A stretch of 64,000 nucleotides of DNA from Paragorgia papillata (taxonomy: Eukaryota; Cnidaria; Anthozoa; Scleralcyonacea; Coralliidae): assembly GCA_035771165.1 (NCBI GenBank), contig JAWNZC010000122.1, positions 933,001-997,000 of the forward strand, in the 5' to 3' direction. How positions within the stretch are numbered: position 1 is the stretch's first letter; every line of letters starts with the position of its first letter. The position numbers and the translations under genes were made by a program. Below the pieces are notes generated by a model that worked only from the letters and a program-made list of their open reading frames with translations, was not told the origin of the DNA and searched no databases. Of the stretch, positions 1-64,000 are shown piece by piece.

Positions 1-109
1 ACATGTGGCCAAGGTGAATTTTTTTAATCAGATAACTGCACCCTGCAGGAACCAAACCCTACTCACAGGTGAAAGGCACGTGCACTAACCACTGTGCCAC
101 CAACACCCC
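1..109 (-). repeat. tRNA-derived SINE, 5' part
   Basis: On the minus strand the sequence begins GGGGTGTTGGTGGCACAGTG, which contains a box A-like segment (TGGCACAGTGG). It is clearly related to the fuller SINE at 5605-5930, but its box B region has diverged. The 3' part lies beyond the window start. Stretch 110-1628 shows no supported gene; see the rejected list for a weak exon candidate. Confidence 0.65.
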
Positions 110-1628
110 AGGATGCTTTCCTGAGTGAAATAACGTAAACAAGTGAAAGAACATATTTACAACAATTTCCACACTCAAGTAAGCATAGCTACATCTCATT
201 TTTAAAACAGCAATGTGCCTTAAAATATTTATGCAAGTTTGCAAATATATTGTATTAAATAGTAGCAGTTGCAAAAACATTTTGTGCATTTGTTCAGTTA
301 TCTGAGTTCCATCAGGTTCCAGTAGTTCAAATGTTCAATGATCATAGAGCATCTCAACAGTGGCAATTTTAATAGGTTTTATTCCCACTTGCAGTTGGAA
401 TACGATGAAGATGGAGCGCCTTGTTTATTGACTGATTCCTCAGTTCGACGTGGACAAATTCTCAGTAGGATACTTCCAACAACCAAAACTTATCATTTAC
501 CATCTGGGAATTAAAAACAATATCAGTTTTATAAATTCGACATGGACTATATCAGAAAGCCCAGACTTGGCTGTGACCATAACAAGACGCGCAAACAAAC
601 AGAATATTTAAATATACTTACTTCTAGGAGTGCAATTTGACTTCGCAAACGTAAACATTATTCTTCCCAATAAGTTGATTCAACTCCTGATTTAGTTCTC
701 TATTTTGCAAATTAATCGAAGCCATTCTTGTGTAGATTTTGCCTTTTGCGAGCTCGTCACTCACCACTCATCAGACTGCGAACGACCGGGATTTAAAGAG
801 TGAAATACACTGCTTTCTACTGCTCGTGAAACCAAAAAACTACCAGTTCACACCAGGCATATCTCCAAACTAGTATTTGAAAGCACTATTACAACAAAAC
901 GAACTAACAGAAGTCGCAGAACGGAATACTTTCAACGTGGATTTTCTAGACCGCAACACTGTGTTTTTGAATCAATGCAGCTAGCGCATCACGTGACACG
1001 AATTTTGAGTGAACAATAGCATATTTTGTCACGTGGTACAGCTAGCCTAACCAGTCTCCCTTCTATTAACCGTGATATAACGAAGTCAGTATGTATTAGA
1101 ATCATTGTCCTTTCTGTCTGAGGTATGTTTGCTGGCAAAAATAGATTGAAGCAGGAAATATGTTTCAAACGAAAGCAAAATTTTGCTTGGATTGATGGAA
1201 ACTCCTGACGAAAATTCAGGTTATATTTAGTATTTATTCGTCTTTGTTTTATGAATTCTTGCAACCCTGTCAAGCTGTGCCTTTGCTCTTATACCTTTTG
1301 AATCATTGTAAGACCACATATATTTTGATATTTGATGCCTTTAAAACACTGTCGGTTCGTATTTCTGTGTTTTGTTCGATTTTTTGACTGTTCAGAAAAT
1401 TTAATATTTATGGTTTTTATTGATCATGTCAGCATCCATATGCCGGACAGATTATAACCACTAGATTTCAGTAGGCCCATTCCCCCGCGTTCCCCCTGAA
1501 AAACATCACTGCCCCAGACCACAACCGCTGGAAACCCTAAACCTAACCACAGCCCCCCGGTGGCCCTAAACCTCACCACAACCCTCAGGAAAAAATCTGG
1601 GTACTTTCTTGTTATGTTTTTAGTTTAA

Positions 1629-1841
1629 AGCCCTAATCAAACGAGAACGCAAGTCATTGCAAGTTGGCAGTCAGAATTTCTGTGGCGGTCGTTTGAACAC
1701 CCAAATTAACAAAATAAAGGTTTCATGAGTGTTTTTAACTTTGTCACGGTACATGATATTTTCGGGAAACTATTCAGAGCGGCTGGCTGAGATAGCGTGA
1801 CTGCCAACTTGCGATGACTTGCGTTCTCGTTTGATTAGGGC
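1629..1841. mobile_element. MITE with about 50-bp inverted termini
   Basis: Left arm GCCCTAATCAAACGAGAACG and its reverse complement at about 1795-1841 form long inverted termini around a short unique core. TTAA occurs at both edges (1625-1628 and 1842-1845), suggesting a piggyBac-type TSD, but one extra A on the left makes the boundary ambiguous. There is no coding capacity. Confidence 0.6.
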
Positions 1842-2030
1842 TTAACATCACACATGTGGGAGAGTTGACGTTCGGGTTTCATGATTATAAGGAATACAAG
1901 GATTCATGATTATGATGAATACAAGTGCTATATAACATTTCATTATTATGAATCTCCTCCGGAGACTGTGTTGAATCTGCAGGCTCTGGGTACGAGATTG
2001 GTTTAGGTTTAGACCTACTGGCTACAAGCA

Positions 2031-2271
2031 TAGAGATCATATAAATACTAGAGGGGGCATTGGCGGGAAAATTTGGTAACCATATGGCAGCCGCCATTAC
2101 CTATGATATTTTCAGTCAATTGGTTGGCAAATGTACTAGACCCAGTCCTTTGACAACCAACGCGCCAAATGTTTGCCTCCAAAAAAATCCAAGATGGCGG
2201 CCTTCAATTGGTTATCCGCGGTTGACTGACATTAAGATAGGATGCCCCCTCTAGTATTTATATGATCTCTA
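2031..2271. mobile_element. MITE with 29-30 bp TIRs
   Basis: TAGAGATCATATAAATACTA at the left edge is mirrored at the right edge, and the inner TIR carries AGAGGGGGCAT. TA at both ends is compatible with a Tc1/mariner-type insertion. It is non-coding. The core contains two copies of a motif around 'aagatggcgg'. Confidence 0.65.
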
Positions 2272-2602
2272 TACCTATACAAGGGTATTGTGGTTAGGTT
2301 TACGGTTGCCGGGGGGTTGTGGTCATCTCTCATCCCCAATCCCCCATCCCATCTTTTGGAAAATGATATTGAAAAATAAATCAGTGCGAAACTCAAATAC
2401 TATCTAGAGGAAACTGATGAACTGATCCTAGGTGGTAGTTATTTCCATGACCAATGCCGGTTTGTCAGAAATTCCAGCGATTATGAGAAGCTATACAGCC
2501 TAGATGTCTTAGGCATTGAAGACTGGGGAGAGAATGATCAGAAGGATGTCCAGACAGAGTTTCGAGAAAGTATAACGAGGAAGTCTGATAGCAGAGACGA
2601 AG

Positions 2603-2977
2603 CAGGCGCGCAACTAGGGGGGGGGGACCTCTAATACTAGGTTAGACATTAGATACTGACAGAAAATTAATCGTCTGTTGTAGTACGCAATACAATTCTC
2701 CGCAAATCTGGCGAGACTCAGAGGCTTCTAGCAGTGGGCCTGGGCGGCAGCTAGGCTGAATATAATTATGATAAATTTTAAATAATGCGAGACCAAAATA
2801 ACAATTTCCGCAACCGAAAATACGAGAAAAGCGCCCTCAAAATGCAGGAAATGCTGTTTCAGAGACCCAAATAGAATCTCTGCTTGGCTTCTACTCCCAA
2901 ATTGTTTAGAATACTGAATGACTTTGCCCTTTTTTGCGTTCAACCCCTGCCCTCGAAATTTTCTAGTTGCGCCCCTG
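2603..2977. mobile_element. hAT-like MITE inside the BEL/Pao relic
   Basis: The termini CAGGCGCGCAACTAG and CTAGTTGCGCCCCTG are near-perfect inverted repeats. CGAAG occurs directly on both sides (2598-2602 and 2978-2982), and removing the insert restores the surrounding Pao reading frame. A 5-bp duplication is shorter than the usual hAT 8 bp. A G-run follows the left TIR, as in the hAT elements at 8768 and 9912. Confidence 0.7.
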
Positions 2978-3289
2978 CGAAGTCAACGTGCCTTGGATAC
3001 CAGGAAGCCAGCTGACGGAGACCAATGAAATCCAAAGCCGCAAACGCCTGCAGGGGTTAGAAAGAAAGCTGAGAGATCATGCATGAACATCTACAAGCAG
3101 AATACACAGGGGTAATCAAGCAGCAGTTGGACCAGGGCATTAGAGAAAGTTCCAATCAAGCCTACTGGTGAACGAATTTACTACATGCCTCATAAGCCAG
3201 TAATGAGGCAGGAAGCCACAACAACGAAAGTCAGAATGTTTTTTGATGAAAGTGCAAAACCACAACCCTTGGCAAACAGTGTGAATGAG

Positions 3290-3476
3290 CGTCATGGAAA
3301 CTGCATGATTAGCATAATTAATATTAGGGCGGAGACTTCTGACTTTTGCCGCGCGTTGAAGTTGTCAATTTATGTTGTTGACGTGTATGTTCGTACTAGT
3401 GAACATTGATATTTTTGTGGTCATTTGGATAAATAAAGTTATTAAGAATTTCCCAGGCTATCGTATTTTCAATGAC
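3290..3476. mobile_element. Unclassified 187-bp insertion
   Basis: The insert interrupts the Pao RT between residues that otherwise join smoothly (NSVNE and CMHTGP). It is bounded by the direct repeat AATGAG (3284-3289 and 3477-3482), a 6-bp duplication. No TIRs are seen. It contains an AATAAAG near its right end. The family is unknown. Confidence 0.55.
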
Positions 3477-3740
3477 AATGAGTGCATGCATACCGGTCCT
3501 GCTTTACAACCCTTACTTTGGGACATCATGGTTAGGGCTCGAATGTCACCAGATCTACTAGTGGGAGATATTACAAAAGCCTTCTTACAAGTCGGTCTTA
3601 AAGAAGAGGACAGAGACGCATTTCGATTTTTGTTTAATGTAGATGGTAAAGAGAAGCAATACAGATTTACACGAATACCATTCGGTGCAGAGGCCAGTCC
3701 ATTCATACTCAACGCTACGTTGCAGTACCATTATGACAAC

Positions 3741-4021
3741 CATAGTCCCTAGAAATAAATTGTCTGGAAACGCGGCCAAAGTCTTTGTTCTAGGTTTTTG
3801 TTCACGTTTGTGCACCTTATTTCACCTTAACGCTTGCTGAACAAATTGTATTTTTGGTATAATGAAGCAATCAACCAATAGCAGTGTTGCTTTATAAATA
3901 TTAATGAACGTAAAACAAAAGATTGTGCACCTTATTTGCCACCCTCAACCTAAATTGTAGCTCATTGTTAACCGCTTTGATGTTCGCCGCATCTCCAGAC
4001 AATATAATTCTAGGGACTATG
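3741..4021. mobile_element. MITE, TIR CATAGTCCCTAGAA, 7-bp TSD
   Basis: The inverted ends CATAGTCCCTAGAA and TTCTAGGGACTATG flank 281 bp. The direct repeat TGACAAC lies on both sides (3734-3740 and 4022-4028). It splits the Pao pol downstream of the RT core. No ORF. Confidence 0.75.
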
Positions 4022-5604
4022 TGACAACCAACCAACTGTGTTTGATGAACCATTGCAAGACTTACGAGACAACACATATGTGGACAATCTTATGAAGAGA
4101 GGAAACGGAGTTAAAGATCTGGAAAAGTTCAAAAGTGAGGCTACTGAAATCTTGGAAAGTGCGAAATTTCCAGTCCATATAAATGGGAATCTAATCTACC
4201 AGCGTTGGAATGTGATAACATGTCAAACCCGACCAAGATCCTAGGACATTGTTGGAGCAGAGAGAAGATACATTGCTCATCAGTATTAACAATGGCTGAA
4301 GGGAAACGCATATACCGAGAGGCTTGTGACGAAAAACAAGGGTGGAACACCGAAGTATCACCAACTTTAGCCAGGGAATGGCTACGATGGACGGAGCAGT
4401 TGAGAAGTATCAAAATCCCAAGAAGTATCATCCAAGAAGGCAGCGGAGTTAAAGCTATGGCACCTACACCAGTTTGCCGATGCAAGCAACTTGGCGTGTT
4501 CAACTGCAACGATCGCAGTAGTCGAGCTGGATACTGGAAGAGTCAAGGGATTGTTAACCTGGAAGTCTAGAATCTCTAAGCGTAAAACGTGGATTGCTAG
4601 ATTGGAGCTGATTAGTGGTCATATGGCTGCGAACATGGTAAAGAATGCAAGTCATGTCCCGAAGATAGCCAATTGCATCTCACACGATCTGAATGGATAG
4701 CATGGTGGCCTTGTATTGGATCACTAATCCCGGAAAGGCTTGGGAGGTATTCGTTGCGAACAGAGTGAGAAAGATTGCCCAGAGTACAGCGGATATGAAT
4801 ATCGAGTGGAAGTATTGTCCAACGGAAGAAACTGAGAGTTCTGGCTGGCGCCTCGACAAAGATGAAGGCACTGGAGATTTGATATGCGTTGGAAGGATTA
4901 CCGGCCACAATCCGACATTCCTAAACGACGGACTATTTGTTCGGAAACTGATCAGACACACTCATGAACAGATAAAGCATCTTGGAGTAGCCAGCACAAT
5001 GTCAGCGGTGAGGGAAAACTGGTGGATCCCCCGACTTAGATCGATTGTCAAAAAGGAGATAAACCGATGCGACACGTGTAAAGTATTTGCAACAAAGCCG
5101 TACTCAGCCCCAGTGACAGCACAATCACCAAGATTCCGCGTGGAGGCAAGCCGACGATCATTCGAAGACATGGAAGTGGACTTTGCTGGACCCCTGTTAT
5201 ATGACGTGAATAAGAAAGAGAGAGGAAAAACATACATCCTCGTTTTCACCTACGCATGCAGCCACCCGGGAAGTCCATCTCGAGGTAACTAAGACGCAGA
5301 CTGCAGAAGAGTTCGAAGGAAAATTGAATGCGTTTATCACTCGAAAGACCAGACCAAGACGACGCATCTCTGACAACGCCAGAGTCTTCCAAGCGACTGC
5401 CGCGTGGATTAAGTAACTCAGGAAGAGCGAGAAGCTGCAGGATCACCTTGCCAGACAAGAGTTGCGATGGCAATTCAATCTTTCCAGGTTGGGAGGAATC
5501 TATGAAAGATTGATAAAAGACATAAAGAAGACCCTCTACAAAACGCTTGGAAAAACCCTCCTTAACTTTGAACAACTCCAGATAGTCGTGATGGATATAG
5601 AGAG

Positions 5605-5930
5605 GTAAAACTAAACTAAACTAAACTAATCTTATTTATACTGGATAGCTCTATCAGTTAATAGCTAACTGTTATCCCTAGAGGTCCAGTAAGGGCCATC
5701 CCTCATTGGTCCAGTGTTTCTACAGGAGGAAACCGGAGTACCCGGAGGAAACCTGTGGTGTTTGGTAGAGTCAAACTGGAAACACTCTTCTCACATGCGG
5801 CCAAGGTGAAATTTTAATCAGATAACTGCTGAGAGCAGGAATTGAACCCAGGTCGCAGAGGTGAAAGGCACGTGCACTAACCACTGTGCCACCAACACCC
5901 CTGTTTTAACCACTGTGCCACCAACACCCC
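5605..5930 (-). repeat. tRNA-derived SINE inserted in BEL/Pao relic
   Basis: Read on the minus strand it starts GGGGTGTTGGTGGCACAGTG (box A TGGCACAGTGG), then has GGGTTCAATTCC (box B), a conserved body, and a 3' tail of repeated TTTAG units at 5607-5628. This is the layout of a Pol III tRNA-derived SINE. Its 5' end carries a tandem duplication of about 30 bp (TAACCACTGTGCCACCAACA occurs twice near 5877-5930). The same family is cut by the window start at 1-109. Confidence 0.8.
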
Positions 5931-6884
5931 TGTTTAACCTATGTTGAAGAAGATGGAGAGGCCCCACACCCAATTGTAATTATGTGGGGTCAAGACTCCT
6001 ACACCACTGAAGAAACCGAGATGGAAGACGACGAGTTGACTAAACTACACCAAAGACTAAAAACCGCGCCAGACAGCATGTCGTGCTCTCGTTGGCAACA
6101 TGAATATGTGCAGTCTTCTGGAAAGCCATCGTGTCAACAAAGTAAAGGCTCAGACACGACTAGAGATTGGAGAGATTGTCCTTGTTGTCGGTGAAGAAAA
6201 TAACCGGGGAGTGTGGAGAAAAGCAAGGTTTTGAAACATATCAGAGGTAAAGATGGAGTTATAAGAGGATCCAAGCTATTGCATGATGGTAACCAGATTG
6301 AACGACCGTTGCAGCTGATATGCCCACTAGACTAGATAAAGCGTCAACGACCAGAAGAAACCGAAGAGGAACCACAAGGAAAGACTCAAGACACAGCGAG
6401 AGAGAAACGCAGCGCAGCAAAAGTTGCAGAAGAAAGGATCAGACTCCAAGCATTAGCTGAGAACATGCAGTTGAGACATAACTGAACAATTGTTGCGTAA
6501 ATGCGTTTAGTAAAAATTAAAAACATATAATTTTTAGGGGAGTTTTGATTTTTAGGGGAATTAGTAGACACGCCCCCAGAGATTAAAATTAGGACTTAGA
6601 TAATTGTAATTTGAGACGAGGAGTGAGGGAGAGTGAGACGTGACGCAGAAAACATCAAGACAGAATTCGAAGTGAGCGAAGTTAGTACGTTTGTTTATTA
6701 ATAAAGAACCTTTTATTTATTGTGTGAGTTTGATGTATCCCACGAGTTCGGTACACAGTTCCTTAAAAATTTCTTTCTTCACTCTTTTCTTTTATTTTTC
6801 CACAAATGGCTTCTGAAAAAAAAAAAAATTACATAAAATTTCTACCACGCAATGTATCATTTTATCATTAATACCTCTTTTAGA

Positions 6885-7178
6885 TTTAGATTTATTAACT
6901 TTATTGCCTATAGTAACTGGTGGTCAAACAGAGCGAAATGCCCCAATTGAACATGACTGCCATGATGTAAGTATTGGTTTTGCAGAGGGAGGAAAACCGG
7001 AGAACCCGGCGAAAAACCCTCGAAGCACAGTAGAGATCAACTACAACTCTACTCACATTAGTTTCCAGCTCGACAACGGGGTCATTCCCAAGCGGTCACC
7101 CATCCAAGTACTAACCCCGTCTAACCGGGCTTAACTTTTGGTGCGAGGCAGCGCGCTAACAGCACACATCACCCGTGC
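6885..7178 (-). repeat. 5S rRNA-derived SINE (SINE3-like)
   Basis: On the minus strand a 5S rRNA-like head is readable at about 7065-7150 (AGTTAAGCCCGG, then GGTTAGTACTTGGATGGGTG, then ACCGCTTGGGAAT), matching the 5S internal promoter region. A non-5S body and an AATAAAGTTAATAAATCTAA tail follow toward 6885. Only the head resembles 5S, so it is a SINE and not a 5S gene. A MITE abuts its 5' side at 7179. Confidence 0.75.
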
Positions 7179-7487
7179 TTACCCTGCAAGTCAGAGCCCC
7201 TTTCCGACCTACGCCGGCTTCGGGGGAAAGTGGGCTCTGCCAACAAACTCGATCTTCGCCCCGAGTTTGGGGCGAGTCAGTCATAGGTTTTGAACTGGTC
7301 CAACAAGTTCTAGTTTAGGAACACGCGCAAGCAGGAAAATATCAAGTAACACGTTAGAGCCTGGGCTCAAAATAGTATCTTGGCAACCGTTCACGCATGC
7401 TCAAAAAGAAATATCGAGTTTGTTGGCAGAACCCACTTCCCCCCCAAAGCCTGTGTAGGTCAGAAAGGGGCTCTGACTCGCAGGGTA
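7179..7487. mobile_element. MITE/foldback with about 75-bp TIRs
   Basis: TTACCCTGCAAGTCAGAGCC at the left is mirrored by GGCTCTGACTCGCAGGGTAA at the right, and similarity continues inward through ATCGAGTTTGTTGGCAGA. The core is short and non-coding. Confidence 0.7.
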
Positions 7488-7535
7488 AATACCCCTGTCA
7501 ACCCCACACAAATTAACGCAATAAAAATGCTAATA

Positions 7536-8023
7536 CAGTCGAAGCTCTCCTTGCGACCACTCTCGTAAGCGACCAGCTCTAGTTGCGACCACCCTCACGA
7601 AACCCCGTTTAAATTCCCTATTAAACTCTGTTACTAAAAGCTCTAGTAAGCGACCACTCCCGTAAGCGACCGCGACCACCTTTCAGATTCACAAACTGAG
7701 CTTTTTCTTTGTTTTTAAGCTCTTGTAAGCGACCACCCTTGAAAGCCCCTTTGCAATCAGTCAACACTGCGCTTAAAAAGCAATTTGATAACTTTTAATA
7801 CAGTAATCTGATTATAAAATGCATAACAATAAAGTATTGCTGTTTCCGGTTGGTTTCCAGTATAGAAACGCAGTATTTTTCTGGTCCAATCTCTCGTAAG
7901 CGACCAACTTCAGCCATTTCAGTGGGTGGTCGCATACGAGAACGAATTCTCGTAAGCGACCAGTTCTAGTTACGACCACTTTTTTCAGTTCCCGAGGGTG
8001 GTCGCTTACGAGAGCTTCAACTG
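7536..8023. mobile_element. Pogo/Tigger-like MITE, TA target
   Basis: The ends CAGTCGAAGCTCTC and GAGAGCTTCAACTG are flanked by TA on both sides (7534-7535 and 8024-8025). Many internal copies of CTCGTAAGCGACCA occur in both orientations, a repeated subterminal motif. TIR start CAGT plus the TA target fit the pogo/Tigger group; no transposase is present. Confidence 0.7.
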
Positions 8024-8043
8024 TATACATGGAAAAAATTTCC

Positions 8044-8322
8044 GCCAACCTCGTTGCCAGGGGCTTTTTGAAATTGGGAGGGCGAGAAAAATCATTCGGA
8101 GTAATAGCGGTCCCGTGGGAGAAGTTCATTGTAATGGTGGGCTCATTGGTCCGGTTGGCGGTTCTGTTGAAGCTATTTTATTATAACTGGCACAAGACTA
8201 TGCATATTACGTTTCCTGGGAAATGCAATCAACCAATGAAATTAATGCAGAGTCCACCAGCGCATACCAGGGCCTTTTCCCGCCCTCTTAATTTCAAAAA
8301 AGGCCCTGGCAACGAGGTTGGC
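8044..8322. mobile_element. MITE with about 40-bp TIRs
   Basis: GCCAACCTCGTTGCCAGGGG is mirrored at the right by a CCCTGGCAACGAGGTTGGC end, with matching AAATTGGGAGGGCG segments inside. It is non-coding. A related partial end lies near 8440. From 8330 to 8767 I see no gene. Confidence 0.65.
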
Positions 8323-8767
8323 TGAGAGCAGTAGAGTACAGTGCAAAGTTTTAGAGCCAATCAACTAATCAAAAACAATATAAATTGAAAACAGCCAATC
8401 ACGTTCTACAGCAGATTTTGACGGATGAAATTTTCCAACCTCGTACCCAGGCTCTTGTCGCATAAAATAAACAAAGATGGCATCGAAGATTTGGAATAGT
8501 GGAGGAAAATGCGTTCAAATTTGAAGCTAAATATTATTTAATATTGTTAAATAATGTACCTGCTTTGCTTTAATTAAGTACGCACCCACAAACTGTAAAT
8601 AACTCCGAAACCATCAATGATCTTAAACCACATCATTATCTAGACCAAAAAAAATCAAACAAAAAGAGAAAATAATTAAAAATTGTCGCTTATATTGTTT
8701 CTAGGGATTCTGACTAGATTATTGATTAATACTAAAAATTAATAGGTGGCGTAAATAATGTGTCAAA

Positions 8768-9226
8768 CATAGGCGTAGAGTATGGGGGGGGGGGGGGACT
8801 GAGGGGCTGAGCCCCCCCCCCCCCCAGACATTTTGCAGCAACCAACTCATCAATCACCATTCACAAATTATAGGTTACCCGTTAGGCTAAAGTAAGTGTT
8901 ACAGCCTCATTCCTGTCAGCCAAAAGCACCCATATACAGTGATAAGTCAACCCAGTAAACACAACATCGAAAAATTGTCGAAATGTGTTGTATTTTAACT
9001 AGTTTTTATGACATTTCATGACCTTCAGTGTTCTTAAAAAAACACCCCTCAGAATGCAGGAAATGGCATTTCCAAGACTCTAAATTTCAGAAATTTCCGG
9101 GGGGCATGCCCCTGGACCCCCCCTAGACTAGTCCCTTTTTGTAAACGACCTCCACAGGAAAATTCTTAAAAAGGCCCTGTTCAGCACTTCAGCCTCCCTG
9201 GACAAAAACAAAACTCTACGCCTATG
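8768..9226. mobile_element. hAT non-autonomous element, exact 8-bp TSD
   Basis: The inverted ends CATAGGCGTAGAGT and ACTCTACGCCTATG enclose 459 bp. A perfect 8-bp TSD GTGTCAAA lies at 8760-8767 and 9227-9234. G-runs and C-runs follow the left TIR. The 8-bp TSD with a CA-start TIR is hAT-like. No ORF. Confidence 0.85.
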
Positions 9227-9911
9227 GTGTCAAATATCTTCAAAAAGAATGTATTCTACCTATTTGTTTGATAGATAATCAACCAGTAATTCACAGCAGT
9301 GAGACCTGTTGTCTCCTGCTCCAAATACAGATTTCCACATTTTAACGACTGCCTTGAATTCTATTTTGTATACATGACATAAAACTGAACTTGATGTTGT
9401 TGAAAGAAACTTTATAGTTACGGTATTAATTACATACTAAAAATACTACTTAAATACTTAATCTTTTAACAGATTTTAATTTCACTTTTTTTCCGACTTT
9501 TTATGTTTTAAGATCATATTGTAGTAAATCATAGCAAAAAAAAACATACATATAAAAAAAAAACAGAAACTCTTTCTAATTGATTTAATTAAAAATTAAA
9601 AAAGAACAATTAGTATCCCCCGATGCGATTTTCGAAAATAAAATACAAAATATTTGAGAGTGTAATGCTGAGAAAATGAAGAGAAACCGAACGGGACACC
9701 AACACAAACAAAAGGTACGCATAGCGTACATGTATCTGCGCTGAACATTAGAACAGAATTTATAGCCTATAAATAGTGCCTATTATGAAACAATGGCACA
9801 AACTCGAGGTTGACATGAAATTGTAATGCATTCACTATCATCCCTGATATTCAACCTCGACTTCAAACCATTGTTCATGCCCATTGAAGCAAATTTGGGA
9901 AGTGTCTAAAG

Positions 9912-10415
9912 CAGTGGCGGACACTTGACGAAATTTTCGGGGGGCGTGCGAGGGCATGCCCCCTCGGAAAATTTTTAAAATTTGTATCTCTGAATGGCAT
10001 TTGTAGCATTCTGAGAACACATTTTGTAAAAAATTTTAGGTTTTCAAAACACTATTTTAATGGTGCATTTTGTTATAAATCACATGCTAAGCATAAAAAA
10101 AAAAACATTTCAGAGAAAATATTCTAGATGATTATCTACATTTGTGAATGGAATTGCAAGGTGGTTTAATTAACACGCCAATGACAATGTAAAATTTATT
10201 CGCTAAGCGAGTGAAATCCACATATTTCTTTTAAAATAAATAAATATCAGAATTTGATCAGTCTATGCATAGTTTGTCTATGACTCCGTTCTGCGCATGC
10301 TTTTGTTTCGTTAACATATTCTATTCTTGTGCTTCCACTTTTCAAAATGAAAGCTTCAGCTAAAATTATTGAGGGGGCGATCGCCCCCCCCCCCCCCCCC
10401 TAGTGTCTGCCACTG
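9912..10415. mobile_element. hAT non-autonomous element, exact 8-bp TSD
   Basis: The ends CAGTGGCGGACAC and GTGTCTGCCACTG flank 504 bp. The TSD GTCTAAAG at 9904-9911 and 10416-10423 is perfect. A long C-run precedes the right TIR. It inserted next to the end of an older repeat (AAGCAAATTTGGGAAGTGTC) that also occurs at 59.4 kb. No ORF. Stretch 9230-9910 is AT-rich and otherwise featureless. Confidence 0.85.
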
Positions 10416-10429
10416 GTCTAAAGCACTCA

Positions 10430-10705
10430 TAATACTCTAGTTATCATACATTTCTTGCATTTTTTGTTTGTTGTGTTTACAAGGATGCTACTAAGTAGGT
10501 AAACCAGCTGCCAGGGTTACCCTAGTAGCCAGGTTATGCTTTGTCCTTGTAAATGCATTTGGTAGGGATAATGCGCCTACCTGCCACCTGCCTACTTGTT
10601 ATTAGTGCTTGGTAACCAGGTCTAATAAAGTTGACCTGGGCAGCAGGATGACCCTAACTTTGACTCGGGTGCTAGGGTAACCCTACCTCCTTGTAAACAG
10701 GCCAG
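10430..10705. repeat. MITE of the GTTTACAAG/CTTGTAAACAGGCC family
   Basis: It contains TTTGTTGTGTTTACAAGGAT near the left and CCTCCTTGTAAACAGGCC at the right. The same sequence around 54.6-59.4 kb is interrupted by the Gypsy element, so this copy shows the uninterrupted state. From 10710 to 11520 there is a dispersed repeat (TTAGATACAACTTTATAC-like units) that recurs near 60.4-60.6 kb; no gene. Confidence 0.55.
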
Positions 10706-11531
10706 TTCAGTGAACGTAATAACTAATAAGTGAATGAGATAACAAGCCAATCCCGTGATATTAAAGAAAATAAATTGTGGGTCAGATCATGGTTTATTAG
10801 ATACAACTTTGTCAACTTACAGTACAACAACCTAATATTTATTAAATAGGCACTGCTAATAAACTGGATTGCTTTAAAAATGTAAAAGAATGCTACCTGT
10901 AGATGTTGTGAAATATATACTTGTTATTCTTATTAATAAGGCAGTGAGGTTATTTACCTGACATGTATGGCACATATCTAAAAGCTAAATAGAAAAATCT
11001 AGTTCGAAATCTTGGATTGTTTATTAGATACAACTTTATACTGCAAGCAGTCAATGAGTACATGTGTGTACTGCTAAATACACTTGATGGCATTAAAAAT
11101 GTGAAATGATGCTACCGGTTGTGAAATAAATACTTGTAAGTTTCCTCCAAAGACAATTGTTTGCCTTCCGAAGAGTAATGTTTGTCACTTGAAGACCACG
11201 GTCCTAATTCATAAACAGTTTTATATAGTACACGTGTTGGCCTGAGTCGCCTGACTCGATATAAAATCGCCCAACGAGTTGAAAACCTTTTGTCAACTCT
11301 TCAATCGTTCCGTATAACGCACAAAAACTGTGATAGATCACACTTGCAAGTTTACTATAAGTCATGTTAAAAATACTTGCCATTTGTATCAGCAATATTG
11401 TCTTTCTTCGAAAATAGTGATTGCTCTTTTGATGTGGCGACGAAATAATATTATAAACACGATCGGGATTAAAGAATACTTGTTTCCATCGTTCAACCTG
11501 ACAGCTCGTACAGCCACTGACCTGTATAATA

Positions 11532-11769
11532 CATTGAACTAAAAATAACTGGAACGCTACGTTCAACCGGAAGTTTGAAGCCAAATTATGCAAGTCATAC
11601 CCAGCCTTTCCACGAAAAAAACAAACACGGCCAAAACAAAAAAAGTAGAAACACGCGTGGAAGTGCGTGTCTGGGAGTCAAAACTGGCTTCATGGGAGTC
11701 AAATTTTGGCTTCAAGATTTGTATGCGCAGTTTACTGAACGTAGCGTTCCAGTTATTTTTAGTTCAATG
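11532..11769. mobile_element. hAT MITE 'A', TSD GTATAATA
   Basis: The ends CATTGAACTAAAAATAACTG and its mirror TTTAGTTCAATG flank 238 bp. The 8-bp TSD GTATAATA is exact at 11524-11531 and 11770-11777. The TIR shares CA-TGAACT and CTGGAACGCTA-CG with the larger element at 12098-33125, so they are probably related families. Confidence 0.85.
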
Positions 11770-11778
11770 GTATAATAC

Positions 11779-12091
11779 CACAGAATAGAAATACGACCAG
11801 AAGTCCAACTCGCGTCGGAACCTTTGAAGTTTCTATCCTCGCGCATGTCGCTTCGCGCATCTTGATTCCTCGCCATCCTACGCCATCCTACGCAATCCTG
11901 GCAAGTTCCCCCGGCAGTTTCGACCTTCAAAAGAGGTTAAAACTGCCGGGGGAACTTGCCAGGATTGCGCAGGATGGCGTAGAAAATTGCGTAGGATGGC
12001 GTCGGATGGCGTAAAATATCGCGCCTGCGCATTGAAGAAATGCGGACAAGTTGTCACTCGAGTTGGACTTCTGGTCAATCCTTATTCTGTG
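11779..12091. mobile_element. Foldback MITE splitting a GTATAATAC junction
   Basis: The inverted ends CACAGAATA and TATTCTGTG (with GACCAGAAGTCCAACTCG further in) and a strong internal palindrome around ACTGCCGGGGGAACTTGCC give a 313-bp foldback. The direct repeat ATAATAC lies at 11772-11778 and 12092-12098. This insertion separates the neighbouring hAT element from its left target duplication. Confidence 0.75.
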
Positions 12092-12525
12092 ATAATACAG
12101 TGAACTCGATGTAAGTTAAAATGTGATACCTGGAACGCTAACGAAGAGCCAAAAAGTGAGGCAAAAAGTTCCAGGCCCCTGCGCGGTTTGCAGGTACGAT
12201 TCAGTCTCCCACAAAATGTTTTTTACACGGCCGCCCGTCTTGAGCGAACTGCGAAGGCTCGAAAAAAGGTTTGAAAAAATTATTTATCAGACTAAACGTG
12301 CATTTAATGGTTTCCCATTGTTGTGCAGCGCTGTTGTTGTTTTTTTTACTGTATAGCAGTCCAAAACTATACAGTAAATTAAGCTAGGGATGAAAATAGG
12401 CTGAGAAAACAGACGTCCTTTTGCTGGCTAGGATGAAAACAGTCAGCCGAAAAGGTGAGAACAAGAGTGAGAAAGCTATTCTTGTACGAGTTTGAAGACG
12501 TATTGATACTTGATATTTCATAATA

Positions 12526-12531
12526 TACATC
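12526..12531. repeat. Polinton target-site duplication, left
   Basis: TACATC immediately precedes the left TIR and is repeated at 32463-32468. Six bp is the normal Polinton TSD length. Confidence 0.95.
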
Positions 12532-12762
12532 AGTAGTGTCAAAAGGCCGATCCTGGGACATACCTTAATGGCCGCCAAAAATTTTTTGAAAAGCTTACCC
12601 ACCCCTTCGAAAATTGTTCGCGACCCCCTCCTGAAATTTTGACATCCGATCCTGGGACATGTTTGAAAAGCTTACCCACCCCCTCCTAAAATTTGTTTGA
12701 CGATCCTGGGACATGTTGCAAAATGGTTGCCAAGTTTTTGGGAATTTTTGGGATTTTGGGGG
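12532..12762. repeat. Polinton left terminal inverted repeat
   Basis: 231 bp, matching 32232-32462 in reverse complement with no mismatch that I could find by eye. It contains three copies of CGATCCTGGGACAT (12548-12561, 12647-12660, 12701-12714). Confidence 0.95.
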
Positions 12763-12810
12763 AAGGCAAAGATTTGTATCCTTAATTCGAATACAAATTT
12801 TGAACTTAAT

Positions 12811-15800
12811 CTACAATGTTCTCCAATGACCAATAGCAAGTGTTGAAATTTTGTCATCCAGTATAACCCTTTTGTCATCCTCAGAATTTAGTGCAATCTT
12901 GTTTACATGAATGGTGTGGATGGTATGTTTGGTACTTCTAAAGGTGTTCATCCCTCTTAATATGTTTTTTCTTGTTGACAAACATTCTACATAATCATCA
13001 AATTTGATTTTGTTGTTGATGACAGCCTTTGCAATCCCTTTGCACTTTTTGTCCTCTGTTTCTTCCCATAACCCAGTTACTGGATTTTTTTCCTTTGCCA
13101 TTTTGATAGCATAAGCTTTTGATCTCAAACCCACAAACTTTGAGATTTGTTTGGAACCTGTTTCTGATTTCATCATTCCAAGGACCTTTTTGTTTTTTCT
13201 TTTAATGCCGCTTGGATGGTTTTCTGGGAAGTTAGAGGTGTCGAACATGGTTTCAACATCTCCAGAAATATCTTTGAAGAAGTCATCAGTTTTGATTTCG
13301 TAACATAAGGAATCTGTGTCTGTAAATAACAACTTTGCCTTATCCCCATATTTTGGTTTTATGTAGTTGTAGTTAAAGTCATACATAGATATTTTGCTTT
13401 TGTCTAGAATGGCAGCTCCTAAGTAGATGGGTTTGTTTAATTTTACTCTGGTTTTTTTCATGTGGATTGCTGCCAAATTGTCTGTAAATATGGTGTTTCC
13501 TTTGTAAGTTGGTTTTTTTGCCAATTTTTCAAGTTGGTCGTCAAATGACACCAGTCTAACATCGATCCTGTTCCTGACGTTTTCCATGGTTTTACCGAAC
13601 ACAGAGTTGTTCATGAGCTTGAAGAAATCCTTTTCAAAGTCATTTTTGGCTGCTGTTCTTAACTTTGTGTTTAACATGATGTAGGGCTCCATCCAAGCTT
13701 TTTCAGTAAATGATATAATTTTATGGATCTTTGTTAGTTCCAACCCATTCGTCAAAAATTGTTCCAAGGCTTCATAATGTACCACATAGTTTTTCTTATC
13801 ATTTAGGTTTGGTACCAACTTTTCAACCTTGTTGATCATCATTCTTTCGGCTGCAAATGGCATTTCGTTATGAAGATCATGGAGTTCTTCTGGATACTTT
13901 AGATCAACTTCCAAAAAACACCCCTTGTCTTTTGCTGTTAAATAGTTTTTCCAGTCTTTGAACTCTTCTTCTGAAACCCATTCAAACCCTCCAACTGGTA
14001 ATGGTTGGATCATTGAATTACCATACAAATTGTTTTTGTCAAGGTATGGAATGAAAACACTTTCTTTTGTGGGGTCATATTCTTCCATGTACTTATTGTT
14101 GGCTTCTGCGTATCTGTGGGTAATTGTAGAAATCCCACCACGAATGCCTTTTTCAATCATAAGATACATGTCGGGGTCTGTTAGGAGCTCCAACTTTTGA
14201 CCCGTCATTTTCAACAAGGCATCCCAAGCCAATCCAGGAGTTGTGTAGTGCCACATGGGATCCAGTTTGTAAGTTTCTTTACACATCTTTCTGAAGCTTT
14301 GGATGACGTCAGAGAGTCCCAACACATCTGTTTTTTGGTACAGTTCCATGTAATCCTTTAAACTTTTGCATTCAAACTTCTCCCAAACATTTTGACCATG
14401 TTTGTAATCTTCAATGTCAACATTTTTTCCTGTAAGTCTGGAATGGAACTTTTCGTGTGGTGGAAGTTGTGGATAGTCCAACTTTTTTGAACTATCCAAA
14501 AACTCATACGGGAACACACCCTTTTGTTTCAACAGGTCCACATTTTCTTTTGGATGGTCTTTAAAACCGTTTTCAGTGTAATGGAACTCATCATTTGGTA
14601 AGTTTGACATTAATGTTGCCAAAGAACTTGACATAAATTTTAAAGAGTCCAAGAATCGTAACTCCAAAGGAACCCACTTCTTCTTTTGACTTCCGTCAGC
14701 ATTTAGTTCCTTTTTCCACCCCCCATCCATCCAAAGGGTTTTGTTGACACTGATGTACTCCTCTTCTGTTTTTGCAATGCAACCAAGTTTCCCATTTGAG
14801 ATACCCAAATATTTTGCTAGCAAATGACTATCATACCCACTAAAATTATGAAACAAAACAGGAATGTGTCGCGCACTTGCCATTGAGTAATTACAGTCGT
14901 TATGGGCAGCACCTCGGTATTTACCATTTAAATGGTCATGGTCTCTAACTTTGGATTTTGGAGTGTTTTTACTTGACTTCCACAGACTTTTTGGGTTTAA
15001 ATTTTTAAGTTTTTTGTTAACAAACATTCCACCACAAACATAACAAGTTGTTGCATTTTTGAAGTTTTTTTCATCCTCTGTTGTCATAATAATTTTCTTT
15101 GGTTCTTTGAGATATGTATTCCAAATCTTTTTTGCTTCTTTTTCAAGACTCTCAACAAACATTTGACCAATATCTTCAAAATCATACTGTTTTGTGTGGC
15201 TTACATATTTGCCAGGAAACACAGATGGGTCAGAGCATATGATATTGAAACCATAGCTGATCGGAATGTGTTCTTGGTATTTTTGGGTATAGCTTTTTGA
15301 CTCATCATTTTTTTGAGTTCTTAAAGGTTTCAGCATACATTCGAAATCTGCCACTATGATGAATGGGACATCTTGAGTCTTTTTGAAATCTTTGCCACCC
15401 CATCCCATGATATTGTCGACACCTTCTTTTGGATATTCCTGGATTTGGGCGTCATGGGTTCTACAAATAGTTTTGTGCTCATTTAATATCTTCTCTGTTT
15501 CAAAAGGGTTTAAACAGAAGTCGCAGAAGAACTTTTTGTGTTGGTGTTTGTCGTTTTGGTTTGTTAGGAGCTTTCCCTTGTCTTTAATGCAACTAAAATG
15601 GTCATTCCACCAAAATAGGTTAACTCTTTTGTCATGTTCAGACCTTGAGATTTGCATTTGGAAAACTTTTTTGATTTCATCATCCCAACTTAAAACATTT
15701 ACACCTATTTTGTTAAGCTTTTCAAACTTGGAAATTTCTTTAATTTTGACAGGAAATGTTAGGCCTGTGACGTCATAGTCTTCAACCATTAACTGGATTG

Positions 15801-16782
15801 ATACTGGAATTCTTTCAAGTTTTTGAGCATTTGGAGTTTCCTTTAAAGTTTCGGCAATGGCAACTGCGTACAGAAAACAATAGTCATCTTTGGTGTTTTG
15901 TGGGTTGATAATGGCTTTTTTGTCCTTAATGAATTTTGGAAGTTGCTGGTACTTTTTACCATTTAAAGGTTTGTACTTTGTTATTGATATGTGTAGAGAC
16001 TCAACTGATCTTATGGACCACCCCGAACCTTTTTTCTGGTGTGCTGCCAAATTTTCCAGCATCTCCCTTTTTGATTCCTTGTACAGTTCCGTTACGTCTT
16101 CCTCGGTTGTCATGGCTTTCATATTGGATCCAAAGTAAAAAAGATCCACTTCTTCAAGTCCTTCCACATAATCGTAGTGGACAAGTTTACAGATGAGTGT
16201 TGTTTTTACTTTTTTGGAATTTTCGATCCCATTAACAAGTTTTTCAACCCCAGCTGTTGTTTGTTCCAGAAAGACTATTGGATCTTTGTAGTTTTGACCC
16301 GAGATTTCATACAAAGCCGCCTTTCCATTTGCAAAATCTTTAATTAATAGGGGTTCTGTTTGGCGAAGTTTTTTGATGGCTTTTGACTTCTTACCAAAAA
16401 TTTTTGAGAGTTTGTTACCAAGGACTTGACGGGTTTTTTTCAGTTTTTTACCAGCCCCTTTCCACCTCTTGTCCCACTTGGTTTTGTATCGTCTTGCTTC
16501 TTCCTGTCTGATCTCTCTTGACCATTTTGCTTGTTCCTTCTTCTCTAATTTTTTGTGTGTCTTTTGTTGGAACTTAGTTAAATCATCGTTTAACCTATCT
16601 TGTTGGTTAATAAGTTTTTCCTCCTTCTTTAACTCCTTTGCCTTTTCCTTTTCTTGGAGCATGGCAAGTCTTTCAGGTTTAAATGGTTTCATCTCCTTAT
16701 CTCTCTGCAGCTGCCTTTGTTTTCTGAGACGTGCGTTTTCCCTAATCTTTAATAGTTTAGGGTCATTAGTTTGTTTCGTCAT
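12811..16782 (-). CDS. Protein-primed family B DNA polymerase
   Basis: A 1,323-aa replicative polymerase expected to copy the Polinton from protein-primed ends. Visible motifs with rough residue positions: Lys/Glu-rich N-terminus; C2H2-like CDFC...HKTIC about 425-440; Exo I ADFEC about 478; CYVCGG and VRDHDHLNGKYRG Cys/His module about 578-630; Exo II SGYDSHLL about 649; Exo III TDVLGLSD about 819; Pol motif A YLDKNNLYGN about 912; motif B KLMNNSVFGKTMEN about 1055; motif C FTDTDSL about 1153. All catalytic acidic residues are present. The length is at the upper end for Polinton PolB because of the N-terminal extension. It lies next to the left TIR, with its stop 49 bp inside. AATAAAGGA precedes the ATG. 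Confidence 0.95.
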   Translation of the reverse strand: MTKQTNDPKLLKIRENARLRKQRQLQRDKEMKPFKPERLAMLQEKEKAKELKKEEKLINQQDRLNDDLTKFQQKTHKKLEKKEQAKWSREIRQEEARRYKTKWDKRWKGAGKKLKKTRQVLGNKLSKIFGKKSKAIKKLRQTEPLLIKDFANGKAALYEISGQNYKDPIVFLEQTTAGVEKLVNGIENSKKVKTTLICKLVHYDYVEGLEEVDLFYFGSNMKAMTTEEDVTELYKESKREMLENLAAHQKKGSGWSIRSVESLHISITKYKPLNGKKYQQLPKFIKDKKAIINPQNTKDDYCFLYAVAIAETLKETPNAQKLERIPVSIQLMVEDYDVTGLTFPVKIKEISKFEKLNKIGVNVLSWDDEIKKVFQMQISRSEHDKRVNLFWWNDHFSCIKDKGKLLTNQNDKHQHKKFFCDFCLNPFETEKILNEHKTICRTHDAQIQEYPKEGVDNIMGWGGKDFKKTQDVPFIIVADFECMLKPLRTQKNDESKSYTQKYQEHIPISYGFNIICSDPSVFPGKYVSHTKQYDFEDIGQMFVESLEKEAKKIWNTYLKEPKKIIMTTEDEKNFKNATTCYVCGGMFVNKKLKNLNPKSLWKSSKNTPKSKVRDHDHLNGKYRGAAHNDCNYSMASARHIPVLFHNFSGYDSHLLAKYLGISNGKLGCIAKTEEEYISVNKTLWMDGGWKKELNADGSQKKKWVPLELRFLDSLKFMSSSLATLMSNLPNDEFHYTENGFKDHPKENVDLLKQKGVFPYEFLDSSKKLDYPQLPPHEKFHSRLTGKNVDIEDYKHGQNVWEKFECKSLKDYMELYQKTDVLGLSDVIQSFRKMCKETYKLDPMWHYTTPGLAWDALLKMTGQKLELLTDPDMYLMIEKGIRGGISTITHRYAEANNKYMEEYDPTKESVFIPYLDKNNLYGNSMIQPLPVGGFEWVSEEEFKDWKNYLTAKDKGCFLEVDLKYPEELHDLHNEMPFAAERMMINKVEKLVPNLNDKKNYVVHYEALEQFLTNGLELTKIHKIISFTEKAWMEPYIMLNTKLRTAAKNDFEKDFFKLMNNSVFGKTMENVRNRIDVRLVSFDDQLEKLAKKPTYKGNTIFTDNLAAIHMKKTRVKLNKPIYLGAAILDKSKISMYDFNYNYIKPKYGDKAKLLFTDTDSLCYEIKTDDFFKDISGDVETMFDTSNFPENHPSGIKRKNKKVLGMMKSETGSKQISKFVGLRSKAYAIKMAKEKNPVTGLWEETEDKKCKGIAKAVINNKIKFDDYVECLSTRKNILRGMNTFRSTKHTIHTIHVNKIALNSEDDKRVILDDKISTLAIGHWRTL

Positions 16783-16955
16783 TCCTTTATTAGTTAGTGT
16801 ATGAAAAAAATTTTAAATTATTTCTTTAAACCAAAAACTTCTTTTTCTGAAAACTTCATGAAAAAAATTCTATCCAACTTTGGATAGAAATTTTAAAAAG
16901 GAATGACAAGAAAACAGTATAGAGTCCTGTTTATGTATGTGTTTTTTAGAAATTT

Positions 16956-17387
16956 TTAACGACTTATTGACCATAGTTTTCCATTGTACGAAACTTCCTT
17001 GTTTTTTTTAATGTAATAAGGAATGAAACTTGGGTTTTTCTTTAAACATAGTCCAGCTCTGTAAATACTTGGGAACTCTATTGTTTCGCCAGCAGCAGAA
17101 GTAAATGTTATTTTAACTGGTGTTCTTATTACATTTCTGTGGTACTTATCGTAAACTTCATTTTTAACTAGTGGGATGTTCATTTTTTCGCACAGTGTTT
17201 TTGTGTTGAGTTTGTAGGAGCCTTTTACACCCATTTTACTACCTATTTGTTTTAGTTCTTTGAGGGATGGTTGTTGTGGTAGTGTTTCTTCCCGAATTGT
17301 TTGAAGTCTTTTGTTTGCGCTTTCTCTAAGTTGCATTCGCATTTGGAAAAGTTTTTTGAGTTCTTCAGGAGATTTTGTATATGTCAT
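16956..17387 (-). CDS. Hypothetical protein, NUMOD1-like C-terminus (paralogue 1)
   Basis: 143 aa. The C-terminal half resembles its neighbour at 17474-17962: both have NTKTLCEK/TKKTLCEK, a KI-FTA segment, an FPSIYRAGLCLKK / FESMTKAAQALKK helix and a YNGKLW-SR ending. That last pattern (serine-helix-IxxYI-YNGKLW) resembles NUMOD1-type DNA-binding modules. The N-terminal half is charged and helical (KLFQMRMQLRESANKR). AATAAACA precedes the ATG. A function in DNA binding is inferred. A hairpin (CTATCCAACTTTGGATAG, about 16871-16888) lies between its stop and the PolB start. Confidence 0.8.
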   Translation of the reverse strand: MTYTKSPEELKKLFQMRMQLRESANKRLQTIREETLPQQPSLKELKQIGSKMGVKGSYKLNTKTLCEKMNIPLVKNEVYDKYHRNVIRTPVKITFTSAAGETIEFPSIYRAGLCLKKNPSFIPYYIKKNKEVSYNGKLWSISR

Positions 17388-17473
17388 TGTTTATTATAGT
17401 GGTTTTCTTTTAAAATTTCTTATTTTTGGAATAAGAGATTTTTTGTTTGTGTTTAACATGTTTTTTATTCTGT

Positions 17474-17962
17474 TTATACTCTGCTTACAGTCCAGAGTTT
17501 TCCATTGTACAGAACAGTTTGTTTGTTTCTAACAATGGTGTAAATGCTGCAAACACTTGTTTTTTTTAAAGCCTGGGCTGCTTTGGTCATACTTTCAAAC
17601 ATCACTTCTTCTCCATCCTCTAAAGCTGTAAATAGGATTTTAACAGGTTCAAAGTCTCTGAAATGTTTGTGTCCCACAGGTTTGTTTGGAATATCTGGGA
17701 AGCCAAGTTTCTCGCAAAGTGTTTTTTTTGTTAGGAAGGGTGTGTTTTTGACTCCTCTGAATGATGCCATGGATGCTAGCATCTCCCTGTGTATGGGGGT
17801 TTTGTGTTGTTGCTCTCGAATTTCTAGCTTTTTGTAGAGTACTTCTTGCAAAAGTTTAATTTCCTCATTTAGTTCTTTTTCTGTTTGGGGTTTTTGTGAG
17901 GCTTCAGCAGTGTCTTCATTTTTATCTTGAAATTCTATGATAACTTTAATAATTGGATTCAT
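17474..17962 (-). CDS. Hypothetical protein, NUMOD1-like C-terminus (paralogue 2)
   Basis: 162 aa, a divergent paralogue of 16956-17387 in tandem. It shares LTKKTLCEKLG, the EEVMFESMTKAAQALKK helix and the YNGKLWTVSR terminus. The N-terminal part is acidic and probably coiled coil (KELNEEIKLLQEVLYKKLE). AATAAAAGAAC precedes the ATG. Tandem duplication with divergence suggests two related DNA-binding factors; I cannot assign a process. Confidence 0.8.
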   Translation of the reverse strand: MNPIIKVIIEFQDKNEDTAEASQKPQTEKELNEEIKLLQEVLYKKLEIREQQHKTPIHREMLASMASFRGVKNTPFLTKKTLCEKLGFPDIPNKPVGHKHFRDFEPVKILFTALEDGEEVMFESMTKAAQALKKTSVCSIYTIVRNKQTVLYNGKLWTVSRV

Positions 17963-18074
17963 GTTCTTTTATTATATCTTTTAATTTTAATTTTTTATTC
18001 AATTTCAATAATAATGTTCATTTCTTACATTGTTGTGCACCCAACGATCTTTTTCATGTTGAACCCACTTTTTC

Positions 18075-18368
18075 TTAAGGATTAGGTTCCTCCTGTCTAT
18101 CCTCTGTTGTCGAATTTGTTGGTACCAGTTTTGAATTCTTGTTAATATCATCATTTATTTTATTTTCTGTTAAAGATTCCACAGATGACGATTTTTTGCA
18201 ACTTGGAACCATTGTGTAATTTTTTACTGTTTTGTTTGTCCACCCTATTTGGACATTTCCTTCCATAACCAAATCTTCCCTGCCAAAACTTAGACCAAAT
18301 TGGAAGCCCTTCTTTGTAATATGATTTTTATTATATTTTTCTTTTGGCTTTGACTTTGAATTTCCCAT
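18075..18368 (-). CDS. Small protein with N-myristoylation-like start
   Basis: 97 aa starting MGNSKSKPKEKYNK. Gly2 with Ser at position 4 to 6 and a basic stretch fits the eukaryotic N-myristoyltransferase signal with membrane-binding lysines. The rest is hydrophilic, with a Ser/Asn-rich tail. No family is recognised. AATAAACACAA precedes the ATG. It neighbours two membrane-protein genes (18433-20265), so a virion-membrane or inner-capsid role is possible but unproven. Confidence 0.7.
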   Translation of the reverse strand: MGNSKSKPKEKYNKNHITKKGFQFGLSFGREDLVMEGNVQIGWTNKTVKNYTMVPSCKKSSSVESLTENKINDDINKNSKLVPTNSTTEDRQEEPNP

Positions 18369-18432
18369 TTGTGTTTATTTTTTCATAACCTAACAAGATT
18401 ATGGAAACAGTAAAAATTTAAGTAAAATTAGT

Positions 18433-18936
18433 TCAACTGTTATTGGAATCAACAAAATTGCCACCATCGAAATTTTCATTAATATTTTCATCATTTTGTA
18501 CTGTTTCATTTTTATTTGGAGTTGGTTTCCTATCCCACACATGTTTTGCAATAATGATGCCTCCTGTTAACAAACCAATCATTGGAATATATGGCGAAAT
18601 TTTTCTGACCATTGATTTAACATCATCGCAGAAAAGTTTGTTTGAAGATAATTCAGCATCGAGTTTTTCGTCATCTTGTACCAAATCCAGTTGCTCCAAT
18701 AATTCTGAAAATTTGGTTACGAGGGTTTCTGTTAACAGAGAAGTTGTTTTGTCAAGTTGGGTTCTTTCATAATTTAGCTTAATTTTTTCAAGTTGGGTCA
18801 TCGAAGCTTTTTTCAGATATGCTTCCGAATATTTGATCTCCTTTGCAAAGGATAGACGGATCAAGTCTTCCCTAAGTGTCAAGTTTTGCGGTTCGTCATT
18901 TTTTTCGTCATTCATTGTTGCATATTCTGTGTTCAT
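18433..18936 (-). CDS. Hypothetical protein with one TM segment
   Basis: 167 aa. A charged helical N-terminal part (residues about 15-105) is followed by one hydrophobic segment, YIPMIGLLTGGIIIAKHVW (about 118-136), and an Asn/Asp-rich tail. No family recognised. TATAAATG sits at the start codon, with AATAAA 14 bases further upstream. It is read in the same direction as and immediately after 18955-20265. Confidence 0.75.
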   Translation of the reverse strand: MNTEYATMNDEKNDEPQNLTLREDLIRLSFAKEIKYSEAYLKKASMTQLEKIKLNYERTQLDKTTSLLTETLVTKFSELLEQLDLVQDDEKLDAELSSNKLFCDDVKSMVRKISPYIPMIGLLTGGIIIAKHVWDRKPTPNKNETVQNDENINENFDGGNFVDSNNS

Positions 18937-18954
18937 TTATAATGGTGTTTATTT

Positions 18955-20265
18955 TTATTTTTTCTTATATTCTTTGTACTCTGTGTAAACAAAATATGTC
19001 AAACCTATTGCAAGGACCCACAAATTTTTCGCTAACCATGCCAATCCCTTTGCACCCCATGATAATGCAGTTGCCAGTATGCTAAGAATTGGTGCCAATA
19101 CAGGCCAAGCGGCTTTTGCAAGTTTTGCTAGTGCTTTACCCAATGCTCCTGTTGCCTTTGCTGCCGCTGCAACTCCTTTTCCTCCAGCTAGCACCACAGT
19201 TGTTATGATCCCAGCAATGGAAATTGCAATTGCGGCCGTTGCCCCCATGTTATCTTTGGCCCATTCTTTAAACCTTTCAAATCTGGATAGTACATGATCC
19301 CTAAGCAAATTTTTAACATAGTCAGTCTTTGGTGCTAAGTTTAATATCAATCTAAGTTCTTCCCCCCTTATTTCGCACATAACCTCAACCTCCCTGAACT
19401 TTCTTTTTTTTACTGGGTCTTTTTCTTTGTCAGCCATATCTTTCCACCACCTCCTGTTGATATCAACAGCACCCAAATCTGTTGCCCTAATGGTTCCTCT
19501 AATGTTACGAATTGGGACATCACCAACATTTTCTCCATTTTCGGCTTCAATGTTGTCCATTTCTATTGTTACTTCGTCACCCAGATCTTTAGCAACATTT
19601 TCGCGAATGTTTGTAACATCTTCAAAACTAATATTTTCTGGTTTAAGACCTGCCTGCTTTGTGGTAACATAATCTGCCGACCGTTTGTATTCGGATTGAG
19701 ATTCCATGTATAGTCTGTTAAATTCCTTTAATGTATTTTGGAATATTTCTCTGTCAGCTTCCCCAAAATTTTCGACATTGTTAAATTTAAATTTACCAGG
19801 ATTCTTTTCATCTTTAATAAGTACCTTTTCCCCTTTAAAAATAACTCCACCAACTTCTTTTGGATTGTCTGGATCAGAAAATAATGAACTACCAACTATT
19901 AATTCTTCACTGTAATTTCCATAACCTTTAACCACTGGTGTTCCTAATTTGTTTGCAAAGAATTTTGTTTTTAGTTTGGTGTTTTTTCCTCTGTCTATAC
20001 CTCTTTTTTTTGATGTCCACTTTTTAAGCCTAGCTCTGAATGCTGCTAATGACTCTTTTGTTTTTGGGTTTTCTCTTGCTATTCTGGCGGCTAGATTTTC
20101 GTAGTTTTCATCTGTATCATTTAAGGTATCAAAGTCAAAAGTCTTTGAAGTTTCTTCAAAAGTTTTATTTAAATCTTCGTACCCACCAAATGAAGTTTCT
20201 GCCTTTCCAGAGGCTCCCCCGCTATCTTCGGCGGGTCCTCTATCTTTAAATTCAAAATCAGCCAT
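18955..20265 (-). CDS. 436-aa protein with hydrophobic Ala-rich C-terminus
   Basis: The N-terminal two thirds are soluble and highly charged, with a basic patch (RARLKKWTSKKRGIDRGKN, about residues 81-99). The last 100 residues hold two to three membrane segments (ATAAIAISIAGIITTVVLAGG about 342; a long Ala/Leu/Trp region; LWVLAIGLTYFVYTEY about 413) and a lysine-rich end. No family recognised. A basic soluble part plus hydrophobic tail could suit a membrane-active virion protein, which is inference. AATAAACA precedes the ATG; the stop codon of the integrase gene is only a few bases further along this strand's upstream side. Confidence 0.8.
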   Translation of the reverse strand: MADFEFKDRGPAEDSGGASGKAETSFGGYEDLNKTFEETSKTFDFDTLNDTDENYENLAARIARENPKTKESLAAFRARLKKWTSKKRGIDRGKNTKLKTKFFANKLGTPVVKGYGNYSEELIVGSSLFSDPDNPKEVGGVIFKGEKVLIKDEKNPGKFKFNNVENFGEADREIFQNTLKEFNRLYMESQSEYKRSADYVTTKQAGLKPENISFEDVTNIRENVAKDLGDEVTIEMDNIEAENGENVGDVPIRNIRGTIRATDLGAVDINRRWWKDMADKEKDPVKKRKFREVEVMCEIRGEELRLILNLAPKTDYVKNLLRDHVLSRFERFKEWAKDNMGATAAIAISIAGIITTVVLAGGKGVAAAAKATGALGKALAKLAKAAWPVLAPILSILATALSWGAKGLAWLAKNLWVLAIGLTYFVYTEYKEYKKK

Positions 20266-20272
20266 TGTTTAT

Positions 20273-21243
20273 TTATGTCTGTTCCCCAACAACTTTAACC
20301 AACTCCTCACCATAAAATTTTCCCATAATGTCCTCCTCCTTATCCTGAATTCTATACATAACTGGAACTCCTCTGAAAACCGCTGACACAGTAAAAATTT
20401 CATCTGTAAAATTTGGATCATATCCTTTTGCAAAGTTTTTTCTGTATTTTTGGATCCTGACATGGTCCCCAATTTTGAATTTTGGGTTTACTTGGGATTC
20501 AAGAGGCGGGGTCCCATATAGTGTAAAAAAAACTTTGGATTGGTTGATATCATTGACATCTTTGGGTTTCATTTTAATAGTGCTGTGGGTGGTGTTGTTG
20601 TAACTATTTGTAAATTTGTCAAGACTATTTAACCACTCCTTGTTTCCTTTGAAAGTAAAAAATTTCCACATCCTGGTTTTCAAAGTCCTGTTGAACCTTT
20701 CCACAAGTGCAGCCTTTCTATGGGATCTGGATGAAAAATATTCTATGTTTAGAGATTTCAAAAGAGTTTTTACTCCAACATTGTAAAACTCCTTTCCCTC
20801 GTCAAACTGGACTGTTTCTGGATATTTACCAAATCTTTTTTTAAATTCTTCCAACATTTTGCTAACACCAGCACCATAGCAACAGTACTTTTCCTATGAA
20901 CAGGAACAGCGAAACCAAATCTTGACAAAATTTCAATACCTGTCAATATCCATTTTTGGTCATTATTTTCAGAACCAAATTTCGCCATATCCACCAAGTC
21001 CATTTGCATCTGGTCGGCAAGATTTTTGACGAATGTTTTTTGGTATTTTTTTGGTTTTTTGATGGGTTTGTGCAATGTAAAAACTTTTTGGCTGTGTAAC
21101 CACTCCTTAACTTGTTTTCGGGTTATTGAAGAATTTTCTTTTACAGCAGCTTGGTAAAGTTTCTCCATAGATTGGTAACCTGTTACAGGATTGTAGTAAA
21201 TATCTCGTAACTCAAGATCAATAAGTAAAAGTTTATCTTCCAT
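20273..21243 (-). pseudogene. Retroviral-type (RVE) integrase, one frame break
   Basis: The Polinton integrase inserts the element and makes the 6-bp TSD. The N-terminal frame (21243-20770) has a helix-turn-helix/zinc-free head and the first catalytic Asp in QMDLVDMAKF. The second frame (20857-20273) has the second Asp in VQFDEGKEFYN, the Glu in [12 protein letters not shown], and a chromo/SH3-like tail (KFKIGDHVRIQKYRKNF). The frames meet near 20,860-20,875, and the region between them reads continuously only if the frame changes by one base. It is either a single-base indel in this copy or an assembly error. AATAAATG is at the start. Confidence 0.9.
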
Positions 21244-21316
21244 TTATTTCCAAAAGTTTTAAAAGATTTGCCAACATTTGCCAATATTTTTTTACCAAAA
21301 GTCCCCAAAATAAACA

Positions 21317-22498
21317 ATGACAGAATCTAAAGAATGGCCAAAGGAGTGGGACGTTTTTGGGACAGTCCAAAAATTTTCTAAACAAAAGAAGGCTTCTGTA
21401 AACATAAACACAATTACCATATTTGCAAATGAAAGAGAAAACTTCATTGTAAATTTGAATCCTACAGATTTAACATTCCAACAGCCAATGAAAACAAGGA
21501 ATCCAAACATAAATGATTTCCTCACTATTCCATATTTTACAGCTATTGCTGCCAGTTATGTTGCAAGCTACTTGTGCGGTATTTCTAACAAGCATTTTAA
21601 GAATGGTTTTGAAAGATTTAGGTCTTCTTTTTTGACAAGCATTGTCCATTACCACTATGTTTTTCAGGTAAGAAGGTTTTTAAAACATCCTAACAAACTT
21701 AGAAGGTTTTTGACAGCAGATGTCATAAAAATTTTGCAACACAATCCTAATGACGTTTGGGTTAAAAAAATAAGCAACTCAACACAAAGTGCAAAAGAAT
21801 TTACACAAGACATGAAAGACCTCGGATATGAAGTCAGGTATGTAAAGTTGGAAAAGAAGAGTTATGGAAGAGTCAACACATATGAGGAACTGGTGTCAGC
21901 AGGTTCAAGACAACCATATGATTTCAAACATTTTGTACCTAAGAGTTCCAATGGGTTAACACTATTGGGTCAAAAGCTGTTCCAACAATCATTAGAATCT
22001 TTTGTTTACTGTGTTTTGGGAGCCCAAGCAAAAACAAGGTGGGTCATTGTTGGCGAAGGTGCTAAAAGTTTACAAACACAAGAGGTGTTTAAAAAGTTAA
22101 TGGAGGATACAATAGCACAGGATGACATTACTGTTTCTATTTCAAATATGAGGCAGGCTATTAAGTCCACAAATGTTGTTTTAAATTTTGCTGTGTCTCC
22201 CGGTTTAATTTTAATCCCATCTGACATGAGAATCCTTATTAATCCAATTAGTGGGTTCAACAATGTTCTTACACTGGCCACAACAAAAATGGCTTTGGGA
22301 CTTAACAGACATCTTAATATTGGTAAAGATATTGGTAAACCTATTGGTAAACCTGTTGAAACCGGTGTAAGTAAATACAAGCCAGGAATATTTACACCTG
22401 ACCTTGCTGAAAAAAGCGACATTAGATTGCCAGAAGTTTTTGGGGCTTCAATCGGAACTGTTTTCTTGGTATTTAAAGGGATAGCAAAATTAATATAA
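21317..22498 (+). CDS. Unknown 393-aa Polinton protein
   Basis: First of two plus-strand genes, divergent from the integrase (start-to-start gap about 70 bp). A hydrophobic patch is at residues about 76-93 (FTAIAASYVASYLCG), a 15-base tandem repeat encodes IGKDIGKPIGKPVE (about 337-350), and the C-terminal end is hydrophobic (GASIGTVFLVFKGIAKLI). No known family. AATAAACA precedes the ATG. The following gene starts 10 bp after its stop, so the two are probably transcribed together or in sequence. Confidence 0.8.
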   Translation: MTESKEWPKEWDVFGTVQKFSKQKKASVNINTITIFANERENFIVNLNPTDLTFQQPMKTRNPNINDFLTIPYFTAIAASYVASYLCGISNKHFKNGFERFRSSFLTSIVHYHYVFQVRRFLKHPNKLRRFLTADVIKILQHNPNDVWVKKISNSTQSAKEFTQDMKDLGYEVRYVKLEKKSYGRVNTYEELVSAGSRQPYDFKHFVPKSSNGLTLLGQKLFQQSLESFVYCVLGAQAKTRWVIVGEGAKSLQTQEVFKKLMEDTIAQDDITVSISNMRQAIKSTNVVLNFAVSPGLILIPSDMRILINPISGFNNVLTLATTKMALGLNRHLNIGKDIGKPIGKPVETGVSKYKPGIFTPDLAEKSDIRLPEVFGASIGTVFLVFKGIAKLI

Positions 22499-22507
22499 AT
22501 AAAAGGA

Positions 22508-23170
22508 ATGTCAAGTTTAAAAAATCCCAAATTCCAATATTTAGATGTTTTTGGAAACCCAATTATTGAAATTAAAGAAGAGGAGCCAAAAGATTTCAAC
22601 GAAAGTCTTTTAGAACTCGAAACCCAAAAAAACAAAAGTAGTTGTTGTAAAGAAAAAACTGAAGAGATTGAAGGATTCATAATTTGTGGAAAATGTGGTT
22701 TGGAGTTATTAAAGTTACATGCATTCAACCACAGAGAACCTTCAAAACCCATTTTGAAAAGATATGTAAAAACATTTTGGAAATTGTTTCCAAAGGAAGA
22801 AAAAATTGTTGGTTATGAGATCATGAAATTTTTCTTAAAAACAAAAGATCGTCTTAAAGGTTTGGGTTTGGTTTCAGAAAAAACTTTTAGTGTAAAATTC
22901 ATCATGTTCATTATTTTGGGAATTTGTCAAAGAGATGATCTTATGAAAAAAATGAAGAAACCAACTCTGGCAGAACTAAGAACATTTGATGAGATTAGGT
23001 ACATTTTAAACTATTCTCCAAAAAACAATGCTTACATACCATACCAAACAGGGTTCAAAATATTTGGGAATACTCTTAGTGTTGAAAATGTTTTGAAAAT
23101 AGAGGAGATGAGTGGTATCAGAAAGTGTAAGGAAATTACAAAATTGATTAAAGAAGGGAAGAATCTTTGA
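22508..23170 (+). CDS. TFIIB-like zinc-ribbon protein
   Basis: 220 aa. Residues about 45-68 contain CC, then after about 11 residues ICGKCGLELL, similar to the second half of a TFIIB zinc ribbon (C-x2-C-G-x-E/V). The remaining 150 residues are helical and Lys-rich (FWKLFPKEEKIVGYEIMKFF; KKPTLAELRTFDEIRYIL) and could be a reduced cyclin-fold core. A role as an element-encoded initiation factor is inferred. AATAAAAGGA precedes the ATG, overlapping the upstream gene's end. It converges with the minus-strand block; a hairpin lies at 23183-23206. Confidence 0.65.
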   Translation: MSSLKNPKFQYLDVFGNPIIEIKEEEPKDFNESLLELETQKNKSSCCKEKTEEIEGFIICGKCGLELLKLHAFNHREPSKPILKRYVKTFWKLFPKEEKIVGYEIMKFFLKTKDRLKGLGLVSEKTFSVKFIMFIILGICQRDDLMKKMKKPTLAELRTFDEIRYILNYSPKNNAYIPYQTGFKIFGNTLSVENVLKIEEMSGIRKCKEITKLIKEGKNL

Positions 23171-23182
23171 AAACTTTTGAAA

Positions 23183-23206
23183 ACTTATAACAAAAAATGT
23201 TATAAA
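23183..23206. terminator. Palindrome between convergent genes
   Basis: A TTATAAC arm, an A-rich loop and a GTTATAA arm lie between the plus-strand stop at 23170 and the minus-strand stop at 23230. A similar TTATAAC...GTTATAA hairpin lies at about 23999-24020, past the start of the 76-aa gene. A transcript-end role is inferred. Confidence 0.4.
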
Positions 23207-23229
23207 TTTTTACTAAAATATTTTAAAAA

Positions 23230-23628
23230 TCAAACAACAACAGCCAACAACCAACCAGCACCAGCCCCTAAAAGTGTTACAGTAATGGTCATATATTTTT
23301 CCATTTCATCGTTTGGTTGGTAATAATCTTCGAGTTTTGGTTCTACCGTTTTTTCTTGTAAAGTTTCATGAAGTTCTTGGAAAGCTTTTGAAGTATCTTG
23401 CATGTTGTAATTTGCATTCCGGATTTCGTCTTGTAGTTCCCTGACTTTGTCCTTTCTTTTAATTTCATTCTCAAAAAACTTTTCTTTGTCTTTTTGAAGT
23501 CTTTCTGTTGCCAAATTATGTCTTTTTGCTTCGTCAGCATAACCGTGTTTGTTAAATGATTGAAACAAATAACCAGCACCAGCAAAGGCAACTGCATTGA
23601 ACAACCCTCCTGCTATCATTGATGCCAT
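23230..23628 (-). CDS. Small protein with hydrophobic ends and coiled-coil centre
   Basis: 132 aa. It has a hydrophobic N-terminus (MIAGGLFNAVAFAGAGYLF, residues about 4-22), a central charged coiled coil (about 35-95, ERLQKDKEKFFENEIKRKDK) and a hydrophobic C-terminal segment (TITVTLLGAGAGWLLAVVV). No family. AATAAATG is at the start. Likely a virion membrane or structural factor by context only. Confidence 0.7.
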   Translation of the reverse strand: MASMIAGGLFNAVAFAGAGYLFQSFNKHGYADEAKRHNLATERLQKDKEKFFENEIKRKDKVRELQDEIRNANYNMQDTSKAFQELHETLQEKTVEPKLEDYYQPNDEMEKYMTITVTLLGAGAGWLLAVVV

Positions 23629-23745
23629 TTATTTAGGAAAGAGAAGTTTGGCTTTTTTTTTGCAGTTCAAATTTTTTTGGAGAGCTTACAGGATGGTTTT
23701 TTCTGTATTTTTGGGTTTTGTTAGGATCCCCAATTTTAAAAGTTT

Positions 23746-23976
23746 TCATAATTTCTTTGGGTCCACATTTTTTGGGATGTATCCCTTATCCTGTGCCATT
23801 TTTACAGCAAACAATCCACCAGCAACTGCAACCCCAAGTTTGGCTGTTTCTTTAAAACTTGCTGGCGCTGCAAGAGATTGTCCTGTTAATTTTTTGACAA
23901 CCATACTTACTCCAACAGCAGCAACAGTTATCAAAGCTGCCTCGTACAAATCATTTAAAACCTCGTTCTTATTCAT
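23746..23976 (-). CDS. Small two-helix membrane protein
   Basis: 76 aa with two hydrophobic helices (ALITVAAVGVSMVVKKL; ETAKLGVAVAGGLFAVKMA) joined by an Ala/Pro-rich loop. It ends in a polar tail. AATAAATG is at the start. Family unknown. Confidence 0.65.
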   Translation of the reverse strand: MNKNEVLNDLYEAALITVAAVGVSMVVKKLTGQSLAAPASFKETAKLGVAVAGGLFAVKMAQDKGYIPKNVDPKKL

Positions 23977-24034
23977 TTATTAATATATTAAAAAAAATTA
24001 TAACAAAATTTTGTTATAAGTTTTCAGAAAAGTT

Positions 24035-24274
24035 TTAGAAGATTTTTAGGATTTCAATTACTTTTACATAATTCTTTAAAGCTAATATCAGATCATTTAC
24101 AGCCACCTTTAAGTTTGTCAGGTTTTGGTTATTTTCTTTTTTTAAATCTGTTTTCAAATTTTTCATGTCTTTTAACACACCTTTAATGGTTTCCAAATTT
24201 TGATCAATCATCTTTTTTATTGTAGTCTTAAAATTTTCGAAAAGTTTTATGGAGTCTTGTAATTCTGTGGACAT
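24035..24274 (-). CDS. Small coiled-coil protein
   Basis: 79 aa, almost entirely helical heptads with Lys/Asn/Leu (KNLKTDLKKENNQNLTNLKV). Its start overlaps the 3' end of the minor capsid gene by 28 bp in a different frame, and no AATAAATG motif is present, so it may be translated from the capsid transcript. Confidence 0.6.
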   Translation of the reverse strand: MSTELQDSIKLFENFKTTIKKMIDQNLETIKGVLKDMKNLKTDLKKENNQNLTNLKVAVNDLILALKNYVKVIEILKIF

Positions 24275-24894
24275 AGAAAAATTTCAAGAAGAATGTCGCC
24301 AACATTGTGGTCAACTTTAAATTTAAGCTCATTGTAAACACCATTGTCTAACATTGCCTCAGAATTAATGTTCGCAAATTTTTCAACTGATCCCTTCAAT
24401 AATTGTCTTGTTGTAATTGGAAGAACTGCAGCTGTTCTGTCCCGTTTTCCTGAAAATGACGTCCTAGTTCCATCAATCATCTCGCAAGATATACAAACAA
24501 ATTTCATTCCAAGATTTATGTTGACTGTTTTTGGACTGACCATGTTTGCTCCTGCTCTAATTATTGTTGTTTCTGGATATCCTAGCAAAGGACCAAGTTT
24601 GTGTAGGTAAAGATCTTTTGTTGGGAATAATCTGATTTTACAGCTGTAAGGAAGTAATTCTGACTTTATTTCGTTTTCCTTTAAAACCCTCATAATCATA
24701 CCAACAGTCCAATAGCCATTGTCGAAACTAATTTTTTTTGTCCCATGCATGACATAAGTTGGACTTGTTAAATTATTGTAATCCCAAAAAACTGTTGCAT
24801 CCTTAACCATTAGTTTGGTATCTTCAATGATCAAAGGATCTTCAAATTTAATTGTTGTTTCTCCGTTTTTCAACAAAATTCTTAGGTTCCTCAT
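24247..24894 (-). CDS. Minor capsid (penton-type) protein
   Basis: 215 aa, the size and beta-rich composition of a single jelly-roll penton protein. The segment TVNINLGMKFVCISCEMIDG followed by R-T-A-VLPIT resembles Polinton minor capsid proteins (strand, then loop with basic and Pro/Ile residues). It is next to the packaging ATPase and major capsid gene, the usual Polinton order. GATAAATG is at the start. Assignment rests on context and general pattern more than on a unique motif. Confidence 0.75.
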   Translation of the reverse strand: MRNLRILLKNGETTIKFEDPLIIEDTKLMVKDATVFWDYNNLTSPTYVMHGTKKISFDNGYWTVGMIMRVLKENEIKSELLPYSCKIRLFPTKDLYLHKLGPLLGYPETTIIRAGANMVSPKTVNINLGMKFVCISCEMIDGTRTSFSGKRDRTAAVLPITTRQLLKGSVEKFANINSEAMLDNGVYNELKFKVDHNVGDILLEIFLCPQNYKTP

Positions 24895-24961
24895 TTATCT
24901 TAAAGGTTTGTTAAAGTTCAAAGTGTCATGAAAAAGACGTCGCAAAATCTTCATTAAAGCT

Positions 24962-25603
24962 TCAAAAATTTATTAAATTTTCCCCAAATGGTTCAACTAT
25001 TTTGTGGTCATAGGGGTGGATTAAATTGATCTCTAATTTTGAATATTTTTTTGATTTCAATGTTTCTTTAATTTTTTTCTCTTCCTCTTTTGGTATGTCT
25101 AAATAATCATCCAAAATAACTTGCATATCTTTTCTGTTTGGGTTGTAAAAGGTAACCAGTTTTGAAATATTTTCTCGATATGGTTTCGCAATGCTTGTCA
25201 ACTGCTGGGTTACAACTATTGTACTAATATTCATATGTCTTGCTCCAAAACCAAGTTTTACCAATTCGCTGGTCCTGTTTTTAACACTCTGTCCAGAAGC
25301 ACAGTCATCCAAAATAATTAGACTTGGGGTTCCTTTGCAATAGTCAACTACATATTTTAAGAAATCTTCTGACTCATCTTGATCGCAAGGGATAACAAAA
25401 AATCTTGGATCATGTAAATGTTCCCATTCCAAATATGTTTTGTTCCATACAAAAGTTGGACATATTAAAACTATGTTTTCAAATTTTTTTTTGTAATTTT
25501 CTTCTAAATTTTTTAGTAAGTAATGAGTCTTTCCACAACTGGTCATTCCAACAATAATTATGTTGAATGGTTTTGGGTCTTGGGTTTGATCTTGGTTTTT
25601 CAT
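24962..25603 (-). CDS. A32-like (FtsK/HerA) genome-packaging ATPase
   Basis: 213 aa. Walker A is GMTSCGKTH (residues about 18-26), Walker B is LIILDDCA (about 94-101), and TIVVTQQLTS (about 130) is the sensor Gln strand typical of the HerA/A32 clade. It is expected to drive DNA into the capsid at a portal vertex. It lies between the minor and major capsid genes; AATAAATG is at the start. Confidence 0.93.
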   Translation of the reverse strand: MKNQDQTQDPKPFNIIIVGMTSCGKTHYLLKNLEENYKKKFENIVLICPTFVWNKTYLEWEHLHDPRFFVIPCDQDESEDFLKYVVDYCKGTPSLIILDDCASGQSVKNRTSELVKLGFGARHMNISTIVVTQQLTSIAKPYRENISKLVTFYNPNRKDMQVILDDYLDIPKEEEKKIKETLKSKKYSKLEINLIHPYDHKIVEPFGENLINF

Positions 25604-25653
25604 TTATTTGAGAAAAGTTTTGCCAAGTTTTTGGGTTTGGGGTTGCCAAATTT

Positions 25654-26865
25654 TTAATAGTTGACACTCTGGAATGCTCCTCCTTGGACTTTCAATAAGC
25701 CATCTGAGAGAATGAAAACATGGCATCTGAGATCTGTTGATGTTGCTTTTTTCTTAATTTCCAACATAATCCCAGATTGTGTGGTTAAAAGTTTTGTACC
25801 ATCTCCATACACAGCATTGTCATTAATTGACCTAAGATCCACAACAAGTGCAAACTGGTTTTCTGTAAAGAATTCATCAGCTTGGATTGTTGGATAGTTG
25901 GTATGTCTGAAAAGTCGCTCAGCCTCTTCAAACAATCTTCGTTTTGGGATGCCTTGAGAGTAAATGCTATTCGGAACTCCTTCAATGGTAATTTTTACTC
26001 TTTCGATATTGGGATACACAAATTCTTCAGACCCACTTCTTGTTGCCTTTGTAAACAACATTACAACCGCCTTCATGCTCTTTCTTGGCAGATTGATGGT
26101 TTCGTTAATTAATGTTGAAGCTGCAGCCCATGGTGTGGTTTTCATTAAAGTTACATGTTCGAAGGAGAGTGCTCGACCCATTTGGTAAGAAGATTCGATT
26201 TCCTGGACCAATGAAAAGTTGGTAATGGTTTCATACTCCAACTCAATATTTTCCAAAGAATAACCAGCCACAGATTGACTACTTTGTGCTTTCATAATGG
26301 CAGTGGCTTTTGGTAGAGTAATAATGTATTGCAAGTCATTTGCCATGCTGTGGGGTGCATATAATCCATGATCCTTTAAAATCTTGTCCAACTTGATCCT
26401 CTGTTTTGTTCCATATACAGCTGCATATGTGTCGGAAGAGGCATCATCAGATTTCGAAATGAGTTTTCTTTGGTTTTCTGTTGCAATACCATCTTCAATC
26501 ATGTTGGCTCTTTCATGTTTGTCCATCCACAGATCCTTATATGTCCCCAAAAGACTCTCTCCCGTGTTGTCGTAAACTTTTTCTCCTGCAAACCTGACTT
26601 CCAAACGTTCTTGGAGTTGTTTCGCAAGGTTGTTGTTAAACCACGACTTTGTGTTTTTGTTTTTAAAGTCGAACAGGAGGAACATCTTGTCAGGAACTAA
26701 TGTTGTTCCTGGTTTGAGTTTTGGGATGTGGATGTAAATTACTTCTCCTTCATTGGCAGAATTGGGGTTGAAAGTAATTACATTTCGAGCTCGTTCCCCA
26801 GTTATTGAACTTCGGTGTAACCGGTTATAACCGGGTTCTAATTCAACTTCTCTCTCTGTATTCAT
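25654..26865 (-). CDS. Major capsid protein (double jelly-roll)
   Basis: 403 aa. Beta-rich throughout, with Polinton MCP-like features: an N-terminal IYIHIPKLKPGTTLVPD strand pair, DFKNKNTKSWFNNNLAK, and C-terminal IERVKITIEGVPNSIYSQG then NQFALVVDLRSINDN. Position beside the A32-like ATPase and the minor capsid gene is diagnostic. It would form hexons of an icosahedral shell. AATAAATG is at the start. A fold prediction would be decisive. Confidence 0.88.
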   Translation of the reverse strand: MNTEREVELEPGYNRLHRSSITGERARNVITFNPNSANEGEVIYIHIPKLKPGTTLVPDKMFLLFDFKNKNTKSWFNNNLAKQLQERLEVRFAGEKVYDNTGESLLGTYKDLWMDKHERANMIEDGIATENQRKLISKSDDASSDTYAAVYGTKQRIKLDKILKDHGLYAPHSMANDLQYIITLPKATAIMKAQSSQSVAGYSLENIELEYETITNFSLVQEIESSYQMGRALSFEHVTLMKTTPWAAASTLINETINLPRKSMKAVVMLFTKATRSGSEEFVYPNIERVKITIEGVPNSIYSQGIPKRRLFEEAERLFRHTNYPTIQADEFFTENQFALVVDLRSINDNAVYGDGTKLLTTQSGIMLEIKKKATSTDLRCHVFILSDGLLKVQGGAFQSVNY

Positions 26866-26934
26866 TTATTAATATAGGGAAAAATTTTGAAAACTTCATT
26901 TCTTTGCAGGAATGAAATTTTGGTGGAATGGGTT

Positions 26935-27225
26935 TCAATAATTATTGAAAAATTCATCTTCATTTTCCTCTTCTCCTTCAAAATCATCTGGCATCAAAAC
27001 ATCAAAATCTGCCCATAAATGATAACAATGGTTTTCATTATAATTTCTAATATCATATTTACTATACAACAACCAAAGTTTGTATCCTTCATAACTTCCC
27101 TTTGAGATTAAAAAAATAAGTTTTCCAATATTAAACCAGTTTTTACTCCCAAACACACATTCTGTTGCATAAGAGTTGACAATCATATTTATTGAATTTC
27201 TTTCCAATTGTGGAAAGAATTTCAT
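26935..27225 (-). CDS. Hypothetical acidic-tail protein
   Basis: 96 aa, with aromatic-rich central strands (KNWFNIGKLIFLISKGSYEG; YNENHCYHLWADFDVL) and a very acidic C-terminus (DDFEGEEENEDEFF). No family. The AATAAATG motif is not present before this ATG. An adenain-type protease was considered for this slot and not supported, because no Asp/Glu-Gln-Cys triad pattern is visible. Confidence 0.6.
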   Translation of the reverse strand: MKFFPQLERNSINMIVNSYATECVFGSKNWFNIGKLIFLISKGSYEGYKLWLLYSKYDIRNYNENHCYHLWADFDVLMPDDFEGEEENEDEFFNNY

Positions 27226-27305
27226 TTTAAATTTTTTGGTTACACAGATGACCCTTCGTTAGGTCCAATTTTTCTGGACAAGAATTTGGGTTTCGTTTGC
27301 CACCC

Positions 27306-27668
27306 CTAAAGATCATATTTCGAAAGATCCTTGAAAACTGTTTTCGACTTTGAAATTTTTTCATTACTCTCTTCTGGCTCTTTTTTCCATTTGGTGTAAG
27401 TAATGTAAGTGGTAGTTATAGCAGCTATTGTACCAAGAATTGCACAAAGTGTGGAAATGTTTGGACTTTGGAAAGATTCAGTGACGTCATTTTCAGCTCT
27501 TTCCTTTTCAATTTTGGCTTTTTTTCTTAGTTTTGCCTCCTTACTTATCGCAGCCAGTTTTTTACCTTGTGCGACCCTTTTGGGATTTTTAACACGGACA
27601 GGAGGAGGAGTTTTTGTAATGGTTTGTTCTGGTTTTTGTTCCAATTCTGGTTTTTGTTCTGGTTCCAT
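27306..27668 (-). CDS. Basic protein with one TM segment
   Basis: 120 aa. It starts with Glu/Lys/Gln/Pro repeats (PEQKPELEQKPEQ), then a basic patch (VRVKNPKRVAQGKKLAAISK), a single TM segment (STLCAILGTIAAITTTYITY) and a polar tail. The KNPKRVA-GKKLA patch with a nearby TM is of a kind found in other cnidarian Polintons, which is recalled and not checked. AATAAATG is at the start. Confidence 0.7.
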   Translation of the reverse strand: MEPEQKPELEQKPEQTITKTPPPVRVKNPKRVAQGKKLAAISKEAKLRKKAKIEKERAENDVTESFQSPNISTLCAILGTIAAITTTYITYTKWKKEPEESNEKISKSKTVFKDLSKYDL

Positions 27669-27736
27669 TTATTAATTTGTTATATTTTGTTTGAAAGCTA
27701 GTTAAAATTTGTTTGAAAGCTAGTTGTTAAGTTGGT

Positions 27737-28804
27737 TTAAACAGCTCTCAAATATTTTTTTAAAGTTACTGTTTGCTTTTTCCTTTTCTCTTTGGAAATT
27801 AAACTCGCGTAATGGATTATCGTTCCTAATGAAAAAGTTGTCTCAACAGGGTTTTCCCAAAATTTGTCGCACTCACTTTCGTCATATTTTTCTGGACATT
27901 TTTGGGAGAATAGGTGCCAAAGATCTTTACCATAATCTTCTCCATGGGTTTCATTGTAAAGAGCAAAACCAACAGACCTCCAAGATGTGTAATCTTCGGC
28001 AATATCTTTTGGTATCTGGTCAATATATTTTTCTAATTCTTCCTCACTCTTTTTGGTATGGTCATCAAAGTTAATAATGGTTGCATTTCTTACCTTTTGT
28101 TCAATTTCTGGAATGGGGGATATTTTGCTAACATGTGTGTATGGTTTTTGTCTAACGGATAGTAAAAATATTAGCTCATGGTCAGAATATTGACTTGCCA
28201 CATGGTCCCTTTTTTCCTCAATAATGTAACTCAAAAGATATGGGTCTGACTCGGGACTCTTTTTGGAACCATACAAAAACCAGTTTCCAGCAATGACAGC
28301 ATTGTCTAGTTGGATGGTTGTTTTTTCTTGTACAAGTTTATTTATGTACAATCTTTCCCTTTGTGTTAACCAAACATGTGGGAAATGTAGATGGAAACCA
28401 TTTTTGTAAGTTTTTCCATCATCTTTAAAATAACCTGGCTTTTCCAGAACAAAACAGTCCAAGTTTGTTTGGTCAACAAGAAATTCTTTCAATATTTTTT
28501 GGAAAAGTTTTGCCAATTTCAGGACTTTCTTTTCAGAATATAGTGGTTTTGGTTCCTTAAGTTTTTTACTAAGATCAATGTCAACAATGACAGGCCCAAT
28601 TTCTGTTGTTCTTTCCAAAAGGTATTTGTTAAAGTTTCCGGATCTTGACAAATATGTGTAGGCTTTTGTATATTTATTTAGAAGATCCTCTTCATTTTTT
28701 ACAGAATATGATCTTTTGTTGAAAATATCCATATGTGTAATGTTTTCTTTACTGAAACTTTCGTACAACAAAGACGATAAGGTGTTTGTTTTGAACTTAG
28801 ACAT
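27737..28804 (-). CDS. AEP-type primase with PriCT-2-like C-terminus
   Basis: I chose the internal ATG at 28804 (MSKFK); an upstream ATG at 28822 would add 6 residues and overlaps the fibre gene's stop. Numbering from 28822, the DxD motif is VDIDLSK (D81, D83), the second motif is NGFHLHFP (H144, H146), and the third-motif Asp lies in QLDNAVIAGNWFLYGSKK (D173). This is the herpes/pox-type archaeo-eukaryotic primase pattern. Residues about 280-350 (TSWRSVGFALYNETHGEDYG ... LGTIIHYA) resemble the PriCT-2 domain of D5-type primase-helicases. There is no helicase (Walker) part. It probably makes RNA or DNA primers or has a repair or end-processing role, an unusual partner for a protein-primed polymerase. 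Confidence 0.8.
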   Translation of the reverse strand: MSKFKTNTLSSLLYESFSKENITHMDIFNKRSYSVKNEEDLLNKYTKAYTYLSRSGNFNKYLLERTTEIGPVIVDIDLSKKLKEPKPLYSEKKVLKLAKLFQKILKEFLVDQTNLDCFVLEKPGYFKDDGKTYKNGFHLHFPHVWLTQRERLYINKLVQEKTTIQLDNAVIAGNWFLYGSKKSPESDPYLLSYIIEEKRDHVASQYSDHELIFLLSVRQKPYTHVSKISPIPEIEQKVRNATIINFDDHTKKSEEELEKYIDQIPKDIAEDYTSWRSVGFALYNETHGEDYGKDLWHLFSQKCPEKYDESECDKFWENPVETTFSLGTIIHYASLISKEKRKKQTVTLKKYLRAV

Positions 28805-28818
28805 TCTTTCTTTCTTTT

Positions 28819-30285
28819 TCAATCAATTCTAAGCAGGTTGATTTCAACATCCCAAACATTGAAAAACAGGAAGGTATAGTCATCACCAACAGAACCAGAA
28901 TATGAGTGCAAAGACATTTGGGTTCCTTTTTTAATAGTTGCAATCCCCTGACAGAAAATATGGTGGGAATGGGTTTCGTTGTATGTTTTTCCCATGGTTA
29001 TGGTTTCTAAACCCGAAAGTTTGTTTGATCTGTCTGTAACACTTCCATGGTAAAGGTTTGTTTTTAGGTCAAAATATGATCTATAGGAAGAAGCATACCA
29101 ACCAGTTTGCTTAGATTGTTGATCAATTTTGAGGCCATCAGGTTGTAGTGTAAACCAATATGAGACTAAATATTTTCCTGTATCATGGGTTGCTGTAAAT
29201 GAGAGCAGGGTGCTAACGTTATTTGTGTTATCCCATGCTCCTCCCTTATGATTTGTTTTTCCACTATCTTTTTTATATTTTACCAACTGCGAAAAAGTTC
29301 CAGCAGGTCCTGTAACCCCTGTAACACCTCTCAAACCTCTTAGACCTCTTAGTCCAGTTGATCCTTTTCCACCTGGTAGTCCTCGAACTCCTTGATCACC
29401 TTGGTCGCCTTTTGGTCCTGGATCTCCTTTGTCCCCCTTTGTTCCTTGTGGACCTTGTGGTCCTTGCGATCCTGTGGAACCTGTGGTACCTTTGGGTCCT
29501 GTTGATCCTTGGCTCCCTTGTGGGCCTTGGGCACCCTGTGGGCCTTGGGGTCCTGTTGCCCCTGTGTTGCCCTTGTTCCCTTTTGCACCATCGTCACCAG
29601 GATCTCCCTTGTCCCCTTTTTGTGCGGTTGTTCCAGCCATTCCTTTGTCTCCCTTGTCACCCTTGTCTCCTTTGGATCCCGTTGCACCTGTTGTTCCATG
29701 GTCACCTTTGTCTCCCTTTGTTCCCTGTGGTCCTGTTGCTCCTGCTGTTCCAAAGCTACCTCTGTCACCCTTTGTACCCTGTGGTCCTCTAATACCGGCA
29801 TCCCCTTTGTCTCCTTTGGTTCCTTGCAAACCTCGATCACCCTTATCCCCTTTTGGTCCTGTATTGCCAACATTTCCCTTATCCCCTTTTGGTCCTATTT
29901 TATGAGCATCTGTACCAGCCATACCTGTTAGACCCCTATCTCCTTTTGAACCTTTTGGACCTTGAGATCCTGTTAAACCTTTTAAACCTTGAGATCCTGT
30001 TGGTCCTGTTGGTCCTATTGCACCTCTGTCTCCACTGTTTCCTTTGTCACCTGTCAAACCTCTTTGCCCCTCCAAACCTTCATCTCCCTTATCCCCTTTT
30101 GAACCTTTTGGACCTTGAGATCCTGTTGGTCCTGTTGGTCCTGTTAAACCTTGGGATCCTGTTGAACCTCTGTCACCCTTGTCACCTTTTACACCTGTGT
30201 CACCTTGTGGTCCTGGTTCTCCGTCAGCACCACCTCCTCCTCCGTAAGAATAATCTGGGTCATCATATCCATAGTAATAACTCAT
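28819..30285 (-). CDS. Collagen-repeat fibre-like protein
   Basis: 488 aa. It starts MSYYYGYDDPDYSYGGGG, then has about 310 residues of nearly uninterrupted Gly-X-Y triplets rich in GDKGDR, GPTGPTG and GPQGPQG. A C-terminal beta-rich head of about 155 residues (from TFSQLVKYKK) resembles C1q/TNF-like trimeric heads in size and position. Gly-X-Y repeats with a trimerising head imply a trimeric stalk on the particle. The N-terminus MSYYYGY is shared with 30389-31213, so it is likely the capsid anchor. AATAATG context: GATAAATA precedes the ATG. Plus-strand ORFs across this gene are antisense shadows. Confidence 0.9.
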   Translation of the reverse strand: MSYYYGYDDPDYSYGGGGGADGEPGPQGDTGVKGDKGDRGSTGSQGLTGPTGPTGSQGPKGSKGDKGDEGLEGQRGLTGDKGNSGDRGAIGPTGPTGSQGLKGLTGSQGPKGSKGDRGLTGMAGTDAHKIGPKGDKGNVGNTGPKGDKGDRGLQGTKGDKGDAGIRGPQGTKGDRGSFGTAGATGPQGTKGDKGDHGTTGATGSKGDKGDKGDKGMAGTTAQKGDKGDPGDDGAKGNKGNTGATGPQGPQGAQGPQGSQGSTGPKGTTGSTGSQGPQGPQGTKGDKGDPGPKGDQGDQGVRGLPGGKGSTGLRGLRGLRGVTGVTGPAGTFSQLVKYKKDSGKTNHKGGAWDNTNNVSTLLSFTATHDTGKYLVSYWFTLQPDGLKIDQQSKQTGWYASSYRSYFDLKTNLYHGSVTDRSNKLSGLETITMGKTYNETHSHHIFCQGIATIKKGTQMSLHSYSGSVGDDYTFLFFNVWDVEINLLRID

Positions 30286-30388
30286 TATTTATCTTGGTAA
30301 AGATTTTAAAAGTTTTTGCCAAGTTTCAGGATTTGGGGTTCAAAAGTTAAAAAAAACGTCGCACATGTGTTATCTCTTGATTCAAAAC

Positions 30389-31213
30389 TCATATGAAGTT
30401 TCCATATTCCTTCATCATATCCTTATTAATTTTAACAATCTCATCTGTCAATAATGGTCCATGAACAATCTTAATCCCATAAATTTTTCCTTTTAGTTGA
30501 GTATTATTTGATGGGGTTCCAGACAATCTTTTGTTTAGAAATACAGACCCAAATGGACTACCTATATCTGCCAAATCCGATTTAAAATCTGATCCTGTCT
30601 CCTTTTTAGCATTAACGTAAACACAGGAACCAGTCCCCAACCAATGGCAGGAAATTAAGTGTTTACTAAGAATACTGTGTGGACCAACAATATCAAAAGT
30701 TTTTTTTGTGTTATCTCTTACACCACCAATTATCATTTTGGAGTAAGAGTAGGATTTAAAGCTTATATACTTGTCATAATTACCATTATCATTTCCAATA
30801 AGATAACACCAATCGTCAGGTACAGATGTGTCAACAACAGCGCAAACAACAAAAACAGAAACATCATTAAACTGCATTTCAGTGTTACAAAATAACATAT
30901 AGTTTCCTCCTGTGTTTTCAATGTAATCTTTCCCTGGACCAATGGAATCCGAACCAAATGTTGGGGCATGGGCTTTGTCATCTTGCCACAAAACAGAGTT
31001 ACCTTGTCGAGCTTGAATTAACCTTCTTTTTCCACCAACAGTTTCAAAGTGTTTACCTGCTTTTGTTATGTTAAGATCAAAAACAGTTTTGTAATTTTTT
31101 TCCACACCCAAATTTTTTCTTTTCTTTTCAAGGTCTTTAATTTTTTTGTCAATATCGGGATCATCTCCCCCCAATGATCTTCTTGGTCTACCATAACCAT
31201 AGTAATAACTCAT
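30389..31213 (-). CDS. Second fibre-like protein, lectin/LamG-like head
   Basis: 274 aa. It starts MSYYYGYGRPRRSLGG, the same 7-residue tag as the collagen fibre, then a short coiled coil (DIDKKIKDLEKKRKNLG). The remaining 220 residues look like a concanavalin/LamG-type beta sandwich, ending KGKIYGIKIVHGPLLTDEIV before a final helix (KINKDMMKEYGNF), a pattern common in LamG/pentraxin-like domains. AATAAATA precedes the ATG. A receptor-binding role is inferred from the shared anchor and head architecture. Confidence 0.75.
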   Translation of the reverse strand: MSYYYGYGRPRRSLGGDDPDIDKKIKDLEKKRKNLGVEKNYKTVFDLNITKAGKHFETVGGKRRLIQARQGNSVLWQDDKAHAPTFGSDSIGPGKDYIENTGGNYMLFCNTEMQFNDVSVFVVCAVVDTSVPDDWCYLIGNDNGNYDKYISFKSYSYSKMIIGGVRDNTKKTFDIVGPHSILSKHLISCHWLGTGSCVYVNAKKETGSDFKSDLADIGSPFGSVFLNKRLSGTPSNNTQLKGKIYGIKIVHGPLLTDEIVKINKDMMKEYGNFI

Positions 31214-31277
31214 TATTTATTTAGGGTTTCGTATCCAAAATTTTTAACATTTTTGTTAAAGATTTTAAAAATTTTTA

Positions 31278-31541
31278 TCATCTGTTTGTCTTTACTCTTT
31301 TTGTATGGCTTTTGCTATGGTCTTGTGCTTCTATTTTGGTATTAAATGTTTTGAGACAAGTTGTACACCTATTGAGCATATTGAAATTTTTTGTTATTTC
31401 ATGAGAAAACTTTAAATGTAACCTCAATGCTGTTTTGCTGTGTGTTTCAAACTTACACCCAACACTCCTACACAAATAATGGTGGCTTTCGGGACTTTGG
31501 TGGATAACATTGTTTAATTTTAATTTTGATTTTTTTACCAT
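31278..31541 (-). CDS. C2H2 zinc-finger protein
   Basis: 87 aa with two zinc fingers: CRSVGCKFETHSKTALRLHL then H about residues 24-48, and CTTCLKTFNTKIEAQDHSK then H about 59-79. Basic ends. Probably a sequence-specific DNA-binding regulator. AATAAAA precedes the ATG. Confidence 0.8.
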   Translation of the reverse strand: MVKKSKLKLNNVIHQSPESHHYLCRSVGCKFETHSKTALRLHLKFSHEITKNFNMLNRCTTCLKTFNTKIEAQDHSKSHTKRVKTNR

Positions 31542-31622
31542 TTTTATTTATGTGTTTAAAAAATTTTTAACATTTTTGTTAAAGATTTTAAAATTTTTTT
31601 GTTTATGTTTTGGAGATGTGTC

Positions 31623-31919
31623 TCAGTATTTCCATGGTGTTGTGTTGGTAAAGGTTTTTTTGTTGTATTTCTTTTTGGGTTTTTCGGGGAATTTTTTATG
31701 GTATTTTGTAGTTAGTCTTTCAATCTCTTCTTCAAGAAATATGATGTGTTGTTGATCTTCTGTTTTCTTTTTTTCAAGATCCTTAATAACGGTTGACATT
31801 TTGGTGGTTAGTCCCGTAAGAAATGTGTTTTTTTCTTCAAGTTCGGTATTTTCTTCTATGAGATTCTGGACATGTTCAACTACCATTTTGAAATTGTTAA
31901 TTGTTTCATTTGTGTTCAT
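31623..31919 (-). CDS. Coiled-coil protein
   Basis: 98 aa, a long heptad-rich helix (VEHVQNLIEENTELEEKN through IFLEEEIERLTTKY) with a basic tail (KPKKKYNKK). AATAAA lies 11 bases before the ATG. No family recognised. Confidence 0.65.
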   Translation of the reverse strand: MNTNETINNFKMVVEHVQNLIEENTELEEKNTFLTGLTTKMSTVIKDLEKKKTEDQQHIIFLEEEIERLTTKYHKKFPEKPKKKYNKKTFTNTTPWKY

Positions 31920-31958
31920 TCTTGTTCTTTTATTTTTTTATGAAAAAAATAGTTCAAT

Positions 31959-32159
31959 TCAAAAAACTGTGTCATATACTCCTATTCTAACTAACATTTG
32001 GGTTTTTGTTTCGCCTGGATGTATGTAGTTGCAAACTGTTTCTGGATGTGTACTTTTGTTATGGTATATAATATTTGGTGGTTTGCCTGGATATGTTGTA
32101 AAACCTACCCACATACATTTCTCTCTGTCTGGACATAAGTTACTCCTTTTGCTATTCAT
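31959..32159 (-). CDS. Small Cys/His protein
   Basis: 66 aa with C9, C15, then a His/Cys group (HNKSTHPETVCNYIH), suggesting one small zinc site. No family. AATAAAG precedes the ATG. It is the gene closest to the right TIR. Confidence 0.6.
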   Translation of the reverse strand: MNSKRSNLCPDREKCMWVGFTTYPGKPPNIIYHNKSTHPETVCNYIHPGETKTQMLVRIGVYDTVF

Positions 32160-32231
32160 CTTTATTTAATCCCCCAAAACCCAAAAAAACTTAAGAAATT
32201 GTCCCAGGATCGGAGATCAAATATCCAAAAA

Positions 32232-32462
32232 CCCCCAAAATCCCAAAAATTCCCAAAAACTTGGCAACCATTTTGCAACATGTCCCAGGATCGTCAAACA
32301 AATTTTAGGAGGGGGTGGGTAAGCTTTTCAAACATGTCCCAGGATCGGATGTCAAAATTTCAGGAGGGGGTCGCGAACAATTTTCGAAGGGGTGGGTAAG
32401 CTTTTCAAAAAATTTTTGGCGGCCATTAAGGTATGTCCCAGGATCGGCCTTTTGACACTACT
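32232..32462. repeat. Polinton right terminal inverted repeat
   Basis: Mirror of 12532-12762, ending GACACTACT. One further CGATCCTGGGAC copy lies just inside at 32201-32212. Confidence 0.95.
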
Positions 32463-32468
32463 TACATC
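32463..32468. repeat. Polinton target-site duplication, right
   Basis: TACATC, identical to 12526-12531. The stretch 32469-33125 that follows is the right part of hAT-like element B and has no gene. Confidence 0.95.
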
Positions 32469-33290
32469 TAATGTCATTTTCTTATTTCTGCTCCTTTAAT
32501 TTCTTGTTCAGTTTTGTTAAACGGCCTTTTGTAACTAATGATATTTTAAGAAATATAAACTGACAACTTGATTGTTTATTTTTCACGTTTACTCATGGCT
32601 AGTTGTTGTTTTCGGTACGAATGCGGAATGCTTTTTAAACAAAACGAACTGATGAAACTGGTACTAACCTAAACGGCATATTCTATACTAAGTTTGTGTT
32701 GATTTTTTGTATCCTCTTCGGAGTGACGAAACTCTAATATATATGGTTTATAATATAACGAAAATTTGATTTAATTTCTTCACTGACAAACTTCGTGCAC
32801 GTTTTGTAAAGACAATGACTTTTCCTATAGCAACAAATAGACAATCACTGCATAATTAGTTCGGCAGCATAGCACAACCAATCAAAATTTAAAATGCACG
32901 TTTAGCAAAGCGTGATAAAATGATTCAATAAATAATTTTTCAAACCTTTTCGAGTCTTCGCAGTTCGCTCAAGACCGGTGACCGTGTAAAAAACATTTTG
33001 TGGGAGACTGAATCGTACCTGCAAACCGCGCAAGGGCCTGGAACTTTTTGCCTCACTTTTTGCCCCCCGAATGACTGGACGTTAGCGTTCCAGGTATCAC
33101 ATTTTAACTTACATCGAGTTCACTGGTATAATATAACTGGACTGCGGGGTCTCTCGAAAAAGTGGCTGAAAAATGGTTGGTTTTTTAGACCCTAAAAGGT
33201 TTAATATAATATATTAAAGTTCGACGATTAATTCTTTGAAAGTTTCATGGCCATAATGTAATATAAATAAAAATAAGTCTTGTGGAAACA

Positions 33291-33345
33291 CCACGTAAAA
33301 TATTTATTTGCTTATATTTATTTAGCAAATAAATATTTTACGTGG
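33291..33345. repeat. Perfect 22-bp arm hairpin
   Basis: The arms CCACGTAAAATATTTATTTG(CT) and its reverse complement are separated by an 11-base AT loop. From 33360 to 34060 the sequence is AT-rich with several (TA)n tracts (33381-33400, 33500-33530, 33747-33800) and no gene. Confidence 0.7.
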
Positions 33346-33496
33346 TGATTCAACAAAACACAACAAAAAAAAAAAAATAAAAAAAAATATATATATATAT
33401 ATTATTAAAGTATTATTAAAATTTAGTAGAATCAAACAAGTTAAATAGAGATGTAATGGCATTTCTAGCTCTCATGCTGGAAAACTGCCTGTTTGG

Positions 33497-33535
<39 letters not shown>

Positions 33536-34454
33536 TTGTTGAAAAAAATTCTGAACAAAATCAATGTATATATGTATATACATGTGTATATTGTATTTTG
33601 TTAAACTGACAATACAGATAAAATAGTGTCCTAAAGATCTGTTGTATGATGAAAAAAGCTCCTGTCCATAACTTTATGATATAAAAACCAATACAGCAAT
33701 GTATATACATATATATCTTGGAAGTTCAGAATTTATTTCAACGAGTGTATATATATATATATATATATAGAAATATATATATATATATATGTATATATAT
33801 GCTATCATCCAAAAATGTAAACTAGACATGTTGACCATGTTCCCCCCAAATGGGACCAATCAATCAATCTTGGAATGCTGGCTCATGCAGTATTTTATAT
33901 TGTTTGTCTTCACGTATTTTTTTTTTTAATAACAATACGAAAATAACGAAAACAAATCCTCCCAAATGAAAAAGAAAATAGACGAAATAGAAGGGGAGAA
34001 AAAAAATGACAGAAAGCAAAACAAAAATGTCTACAACTAGAGGGCAGTCAGAGACTGCATATACTGTTAGAGTTTACTTCTACACTCTTCAGTCTTACAG
34101 TAAAAGATCTACATTTATTATTATTTCCTATGACTTATATACATGTGCTATCTTGATTTACATATTCATAATAAGTTTAAGTAATTAACATCGTCTAGTT
34201 AATATTCGCATAACACTTCTCTTCTTCTTTTTTCAGTCTAGAACTGTATACTGTATAATCTAACATCATGACTATCTAAATGTACATACTTTTTTTTTTT
34301 TTTCAACTGTGAACAAGAATGCAATAATGCTTAAAGAATACTTAACATGTTAATTATACCGAGTGACAGTACTTAACAAATTAGCTTTCAGTCCATTCTC
34401 CATATCTTTCTGGTCTTCTAATCTCTCGTCCTGATCTGGTTCTCTGGACACGAT

Positions 34455-34727
34455 CTACCAAATTTGATGGGTTACTTCTGGTTTCAGTAATTTCGACATG
34501 TGATTCATCAGTAGTTCAACTCGTCTCCATTCTTCAACTCTTACTTTCTTTGTCGGTGTTTCTTGACTGTTTGGAACCACAGCTCTATTAACAACTTTAA
34601 GATGTGATTTATCTCTCTTGAAGATTTTTCCACTTCTAAATCGCACAGTAACAGAATGTCCACTTATTCCAGCTACGATGCCCACTTCGGGTCTTAAGCG
34701 ATCAAGAATCATACGGTCCAATATCAT
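34455..34727 (-). pseudogene. Pol C-terminal tail of deleted Gypsy element
   Basis: 90 aa; VTVRFRSGKIFKRDKSHLKV is like the tail region after a Gypsy integrase, where RSG...RN-SHLK patterns are common. It is separated from the gag fragment by only about 30 bp, so most of pol has been deleted. Confidence 0.55.
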
Positions 34728-34754
34728 TTCGTCATCATGATTGTGGAATTCACA

Positions 34755-35153
34755 TTATTTAGCTAGGCGTCGTAATTTAATTTCGTATTGCGCGATGGTC
34801 TGACCCGCTTCTCTTCTCGCTTTATTAAATCGAAATCGAGCATGAAGCCGTGATTTCTTGGGTATATATATCCTCTCGATTTTCCCAATCAGCTTTGTGT
34901 ATTCGTCAGCATCTTCGCTTTCTGTCTCAACAGAGTTCTCGTCTATAGACATTATACGATCGCCGCCATGGACCAGCAAGCACATTCTTTTATCCTTCGG
35001 TTCTTTAACGCCGAAATAATCCATTTGTAGTTCGATTTTTCTTCTCCACGATTTCCATTTAGATGAGGTTTCCAGTATATCATCGGTTGGCAAGAATTCT
35101 TCAATTTTGAGAGCTTTCTTGGGAGGCATCGTTCGACAACTCGATTGTCTCAA
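34755..35153 (-). pseudogene. Gag fragment of deleted Gypsy element
   Basis: 132 aa, beginning with PPKKALKIEEFLP. It contains the retrotransposon gag pattern KWKSWRRKIELQM and an ARFRFNKARREAGQTIAQY segment typical of Gypsy gag. It ends at a stop where the deletion begins; capsid C-terminus, zinc knuckle, protease, RT and most of integrase are gone. Confidence 0.75.
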
Positions 35154-35454
35154 TAAATAATAATACGCTTGAGCTCACATGCAATCAATCTTGCCGTTTC
35201 TTCTCTACCGTGCCCTTATTCTACACGAGCACTTGTTGAGTTTAACCGTGGACTACTTCATTGTTCGGTCCGGCTCAGGTTCTTTTTCTTCGTCGCCAAT
35301 GTTAGAGTTTACTTCTACACTCTTCAGTCTTACAGTAAAAGATCTACATTTATTATTATTTCCTATGACTTATATACATGTGCTATCTTGATTTACATAT
35401 TCATAATAAGTTTAAGTAATTAACATCGTCTAATTAATATTCGCATAACATATA

Positions 35455-35897
35455 CCTCCGCCAGAGGGTATAATTAGAGATGTTTAAAAAGAAAACGAGC
35501 CATCCTGCTAACCAGGCTAGCTCACGAGACCAACACATGCGTGTATGAATAAAATGCTTGATTGCACTCATACAAAAATTATGCGAAAATATTTGCATAA
35601 AATAAAGATAATGAGCGGAATCAAGCATTTCTCCTACACGGAGAATCTTGCGGTCAGATTTTTATTAGTTTCTCATCCAAATTTTGACTAAATTCAACCA
35701 AAATTTAATGGATTGGTCTTTGGTCTATGACCAACCCTTCTGCAAGCTTTCATGAAAATCAGTGCAATCGTTTTTGAGATATCCTGGCGACAGACAGACA
35801 AACAAACCAACAGACAGACAAACAAACAAACAAACAAACAAACAAACAAACAAACAAACAAACAGAACGGGGTAAAAACATAACCTCCTGGCGGAGA
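35455..35897. repeat. Repeat with CTCCGCC termini and (CAAA)n tract
   Basis: ACCTCCGCCAGAGG near the left and CCTCCTGGCGGAGA at the right are inverted. The sequence TTTTTGAGATATCCTGGCGACAGACAGAC followed by (CAAA)n at 35817-35862 is a familiar invertebrate repeat pattern. The right end lies less than 40 bp from the TRAF stop codon, so the TRAF 3' UTR probably includes it or ends before it. Confidence 0.55.
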
Positions 35898-35916
35898 TAA
35901 TAATAAACAACAAATG

Positions 35917-35922
35917 TTTATT
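35917..35922 (-). promoter_or_regulatory. AATAAA poly(A) signal of TRAF gene
   Basis: The minus strand reads AATAAA 12 bases after the TRAF stop codon (35935-35937). Position fits a cleavage signal with a very short 3' UTR. Confidence 0.55.
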
Positions 35923-35934
35923 CAAAGTAGTCGT

Positions 35935-36265
35935 TTAGTGGAAAACCTGGACTCGAATCAGGAGACAATCGTTTTTCACGTATTGTCGATCTTGAATTGT
36001 TTCCAGATGAGCAAATTCTACGTAGCCATATCCTTTGTGGTTTCTTGGAGTCGTAGGGCGCTGGAAGGCGAGTAGGTTAGGGCTGGTAATCAACGTTTCG
36101 CTGATGTGACGTTTGTACTCATTATCGTCACTTTGGTCAAGAATGGATAAAGATATTCTGCCAGAGAACGGCCATTCCAAGGTATCATCCCACTCGGATT
36201 GCATCATGTGGACAAATAGGGAAACATGAGTGCCATAACCAGTGTCCACTCCATTAGGATTGAAC
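35935..36265 (-). CDS. TRAF: TRAF exon 8 (MATH second part, stop)
   Basis: 331 nt. It encodes [34 protein letters not shown], and [12 protein letters not shown], all TRAF-C strand motifs. Acceptor TATTTTAG. Confidence 0.93.
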
Positions 36266-38615
36266 CTAAAATACGTAGAGCGAACTCTATCAAGTTTCAT
36301 TTCTATTACTATGCATTTTTCACTCTATCTCGTTTATGAATTCGTGATAGCACTGACGTCACACTTTTCGCATGTAGATATGACGTCACTTCTACAAATA
36401 ACAACCCGCTCGTTCTGCTCGCGCGAAAATTAAAAAGGAAATGGCAGAACCACAAAACACGAGTTTTTTAAGAAACTTCTTTAACAGATACTTTAAGAGT
36501 GCAGAAAGTTTAAGTATTTATCACATTTTCACTTTTAATTTAGGATCGAAACGTTGACATTGTAAAACTTTATTCTCCTCCGCACTTTTAACTGTCATTT
36601 TGTGGTTGACGAACAAACATTTTCGTTGTTGTTAGAAGATACACCCACCTACGCATGAAACTTGATAAGAACGTTGTCAACATGGTTGCCAATTATCCAA
36701 TCAAAATTAGCTTTGATTCAAAGTTCTCAATTTCATTGGATAATCGACAATCATGATTACAACGTAATTACCAATTTCTGAACGAAAATCTTAAAGCGTA
36801 TGGGCAACAAAAACAAAAACAAAATTCCAAAAGCAAACCAATGACATGAAAATACAATCTAGCGTGTTATTTAGAGCCAAAGTATTCCAATAAAACAACT
36901 TAATTGCACTTTCAAAGTTGCTAATCTGAATCAGTATCCGCCATCTTGGATACATTTTGATATGCATGTGACGTCACAAGCTGGGTAAAGCGAAAACTTT
37001 AGTTAGCCATACTTTGATATATATATATATATATGTACGCTCCTTCACTTCGGTGTTGTTGAGCACTCTGTGAAGTTGCCGTGGGTACCTATTAGCGATA
37101 ATGCAACGCTCACTACCCTTGTGGAAGTTTGAGCACTCTGGGCCCATGCGCACTTCACGCTATCTGAATGTACTTCACCGATGCTGTCCCACACGCGGTT
37201 GTCACCGACGATCGCATGTGTATAAGTAATTGATGAAATTCATTCAGATTGTTCCAAGCTACACTGATGAGCTGTTGTACAGCGAAACACCGTGTCTGTA
37301 GATTGAACTATGTACGCTCCTTCACTTCGGTGTTGTTGAGCACTCTGTGAAGTTGCCGTGGGTACCTATTAGCGATAATGCAACGCTCACTACCCTTGTG
37401 GAAGTTTGAGCACTCTGGGCCCATGCGCACTTCACGCTATCTGAATGTATTTCACCGATGCTGTCCCACATGCGGTTGTCACCGACGATCGCATGTGTAT
37501 AAGTAATTGATGAAATTCATTCAGATTGTTCCAAGCTACACTGATGAGCTGTTGTACAGCGAAACACCGTGTCTGTAGATTGAACTATATATATATTTAT
37601 AAAATAGGTTGCGTCTTACGCACGCTGTGATTGGTCAATTACCGTGTTTATATCAGGCTATGTAAACACGGTTGTGATGTCACGGCACATTTTTTAGCCT
37701 TATTTCATAAAAGAAATAGAAAATGGATGCCCTGTGTTTATATAACCTGATGCAAACACTCGAGTGAGTTGGGATAATTCGAAAGTACTTATGTAAACCC
37801 TCGCCTACGGCTCGGGTTCACATAAACTTTCGAATTCTCCCAACTCACTCTCGTGTTTGCATCAGGCTATATAAACACGGGCGGCCATTTTCTATTTCTT
37901 AAATATATATATATATAAGTGAGTTATGGTTCACGAAATGTTAGAGAGTGCTCAATACCATATATAGATAGAGCAAAATACAAAGTATAAAGTATAGTTT
38001 TACCTTAAAGTCTTCGCTACCAGAGGTTTCACCCTAAACGGGATCATCAGGCGACTGGAAAATATCGGTTAGTGGGCTGCTTAAATGCGTTAGTTGGGGC
38101 GTGGGTGTGGGCGTCGAAACGTCCGGCGGATTCATTTGGAGCGTGGGTGTGGGCGTCGAAACGTTGCGCGCATTCCTTTGATTGTTTAGGTTGTTGATCC
38201 GAAATCTATTTTTGTGCCGACACGTCGAAACTATTTCTGATCTTTTGTTTAGTAAGAGTTGTTTGTCTGCCTTCATGATGAAAGATGCAATTTATGTTTG
38301 GACGAAAAACTTTTCATCATGAAGGCAGACAAACAACTCTTACTAAACAAAAGATCAGAAATAGTTTCGACGTGTCGGCACAAAAATAGATTTCGGATCA
38401 ACAACCTAAACAATCAAAGGAATGCGCGCAACGTTTCGACGCCCACACCCACGCTCCAAATGAATCCGCCGGACGTTTCGACGCCCACACCCACGCCCCA
38501 ACTAACGCATTTAAGCAGCCCACTAACCGATATTTTCCAGTCGCCTGATGATCCCGTTTAGGGTGAAACCTCTGGTAGCGAAGACTTTAAGGTAAAACTA
38601 TACTTTATACTTTGT

Positions 38616-38657
<42 letters not shown>

Positions 38658-38925
38658 TAGTTTATTATAGTTTATATGAGTAGTTTATTATAGTTTATAG
38701 TTTATTGTAGTTTATTGTAGATTATATGAGTAGTTTATTATAGTTTGAGCACTCTGGGCCCATGCATGCGCACTTCACGCTATCTGAATGTATTTCACCG
38801 ATGCTGTCCCACATGCGGTTGTCACCGACGATCGCATGTGTATAAGTCATTGATGAAATTCATTCAGATTGTTCCAAGCTACACTGATGAGCTGTTGTAC
38901 AGCGAAACACCGTGTCTGTAGATTG

Positions 38926-38960
<35 letters not shown>

Positions 38961-39163
38961 AAGTATAAAGTATAGTTTTACCTTAAAGTCTTCGCTACCA
39001 GAGGTTTCACCCTAAACGGGATCATCAGTCGCCTGATGATCCCGTTTAGGGTGAAACCTCTGGTAGCGAAGACTTTAAGGTAAAACTATACTTTATACTT
39101 TGTATTTTGCTCTATCTATATATGGTATTGAGCACTCTCTAACATTTCGTGAACCATAACTCA

Positions 39164-39197
<34 letters not shown>

Positions 39198-42100
39198 ACA
39201 AATAGATGACATTTTTCCGTGCGTGTGTACTGTAATAACGCACAGATGTCACAGGGTGTAAAGAACAAAAAAGTACGCCACGAGACGCAGTCGAGTGGCG
39301 TGACTGTTGTTCTTTACACGCCGTGACGTCTTCTGTGCTTTATTACAGTACACACGCACGGAAAAATGTCATCTATTTGTTTTATACATCAAATTTTATT
39401 ATTTTAATAAGAAATGTTTGATATTTTTTAATCGTCGAACCGGCAGGGCTATTGAAAAGGAGGTCAAATTTTCAATTCAGGTTTAATTACGTCATAAGTG
39501 ATCTATACAAATAAAGCAATCTGATTGGGCGACAGAAGAAATAAGGCTGTCCTGATTGGCTAATTTTTCAGCTTCCGGTTACGTCACGTATAATTTATGC
39601 AAATCATGATCATCACAAATCGATTGTGATTTACAAAATTGAAAGTTTATTCCAACTTCGTGTCTTCGTCGGCATTTCTAGCCAAAATATTTATCGTTGA
39701 ACAAACAGATTAGTTCTTCTGGAGGAGATCTTGCTGTCCCATGTATATTTGGACGCTTCTTATGCTGCAAATTCAGCTGGGAAAGCATTTATCGTTGGAG
39801 AAGGCCGAGAAGCACGCGTACTAACCAGCGAAATAATATATGTTCTGTGTTTGGAAATCTTGTTGACATTTATGGCTGATATCTCCTGGATTTGTATGGC
39901 TGAACAGTATTTCCATGAAGAGGAATGGAAATTGTATCAGAAAATTTCTGAAGCTATGGAGTAGATAGCGTTGTGCGCCGGAGACGAAGGTATTAAATGA
40001 CCGTATTTATGTCGATAATTTTAATGTCTGTCTCGTCGGACAACGACTTGATGGCCGTGTCTCTCATCACTGAGTGATATGTGTAATCCTCAGACAGTTG
40101 AAATGCACTTTATTTTGTACCAAGTTGCATCTTCAAACGTGTAATTTGATCAAATTTTAATAAAACAAAATTTTTTTGCGACTTCGTTACGTCAGCTGTG
40201 CATGTGTACTTTAATAACGCATAGTTCTTAGCCAATCAGATTGGTTGTTTTTCTTAGGTTGTTGTATATATATATATATATATATGAAAATATTTGAAAC
40301 AAATTTTTTGTAGACGATTTTCATTCTTAATTAAACCACAACACTTTAAAAACATACAATAGAAGTTCAGCTGCCAGAAGAATAAGTTTCATCATGTGAC
40401 GTCAGTTAATTAGGCAAGGTCTTACAACAAGATGGCGAACGGCAAGATTGTCTTGTCGAAATTAGTGATGTTGTTTGGCACAAGAGTTATTTTGTTTACT
40501 TGGATTACCATCGCAAGACAATCAGAAATTAAAAAATGTGTACTTGTAATTTGTGTTGCTCTTACCCTTTAAATATAAAAATCAACTGTAAAATAAATAT
40601 ACCTCAGGCAAAGCTTGTAGCCATAAAAACTGGTGTAGAATGGCGGACTGTGTATGGCAGTTGCTACTCCTTGCTGAGCATTCTCCAAATGCCGTGCATA
40701 ACCAACTATACGCCAAAGGTAAACACCATTGCACATGCGTGCCTCCAACTCCACAATACTATTCTTGTTAACTGTTGTGCCGTGGTCATTTTGCTGTCGT
40801 TCCATGCGATTGCTTTGTTCACGAAGTTTTCTTTCCACTTGCTCCATGCTGGTCTTCAGTCGATTAATAGTCTCTCCATTCTTGGCCACTTGTCGATTCA
40901 TCTCGTCAAGGGAGGATCCAGCTGATGCACCTGCTTCAGTTTTGGATGAAGCTCCTCTGGTTTTCTCTGCCTTTGTCCGGTTTTGATTGTTTGGCAGCCC
41001 GTTGTCAATTGCGGCGACAACAAAAGACAAATGAGCGGCGATGTTGCTCTGGAGATGAGCAGAGACATTTGATCGCAATCCCTAAAATAAGATGAGATAT
41101 CATTAATAATTAAATATACAATGCTAAATAGTTTTATTAAACAGAAAGGTCAAACGTTTTCGATTACATGTCATGATATTCATGAAGAAAACAAAAAGGA
41201 AATCAGTACCATGTCCGTGGTTTTATATCTGATAAAAATCCTCCTAATTCACATAAACTTTGGCTATGATTCCTCTCGGTTTAGACATCACAACGTTGTT
41301 TTTCATAATTACGCCAATAAACTTACCAAATTAGTCGGTTTTGAAGCTAATCAAAACATTCGCAATACGTGTTCCGGTATCTAATCACAAAGACTCTACT
41401 ATTGCCTCGTGTTTTAAATCTGATAAAACACTGCTGCTCATGTTTTAAATATTACAGTATAAACTATTAACAAATAACAGCCAATATCTCCCAGATTTTT
41501 CTTCATAAAAAATACCCTCCTGAGTGTGATGTTATATATCATACACGTACTGATTTCCTTTGTTTTCGGTTCATGAATTATTAATAAGTTGAGAAAGAAA
41601 ATTAAAGGGTATTGCCAATAATCATTTGAAAGAACTCGTCAAATGGTATACGAAGACCTTTTACAATTTTTCCGTATCTGTTTTGGTTTGGGAAATATTT
41701 GGACCAAAGACAGCCTGCTGTCCGCCATGGAATTATTTTCGGTATGCATGTGACATCATAACCAGGGTAAAGTGAAATTTTTATCTTGCCAACCTTATGA
41801 CATTATGAGCTAGAAACTCGATTTTGTTGCGCTATTTCCATTTTAAATTGACCCACAACATTTAAAAAGCCTTCCGTGGAAATTTGGTCACCCACGGAGT
41901 AGTTTCATCAGGTTTTCCCTGGTTGTGACGTCACCAATTTCCTAGTTAATTATAATTAGACCCAATATTACAACAAGATGGCGGACAGCACGCTGTCTTT
42001 GGTCGAAATATTTCCAAAACCAAAACAGATACGGAAAAATTGTAAAAGGTCTTCTTATACCATTTGACGAGTTCTTTCAAATGAGACAAACTTAATTTTT

Positions 42101-45100
42101 ATTGCCAATACCCTTTAAAGGTGAAAATAAATACACCATACCATCCACTTGCAACCATAATTCGTGAATTCACAATCAGCGTGAGCTTTGGGACACTCTT
42201 CATAATGGCCTCGCAACTAAATGTACGAATCACAAAAGAAAATCAATAAGGTTTAAACCAACTGTGTTTTAATTAATATCGCATACTAGAAGGACTGTTT
42301 AACTCGGTATCCCAAGAAACTCTTCACCTTTTCACGAAGCATCTTTTTATTGCATTGCTCGCAATTCACTTGTACCTTCTGACATCTTTGTAAATGAGCC
42401 TTTCAAAAAAAATAACATCATTTTATTAGTATAGGTAATAGCATGGCTTCGAGTGCAATTTGGAAAAAACATGCACGAGTGAGTTTTTCAAAGACTATCA
42501 AAATTGCACGAGTCCGAAGGACGAGTGCTATTTTAGGTCTTTGAAAAACTCACGAGTGCGTGTTTTTCCAAAATTGCACTCGAAACCATGCTATTACTTA
42601 TTAATAATATACATGAAATGTTAGACAAATGTTCTTCCGGCTACAAAGTTTACATACCACACATATTGCTCCATTTCTCGAAGCATAAATGGTTAAAAAC
42701 TGCTTCGCTTTGTTCACTAAATACGTAAAACGTTTTACTCATAGCATCTAACCTCCTCTAGTCTTCCTGCAGAGTCGTTCACATGAGACAGAGATAACTC
42801 GGGGGATAGGGATAACTCGGTGGGAGCGATAGGGTAACCCTAGCCCCCGAGTTATCCCTACCTCCATGTGAACGCTTTCACCCGAGTTATCTCGGGGGGC
42901 AGGGTCAACTTAGGCATTTATGCTGTTGCTCTGGATAACTCGGGATGAAGCGTTCACATGAAGCTAGGGTTATCTCGGGGGCAAGGGACAACTCGGTAGT
43001 TGCGTTTTATCATGTGAAATAGGGTTAACTTTGACCCTAGCCCCCGAGTTATCCCTACCCCCCGAGATAACCCGGTCTCGTGTGAACAGCCCCTTAGGGG
43101 CTGTTTATATGGAGGCGAGTTACTCGGTCAGCAGAGTTACCCGGTTTCCCGGGATAAACTTTACGTTCTGTTTATATGGAAGTGAGTTACCTGGCAAGTT
43201 GTAATATTTGAGATGATTCTCATCAAGGAAAGTGACATGAAGTAACGAATATAGAAAATTCATCCCGCTATGCCGACTTACCCGGGTAAAAGTATTTATA
43301 TGGGGAAATGTTTATCCCGCTTTGCCGAGATCCCGGCTGCCAGTGCCGAGTTCTCGCCAAGGCGAGTTACACGTCTGTCTCATATAAACACTGCGGTGGG
43401 AAAAACAGTGTTTGTTCTACCGACCGGGAACTCGCCATGTGCCGAGTTACTCGGCTGACCGGGTAACTCGCCTCCATATAAACAGGCCCTAGACTTAAAA
43501 TGATCCTGAATGATCCCTTTTTACAAATGAAACCTTTATAACGATATGCCATGAAGTGTTGTATCGGCGGTGTAATGGCAAACAGGAGTAAATATCATGC
43601 AAAATAACCTAAAATCTGAATAGCTGACTTAAAAACGATCTTGATGATGTCTTATGGTCTTATGTTGTGGTATAATTCTGTTTTAATTTGTAAATTTCCA
43701 AAATAAGGGCGCACCATGGGCGTCGGTCACAATGGTTAATATTAAGAAATCAATATAATATTCGCGTTTTATTGTATTGCTTTAATTTTTTCAATTTGAA
43801 TTTGTGAAATGTTGCTTTTCATTTTACTTCTACAAAGTTTGTTGGTAAAGTCATTTATTGTTTAAATATTTAACATTTAGTTATAGATTATAATATTTTT
43901 AATAATTAGCATAATTTGAAAAACAGACTGTCCGACATGAGCCGAAACCCCCAAATTTGAATAGTAGAGGTAAAGACAATTCAAATGATATATTGTGGTA
44001 TTATCTTCGTGGTATAATTCCATGTTTAATAATTTGGAAATTGGTGTAACGACTTGCTGCGATTGGATTTTGAACTGGACAGGAATGGGTTAAAATCCTA
44101 TCAGCAGGACGTTTTACAACAATGTTTCTTTAAAGGATAGTATCTTACTTTGTAGATCCTGTATTGAACCTCAGTTTTACAGTGAGCACATGTTGTAATT
44201 CGTTTGGGGCATTCCTTCTTGTGAGTATAAAGCGCCTTTCGTTCAATATTTTGACCGCAAGCTTTCGGACATGGTAACTCAACAAATTCACAGATTTCAA
44301 GATGATCCTGGAAAAGAAAAGAAAAATGAAGTTCTTTAAAACAAGAGATTCACCAAACAGAAAACGCAATCTAAGGCCCGGTTCAAACGTCGAACTTCAC
44401 ATGAACCGATCCTAATTCCAACAATTAAGTTCATGTAAAGATCGACGTCTGAATCAGTCTGTTTCGACTGTTTTGATTAAGACCGATCCAAGGATAAAGT
44501 TCGACATCGCTTGTCGGGAATTTCGACTTTGGATCGAGTTCGATTCAAACGTCGAACTTCACATGAACTAAACGTACTGCATTTTATCGCTCAAGTCACT
44601 CGCGTGTCCCCGTTATCCCTTTTCATAATTATTATAATATATTTCCTTCCCATAATACCTGAAGAGAACAATATAGCAAGCTATTATACAAGTATAATCG
44701 GCCAAGCTATTATACAAGTATAATGTTACCTAATCCGCCGCTTTAAAAAACTCAAGTTTGACTTGTTATATTATGAAGGACGTTGATAGTCTAGTGGATA
44801 GCACAGTCCGTAAAGTGTTGAAGTGGCTGAGATCGATGTCGCCGCATCCCCAGTTTTTCGTTTTGTCCTATGCTCGTTCATGTGTTTTTATTTAGTGCGT
44901 TTTGGTTTTCTTCCGGCTTTTTTCTTGTTATTTAGTAATTTTGTAAGGTCCTGAGCTTACCAAGGCGATGTTTTCGTGTAATTCTTGCCATTTCTAGGCT
45001 TTTCTGTTGCGTAAAACTGCCGCTCCTCTGCGCTAAAATATATATTGCGCATTTTGTAGGGCGTTGAAGCCTGGGCGCAAGTTGAGGGGCCCATAGGGAT

Positions 45101-48100
45101 AATTTTGAAACTACCGTATACCACCGTACAGCCCGGCTGGTAGCCGAGCAATCGGCGGGATTTTTGACGGCTGGTAGCCGGGGAAAAGTGTGCGAATCGG
45201 GCCAAGAGCTTTACGCTTTCTGTCCGCCATTATTAAGGACTACTGATCATTACGTTTATCTTTTCAGAAACCACTTAATTAAGTTCGACGTTTGAATCTG
45301 GGCTCCTCAGGACAAGTCACGTGACCTTTCACTTCTTGAGGGTGTTCAGAGACGAGCCACGAAATTCATACTCCAAGATTATGAATCATCTTACACTGAC
45401 CGTCTCAAAAAGCTTAACTTATTACCTATATCATATTGGCTTGAAATTAAGGATCTTCTCTTCTTTTTTAAGTGTAAACAAGGTCTCTACGATCTAGATA
45501 TCTCCTGTTTTGTTACTTTTTCTTCTATCCGCTCGTCTCGCACTCGTTCAAGTCAAAACAACTTGCTTCAAGTCAATCCTTGTAGGACTTCTCTATTTAG
45601 AAATTCTTTTTTCAACAGAATTGTCTTTCTCTGGAACAATCTCTCTCCGATAGTTCGTAATAGTACTTCTGTTTCCATTTTTAAACATGAACTTTATATT
45701 CACTACTCTTCTAAGTTAGACTCCAATTTCGATGTTAATAGACTGCGCACCTGGAAAAGTTTCTGTTCTAAATGTCGCTCTTTCAATCCAAGTTGTTGCT
45801 CTTAAATCTTTATTCTTATGTAATTTGTGTATTAGTTTGTTGGGGGTTTTTTATCGTGTGTTTACTTATCGTTTATTATGTAATTTTTTTGTTGGGTTGG
45901 TCTTCACATGGGACTCGTGTCCTGCTGATCATTCCTTCAATCATGTTCAAGTATTGCACGCTTTATTTCCTGTATATTTGCATTCTTTCATGGTTGTAAA
46001 GTTAATAAATAAATAATGAATCAAGTTAGATTTAGGTCGACCTAAATAGTAAATAAGATCGGTTCATATGAAGTTCGACGTTTGAACCGGGCCTTATAGA
46101 GTGCTGCGTAGGCAGTGCCCAGGTGACAATCTTACCCAAGATCTTACAAGATCTTAATAAGATCTTGATAAGATCTTGTAAGATCTTACATAAGATCTTG
46201 CAAGATCTTTGCAAGAAATTGCAAGATCATGCAAGATCTTGCAAGATCTTATCAAGATCTTGTCAAGATCTGATCAAGAACTTGCAAAATCATTACACGT
46301 GATATACACGTGTTATAAGCCCTTGCGAGTTGAAAAGCACACAAAACTAACAAGATGCTGTCATACCTTTCAATATCTTAATTACAAGATCTTGCATAAT
46401 CTTATAAGATCTTGTAAGACCTTACAAGATCTTGCATAATCTTATAAGATATTGAAAGATCTTACAAGATCTTGCATAATCTTACAAGATCTTGCAAGAT
46501 CTCACAAGATCTTACATAATCTTACAAGATCTGACAAGATTTTGCAAGATCTTGCCTAATCTTACAAGATCTTGTGAGATGTCTTCAAGTATTAGAAGAT
46601 CTAAGGAAATAAGAATGATATCAGATTTAAGAATGATATCAGCTTGCAAGATTTATGTGAAGATCTTGCATTATTTCAGGTAAAATAAGTTACTTTGTGT
46701 TTATGAGTTATCATTTGCTTTCCAATATACATGTAAATATATAATTTTTGTAATTCAAATTAAGCAAACAAGAACTACCACATTAGTGTAAAGTTGTTTA
46801 ATAAAGAATTTTTACAATTTTCAGTTTTAATTAATAATAAGTTTTGTTTTGTTCAATGTATTAATTTTCATTTTCCTTATTTTCCTAATTTGTTTTTGGT
46901 TTTGCATCCATTCGCCGCTTGGCATCTCGGCGCTTTTGGTTGCATGCATCAATGGCCATCAATGATTTGCTGGTGAGACTTGTTGAGTTTGTCACCATAC
47001 TTGATACGAAGAACATCTACCAAATGAATGCAGAAAGAACAATATCTATTAGATAAATAAATTAAGAAACTTTTACTTTGTTTCACACTAAGTTATTATT
47101 GTTATTATTATTATTGTCAAGATTTTTCAGCACTTTTTCTAGCCTTTTTTCTTCTATACTCGGACTTGATCATTGTCATTAGATTCATTGCCGTCTGATT
47201 CTTCATCGGAAGATTCTACTTTAAGCCTTTTATATATTGAAAAAAAAAAGCTTCTTGAAAATATAGAAATAGTTCGTGGATACGTCTATCAACTTATCTG
47301 TCTAAATTTTAGTTGTTGGTGTTTATAAAACGTTTTTAGCAAAGATCAAACTTTCCGAGTGAACTGGAGAAAAATAAAAAAACTATATATTAATTAAAGT
47401 TTTTATTATACCCAGCTATCTATACATTTGGTCAGTTCACCTTATGGTTCACTCTAGAAAAACGTTACATATACTCTGTTTGTCAGTGTGTTTTTTCATT
47501 GCAGCATATTGCCACCTTTCAGTCCTATGACCTAAAGGGCCGGACACTTTGAATTACGTGGCAAACAAGACGCAATAGTTAGCAATGAGATTAAAATTCT
47601 CACTCTGTCATCAACTGTTAATAAACTGATCTCACAGCGAAAGCACACCATGTCATGGTTTAGCCCAAACGACGTCCAAAATATCTACGTTTTAGAAACA
47701 ATTTATTTGCTAATAAAACGAAAAAAATCGCTGTCGTCTAGCGTTCTTTGTGTTCTAAGCGATAAATTATCCTCAGTTAAGTCATTAATTTGTGCGGGGC
47801 GCCACGGCGCAATTCCTCTCCACGCGACATAAAAAACTATACTTAAATAATACTAGACAAGACGTTTTCTGATCAAAAGGAAATTAAATCTTTGATTCTT
47901 TCTATATATATACAAGCGGAAAACTAAAAGCAGTGTAAAGTGTCAAAAACAAAGAAGCGGAACACTGATTAAAGTGACTAATAAAAGTGACTAAAACCAA
48001 TTATAAATAGATTTTAAAATGTCAGAATAAACGCCTATAGGGATATATAAAATATTTAACTTCTTAATAATGTCACGATATTGGTACTTCAACGATATAA

Positions 48101-51100
48101 TTCACTTACAATGTAAAGGACCTATATATATGAAATAACACTGATGACGCTTTCAACATTTATCAGCAAATCATAACTACGAGCACCGTGACAGCGCGGT
48201 GAGTTCAAACGTCGCATAACGCATGGTACTATAAATTACCGATATTTCAAGACAAAGTCTGCCGTTTGAGATAGATAAAAAGGAAACATAACAAGCTTGA
48301 TCTAAGAAATACTTGTGCTTATAAAATTAAACAAAATTGATCCTGCCTTTAGTTTATTTTTTCGTACAAGTCTGCCAAATATATTACCCCGTAGGGTCAT
48401 GCATATGTGTACTATCGAAAACAAAGCAGTAAATATTTAATTTAGTTCCCTACCTTGACTTACGAGTTTCCCAGTGAATATTCTGTTCCCATGTCGAACA
48501 TCTACAGGTCCACCTATGACCAAATTCTTGGGGTCTGCCTTGATGAAATCCTCACGTGATGCTATATAAGTTCCCTCGTTCTCAAAGAATACAAAATATC
48601 ACTCTTTCATCTTTTCAGCTTCCGCCAACAAAGAAAACAGTCGTTAATGTTCCAATCATCGCAAAATCTATAACAGCGAGTTATGACGATGTTCTTAGCA
48701 GCCTTTTCTAAATAGTAATTGCCATAAAATATGAAATACTGTAACGAATAATACTTAACTTACCTACACGTGTCTTGTTTTGAAGTTGTCTTGGAATCAT
48801 GCATGTTTCAAAATTTAAAGAAAGAACACTGAACACTTCGAAGTGCGTCGATAACGATTGCCAGCAGCCAGAGAAATGATAGAGCATATGACCAGATACA
48901 GGTAGAATGTGTGAACAAACTGACGTATCATGCACTCACGTGATTCACATGGCAAACCAATAGGCAAACTTATAACTCACCGCCGACCACGTGGTATATG
49001 ATCACACGCATGGCACCGAAAAAGGTTTGCGATATCATGTCAAATTTGTTTGAAATTCAAACGTTTTATATCAATCGAATTGAAATATCAGTAGACAAAT
49101 ACTTAATAAAATAATATCCAGTTTGTGCGAGGAATTTTTTTGTCACAGTCCTCAGCCTCCAGGGATCTCATCGCGCAAATACAAACTTCCAATATCCGTT
49201 AGTGTTTGACAGATTTTCTTCCACACCTTTCCGTCCCTTTTTAAAACCGGTGGAGGTCGGTGCAAGCCAAAAGATAGTGTATGTAGATTCGGAAAACAGC
49301 TTAACAGATATACCACAAACACCTATTAAATATCTTGAAGCATTCGATGTTATTACTACAGTATAGTATATCAAGTGAATTTTACAATGATGTATTAAAA
49401 ACCCAGATATACCGTATCTTATAAGAATTTACAAGATTTCACAAGATTTTACAAGATCAGACAAGAGTGAACAGAAGATCCTATAAGATCTTACAAGATC
49501 TTACACAAGATCTTATAAGATCTTACAAGATTGAACACAAAATCTTGTAAGATCTTGTAGGCTTTTATAAGATCTTGTAAGATTTTTTTAACATCTCGTC
49601 AAAGTTTTTTTTCTATATAATCTGTATAAAGGACAACACAATCAGATGTTACAAAAAATCTAAAATATAAACCTACATACGGTGACCAGTTTGAAATCTT
49701 ACATTTCAAAAACAGTTGTTCTAAACTTCTTTAAAAACATCTTATAAGATCTTACAAGATCTGATATAAGATTTATTTTACTCAAATTACATAAATTTGT
49801 AAAATCTTATAAGATCTTACAAGATTTTTCTTATAAGATTTTATCATAAGATCTTGCAAGATTTTACAAGATCTTGTAAGATCTTGGCAAGATTTATCTT
49901 ATAAGATGCTTTAATAAGATCTTACAAGATCTTACAAGATCTTACAAGATCTTACAAGATCTCGCAAGATCTTGACAAGATTGTCACCTGGGCATGTTTT
50001 AGATAGAGCAAAGTGGAATGATAGAGAACTTTGAAGAAAGAGCACTTTGCTCTATCTAAAAGTATAAGATAGTTCTGAGATGATAGTTATAGTTTGTAGT
50101 ATAAGATAGTTCTGTAGTATAATATGAGTTTGTAGTATAAGATGCACCTTTTCACTTTGCTCTATCTTATACTACAAACTCATATTAACTTCCATGCACA
50201 CTGTTATTTTCAAGGAGTAGTTTAAATTCGGGTGAACGGATTAGATTAACTCCTTCAGGGTGGGTTATTTTACATAAGTTGTTTTAACTCCATTTATTGG
50301 GTTATAATAGCTCCAACGGAGGGTTTGTTTAAAACAGTCATGTTGCTAGGTATTTAAATTCACAATTGTATTAAAGTTTCAACTAGCAGTTTATTAAAAT
50401 TTAGGTAAAAGGATCGAAAAAATTGACAACCAAGCTTTCGGACTAAACGTCCATCATCAGGGTTAGAAGATTAATAAATTTAACAAGTCAAGAAGGAATA
50501 CATACGCTAATACAAAAGAACTAACTACAAAAGAATGCTAATGAACTAGAAGTTACTATCGCAAGTGAAGTGCTGCCTCATAAAAACGGCGTGCCACGCG
50601 GTTTACTTTAAAACAACATATTTTATTAGAATACCCTACTGTACTTATAGAACAAACTACCACAGGACTTAAGAACTTCGAATTCTACTCCTTCGTCGTT
50701 TACCAGAAATTGTAAACAGATTATAAGACTAAGATTTTCGACCCCAATAGGCCACGTGTAAATTGGACAATTTAGTGTATGTATAATTTGTTGGGTTTTT
50801 TTAAATTTTATTTACATGTATTTATTTTATTTTATTATCTTTTTTTTTTTTTAATTTTATTTTGTTATTATTCATGGTGGACTAGCTAGTATGGTTCCTT
50901 TGTTGCTTTCTGGTCCTTCCCCACTGCATTTATCTAATTCTTTATTTATTTATTATTTATTTATTTATTTATTATTTATTTATTTTTATTTGTTAACATT
51001 TGTACGCAGTGAAAATGGATTAAATTAAATTAAATTATAAATTAAAACCTTGAGCGTACTCCACAGGCAACTCTGTGCAGTCTGTGGCTCAAGTAACACC

Positions 51101-54100
51101 CTCTTGCCCACTCCAGTAACACCACCCGAGTTTACCCAGCCCACCTGAGTTTGCCCACTTCACCTGAGTTTGCCCACTCCACCCGAGTTTGCCCACTTCA
51201 CCTGAGTTTGCCCACTCCACCCGAGTTTGTCCACTCCACCCGAATTTGCCCACTCCGCATGAGTTTGCACACTCCACCTGAGTTTATACACTCCACTGGA
51301 GTTTGTCCACTCCACCGGAGTATTCCCACTCCACCCAATTTTGCCCACTCCACCCGAGTTTGCTCACTCCACCCAAGTTTACCCACTCCACCCGAGTTTG
51401 TCCACTCCACCCAAGTTTGTCCACTCCACCCGAGTTTGCTCACTCCACCCAAGTTACCCACTCCACCCGAGTTTGTCCACTCCACCCGAGTTTGTCCACT
51501 CCACCCGAGTTTACCCACACCACCCAAGTTTGTCCACTCCACCCGAGTTTACCCACACCACCCAAGTTTGTCCACTCCACCCGAGTTTGCCACTCCACCC
51601 AAGTTTGCCAACCCCAATATAAATTATTTAACCCATGCATGAATAGAATACAAATGAATCTATGGCATCCAGGGTATTATTCGTCAGATCTTTATGTGAT
51701 TAATTACCTTATATGAAGTACATAAAGTCAATTAAATAAAAATGGTGCTAGTCAATAGAACTGGCCTCGTTTAACCATCGTATGAATCCACGCCATTCTT
51801 GTCGAGTTATACATAGCTCGGGAAATGGACTGGGCACGAGTAAAGACACAGCTAACCCAAGACGAACGCCAAGAATAGTGTGCTGCCTCGCTGATGCTCG
51901 GCAGCAATAATATGATAAAATATTCAACATATATGAATTATAAAAAGGGGGGAATATTAACCCAATACATGCAGAAGCCATGCATGGAAAGTTCTATAAT
52001 GTTTATTTCTTAACTAAAGGCAAATACGAACTAGGGAGAGTTCTCCCTCTATCCCTGTTTGCAATAGCCTTATTAGTTACTGCAATCTCCCAAGCCTCTT
52101 CCCATCTTCTTTGTGACCATCTATTTTCCTTTGTTAGGACTCTTGCATCGGACCATGAATTCGATGATCAAAAGAAATAGAATGTCCAGCCAGTGCTGAG
52201 TTCTCAATCTTCATAAGTTAGGCACTTCGTAGGTGTTCCTTCTTTCTAGTTCGAAATGCCCGTCCATGTATTCGACTTCACAATCTCCGCAGGGAATAGA
52301 ATAAACAACACCCGTTTGGCTATTCTTATCTTTTAACTTTGAGACAACGTCGCTGAGTTTTTGGACTGGTTTAAGGGTCACTTTAACTTTATGGTTCCGA
52401 AGTATGCGTTTGATTTTCTCACTCGTCCATAATACAAAGGCTTTGCGATGGATTTCTCCTTGTGATGAATAAAATCGTCTGGTGTTAGCCAGAGTACAAT
52501 ACATAAGACCTGAGAGTCCAAAACAAAAACTGTACACAACCAAAACACTTTCAGTCACCGTAAACGCTGTCGTATTTAAATTTTTGTCGATCAAAAGAAA
52601 TAGAATGTCCAATGAAATGCAATAAAATGAATATAGCCGTTGCAGCCAGGCAGATGTCCAATGCCTTTGAAAAATGCAAATATTCTAGCAATGTTCTTTG
52701 TATAAAACATGGAAAGAAAGAACTGTAAAATATAACCCTAATATTTTAGTGGTATTTTGACGCTTGCTTCAGTAGCCTGGTGGTAACATCGTCAGTTCGC
52801 AGGCAAAATGGTCGAGTTCAAACCGTGGATGCGACCTGCATTTTTCTTCATCTCAATTTTTTTCCTGACCATTGTCTTGAAAATTCTCTTTGTTATTTAC
52901 TACCTTTTTCTTTAAAAATTAGAGTTAAACAACTTTTTTTATTTCAAATATTATACTTTTATTAAAAGTTTAAAACTATATTTTGAATTGTTCCAACGGC
53001 TATTTCCAGGCTCCCAGTGAAAAAGAGCGCGAAGGTGCTTTTCTAATAAGAGGGTTATCCAAAGGATATCTCCAAAAATTTGTGTATTAAAGAGGGTGAG
53101 GGGTTGTTGTGTTAACATATTTCTAGTATATTTGAAACTATGAAGTAGAAATAATTCAAACTTTGCACAAGTATAGTTATCATAAAAGTACACTCCACTG
53201 TACACACCATGTTGTTGCTAAGGAAACCGTTTAGAAACACGAGCATTTTTACTAAAAAATTAAAATATTAATTTTATGTTTCTTTTCTAAAGAATATGAT
53301 GATTGAAACATTGAAAATACAATATCTGTGTGTCTACAAATATTCATGTCAATGTATTGCAGTAAAAGTTGTTTTATGGAGAAAAAATAAACATTTTTGT
53401 TTTACAAATGGAAGGCGCCTGTTTGCAAACGGTATCGATGGAAACAACATAATGTGAACATTGGAGTGTATTTTCCCCATAACTATTCTTGTGCAAAGTT
53501 TGAATTATTTCTACCTCTCAGTTTCAGAGATATTACTCATTTTGTAAATCTTATTTTTGCATGTGTGAGTAAATGACGTCACGAGGCACTTAATTTACAT
53601 GTTTCAGAAACTTAAAGTAAACTTAAAATAACATCAAAGTAAAGTTTGAGATTACTTCTTTCGATTGTGAAAGTTTCAGGGCGAATAATTAAAGGAACGT
53701 ATGTTTGTTTAGCGTTTGAAAAACGGGCTTTTCGCCCAAAAAGTTGAGACATTTTATTCCACAACTAATAACATCACTTAAGGATCTACATGAATTCTTA
53801 TTGTTATCGGACAGACTGTTCAAAACACTCTTTAGAAAACTAAACTCTCATGGGAAAGTGTTCACAAAGGTGTGTAAAATTTATTCATACCGAGTTATTC
53901 TTTTAAAATATAAATAGTCGTCTTATGAGTAATTAAGAATGTACTGTCGATTTTCGACAACTAAATCATGTTCGTGAATAGTTCACTTATAAAATTCGAG
54001 GTTTCTAACCACAAAAATGAACGACAAAATCCCTTTATTTTCTCGTTATGTATACACGCCTTTGCGGTAAGTTTGGGGTCTGGGTCGAGCGATGTCATTA

Positions 54101-57100
54101 GTTGTGCAACTATATGCCAACTATTTTAATGTCTCAATTTTTAGGGGGAAAAGCACGGTCTTCAAACGCTAAATAAGCATACTTCCATTTAATTGTTCAT
54201 CCTAAAACTTTCACAGTCAAAAGAAGCGAAATTTCGTTTCATAGGCACTTTAAATATCTCGAGAACGAGACAATATTTTGAGAAACAGAAAATGCCGGTA
54301 TTCCTCATTTGGAAATTATAATTTACTGGTATCAATACTAGATTCACGATTTTTTTGTCTTTGTGACACTTTAAGACCGCTCACGACGTGACAGAGCCAT
54401 ATAACTAATATATTTTCACCTCCAATTTCTGCAGCTCTCCAATCCATGGACACGGTTTATTGTTCTCTACCGTGCGACATTTTACAGTAAACTGATTGAT
54501 TTCTCTCTTGGCAAAGTTATCTGAGAAGACCTGAAAAATTAAACAGAACTGTCACATGTATCTGTGCCAAAATTAACCTAAGGGACTGTTTACAAGTATA
54601 TCAAAATTAGCCTAAGGAAAGATTTACCCTAGCACCCGGGTTACCCTTGCACCCGGGTTACCCTAGCTCTCGTACATTTCTTGTTTTTTCGTTTGTTGTG
54701 TTTGTAACAATCAACAATATGTGCGCTTTCTAGCTTTATTTATATTACCAATGCTCTCACAACTTTTCCCGCAATCTCCTATATCTCGTCTATATCAATC
54801 ATTCCCTGTTCTCTTGTTCGGTCCTTAATTAATCACTTATCTCAAACTTCTATTAATCTATTTAATCTGATAAACATTACACTATCCCCCCTCTAAGACA
54901 GAGCGTCCTCGATCTGTACGTCCTCCAAAACATAATCTTGATATCGGTCAGGGGGATTTCTTTGTCGAGTCGATCGCCGTAAAACAACTGGGGACTGTGC
55001 TTGAGCTGGTGGCTCCACAGTTGGATTGTTCTCGTCAGGCGCTGCTGTGTAGATTATCTCTGGTTCACTATCACACGGTGGTAAATTAGTTGGACATGAC
55101 TTCAGCCGATTTCGGTGCACCACCAACAACCGTTGGCGCCCAGACACGGGTTGAATGTAATAGTTGACCTCACCAACCCGATCTAGGATAATATATGGGC
55201 CACTCCAAGGACGATGAAATTTGCGACTACATCCTCGAGGAACTGCTGGATTATGGAGCCATACTTTCTGCCCAACGGATAGGGATATACTGGATTCTGC
55301 CCGGTAGTGCTGGTCGTAGGACTTCTGCTGACGTTGCTGAGCCTTCTCCATGTTAGCAGTGACTTTCTGATGGGTCCTGTGGATCACCTGCCGAACCTGG
55401 TCAACGTAGTCTGCTACCGGAATGACGTGAGTGCTGGATTCCTGACCACTAAGGCTGAAATCTAGTGGCATTCGAGCTTCCCTCCCATGAACTGCCAAAA
55501 AGGGAGACACTCCCGTGGATGTATGACGGCTGTTCCTATAGGCGAATAGTGCCATGGGCAGGTGGATATCCCAATCGTTGTGACGATCATTAACAAATGA
55601 CGTCAATAATGCTTTGAGTGTCCGGTTGAACCGTTCTACCTGCCCATCCGTTTGTGGGTGATAGGCACTGGTTCTTAACTTCTCGATCCCCATAACCTCG
55701 AATACTTTCTTCATCAGATCTGATTCAAAGTTCCTACCTTGGTCGGTGAGGATTTTCTCCGGAACACCATGTCGAGAGATTACTTCCTTCACGAATTCTT
55801 GAGCCACGGTTTCTGCACGTTGATTAGGTATAGGCGTGGCCTCGACCCACTTGGTGTAGTGGTCCGACATTACCAGGATGTACTGGTTACCCTGAGCAGT
55901 CACAGGTAGTGGGCCCACAATGTCCATTGCCCACAGTTCCATTGGTTGGCTGACCTTGATGCTCTGCATGGGCGCTCTAACGACAGGAGAAGGTGTCTTG
56001 CGTTGTCCACATTTAGCGCACCGTAGAAGCCACTGTTGGACGTCTTCTCGCATGCCAGGCCAATAGAACCGCTGTTGTAGATGGTCAAATGTTCGTGCAA
56101 ATCCAAGATGTCCAGCGCTCGGATCGTCATGGGCCAGGTGTAGAATCTCGTTTCTGATATCTGTCCGCGCCACAAGCAGTCGTGCACCTTCAACATTTCG
56201 GTGGAGTATCCCGTCTACCATTTCTAACTGCGTCCAGAGCTGTCTATATCGACGAAGAATACCATTTTCACTCCACCTTCCCCCCAACTCAGGTAGAATA
56301 TTGTTCCGCGTCAGTTGGTCCACTATTTGACTGATCTCACTGTCGCGCTGCTGCATGGTTCGTAGCTCAGAAGGTTGCCATCGTCGGTCGATTCTCGTGG
56401 CTCCTACTCCAATGGTGATCTCGTCATCTGGTACTTCTTGAATCGCCGGGGATTCAGAGAGGACAGGACTGCGTGAGAGAGCATCAGCGTTGGCGTTTTG
56501 CTTGCCCGGTCGATGTCGGATCTCAAACGCATACTCTTGCAAAGCTGAGATCCATCGAGCTAAACGTCCCTTAGGTTCCTTCATGGTTTGCAGCAAGGTG
56601 AGGCATTGATGGTCCGTAACGATGAGGAATGTCTTTCCTAATAGATACGGCGGCCATAATGCCACTGCCCATACGATTGCAAGGCATTCTTTCTCGGTAG
56701 TGGAGTAATTCTTCTCGGCGGATGTAAGCGACCGACTTGCATATGCCACCACCGCTTCCTGACCGTTGACGTCTTGGGCTAAAACTCCACCAAGTCCCTT
56801 ATCGCTAGCGTCAGTATAGAGGATGAACGGGCGAGTAAAATCCGGCATGGCCAGAATTGGTGACGTGCACAGTAAGCGTTTCAAGGTTTGGAATGCATGC
56901 TCTGCCTCTACCGTCCACGTAAAACGACCAGTCCCTCCTTTGGTTACATCATGCAACGGAGCAGCCACGTCGGCAAAACCCTGGATGTATCGTCGATAGT
57001 AGGACGCCATTCCCACAAAAGCTCTGACCTCCGTCACTGACGAGGGAGTTGGGTAATCTTTGATGGCTCGAACTTTCTCAGGGTCGGGCCGGATTCCTTC

Positions 57101-60100
57101 ACTGGAGACAATGTGGGATAAAAACTTGACCGATGGGCTAGCAAAATGACACTTGTCTCTTCGAATCTTCAGTCCGGCCTCTCGGATTCTAGCGAACACT
57201 GCTTCTAGGCGCTGCAAATGTTCCTCGAATGTTCTTCCGAACACAATGATATCATCAATGAACACGAAACAACCCTCGCAACCTTGGAGTATACGACACA
57301 TCATACGCTGGAATGTTGCTGGAGCATTCGTCAGGCCAAAGGGAATGACGTTGAACTCATAATGGGCAAGTCCGACTGAAAATGCAGTTTTAGCCTTGTC
57401 TTCCTTGCGTAGTGGTACTTGCCAATAGCCTGAAGCCAGATCTAGGGTGGTGAAGTACTTGGCTCCTCCCAACTGGTCCAAAATGTCATCCACTCTGGGC
57501 ATCGGGTGTGCGTCTTTTCGTGTCACTGCGTTTACCCGACGAAAGTCCACACAGAAACGATAGGTTCCATTCTTCTTTGGCGCTAGGACGATTGGTGAGG
57601 ACCATGGGCTATCGCTGTGTCTAATGAGACCACGTGTTAGCATGTCATTCACTTGCTTGTTCACCTCCCCTTGTAGATGCACAGGTGTTCGGTACGGTCG
57701 CTGTTTAATTGGGCGATTATCTCCAGTATTGATCGAGTGTTCGGTCACGCTAGTTCTTCCCAACTCGTCGTTTGGCCCGTCGACAAACAAGTCTCTGTAC
57801 TGATTCACCAACGTGGTCACCTTGTTTACTACAGGTGCGTTCTCCTGCACGACCAAATCTGCCTCTCCCGTTTCCCACCACAACTTCCCTCTCGCTACGT
57901 CCACCACCATACCCGTTTTCCGTAAAAGATCAGCCCCTATGATGCACTTATCCTCCATCTCTACCACTATAAATGAATGCAGCCCAATCTTATCTCCAAT
58001 CTTAAACCATAAATCAACCAGCCCATTAACCCTCAGTTTTTCACCACTAATCCCTCGAGCTTCCAACCCACATTCCCTAACCACAGCCGGTTTCACTTTC
58101 TCACTACTTATTAAACTAACCGTCGCCCCCGTATCGACCAAACACTTAATCACATGTCCCCCCACATCAGCATTGACGAACACCCCCGTCGGTGACACAC
58201 TGTTGATATCAACGGCCTCGCTAGGATGGGCTGACCCTTGGCCATTCAGCGGGTCAGCCCTCGTCCGTTTCCCGCTGGCTTGCTTTGGTTTTGGAATCGG
58301 TCGTAGCAATCTCTGGCGAAGTGACCACGTCGGCCACACACGTAGCACGCATCTTGCGTTTGGCGCGTCGAACATTCTGCTGCCCGGTGATTAAACTGAC
58401 CACAAGAAAAGCATGCTCCCCGGGGTCGACGCGACGATTCGCGCGAGTTTATCGCGTGGACTGCACAGCTCTGTGTTGAGAGTTCATCGACTCTCGCGGT
58501 AAGGCTCTCGATTGTAGAAATCGACAAATGTAGAAATCAGTGCTTCTTGTCTGTTGTTGCTTGGCTCGTTAATCGCCGCGTTGATGCCAGCAGGGGTCGA
58601 AGTCGATGACTGACACAACGAAGAAGCCATATCAAGTTGCTTCGCCACTGTTATGGTTTCTTCATAAGACGACGCCGGCCTTTGTAGAAGTTGGATCCGC
58701 AGATTTTCCTGTACTCCTTCGATGAACTGTTGGCGCAACAGAGCATTGCGGTCTCCCTCTCCTACATCGGGCATTGCGCGACGCAACGCGCTTTCTAAGG
58801 CAAACGCGTAAACATCCAAGTCTTCGGCTGGCTTTCTTTTGCGATTGCGGAATTCTGTCATCGCCATATATCTTCCTGTATCGCTTCCCCCGAACGAATC
58901 GTTCATTGTTTTAATAAGTACCTTGAAGTCTTCTTTCTTGGCAGCTGGTAAACGTTCAAACACAACGAACGCTTTGCCAGTTAGGAGAGTCGGTAGCCTC
59001 TTCAATTTGTCGTCGTCTTTCCACCCGTTTGCGACGGCACAGACTTCGAACTTGCGAAGCCATAGATCGAAATCCCCATCTCCAAAAACCTCCGGTAACG
59101 CTAGCATTGCTTTTGCCATAATCCTGGTCACGGTACCAAATGTAACAATCAACAATATGTGCGCTTTCTAGCTTTATTTATATTACCAATGCTCTCACAA
59201 CTTTTCCCGCAATCTCCTATATCTCGTCTATATCAATCATTCCCTGTTCTCTTGTTCGGTCCTTAATTAATCACTTATCTCAAACTTCTATTAATCTATT
59301 TAATCTGATAAACATTACATGTTTATAAGGATGCTAGGATAACCTGGGTGCTAGGGTAACCCTACCTCCTTGTAAACAGGCCCTAAAAGACACTCCCGAA
59401 TTTGCTTTCACTATTTAATATTATTATTCAACATTGTTTGCACCCACTGAAGCAAATTCGGGAAGTGTCAATTAATCCAGCCATAGTTAATAGAAAATAT
59501 ACATGGTTTGGAAACCTGGCAAACTTCAAAGCAGTTAAAGTCATCCTCAGGGACTTTACATATTTATACTAATTGGAACATTCTGCGAAGATTTGTAATA
59601 TATCTTGACGGAGTTGACGGAAGTGACGTCGAAAGAGGAATTTGTCTATATGAAAACCACTTTACAGATCTTCTCAGAATGTTCCATTAGTATAAATACG
59701 TAAAGTCCCTGAGGATGACATAGGCACTTTAACAATTTAAACAAGCTACGATTCATGTTGAAAGGTACATGAAGGGGCATAAATCCTTTGTTTTCGATTG
59801 GTTATTAATATTTAAACAGTACGGTTGAGTGATTGATGATTGCTTCATTATGCAGAAAACACAATATGTTCAGTAACCGTGAAAGTGCACAAATTTCCAT
59901 AAACCTGAACAAAAACATGTACATAAAACAAACCATGAGCTTCAAAACCATGTATTGATGTATATTTAACAGTTATACCATGAGCTCATAGCCAACGAGG
60001 CGCTTCGCCGAGTTGGCTATTAGTTCGTATACAACGAGAGCGAATGGTATAACTGTTTTATTATATAGCCAAGCACTGTACAAGAGACAAAATTACAGCG

Positions 60101-61430
60101 AAATGTTTCAAACGACAAACTTCCGGGATAAGCAACTAATACTTCCGCCATGCGTAATGATGCATTCACATAGAGTTTCTCGCTGAGCTGTTCGGTAAAC
60201 AGCTTCGAAATGTTGTATAAATGTTGCTCGAGAGGCAAAAAATGTGTTAAGCAGATCAACAAAAAAGATTAAAAGGTACCTTTATGAAGTCAAAAGGTGG
60301 GTCAGTTGTTTATATTAGCGTTGCTGTCGTGAAAAAGGTTTTGATTCATCAAAAATGAAACTGAAACACCTTCGGCAGTGAAACTAAATTACTTAGTTGG
60401 TTGTTTTTGAAAAAGAACAGTTAATGTATTAAATAAGCGAATGAGATGAAAGGTCAATTCCTTGATATTAAAAAGATATTGTGGCATAGATCATGGCTAT
60501 TTAGATACAACTTTATACAGCAAGCAGTCAATGAGTACTAACTACTTATTGACCTCGCTTGTTCGGTCTGTACTAGTGAAATATCGGACCTCTGTTTTTT
60601 GCACAGACCTCAACTGTTGAGGTTGAGATTTAACGGAGACGAAATTATTCGGTGTTTTCATAGAGTATAGATAAAGTTTGGTCTGTTATAGACTTTTTTC
60701 TAGTAATTGGATAAAAAGAAGAAATATTTGTGCACTAGTTCAACATTTTATCAAAAAATAATTCAATAACGACCACGGCTATACAGCTGAGGTTTCTAAA
60801 TTCTCCACAACTAAATAACACCTGATAACACACATGGTCTCCAAATTTGCACTTACATTTGTAAAGTATGCTCTATTTGGGATCTCGGTAACAAGGCTAA
60901 CAATACCTTACAATAGATTTTACGATCAATAGTCCATCTACAATACAGTACTCACGTCAGTGGTGCCAAGTTCTTGATTATCCGCGGGACATCTTCGACC
61001 ATTTGTTCTAAAAATAAAATTTTTACAATAAATAGATAAAATGCCCAACAACCGTCCCACAGGCGATCAAATTCCGAGGTTCGAGTCCCGCTTGGGATAT
61101 CAGAAAGTTTTTCTGAGTAAAATAGGCTCAATTCGCATACCTTATATGACGTTCAATGCAACTTTTACAAAATCTATGGCCGCACGCCGTTTGGACGGGA
61201 TCTCGTAAACACATCAAACATATGGAACATTCATGATCTGACGTAACTGGTGGGTCAAATAACTCATCATAGCCGTCTTGTCTTTGTTCATGGATCACTG
61301 GTATTAAACCGTTATCATTGGGCGGAATAACATCATTCCTGGGGGCTGGTAACGATTGTGATCCACCCAACACACGCGCTTCGTTTTGCTCTCCAGTAAT
61401 ATTACTGGCAAGAGCGCGGTAATATGCCAT
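35935..61430 (-). CDS. TRAF: TRAF gene, 8 exons, TRAF6-like adaptor / E3 ligase
   Basis: The exons, in order, are 61430-61141, 61007-60956, 54530-54420, 44307-44149, 42399-42328, 42216-42142, 41081-40603 and 36265-35935. Their sum is 1,569 nt, or 522 aa plus stop, and all seven introns have GT/AG with matching phase. The protein has a C3HC3D RING (C68, C71, C83, H85, C88, C91, C103, D106), four to five TRAF zinc fingers, a coiled coil (about 290-370), and a MATH/TRAF-C domain split by intron 7. TRAF proteins link TNF-receptor and IL-1/Toll-type receptors to NF-kB and MAPK signalling, in the cytoplasm. The RING ([19 protein letters not shown]) and DNFAKREI segment are most like TRAF6. An in-frame TGA sits two codons before the ATG. 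I cannot exclude other TRAF classes without a tree. Confidence 0.93.
37259..37301 (+). ncRNA. Type I hammerhead ribozyme, copy 1
   Basis: Core CTGATGA (37264-37270); stem II GCTG-TTGTA-CAGC (37271-37283); GAA (37284-37286); stem III ACA-CCG-TGT (37287-37295); cleavage residue C37296; stem I CTACA (37259-37263) with TGTAG (37297-37301). All conserved core residues are present and every stem is perfectly paired. Self-cleavage is expected after C37296. Confidence 0.92.
37536..37578 (+). ncRNA. Type I hammerhead ribozyme, copy 2
   Basis: Same 43-nt sequence as copy 1, exactly 277 bp downstream. Expected cleavage is after C37573. Two cleavages would release a 277-nt RNA monomer. Confidence 0.92.
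37716..37905. repeat. Foldback MITE
   Basis: The arms carry AGAAATAGAAAATGG / CCATTTTCTATTTCT and GTGTTTATATAACCTGATGC / GCATCAGGCTATATAAACAC, with a GTGAGTTGGGATAATTCGAA inner arm. Almost the whole sequence is palindromic. Confidence 0.75.
38009..38056 (-). ncRNA. Hammerhead-like motif, minus strand
   Basis: Mirror of 38539-38586 in the left inner arm: CTGATGA, a CCC-GTTTA-GGG stem II with a T-T mismatch at its base, GAA, stem III ACC-TCT-GGT, cleavage residue A, and stem I CGC/GCG extended by AGTC/GACT past a 2-base bulge. Activity is uncertain because of the stem II mismatch. Confidence 0.55.
38539..38586 (+). ncRNA. Hammerhead-like motif, plus strand
   Basis: CTGATGA 38545-38551; stem II 38552-38564 (U-U at the closing position); GAA 38565-38567; stem III 38568-38576; predicted cleavage after A38577; stem I 38539-38544 with 38578-38586. 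The same bases encode the last codons (SPDDPV, stop) of the 80-codon ORF at 38316-38561. Confidence 0.6.
38879..38921 (+). ncRNA. Type I hammerhead ribozyme, copy 3
   Basis: Same 43-nt sequence in a 5'-truncated repeat unit (38744-38930). Expected cleavage is after C38916. Confidence 0.9.
38985..39077. ncRNA. Head-to-head pair of hammerhead-like motifs
   Basis: A minus-strand and a plus-strand copy of the CTGATGATCCCGTTTAGGGT motif meet around ATCATCAGTCGCCTGATGAT (39021-39040). The stem I segments are shared between the two copies, so each is probably incomplete. Confidence 0.45.
39197..39380. repeat. Near-perfect foldback MITE
   Basis: The arm AACAAATAGATGACATTTTT is mirrored at the right end, and the arms continue through GTGTGTACTGTAATAACGCA and GTAAAGAACAA to a CGCCACGAGACGCAGTCGAG loop. 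From 39385 to 40560 I see no gene apart from a weak ORF (see rejected). Confidence 0.8.
40603..41081 (-). CDS. TRAF: TRAF exon 7 (coiled coil, MATH first part)
   Basis: 479 nt, entering in phase 0 and leaving in phase 2. It encodes the last zinc-finger tail, a Ser/Ala-rich linker, a coiled coil ([20 protein letters not shown]) and the start of TRAF-C ([33 protein letters not shown]). Donor AG|GTATAT. Confidence 0.93.
41604..42116. mobile_element. MITE with TIRs over 100 bp, TRAF intron 6
   Basis: AAAGGGTATTGCCAATAA and its mirror at the right border long arms carrying ACAATTTTTCCGTATCTGTT and AAATATTTGGACCAAAGACA. The core has AACCAGGGTAAAGTGAAATT. It is non-coding. Confidence 0.75.
42142..42216 (-). 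CDS. TRAF: TRAF exon 6 (zinc finger)
   Basis: 75 nt, phase 0. It encodes [20 protein letters not shown] and GCKWM, the last zinc finger. Acceptor CATTTAG, donor GTATGG. A 513-bp MITE lies 26 bp downstream in intron 6. Confidence 0.88.
42328..42399 (-). CDS. TRAF: TRAF exon 5 (zinc finger)
   Basis: 72 nt, phase 0. It encodes [20 protein letters not shown] and LREK. The acceptor (TTTTTTTTGAAAG) is weaker than the others; the donor is GTGAAG. Confidence 0.85.
42422..42606. repeat. Foldback MITE, TRAF intron 4
   Basis: The arms AGGTAATAGCATGG / CCATGCTATTACTT and TCGAGTGCAATTT.GGAAAAA / its mirror pair through GAGTGAGTTTTTCAAAGAC to a central ACGAGTCCGAAGGACG loop. Confidence 0.7.
42774..43094. 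repeat. MITE rich in AACTCGGGGG, TRAF intron 4
   Basis: The ends GTTCACATGAGAC and GTCTCGTGTGAAC are inverted. Repeated AGCCCCCGAGTTATCCCTA and mirror units fill the interior. It is adjacent to the unrelated MITE at 43098. Confidence 0.65.
43098..43489. mobile_element. MITE, TIR GGGC(C)TGTTTATATGGAG, 3-bp TSD
   Basis: The ends GGGCTGTTTATATGGAGGCG and its mirror CGCCTCCATATAAACAGGCC(C) are flanked by TAG (43095-43097 and 43490-43492). A 3-bp duplication and GG-starting TIR fit a PIF/Harbinger MITE. No ORF. From 43493 to 44148 nothing is recognised. Confidence 0.65.
44149..44307 (-). CDS. TRAF: TRAF exon 4 (zinc fingers)
   Basis: 159 nt, phase 0. It starts [18 protein letters not shown] and continues through [15 protein letters not shown], carrying the second and third zinc fingers. 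Acceptor TTTCCAG, donor GTAAGA. Confidence 0.92.
44373..46096. repeat. Nested MITE family AAGGCCCGGTTCAAACGTCG, TRAF intron 3
   Basis: A left end AAGGCCCGGTTCAAACGTCG (44373) and mirrored ends AAGTTCGACGTTTGAA at about 45283-45303 and 46070-46096 show at least two copies or one copy with insertions. A tRNA-like SINE head may lie at 44780-44850 (box A-like TAGTCTAGTGGATAGC). A LINE tail lies between the last two ends. Confidence 0.6.
45306..46016 (+). mobile_element. 5'-truncated non-LTR retrotransposon (CR1/L2-like) tail
   Basis: A coding piece at 45335-45805 reads [47 protein letters not shown] and a stop. This is the conserved post-RT tail of CR1-like LINEs. The 3' end is a short AATAAATAAATAATG microsatellite-like tail. 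The 5' part (endonuclease and RT) is missing. Confidence 0.8.
47161..47236 (-). pseudogene. Acidic C-terminal coding remnant in the AAGATCTT element
   Basis: On the minus strand [24 protein letters not shown] reads to a stop, with a poly-pyrimidine/AG acceptor-like stretch upstream. It looks like the last exon of a protein encoded by the element. Nearby (about 46,900-47,010) a second stretch reads [18 protein letters not shown] and [16 protein letters not shown] in neighbouring frames. Confidence 0.35.
48447..48635 (-). pseudogene. Coding remnant with premature stop in the AAGATCTT element
   Basis: The minus strand reads [20 protein letters not shown] then [20 protein letters not shown] and TGKLVSQ up to a GTAGGG donor-like site. 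An in-frame TGA precedes it, where a Trp codon would be expected (ATGAAAGAG TGA TATTTT). This is clearly protein-like sequence of an element-encoded gene; the family is not known to me. Confidence 0.5.
50428..50464 (-). ncRNA. Penelope-type minimal hammerhead motif
   Basis: On the minus strand: AACC stem I, CTGATGA (50454-50460), stem II GGAC-GTTTA-GTCC with one extra U, GAAA, then GCTT and GGTT closing stem I. Stem III is reduced to about one pair with a palindromic AGCT, the form known for Penelope-like elements, which act as dimers. It lies downstream of the Penelope remnant at 52.1-52.6 kb in the same orientation. Confidence 0.65.
51120..51625. repeat. Minisatellite, 19-20 bp unit CCCACTCCACCCGAGTTTG
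   Basis: About 25 head-to-tail units with variants (ACCTGAG, ACCCAAG, TCCACTCC). Long open frames on both strands here are due to the repeat and not to a gene. Confidence 0.95.
52135..52612 (-). pseudogene. Penelope-like element endonuclease-region remnant
   Basis: The minus strand reads [40 protein letters not shown] and [14 protein letters not shown]: the RT-to-GIY-YIG connector and the GIY-YIG-like 'GVVY-IPC-C--Y' start. A frameshifted continuation reads [17 protein letters not shown]. It is truncated and frame-broken; the RT is absent. Confidence 0.75.
52765..52860 (+). repeat. Possible tRNA-like SINE head
   Basis: TAGCCTGGTGGTAACATCG (box A-like) and GGTCGAGTTCAAACC (box B-like) are spaced like a tRNA promoter. 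A T-rich tail follows. No tRNA cloverleaf closes, so it is not called a tRNA gene. Confidence 0.45.
53010..54260. repeat. Two adjacent long inverted-repeat elements, TRAF intron 3
   Basis: First: GTAGAAATAATTCAAACTTTGC (about 53145) mirrors GCAAAGTTTGAATTATTTCT (about 53497), with a CACTCCACTGTACAC side. Second: GAAAGTTTCAGGGCGAATAATT and AGCGTTTGAAAAACGGGCTTTT (53.67-53.73 kb) mirror sequence at about 54.14-54.22 kb. Both are non-coding. Confidence 0.5.
54420..54530 (-). CDS. TRAF: TRAF exon 3 (zinc-finger linker)
   Basis: 111 nt, phase 0 on both sides. It encodes [18 protein letters not shown] and then [11 protein letters not shown], the conserved start of the TRAF zinc-finger array. Acceptor TTTTTCAG, donor GTGAAA. 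Confidence 0.9.
54893..58375 (-). CDS. Gypsy pol polyprotein (PR-RT-RH-INT)
   Basis: 1,160 aa, uninterrupted. Protease: [12 protein letters not shown] about residue 80. [17 protein letters not shown] about 271, [14 protein letters not shown] about 311, and the catalytic FIDDII about 376. RNase [18 protein letters not shown] about 510. Integrase: zinc-binding H...H...CAKCGQRK about 760-800, [18 protein letters not shown], and [16 protein letters not shown] carrying the third acidic residue. A GPY/F-like tail ([14 protein letters not shown]) ends it. It overlaps the zinc-knuckle frame of gag and would need a -1 shift; the first ATG may not be the true start. Confidence 0.92.
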   Translation of the reverse strand: MFDAPNARCVLRVWPTWSLRQRLLRPIPKPKQASGKRTRADPLNGQGSAHPSEAVDINSVSPTGVFVNADVGGHVIKCLVDTGATVSLISSEKVKPAVVRECGLEARGISGEKLRVNGLVDLWFKIGDKIGLHSFIVVEMEDKCIIGADLLRKTGMVVDVARGKLWWETGEADLVVQENAPVVNKVTTLVNQYRDLFVDGPNDELGRTSVTEHSINTGDNRPIKQRPYRTPVHLQGEVNKQVNDMLTRGLIRHSDSPWSSPIVLAPKKNGTYRFCVDFRRVNAVTRKDAHPMPRVDDILDQLGGAKYFTTLDLASGYWQVPLRKEDKAKTAFSVGLAHYEFNVIPFGLTNAPATFQRMMCRILQGCEGCFVFIDDIIVFGRTFEEHLQRLEAVFARIREAGLKIRRDKCHFASPSVKFLSHIVSSEGIRPDPEKVRAIKDYPTPSSVTEVRAFVGMASYYRRYIQGFADVAAPLHDVTKGGTGRFTWTVEAEHAFQTLKRLLCTSPILAMPDFTRPFILYTDASDKGLGGVLAQDVNGQEAVVAYASRSLTSAEKNYSTTEKECLAIVWAVALWPPYLLGKTFLIVTDHQCLTLLQTMKEPKGRLARWISALQEYAFEIRHRPGKQNANADALSRSPVLSESPAIQEVPDDEITIGVGATRIDRRWQPSELRTMQQRDSEISQIVDQLTRNNILPELGGRWSENGILRRYRQLWTQLEMVDGILHRNVEGARLLVARTDIRNEILHLAHDDPSAGHLGFARTFDHLQQRFYWPGMREDVQQWLLRCAKCGQRKTPSPVVRAPMQSIKVSQPMELWAMDIVGPLPVTAQGNQYILVMSDHYTKWVEATPIPNQRAETVAQEFVKEVISRHGVPEKILTDQGRNFESDLMKKVFEVMGIEKLRTSAYHPQTDGQVERFNRTLKALLTSFVNDRHNDWDIHLPMALFAYRNSRHTSTGVSPFLAVHGREARMPLDFSLSGQESSTHVIPVADYVDQVRQVIHRTHQKVTANMEKAQQRQQKSYDQHYRAESSISLSVGQKVWLHNPAVPRGCSRKFHRPWSGPYIILDRVGEVNYYIQPVSGRQRLLVVHRNRLKSCPTNLPPCDSEPEIIYTAAPDENNPTVEPPAQAQSPVVLRRSTRQRNPPDRYQDYVLEDVQIEDALS
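58246..59119 (-). pseudogene. Gypsy gag with a frame break
   Basis: Gag starts best at the ATG at 59119 ([18 protein letters not shown]). It has [20 protein letters not shown], a [18 protein letters not shown] helix, and in another frame two CCHC zinc knuckles ([28 protein letters not shown]). The frame changes near 58,505-58,530, where ATTTCTACA occurs twice 16 bp apart, consistent with a 16-bp duplication. Nearly identical LTRs with a broken gag suggest recent damage. Confidence 0.8.
59393..59468. repeat. Small hairpin MITE
   Basis: ACACTCCCGAATTTGCTT is mirrored by AAGCAAATTCGGGAAGTGT. A related end (AAGCAAATTTGGGAAGTGTC) lies at about 9885-9905. Confidence 0.6.
59497..59735. repeat. Inverted-repeat element
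   Basis: TCATCCTCAGGGACTTTACA and GGAACATTCTG on the left are mirrored by CAGAATGTTCC and GTAAAGTCCCTGAGGATGA on the right. It is non-coding. Confidence 0.6.
59965..60062. repeat. Short foldback element
   Basis: AACAGTTATACCATGAGCTC is mirrored by GAGCGAATGGTATAACTGTT, with a GCGCTTCGCCGAGTTGGC centre. From 60063 to 60955 no gene is seen; 60430-60560 repeats the 10.7-11.1 kb family. Confidence 0.55.
60956..61007 (-). CDS. TRAF: TRAF exon 2 (RING second part)
   Basis: 52 nt. It encodes [17 protein letters not shown], giving the last Cys and the Asp ligand of the C3HC3D RING. Acceptor TTTTTAG, donor GTGAGT. Confidence 0.9.
61141..61430 (-). CDS. TRAF: TRAF exon 1 (start, RING first part)
   Basis: 290 nt, phase 2 at its end. 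It holds the ATG and the RING ligands through [10 protein letters not shown]. The donor is AG|GTATGCG. A TTTTGTAG just upstream of the ATG could be an acceptor for a 5' untranslated exon outside this model. Confidence 0.92.
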
Positions 61431-61565
61431 TTGTCAAAATATCTACAAAACATATTGTAATACTCATTAATAATTATGAAGAAAACATAAAAGAAATTAT
61501 GTTTAATCAGTAGCTGTATAAATCTGATACAAAATTTTACTGATTTACATATTAAACTTTTCGTT

Positions 61566-61960
61566 CGATTTTCTCACCAAACCTATTACCTATATCTATC
61601 TACATATCTAGCTATACCTACCTAGCTACCTACCTAGCTACCTACCTACCTACCTACCTACCTACCTACGTACCTACCTACCTACCTACCTACCTACCTA
61701 CCTACCTACCTACCTACCTACCTACCTACCTACCTACCTACCTACGTACCTACAACCTACCTACATATCTATCTACCTACATATCTACCTACCTACATAT
61801 CTACCTACCTACCTACCTACCTACCTACCTACCTACCTACCTACCTACCTACCTACCTACCTACCTACCTACCTACCTACCTACCTACCTACCTACCTAC
61901 CTACCTACCTATATCTACCTACCTACCTACCCTACCCTACCCACCTACCTACCTACAGTG
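61566..61960. repeat. (CTAC)n microsatellite upstream of TRAF
   Basis: About 390 bp of CTAC units with scattered TATC, ACGT and CCC variants. It begins about 135 bp upstream of the TRAF ATG, so it sits in or near its promoter or 5' UTR. Confidence 0.95.
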
Positions 61961-62050
61961 GCGCAGGAAGCGGTTGTGTGTGGGGGGGGGGGCACACACC
62001 CCAACATTTTATGTGGATGGGCCGGAATATCTTTCGCCCCCCCCCCTTAT
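61958..62050. repeat. hAT-type element end
   Basis: ACAGTGGCGCAGGAAGCGGT followed by a G-run resembles the left ends at 9912 and 2603. The right partner was not found. Confidence 0.4.
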
Positions 62051-62154
62051 TATATAGTGTCAAAATATTAACCAGACAGGGAATTGTGATTTTTGTAATC
62101 CCCGGAATGCAAATGCCACATCTGAAAAATTACACTACATGTACTGTACATGCA

Positions 62155-62345
62155 TGCATGTACGTTCCGAAGAGTTATGCTATGTTCAGAAGTTATCCTT
62201 CGTTCAGAGAAGTTGCACTACGTTCAAAGTAGTTAGGATACATTCAGAAAAGTTGCGCTACGCTTCTAAGAAGTCACTCTAAAGTATGTTCTGAAATGTT
62301 GTTACCTTACGTTCTAAAAAGTTCATTACGTTGTGTTTTGAGTTG
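62155..62345. repeat. Degenerate tandem repeat, about 21-22 bp
   Basis: Units of the form ACGTTCAGAGAAGTTGCACT repeat with variation about eight times. Confidence 0.6.
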
Positions 62346-62377
62346 TTACGGTATATGTGAGACGATACTATACCTAA

Positions 62378-62591
62378 GGCCTGGCCAAACGCTTTCAACA
62401 TTTCATTCAACATCGTTCAACATTGTTGAATTCAACCGTGATTCAACATGTTGAAAGCGTTTGGCCACCCTGTTGAATGATGTTGAACGATGTTGAACGT
62501 AATTTGAACATGTTCAAATTTTCGTTCAACATGCGTTCAACAATGTTGAACGATGTTGCATGAAATGTTGAAAGCGTTTGGCCAGGCCTTA
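62378..62591. mobile_element. MITE, TIR TAAGGCCTGGCCAAACGCTT
   Basis: The left end TAAGGCCTGGCCAAACGCTT and its mirror at 62570-62591 enclose repeated GTTGAACGATGTTGAA units. No ORF. Confidence 0.7.
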
Positions 62592-63000
62592 GTCGTTACG
62601 CTACATTTTTCAAAAATGAGCTTCGCAATTTTTCTGCTTCACAGTTTTCAGAAATTTTCATGATCCACCTTTCCGACCCTGGGTCCTTAGTGGATCCACG
62701 TGATACTTTTCGGACAAACAATTTCAGATAAACATTCGGACACTGAGAAAACTGTACAATAAGAGTTGTTAAAAGATGGTCTTAGAGTGCTGTAAAAGTG
62801 ATTCTCGACACCCAGAACGATTAAACATAAAAGAAATAGCAACTACCAATATCTCCAACTACCAATTGTTAAACCTATAGATGGTGTGACTATTATTATT
62901 ATGGGGTCCTCCATTTACAGCTAAACCTATAGACAGATGTGAGCCTAGGAGTTGGAGTGTCAAACCTTGAATAAAGTTTCATGATGCTGAAAGCTGCCGA

Positions 63001-64000
63001 ATGTTTGGCTCAGATTACAGGATTCAACCCAACAGATCAAGAGGAGACAGTAGACAGGGTGAAGCAGAAAGGACCAATTCTGCCATTAGTGACTCTGTAG
63101 TGGATGGTTCCACAGTAGAGTGGGAACAATTCAGGAAGTTTGAGGGTATGGCCCAGGAAGAGATAGATGCCTTGGGAGTTAAAGAGTACATGTATGAAGA
63201 ATTGGAGGTGGAAAGGATGCAGAAAAATGCATGGCATGTATCAAAGCTTTTGGTTGAGAGAATTGATGGAGCTCCAGCATATATTGAGGAAGTACTGAGT
63301 GACGTTTTAAGTTTTTTGATACCCCCTACAATACTGGAGAACTGTTCATGGAATTTGTCAAATTTGCATGTGAGAAAGATGAAGATAGATGGGATTCTTG
63401 TGTTTCCTCCCAAGAGGGTACCCCAGCCTGTCCCAGACCCTGAGAGACCATTTCACTATATGCCTGTGGCAGTTAAAACCATCTGCATGCACAGAAAGTG
63501 GTGCTGCTAGACATGTAGATGATTGGTGCCAACCAAGAGCTGGCATTACAAAATTGTTTCAGGATACAAAATTTTCTGAAACATTCTATGTAAAAAGAGA
63601 ATATGTTGTTGCATGCATAGAACATCTAGTTACAAACCTGCAATTGGCAAAGGGAATTCGAGCAAGAGCAACAAGATAGGAAGAGCAGAATCAAAGGAAA
63701 GAGAAAAAGTATGATGAGTATAACTGGCTCGACCTGGTGCTACAAGGAGAAATTAACAAATTAAAGGTTCAAGAATTAACAAAAACAGGTTGAACAAGAA
63801 AGGGAAGAAAAAAGATAAACTGAATGCAATCACAGCTGATGTCTTACGGAAGAATCATACCAGGTCCATTGAAGAAGTTTTGGAACAGCAACACAAAGAC
63901 CAGATGGCCATTGACAGTGATAGTGAAAGTGACCAGGACCTCATTTTGGAAGAATTTGGATCAGAGAGCGAGACTGGAGATGAACGTGAAAGCGAACACC
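63001..64000 (+). pseudogene. Frame-broken gene with SAP-like tail, partial
   Basis: Frame 1 (63001-63510) reads a 169-aa segment with VEWEQFRKFEGMAQEEIDAL and WHVSKLLVERIDGAPAYIEE. Coding then moves to frame 2 (about 63500-63679: GITKLFQDTKFSETFYVKRE, EHLVTNLQLAKGIRARATR). After a stop, EKKYDEYNWLDLVLQGEINK and LKVQEL, then in another frame KKDKLNAITADVLRKN and a Ser/Asp/Glu-rich tail. The LDLVLQGEINKLKVQEL-to-KDKLNAI region is SAP-domain-like. Frame changes and stops show it is a relic or is badly spliced here. It runs off the window. Confidence 0.6.

Follow-up and report, generated by a model that had tools for sequence, protein, structure and literature searches.

Introduction

Metazoan (non-LTR) retrozymes have been described from Acropora millepora, jellyfish and sea anemones as non-coding units of about 170–400 nt that occur as anything from dimers to long arrays, carry type I hammerhead ribozymes (HHRs) with a weak helix III, have a GC content below 50% and form highly self-paired monomers, in genomes that also contain Penelope-like elements (PLEs) (PMC7229834, PMC7761336). 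Most of the published circles are predicted to form the ribozyme, and PLEs have been named as a strong candidate for mobilisation of these elements (PMC7229834). A 2020 review, in the portion available, describes metazoan retrozymes as having no conserved motif from which an autonomous partner could be deduced (PMC7761336). Animal retrozymes give rise to abundant small circular RNAs, and the enzyme that returns these to DNA is an open question.

The enzyme of a lizard PLE cuts AT-rich DNA by preference and copies unprocessed RNA; reverse transcription starts internally, at 111–118 of its frame (the HHR cut is at 26), and the start site is described in the available portion of that study as not homologous to the cut DNA (PMC11167929). 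PLEs also form palindromic pLTR copies, and a host gene has been moved in trans by pLTRs (PMC3846280). Plant LTR retrozymes have hammerhead repeats in common with the animal elements, and circular RNA has been published for them (PMC4918200); their HHRs are of type III. Here we analyse a hammerhead repeat in a 64-kb stretch of the Paragorgia papillata genome, together with its copies in the same assembly. The whole of this stretch is referred to below as the window.

Results and Discussion

A tandem retrozyme in a TRAF intron

Tandem Repeats Finder reports a repeat of period 277 at 37032–37588 (2.0 copies, 99% match), and alignment of the two units (Table 1) identifies differences at 2 of 277 positions (37173/37450 and 37194/37471, both C versus T). 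This confirms the exact 277-bp tandem of two units claimed in an earlier, sequence-only reading of the window. The third partial tandem unit that it also described is absent; the third HHR (core at 38884–38916) sits in a separate truncated copy, 1.15 kb downstream of the dimer, that has the same 3′ end and then runs into (TA)n. The placement of the dimer inside a TRAF intron, antisense to the gene, was borne out. The MATH exon on one side has 69 homologues, of which a single one carries an organism name; it is from the octocoral Paramuricea clavata (76% identity), in keeping with a cnidarian host. The frame with the upstream exon matches MATH_2 over profile positions 2–37 with 25.2 bits, which is below the curated Pfam cut-off of 32. 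Foldback MITE-like elements at 37600–37913 and 39200–39390 adjoin (TA)n tracts of the same intron.

Table 1. Features of the retrozyme dimer, the host gene and the neighbouring PLE composite, in window positions.
Feature	Position	Strand	Basis
Retrozyme unit 1 (277 bp)	37035..37311	+	Tandem Repeats Finder, alignment
Retrozyme unit 2 (277 bp)	37312..37588	+	Tandem Repeats Finder; 2 differences vs unit 1
(TA)n tract, 5′ edge of dimer	37017..37034	.	sequence
(TA)n tract, 3′ edge of dimer	37586..37596	.	sequence
Separate 5′-truncated retrozyme copy	38742..38931	+	blastn, 97.4% over 190 bp
Type I hammerhead ribozyme 1	37251..37308	+	descriptor; predicted cleavage after C37296
Type I hammerhead ribozyme 2	37528..37585	+	descriptor; predicted cleavage after C37573
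Type I hammerhead ribozyme 3, in truncated copy	38871..38928	+	descriptor
Hairpin a, unit 1 (GCTC...TTGAGCACTCT)	37039..37069	+	pattern, fold
Hairpin b, unit 1	37108..37139	+	pattern, fold
Hairpin a, unit 2	37316..37346	+	pattern, fold
Hairpin b, unit 2	37385..37416	+	pattern, fold
PLE-1 tail hairpin GCTCTATC...GGTATTGAGCACTCT, then (TA)n	39109..39138	+	pattern, fold
PLE-1 tail hairpin, inverted copy, then (TA)n	37945..37974	-	pattern
Palindromic composite, probable PLE, 141-bp identical inverted ends	37917..39166	.	self-comparison, repeat search
Open frame resembling PLE endonuclease C-terminus (putative), 101 aa	38256..38561	+	homologues
PLE hammerhead-like motif	38545..38577	+	relaxed descriptor; U.U at stem II base, cleavage predicted after A
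PLE hammerhead-like motif	39033..39065	+	relaxed descriptor
PLE hammerhead-like motif	38018..38050	-	relaxed descriptor
PLE hammerhead core only, stem I lost at palindrome	39005..39028	-	missed by descriptor
TRAF MATH exon, one side of intron	35935..36324	-	Pfam TRAF-mep_MATH, E 1.3e-34
Open frame with upstream TRAF exon: coiled coil and MATH start	40569..41081	-	MATH_2, E 2e-5

A coding role for the unit was considered and rejected, the longest stop-free stretches around the 277-nt circle being 51 codons on the plus strand and 64 on the minus strand. The unit has a GC content of 47%, the circle is 71% paired in its predicted fold, and the fold of the linear monomer has a z of -4.7. By its anatomy the element is a metazoan (non-LTR) retrozyme of the known kind. 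Its size, tandem layout, type I HHR, GC content, fold and dispersed copies all support the original suggestion of a tandem hammerhead repeat of the retrozyme kind, and match the metazoan elements described above. Hammerhead repeats, and a circular RNA stage that is supposed here, are features in common with the plant LTR retrozymes; it differs from them in its type I HHR and in the simple head-to-tail arrangement of its units within TA tracts.

Hammerhead ribozymes

The HHR occupies unit positions 217–274, with a predicted cut after 262. It consists of stem I (GTTC...CTACA / TGTAG...GAAC), the core CTGATGA, stem II (GCTGT-TGT-ACAGC), GAAA and stem III (ACA-CCG-TGT), with cleavage predicted after the C of GTGTC. 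We assign it to type I because loops cap stems II and III, which leaves stem I as the open one. A strict descriptor (the core plus at least 3 bp in stem II, 3 bp in stem III and 4 bp in stem I) found exactly three sites on both strands of the window, compared to a mean of 0.08 and a maximum of 1 in 100 dinucleotide shuffles. The cores in the dimer lie at 37264–37296 and 37541–37573, and the descriptor result agrees with the complete core and the cleavage sites that had been read from the sequence. The description of three perfectly paired stems holds in part: all of the stems are present, but stem III is only 3 bp long with a 3-nt loop, and stem I is interrupted by an internal loop that separates CTACA/TGTAG from GTTC/GAAC.

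The sequence-only reading had proposed an Infernal search and had named a lack of hits as grounds for refutation. At the Rfam gathering cut-offs there were no hammerhead matches in the 64-kb window, and a search of a 2-kb piece gave no hammerhead at E ≤ 1. The best match on a 91-nt piece was Hammerhead_HH9 (18.3 bits, E 0.015, cut-off 52), followed by the RAGATH-1 hammerhead (16.3 bits). Formally, the gathering-level result is the outcome that had been named as refuting. As the HHR core is complete and is kept in copies, we read the Rfam miss as a gap in the models. An exact HHR pattern had no matches in viral contigs.

For the isolated HHR, the best predicted fold (-10.8) is lower in energy than the HHR fold (-8.8). 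The minimum-energy structure predicted for the circle does not include ribozyme stems I and III. The predicted circle differs in this respect from most of those published (PMC7229834). The predicted self-cleavage would release a 277-nt, possibly circular RNA.

There are 102 complete HHR regions among the copies (duplicates included), and 51 of these are identical to the HHR of the window. The core layout, scored as a pattern without a stem check, is kept in 80 of the 102; 20 of the 22 regions with a broken layout lie in C312, C1 and C316, and outside of these three the layout is kept in 29 of 31 (duplicates included). In C82, which has diverged, 54 of 58 columns are kept within the HHR, compared to 94 of 142 outside of it; the block AGTTTGAGCACTCTG is likewise kept there.

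Most copies share a fixed 3′ end in TA repeats

The search for further copies suggested in the sequence-only reading was made in the P. papillata assembly itself (617.9 Mb, 473 contigs), where the dimer has at least 36 matches, so that dispersed copies do exist. The loci of all 36 matches were searched again with one unit (E ≤ 1e-6) and neighbouring matches were merged, giving 33 records; matches with E above 1e-6, and those shorter than 150 nt with less than 75.5% identity, were dropped before counting. Removal of three duplicates with identical flanks (C179b and C427, duplicates of C179a, and C229, a duplicate of C321) left 30 records. The 3′ end is visible in 28. Some records from the same contig (C1, C9, C14, C178, C447) are perhaps not independent.

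In 23 of the 28 records the 3′ end falls at unit position 276–277 (ATTGAACTAT, or shorter by one base), 15 nt beyond the predicted cleavage site. A (TA)≥4 run lies within 20 nt of the 3′ end in 23 of 28, and 22 of 28 have both the fixed end and the adjoining run. As a background, (TA)≥4 runs account for 0.44% of the window; in eight 3-kb stretches chosen at arbitrary places they cover 24 of 24,000 nt. The 5′ starts are scattered from unit position 1 to 239, and (TA)≥4 is present at the 5′ edge of 16 of 30 records. Where (TA)n occurs on both sides (12 of 28), a target-site duplication longer than 4 bp is indistinguishable from the microsatellite.

The six exceptions are of several kinds. The C116 copy has an internal rearrangement, yet the end GATTGAACTATATA follows; C321 (like its duplicate C229) has the correct 3′ end without (TA)n; C178:798724 and C9:1043946 are fragments; and C1:426437 and C316 are in sequence rich in small indels, perhaps poorly assembled. 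At 424–433 kb of C1, retrozyme arrays full of small indels lie beside clean units, which may reflect a problem of assembly quality. Arrays also occur in C447 (about six units) and in C312, where about 50 units stand in a row over at least 13,987 bp, with repeated blocks. Boundaries between units read GAACTATGTACGC (TATGTA), whereas the 3′ edge reads GAACTATATATA (TATATA).

These counts give good support to a fixed 3′ end in TA microsatellites, which appears to be new for retrozymes: in the portions of the open-licence literature available, we did not find a (TA)n target with a single fixed 3′ end and 5′ truncation, or a duplicated PLE-like hairpin, reported for them. The combination of a fixed 3′ end and ragged 5′ ends points to target-primed reverse transcription.

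Penelope-like neighbours

The truncated copy lies inside the inner (TA)n of a palindromic composite (37917–39166) that also has (TA)n on both sides. Its hammerhead-like motifs and pLTR-like palindromic or inverted copies are as expected of a PLE, and the order of a hammerhead-like motif followed by a tail, with inverted palindromic copies, fits published PLEs with hammerheads (PMC11167929, PMC3846280). The sole stop-to-stop frame of at least 100 aa in the composite, at 38256–38561, is a fragment, and we did not find a reverse transcriptase there. This frame has 14 homologues at E ≤ 1e-3 among 90 candidates. Several have a YIG...R...H stretch, which we take to resemble the GIY-YIG nuclease of PLEs. 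The frame has no Pfam match, and a search of PDB profiles with PLE C-termini returned none; a low-confidence AlphaFold model of an endonuclease homologue (pLDDT 53.8, strand/helix order EEHHEH) was not used as proof. The composite is probably a PLE, as judged from the homologues and from a motif recognized by eye.

An inverted repeat at 38095–38500, with perfect arms of 189 bp around a 28-nt loop, is the source of false matches to microRNA families in Rfam; the MIR matches at about 38166–38431 arise from it and were rejected as microRNAs. Elsewhere in the window (52211–52684, minus strand), a frame with GVVYSIPC...YMDG resembles a broken PLE endonuclease by eye, with no Pfam match.

Other PLE-like tails were recognized near retrozyme copies. 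In a second kind (C149, C65, C447), the tail GCTCTATCTTTACGGTATTGAGCACTTT follows or accompanies another hammerhead-like motif (by eye). The hammerhead-like motif of this kind, CTGAAGATCGCCCAGCGTGAAAC, is seen in C236 and its tail in C149, both beside retrozyme copies. A third tail, GCTCTACCTACTAGGTATTGAGCACTCT (C1:431748–431775), is 425 nt beyond the end of a hAT transposase frame (Pfam 7.4e-11), which makes it the least sure of the tails. We considered that it could be part of the hAT element and set this aside; it is kept as PLE-like, with less certainty, because the two are separated by a (TA)n tract and by a hammerhead-like core in inverted orientation (the latter by eye).

Seven of the eight tail hairpins run into (TA)≥4 within 3–38 nt; that of C178 does not. 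The distance from tail to retrozyme is 32–178 nt at C447, C149, C178, C65 and in the window, and 460 nt at C1; this proximity is not an enrichment test, as the loci outside of the window were chosen around retrozymes and supply six of the eight tails.

A hairpin shared by the retrozyme and PLE-like tails

Downstream of its HHR, the PLE-1 tail forms the hairpin GCTC-TATC-N7-GGTA-TT-GAGC-ACTCT. The retrozyme unit holds this layout twice, as GCTC-N18-GAGCACTCT and GCTC-N19-GAGCACTCT, both framed by ACGCTC...TTGAGCACTCT. The pattern GCTCN{13,23}GAGCACTYT has six matches in the window, all in the retrozyme or PLE tails, and none in 100 shuffles; over 138.5 kb (the 64-kb window and the loci) every match is a retrozyme or PLE-like tail, and there are none in 24 kb from elsewhere in the genome. 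These figures are only indicative, since the pattern was composed after the retrozyme and the PLE had been viewed. The PLE hairpin pattern had no exact matches in viral contigs.

With the motif taken as given, 151 and 96 of 5000 shuffles yield a GCTC at the right distance upstream of it, for the two hairpins of the retrozyme. The retrozyme and PLE-1 have an 11-base core in common, a length reached in 47 of 1000 shuffles and, taken alone, modest evidence; local alignment of the PLE-1 tail to the retrozyme is not significant (143 of 1000 shuffles). The GCTC/GAGC stem forms in all five forms that were folded. In stability the tail hairpins surpass most shuffles (an equally good fold in 7, 9 and 1 of 200), which is not so for the retrozyme hairpins (48 and 87 of 200). 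In the PLE-1 tail the hairpin is 5′ of the start of reverse transcription, whereas in the retrozyme it is 3′ of the start.

We consider the shared hairpin a candidate motif for recognition of the autonomous partner, on the basis of sequence comparison. At 50040 on the plus strand, GAGCACTTTGCTCTATC adjoins GATAGAGC, as PLE tail blocks in rearranged order, near CAAGATCTTA-type repeats.

Mechanism and alternative explanations

Our overall reading, which we regard as probable, is of a non-coding 277-bp metazoan retrozyme that inserts by target-primed reverse transcription into (TA)n, most likely using a PLE enzyme by way of the hairpin. The plus-strand transcript would cut itself after C37296 and C37573 to release a 277-nt monomer, which, by analogy with published retrozymes, may be re-ligated into a circle. 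A reverse transcriptase would be primed at nicked (TA)n and begin copying at the GAAC/UAUGUA boundary. At the 3′ edge, TA of the target stands in place of TATGTA, as would result from a (TA)n primer that paired with UAUGUA and was then extended into GAAC. A start 12–15 nt 3′ of the cleavage site implies that the template spans that site, and is thus uncleaved or circular RNA. The position of the 3′ end, 15 nt beyond the predicted cut, therefore bears on whether the circle is the template. Copying more than one turn of the circle would give dimers, with two full turns yielding an exact one, and an early stop would give 5′-truncated copies.

Recruitment of the PLE enzyme may be through the RNA hairpin common to the retrozyme and PLE tails. 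More specifically, the retrozyme could hijack a (TA)n-targeting PLE through GCUC...GAGCACUYU, a mark of PLE tails that it displays twice per unit; we offer this version tentatively, at not quite an even chance. Some SINEs have tails that mimic a partner LINE. The retrozyme would likewise be non-autonomous and share an RNA hairpin with its partner, although with a PLE in the place of the LINE and with the hairpin near the HHR. An AT-rich target and, under this model, an internal start of reverse transcription are common to PLEs with hammerheads and the retrozyme (PMC11167929, PMC3846280). The retrozyme differs from the PLE in being non-coding and in its HHR, of which stem II is paired throughout and stem I is longer. 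Its 3′ end is 12–15 nt past the HHR cut, whereas the PLE-1 tail extends to 101 nt past it. The model also proposes annealing of TA, whereas the lizard start site is described, in the portion available, as without homology to its target (PMC11167929).

If the PLE reading is correct, the hairpin would be the first cis-acting motif to link animal retrozymes to an autonomous partner, and integral-turn copies of circular RNA would be inserted into TA microsatellites. The fixed 3′ end in TA repeats and the hairpin in resident PLE-like tails would together offer a concrete partner and start site.

A true retrozyme could instead be moved by another autonomous element, e.g., a LINE with a TA-preferring endonuclease, with the shared motif due to coincidence or common descent. 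Target-primed reverse transcription is indicated by the fixed 3′ end, the truncated 5′ ends and the (TA)n, which are silent on the enzyme; a frame at 45296–45805 resembles a LINE tail (by eye; no Pfam match), and the 15-bp target duplications of Nematostella repeats have been called LINE-like (PMC4918200). We nevertheless think another mobilizer somewhat unlikely, given that the hairpin layout is common to PLE-like tails and occurs twice per unit, and that the retrozyme and PLE both sit in (TA)n and both bear type I HHR-like motifs. Another explanation takes the hairpin with its GAGCACTYT block as a shared DNA element, such as a promoter or factor site, and not as an RNA recognition signal. 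PLE pLTRs contain a putative promoter (PMC3846280), the block sits in a pLTR-like tail, and the retrozyme hairpins are not unusually stable. Against this, GCTC/GAGC pairing is kept in every folded form, and the upper stem of the tail changes from T.G to C-G with pairing kept, a weak argument from five forms only. A purely DNA-level role is about as doubtful as a different mobilizer.

Two further alternatives concern the retrozyme itself. The element could be a decayed retrozyme in which the ribozyme no longer cuts and the DNA anatomy alone is left, as the best predicted folds and the 22 broken core layouts might suggest. The better conservation of the HHR than of the remainder of C82, and the near-universal core layout outside of C312, C1 and C316, make this quite unlikely. 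An ordinary hammerhead satellite could also spread by unequal crossing-over and by recombination between TA tracts, without reverse transcription; TA tracts recombine readily, and the C312 array with its repeated blocks has the look of such a satellite. The many sites at which 5′-truncated copies share a single fixed 3′ end, and the difference between the internal TATGTA and the terminal TATATA, argue against this and leave the satellite explanation very improbable.

Other features of the window

A Polinton/Maverick-like region (12811–31937) has a long polymerase-like frame, integrase-, ATPase- and capsid-like frames and collagen-like repeats, as recognized by eye; a Pfam search with the capsid-like frame gave no match. 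The minus strand at 54893–59167 resembles, by eye, a Gypsy-type LTR retrotransposon, with pol-like and gag-like frames that are long and open. Also present are diverged arrays of short palindromic ATCTTACAAGATCTTG-type repeats (46137–46574 and 49416–49981) and about 26 copies of the 19-bp unit CCACCCGAGTTTGCCCACT (51122–51609).
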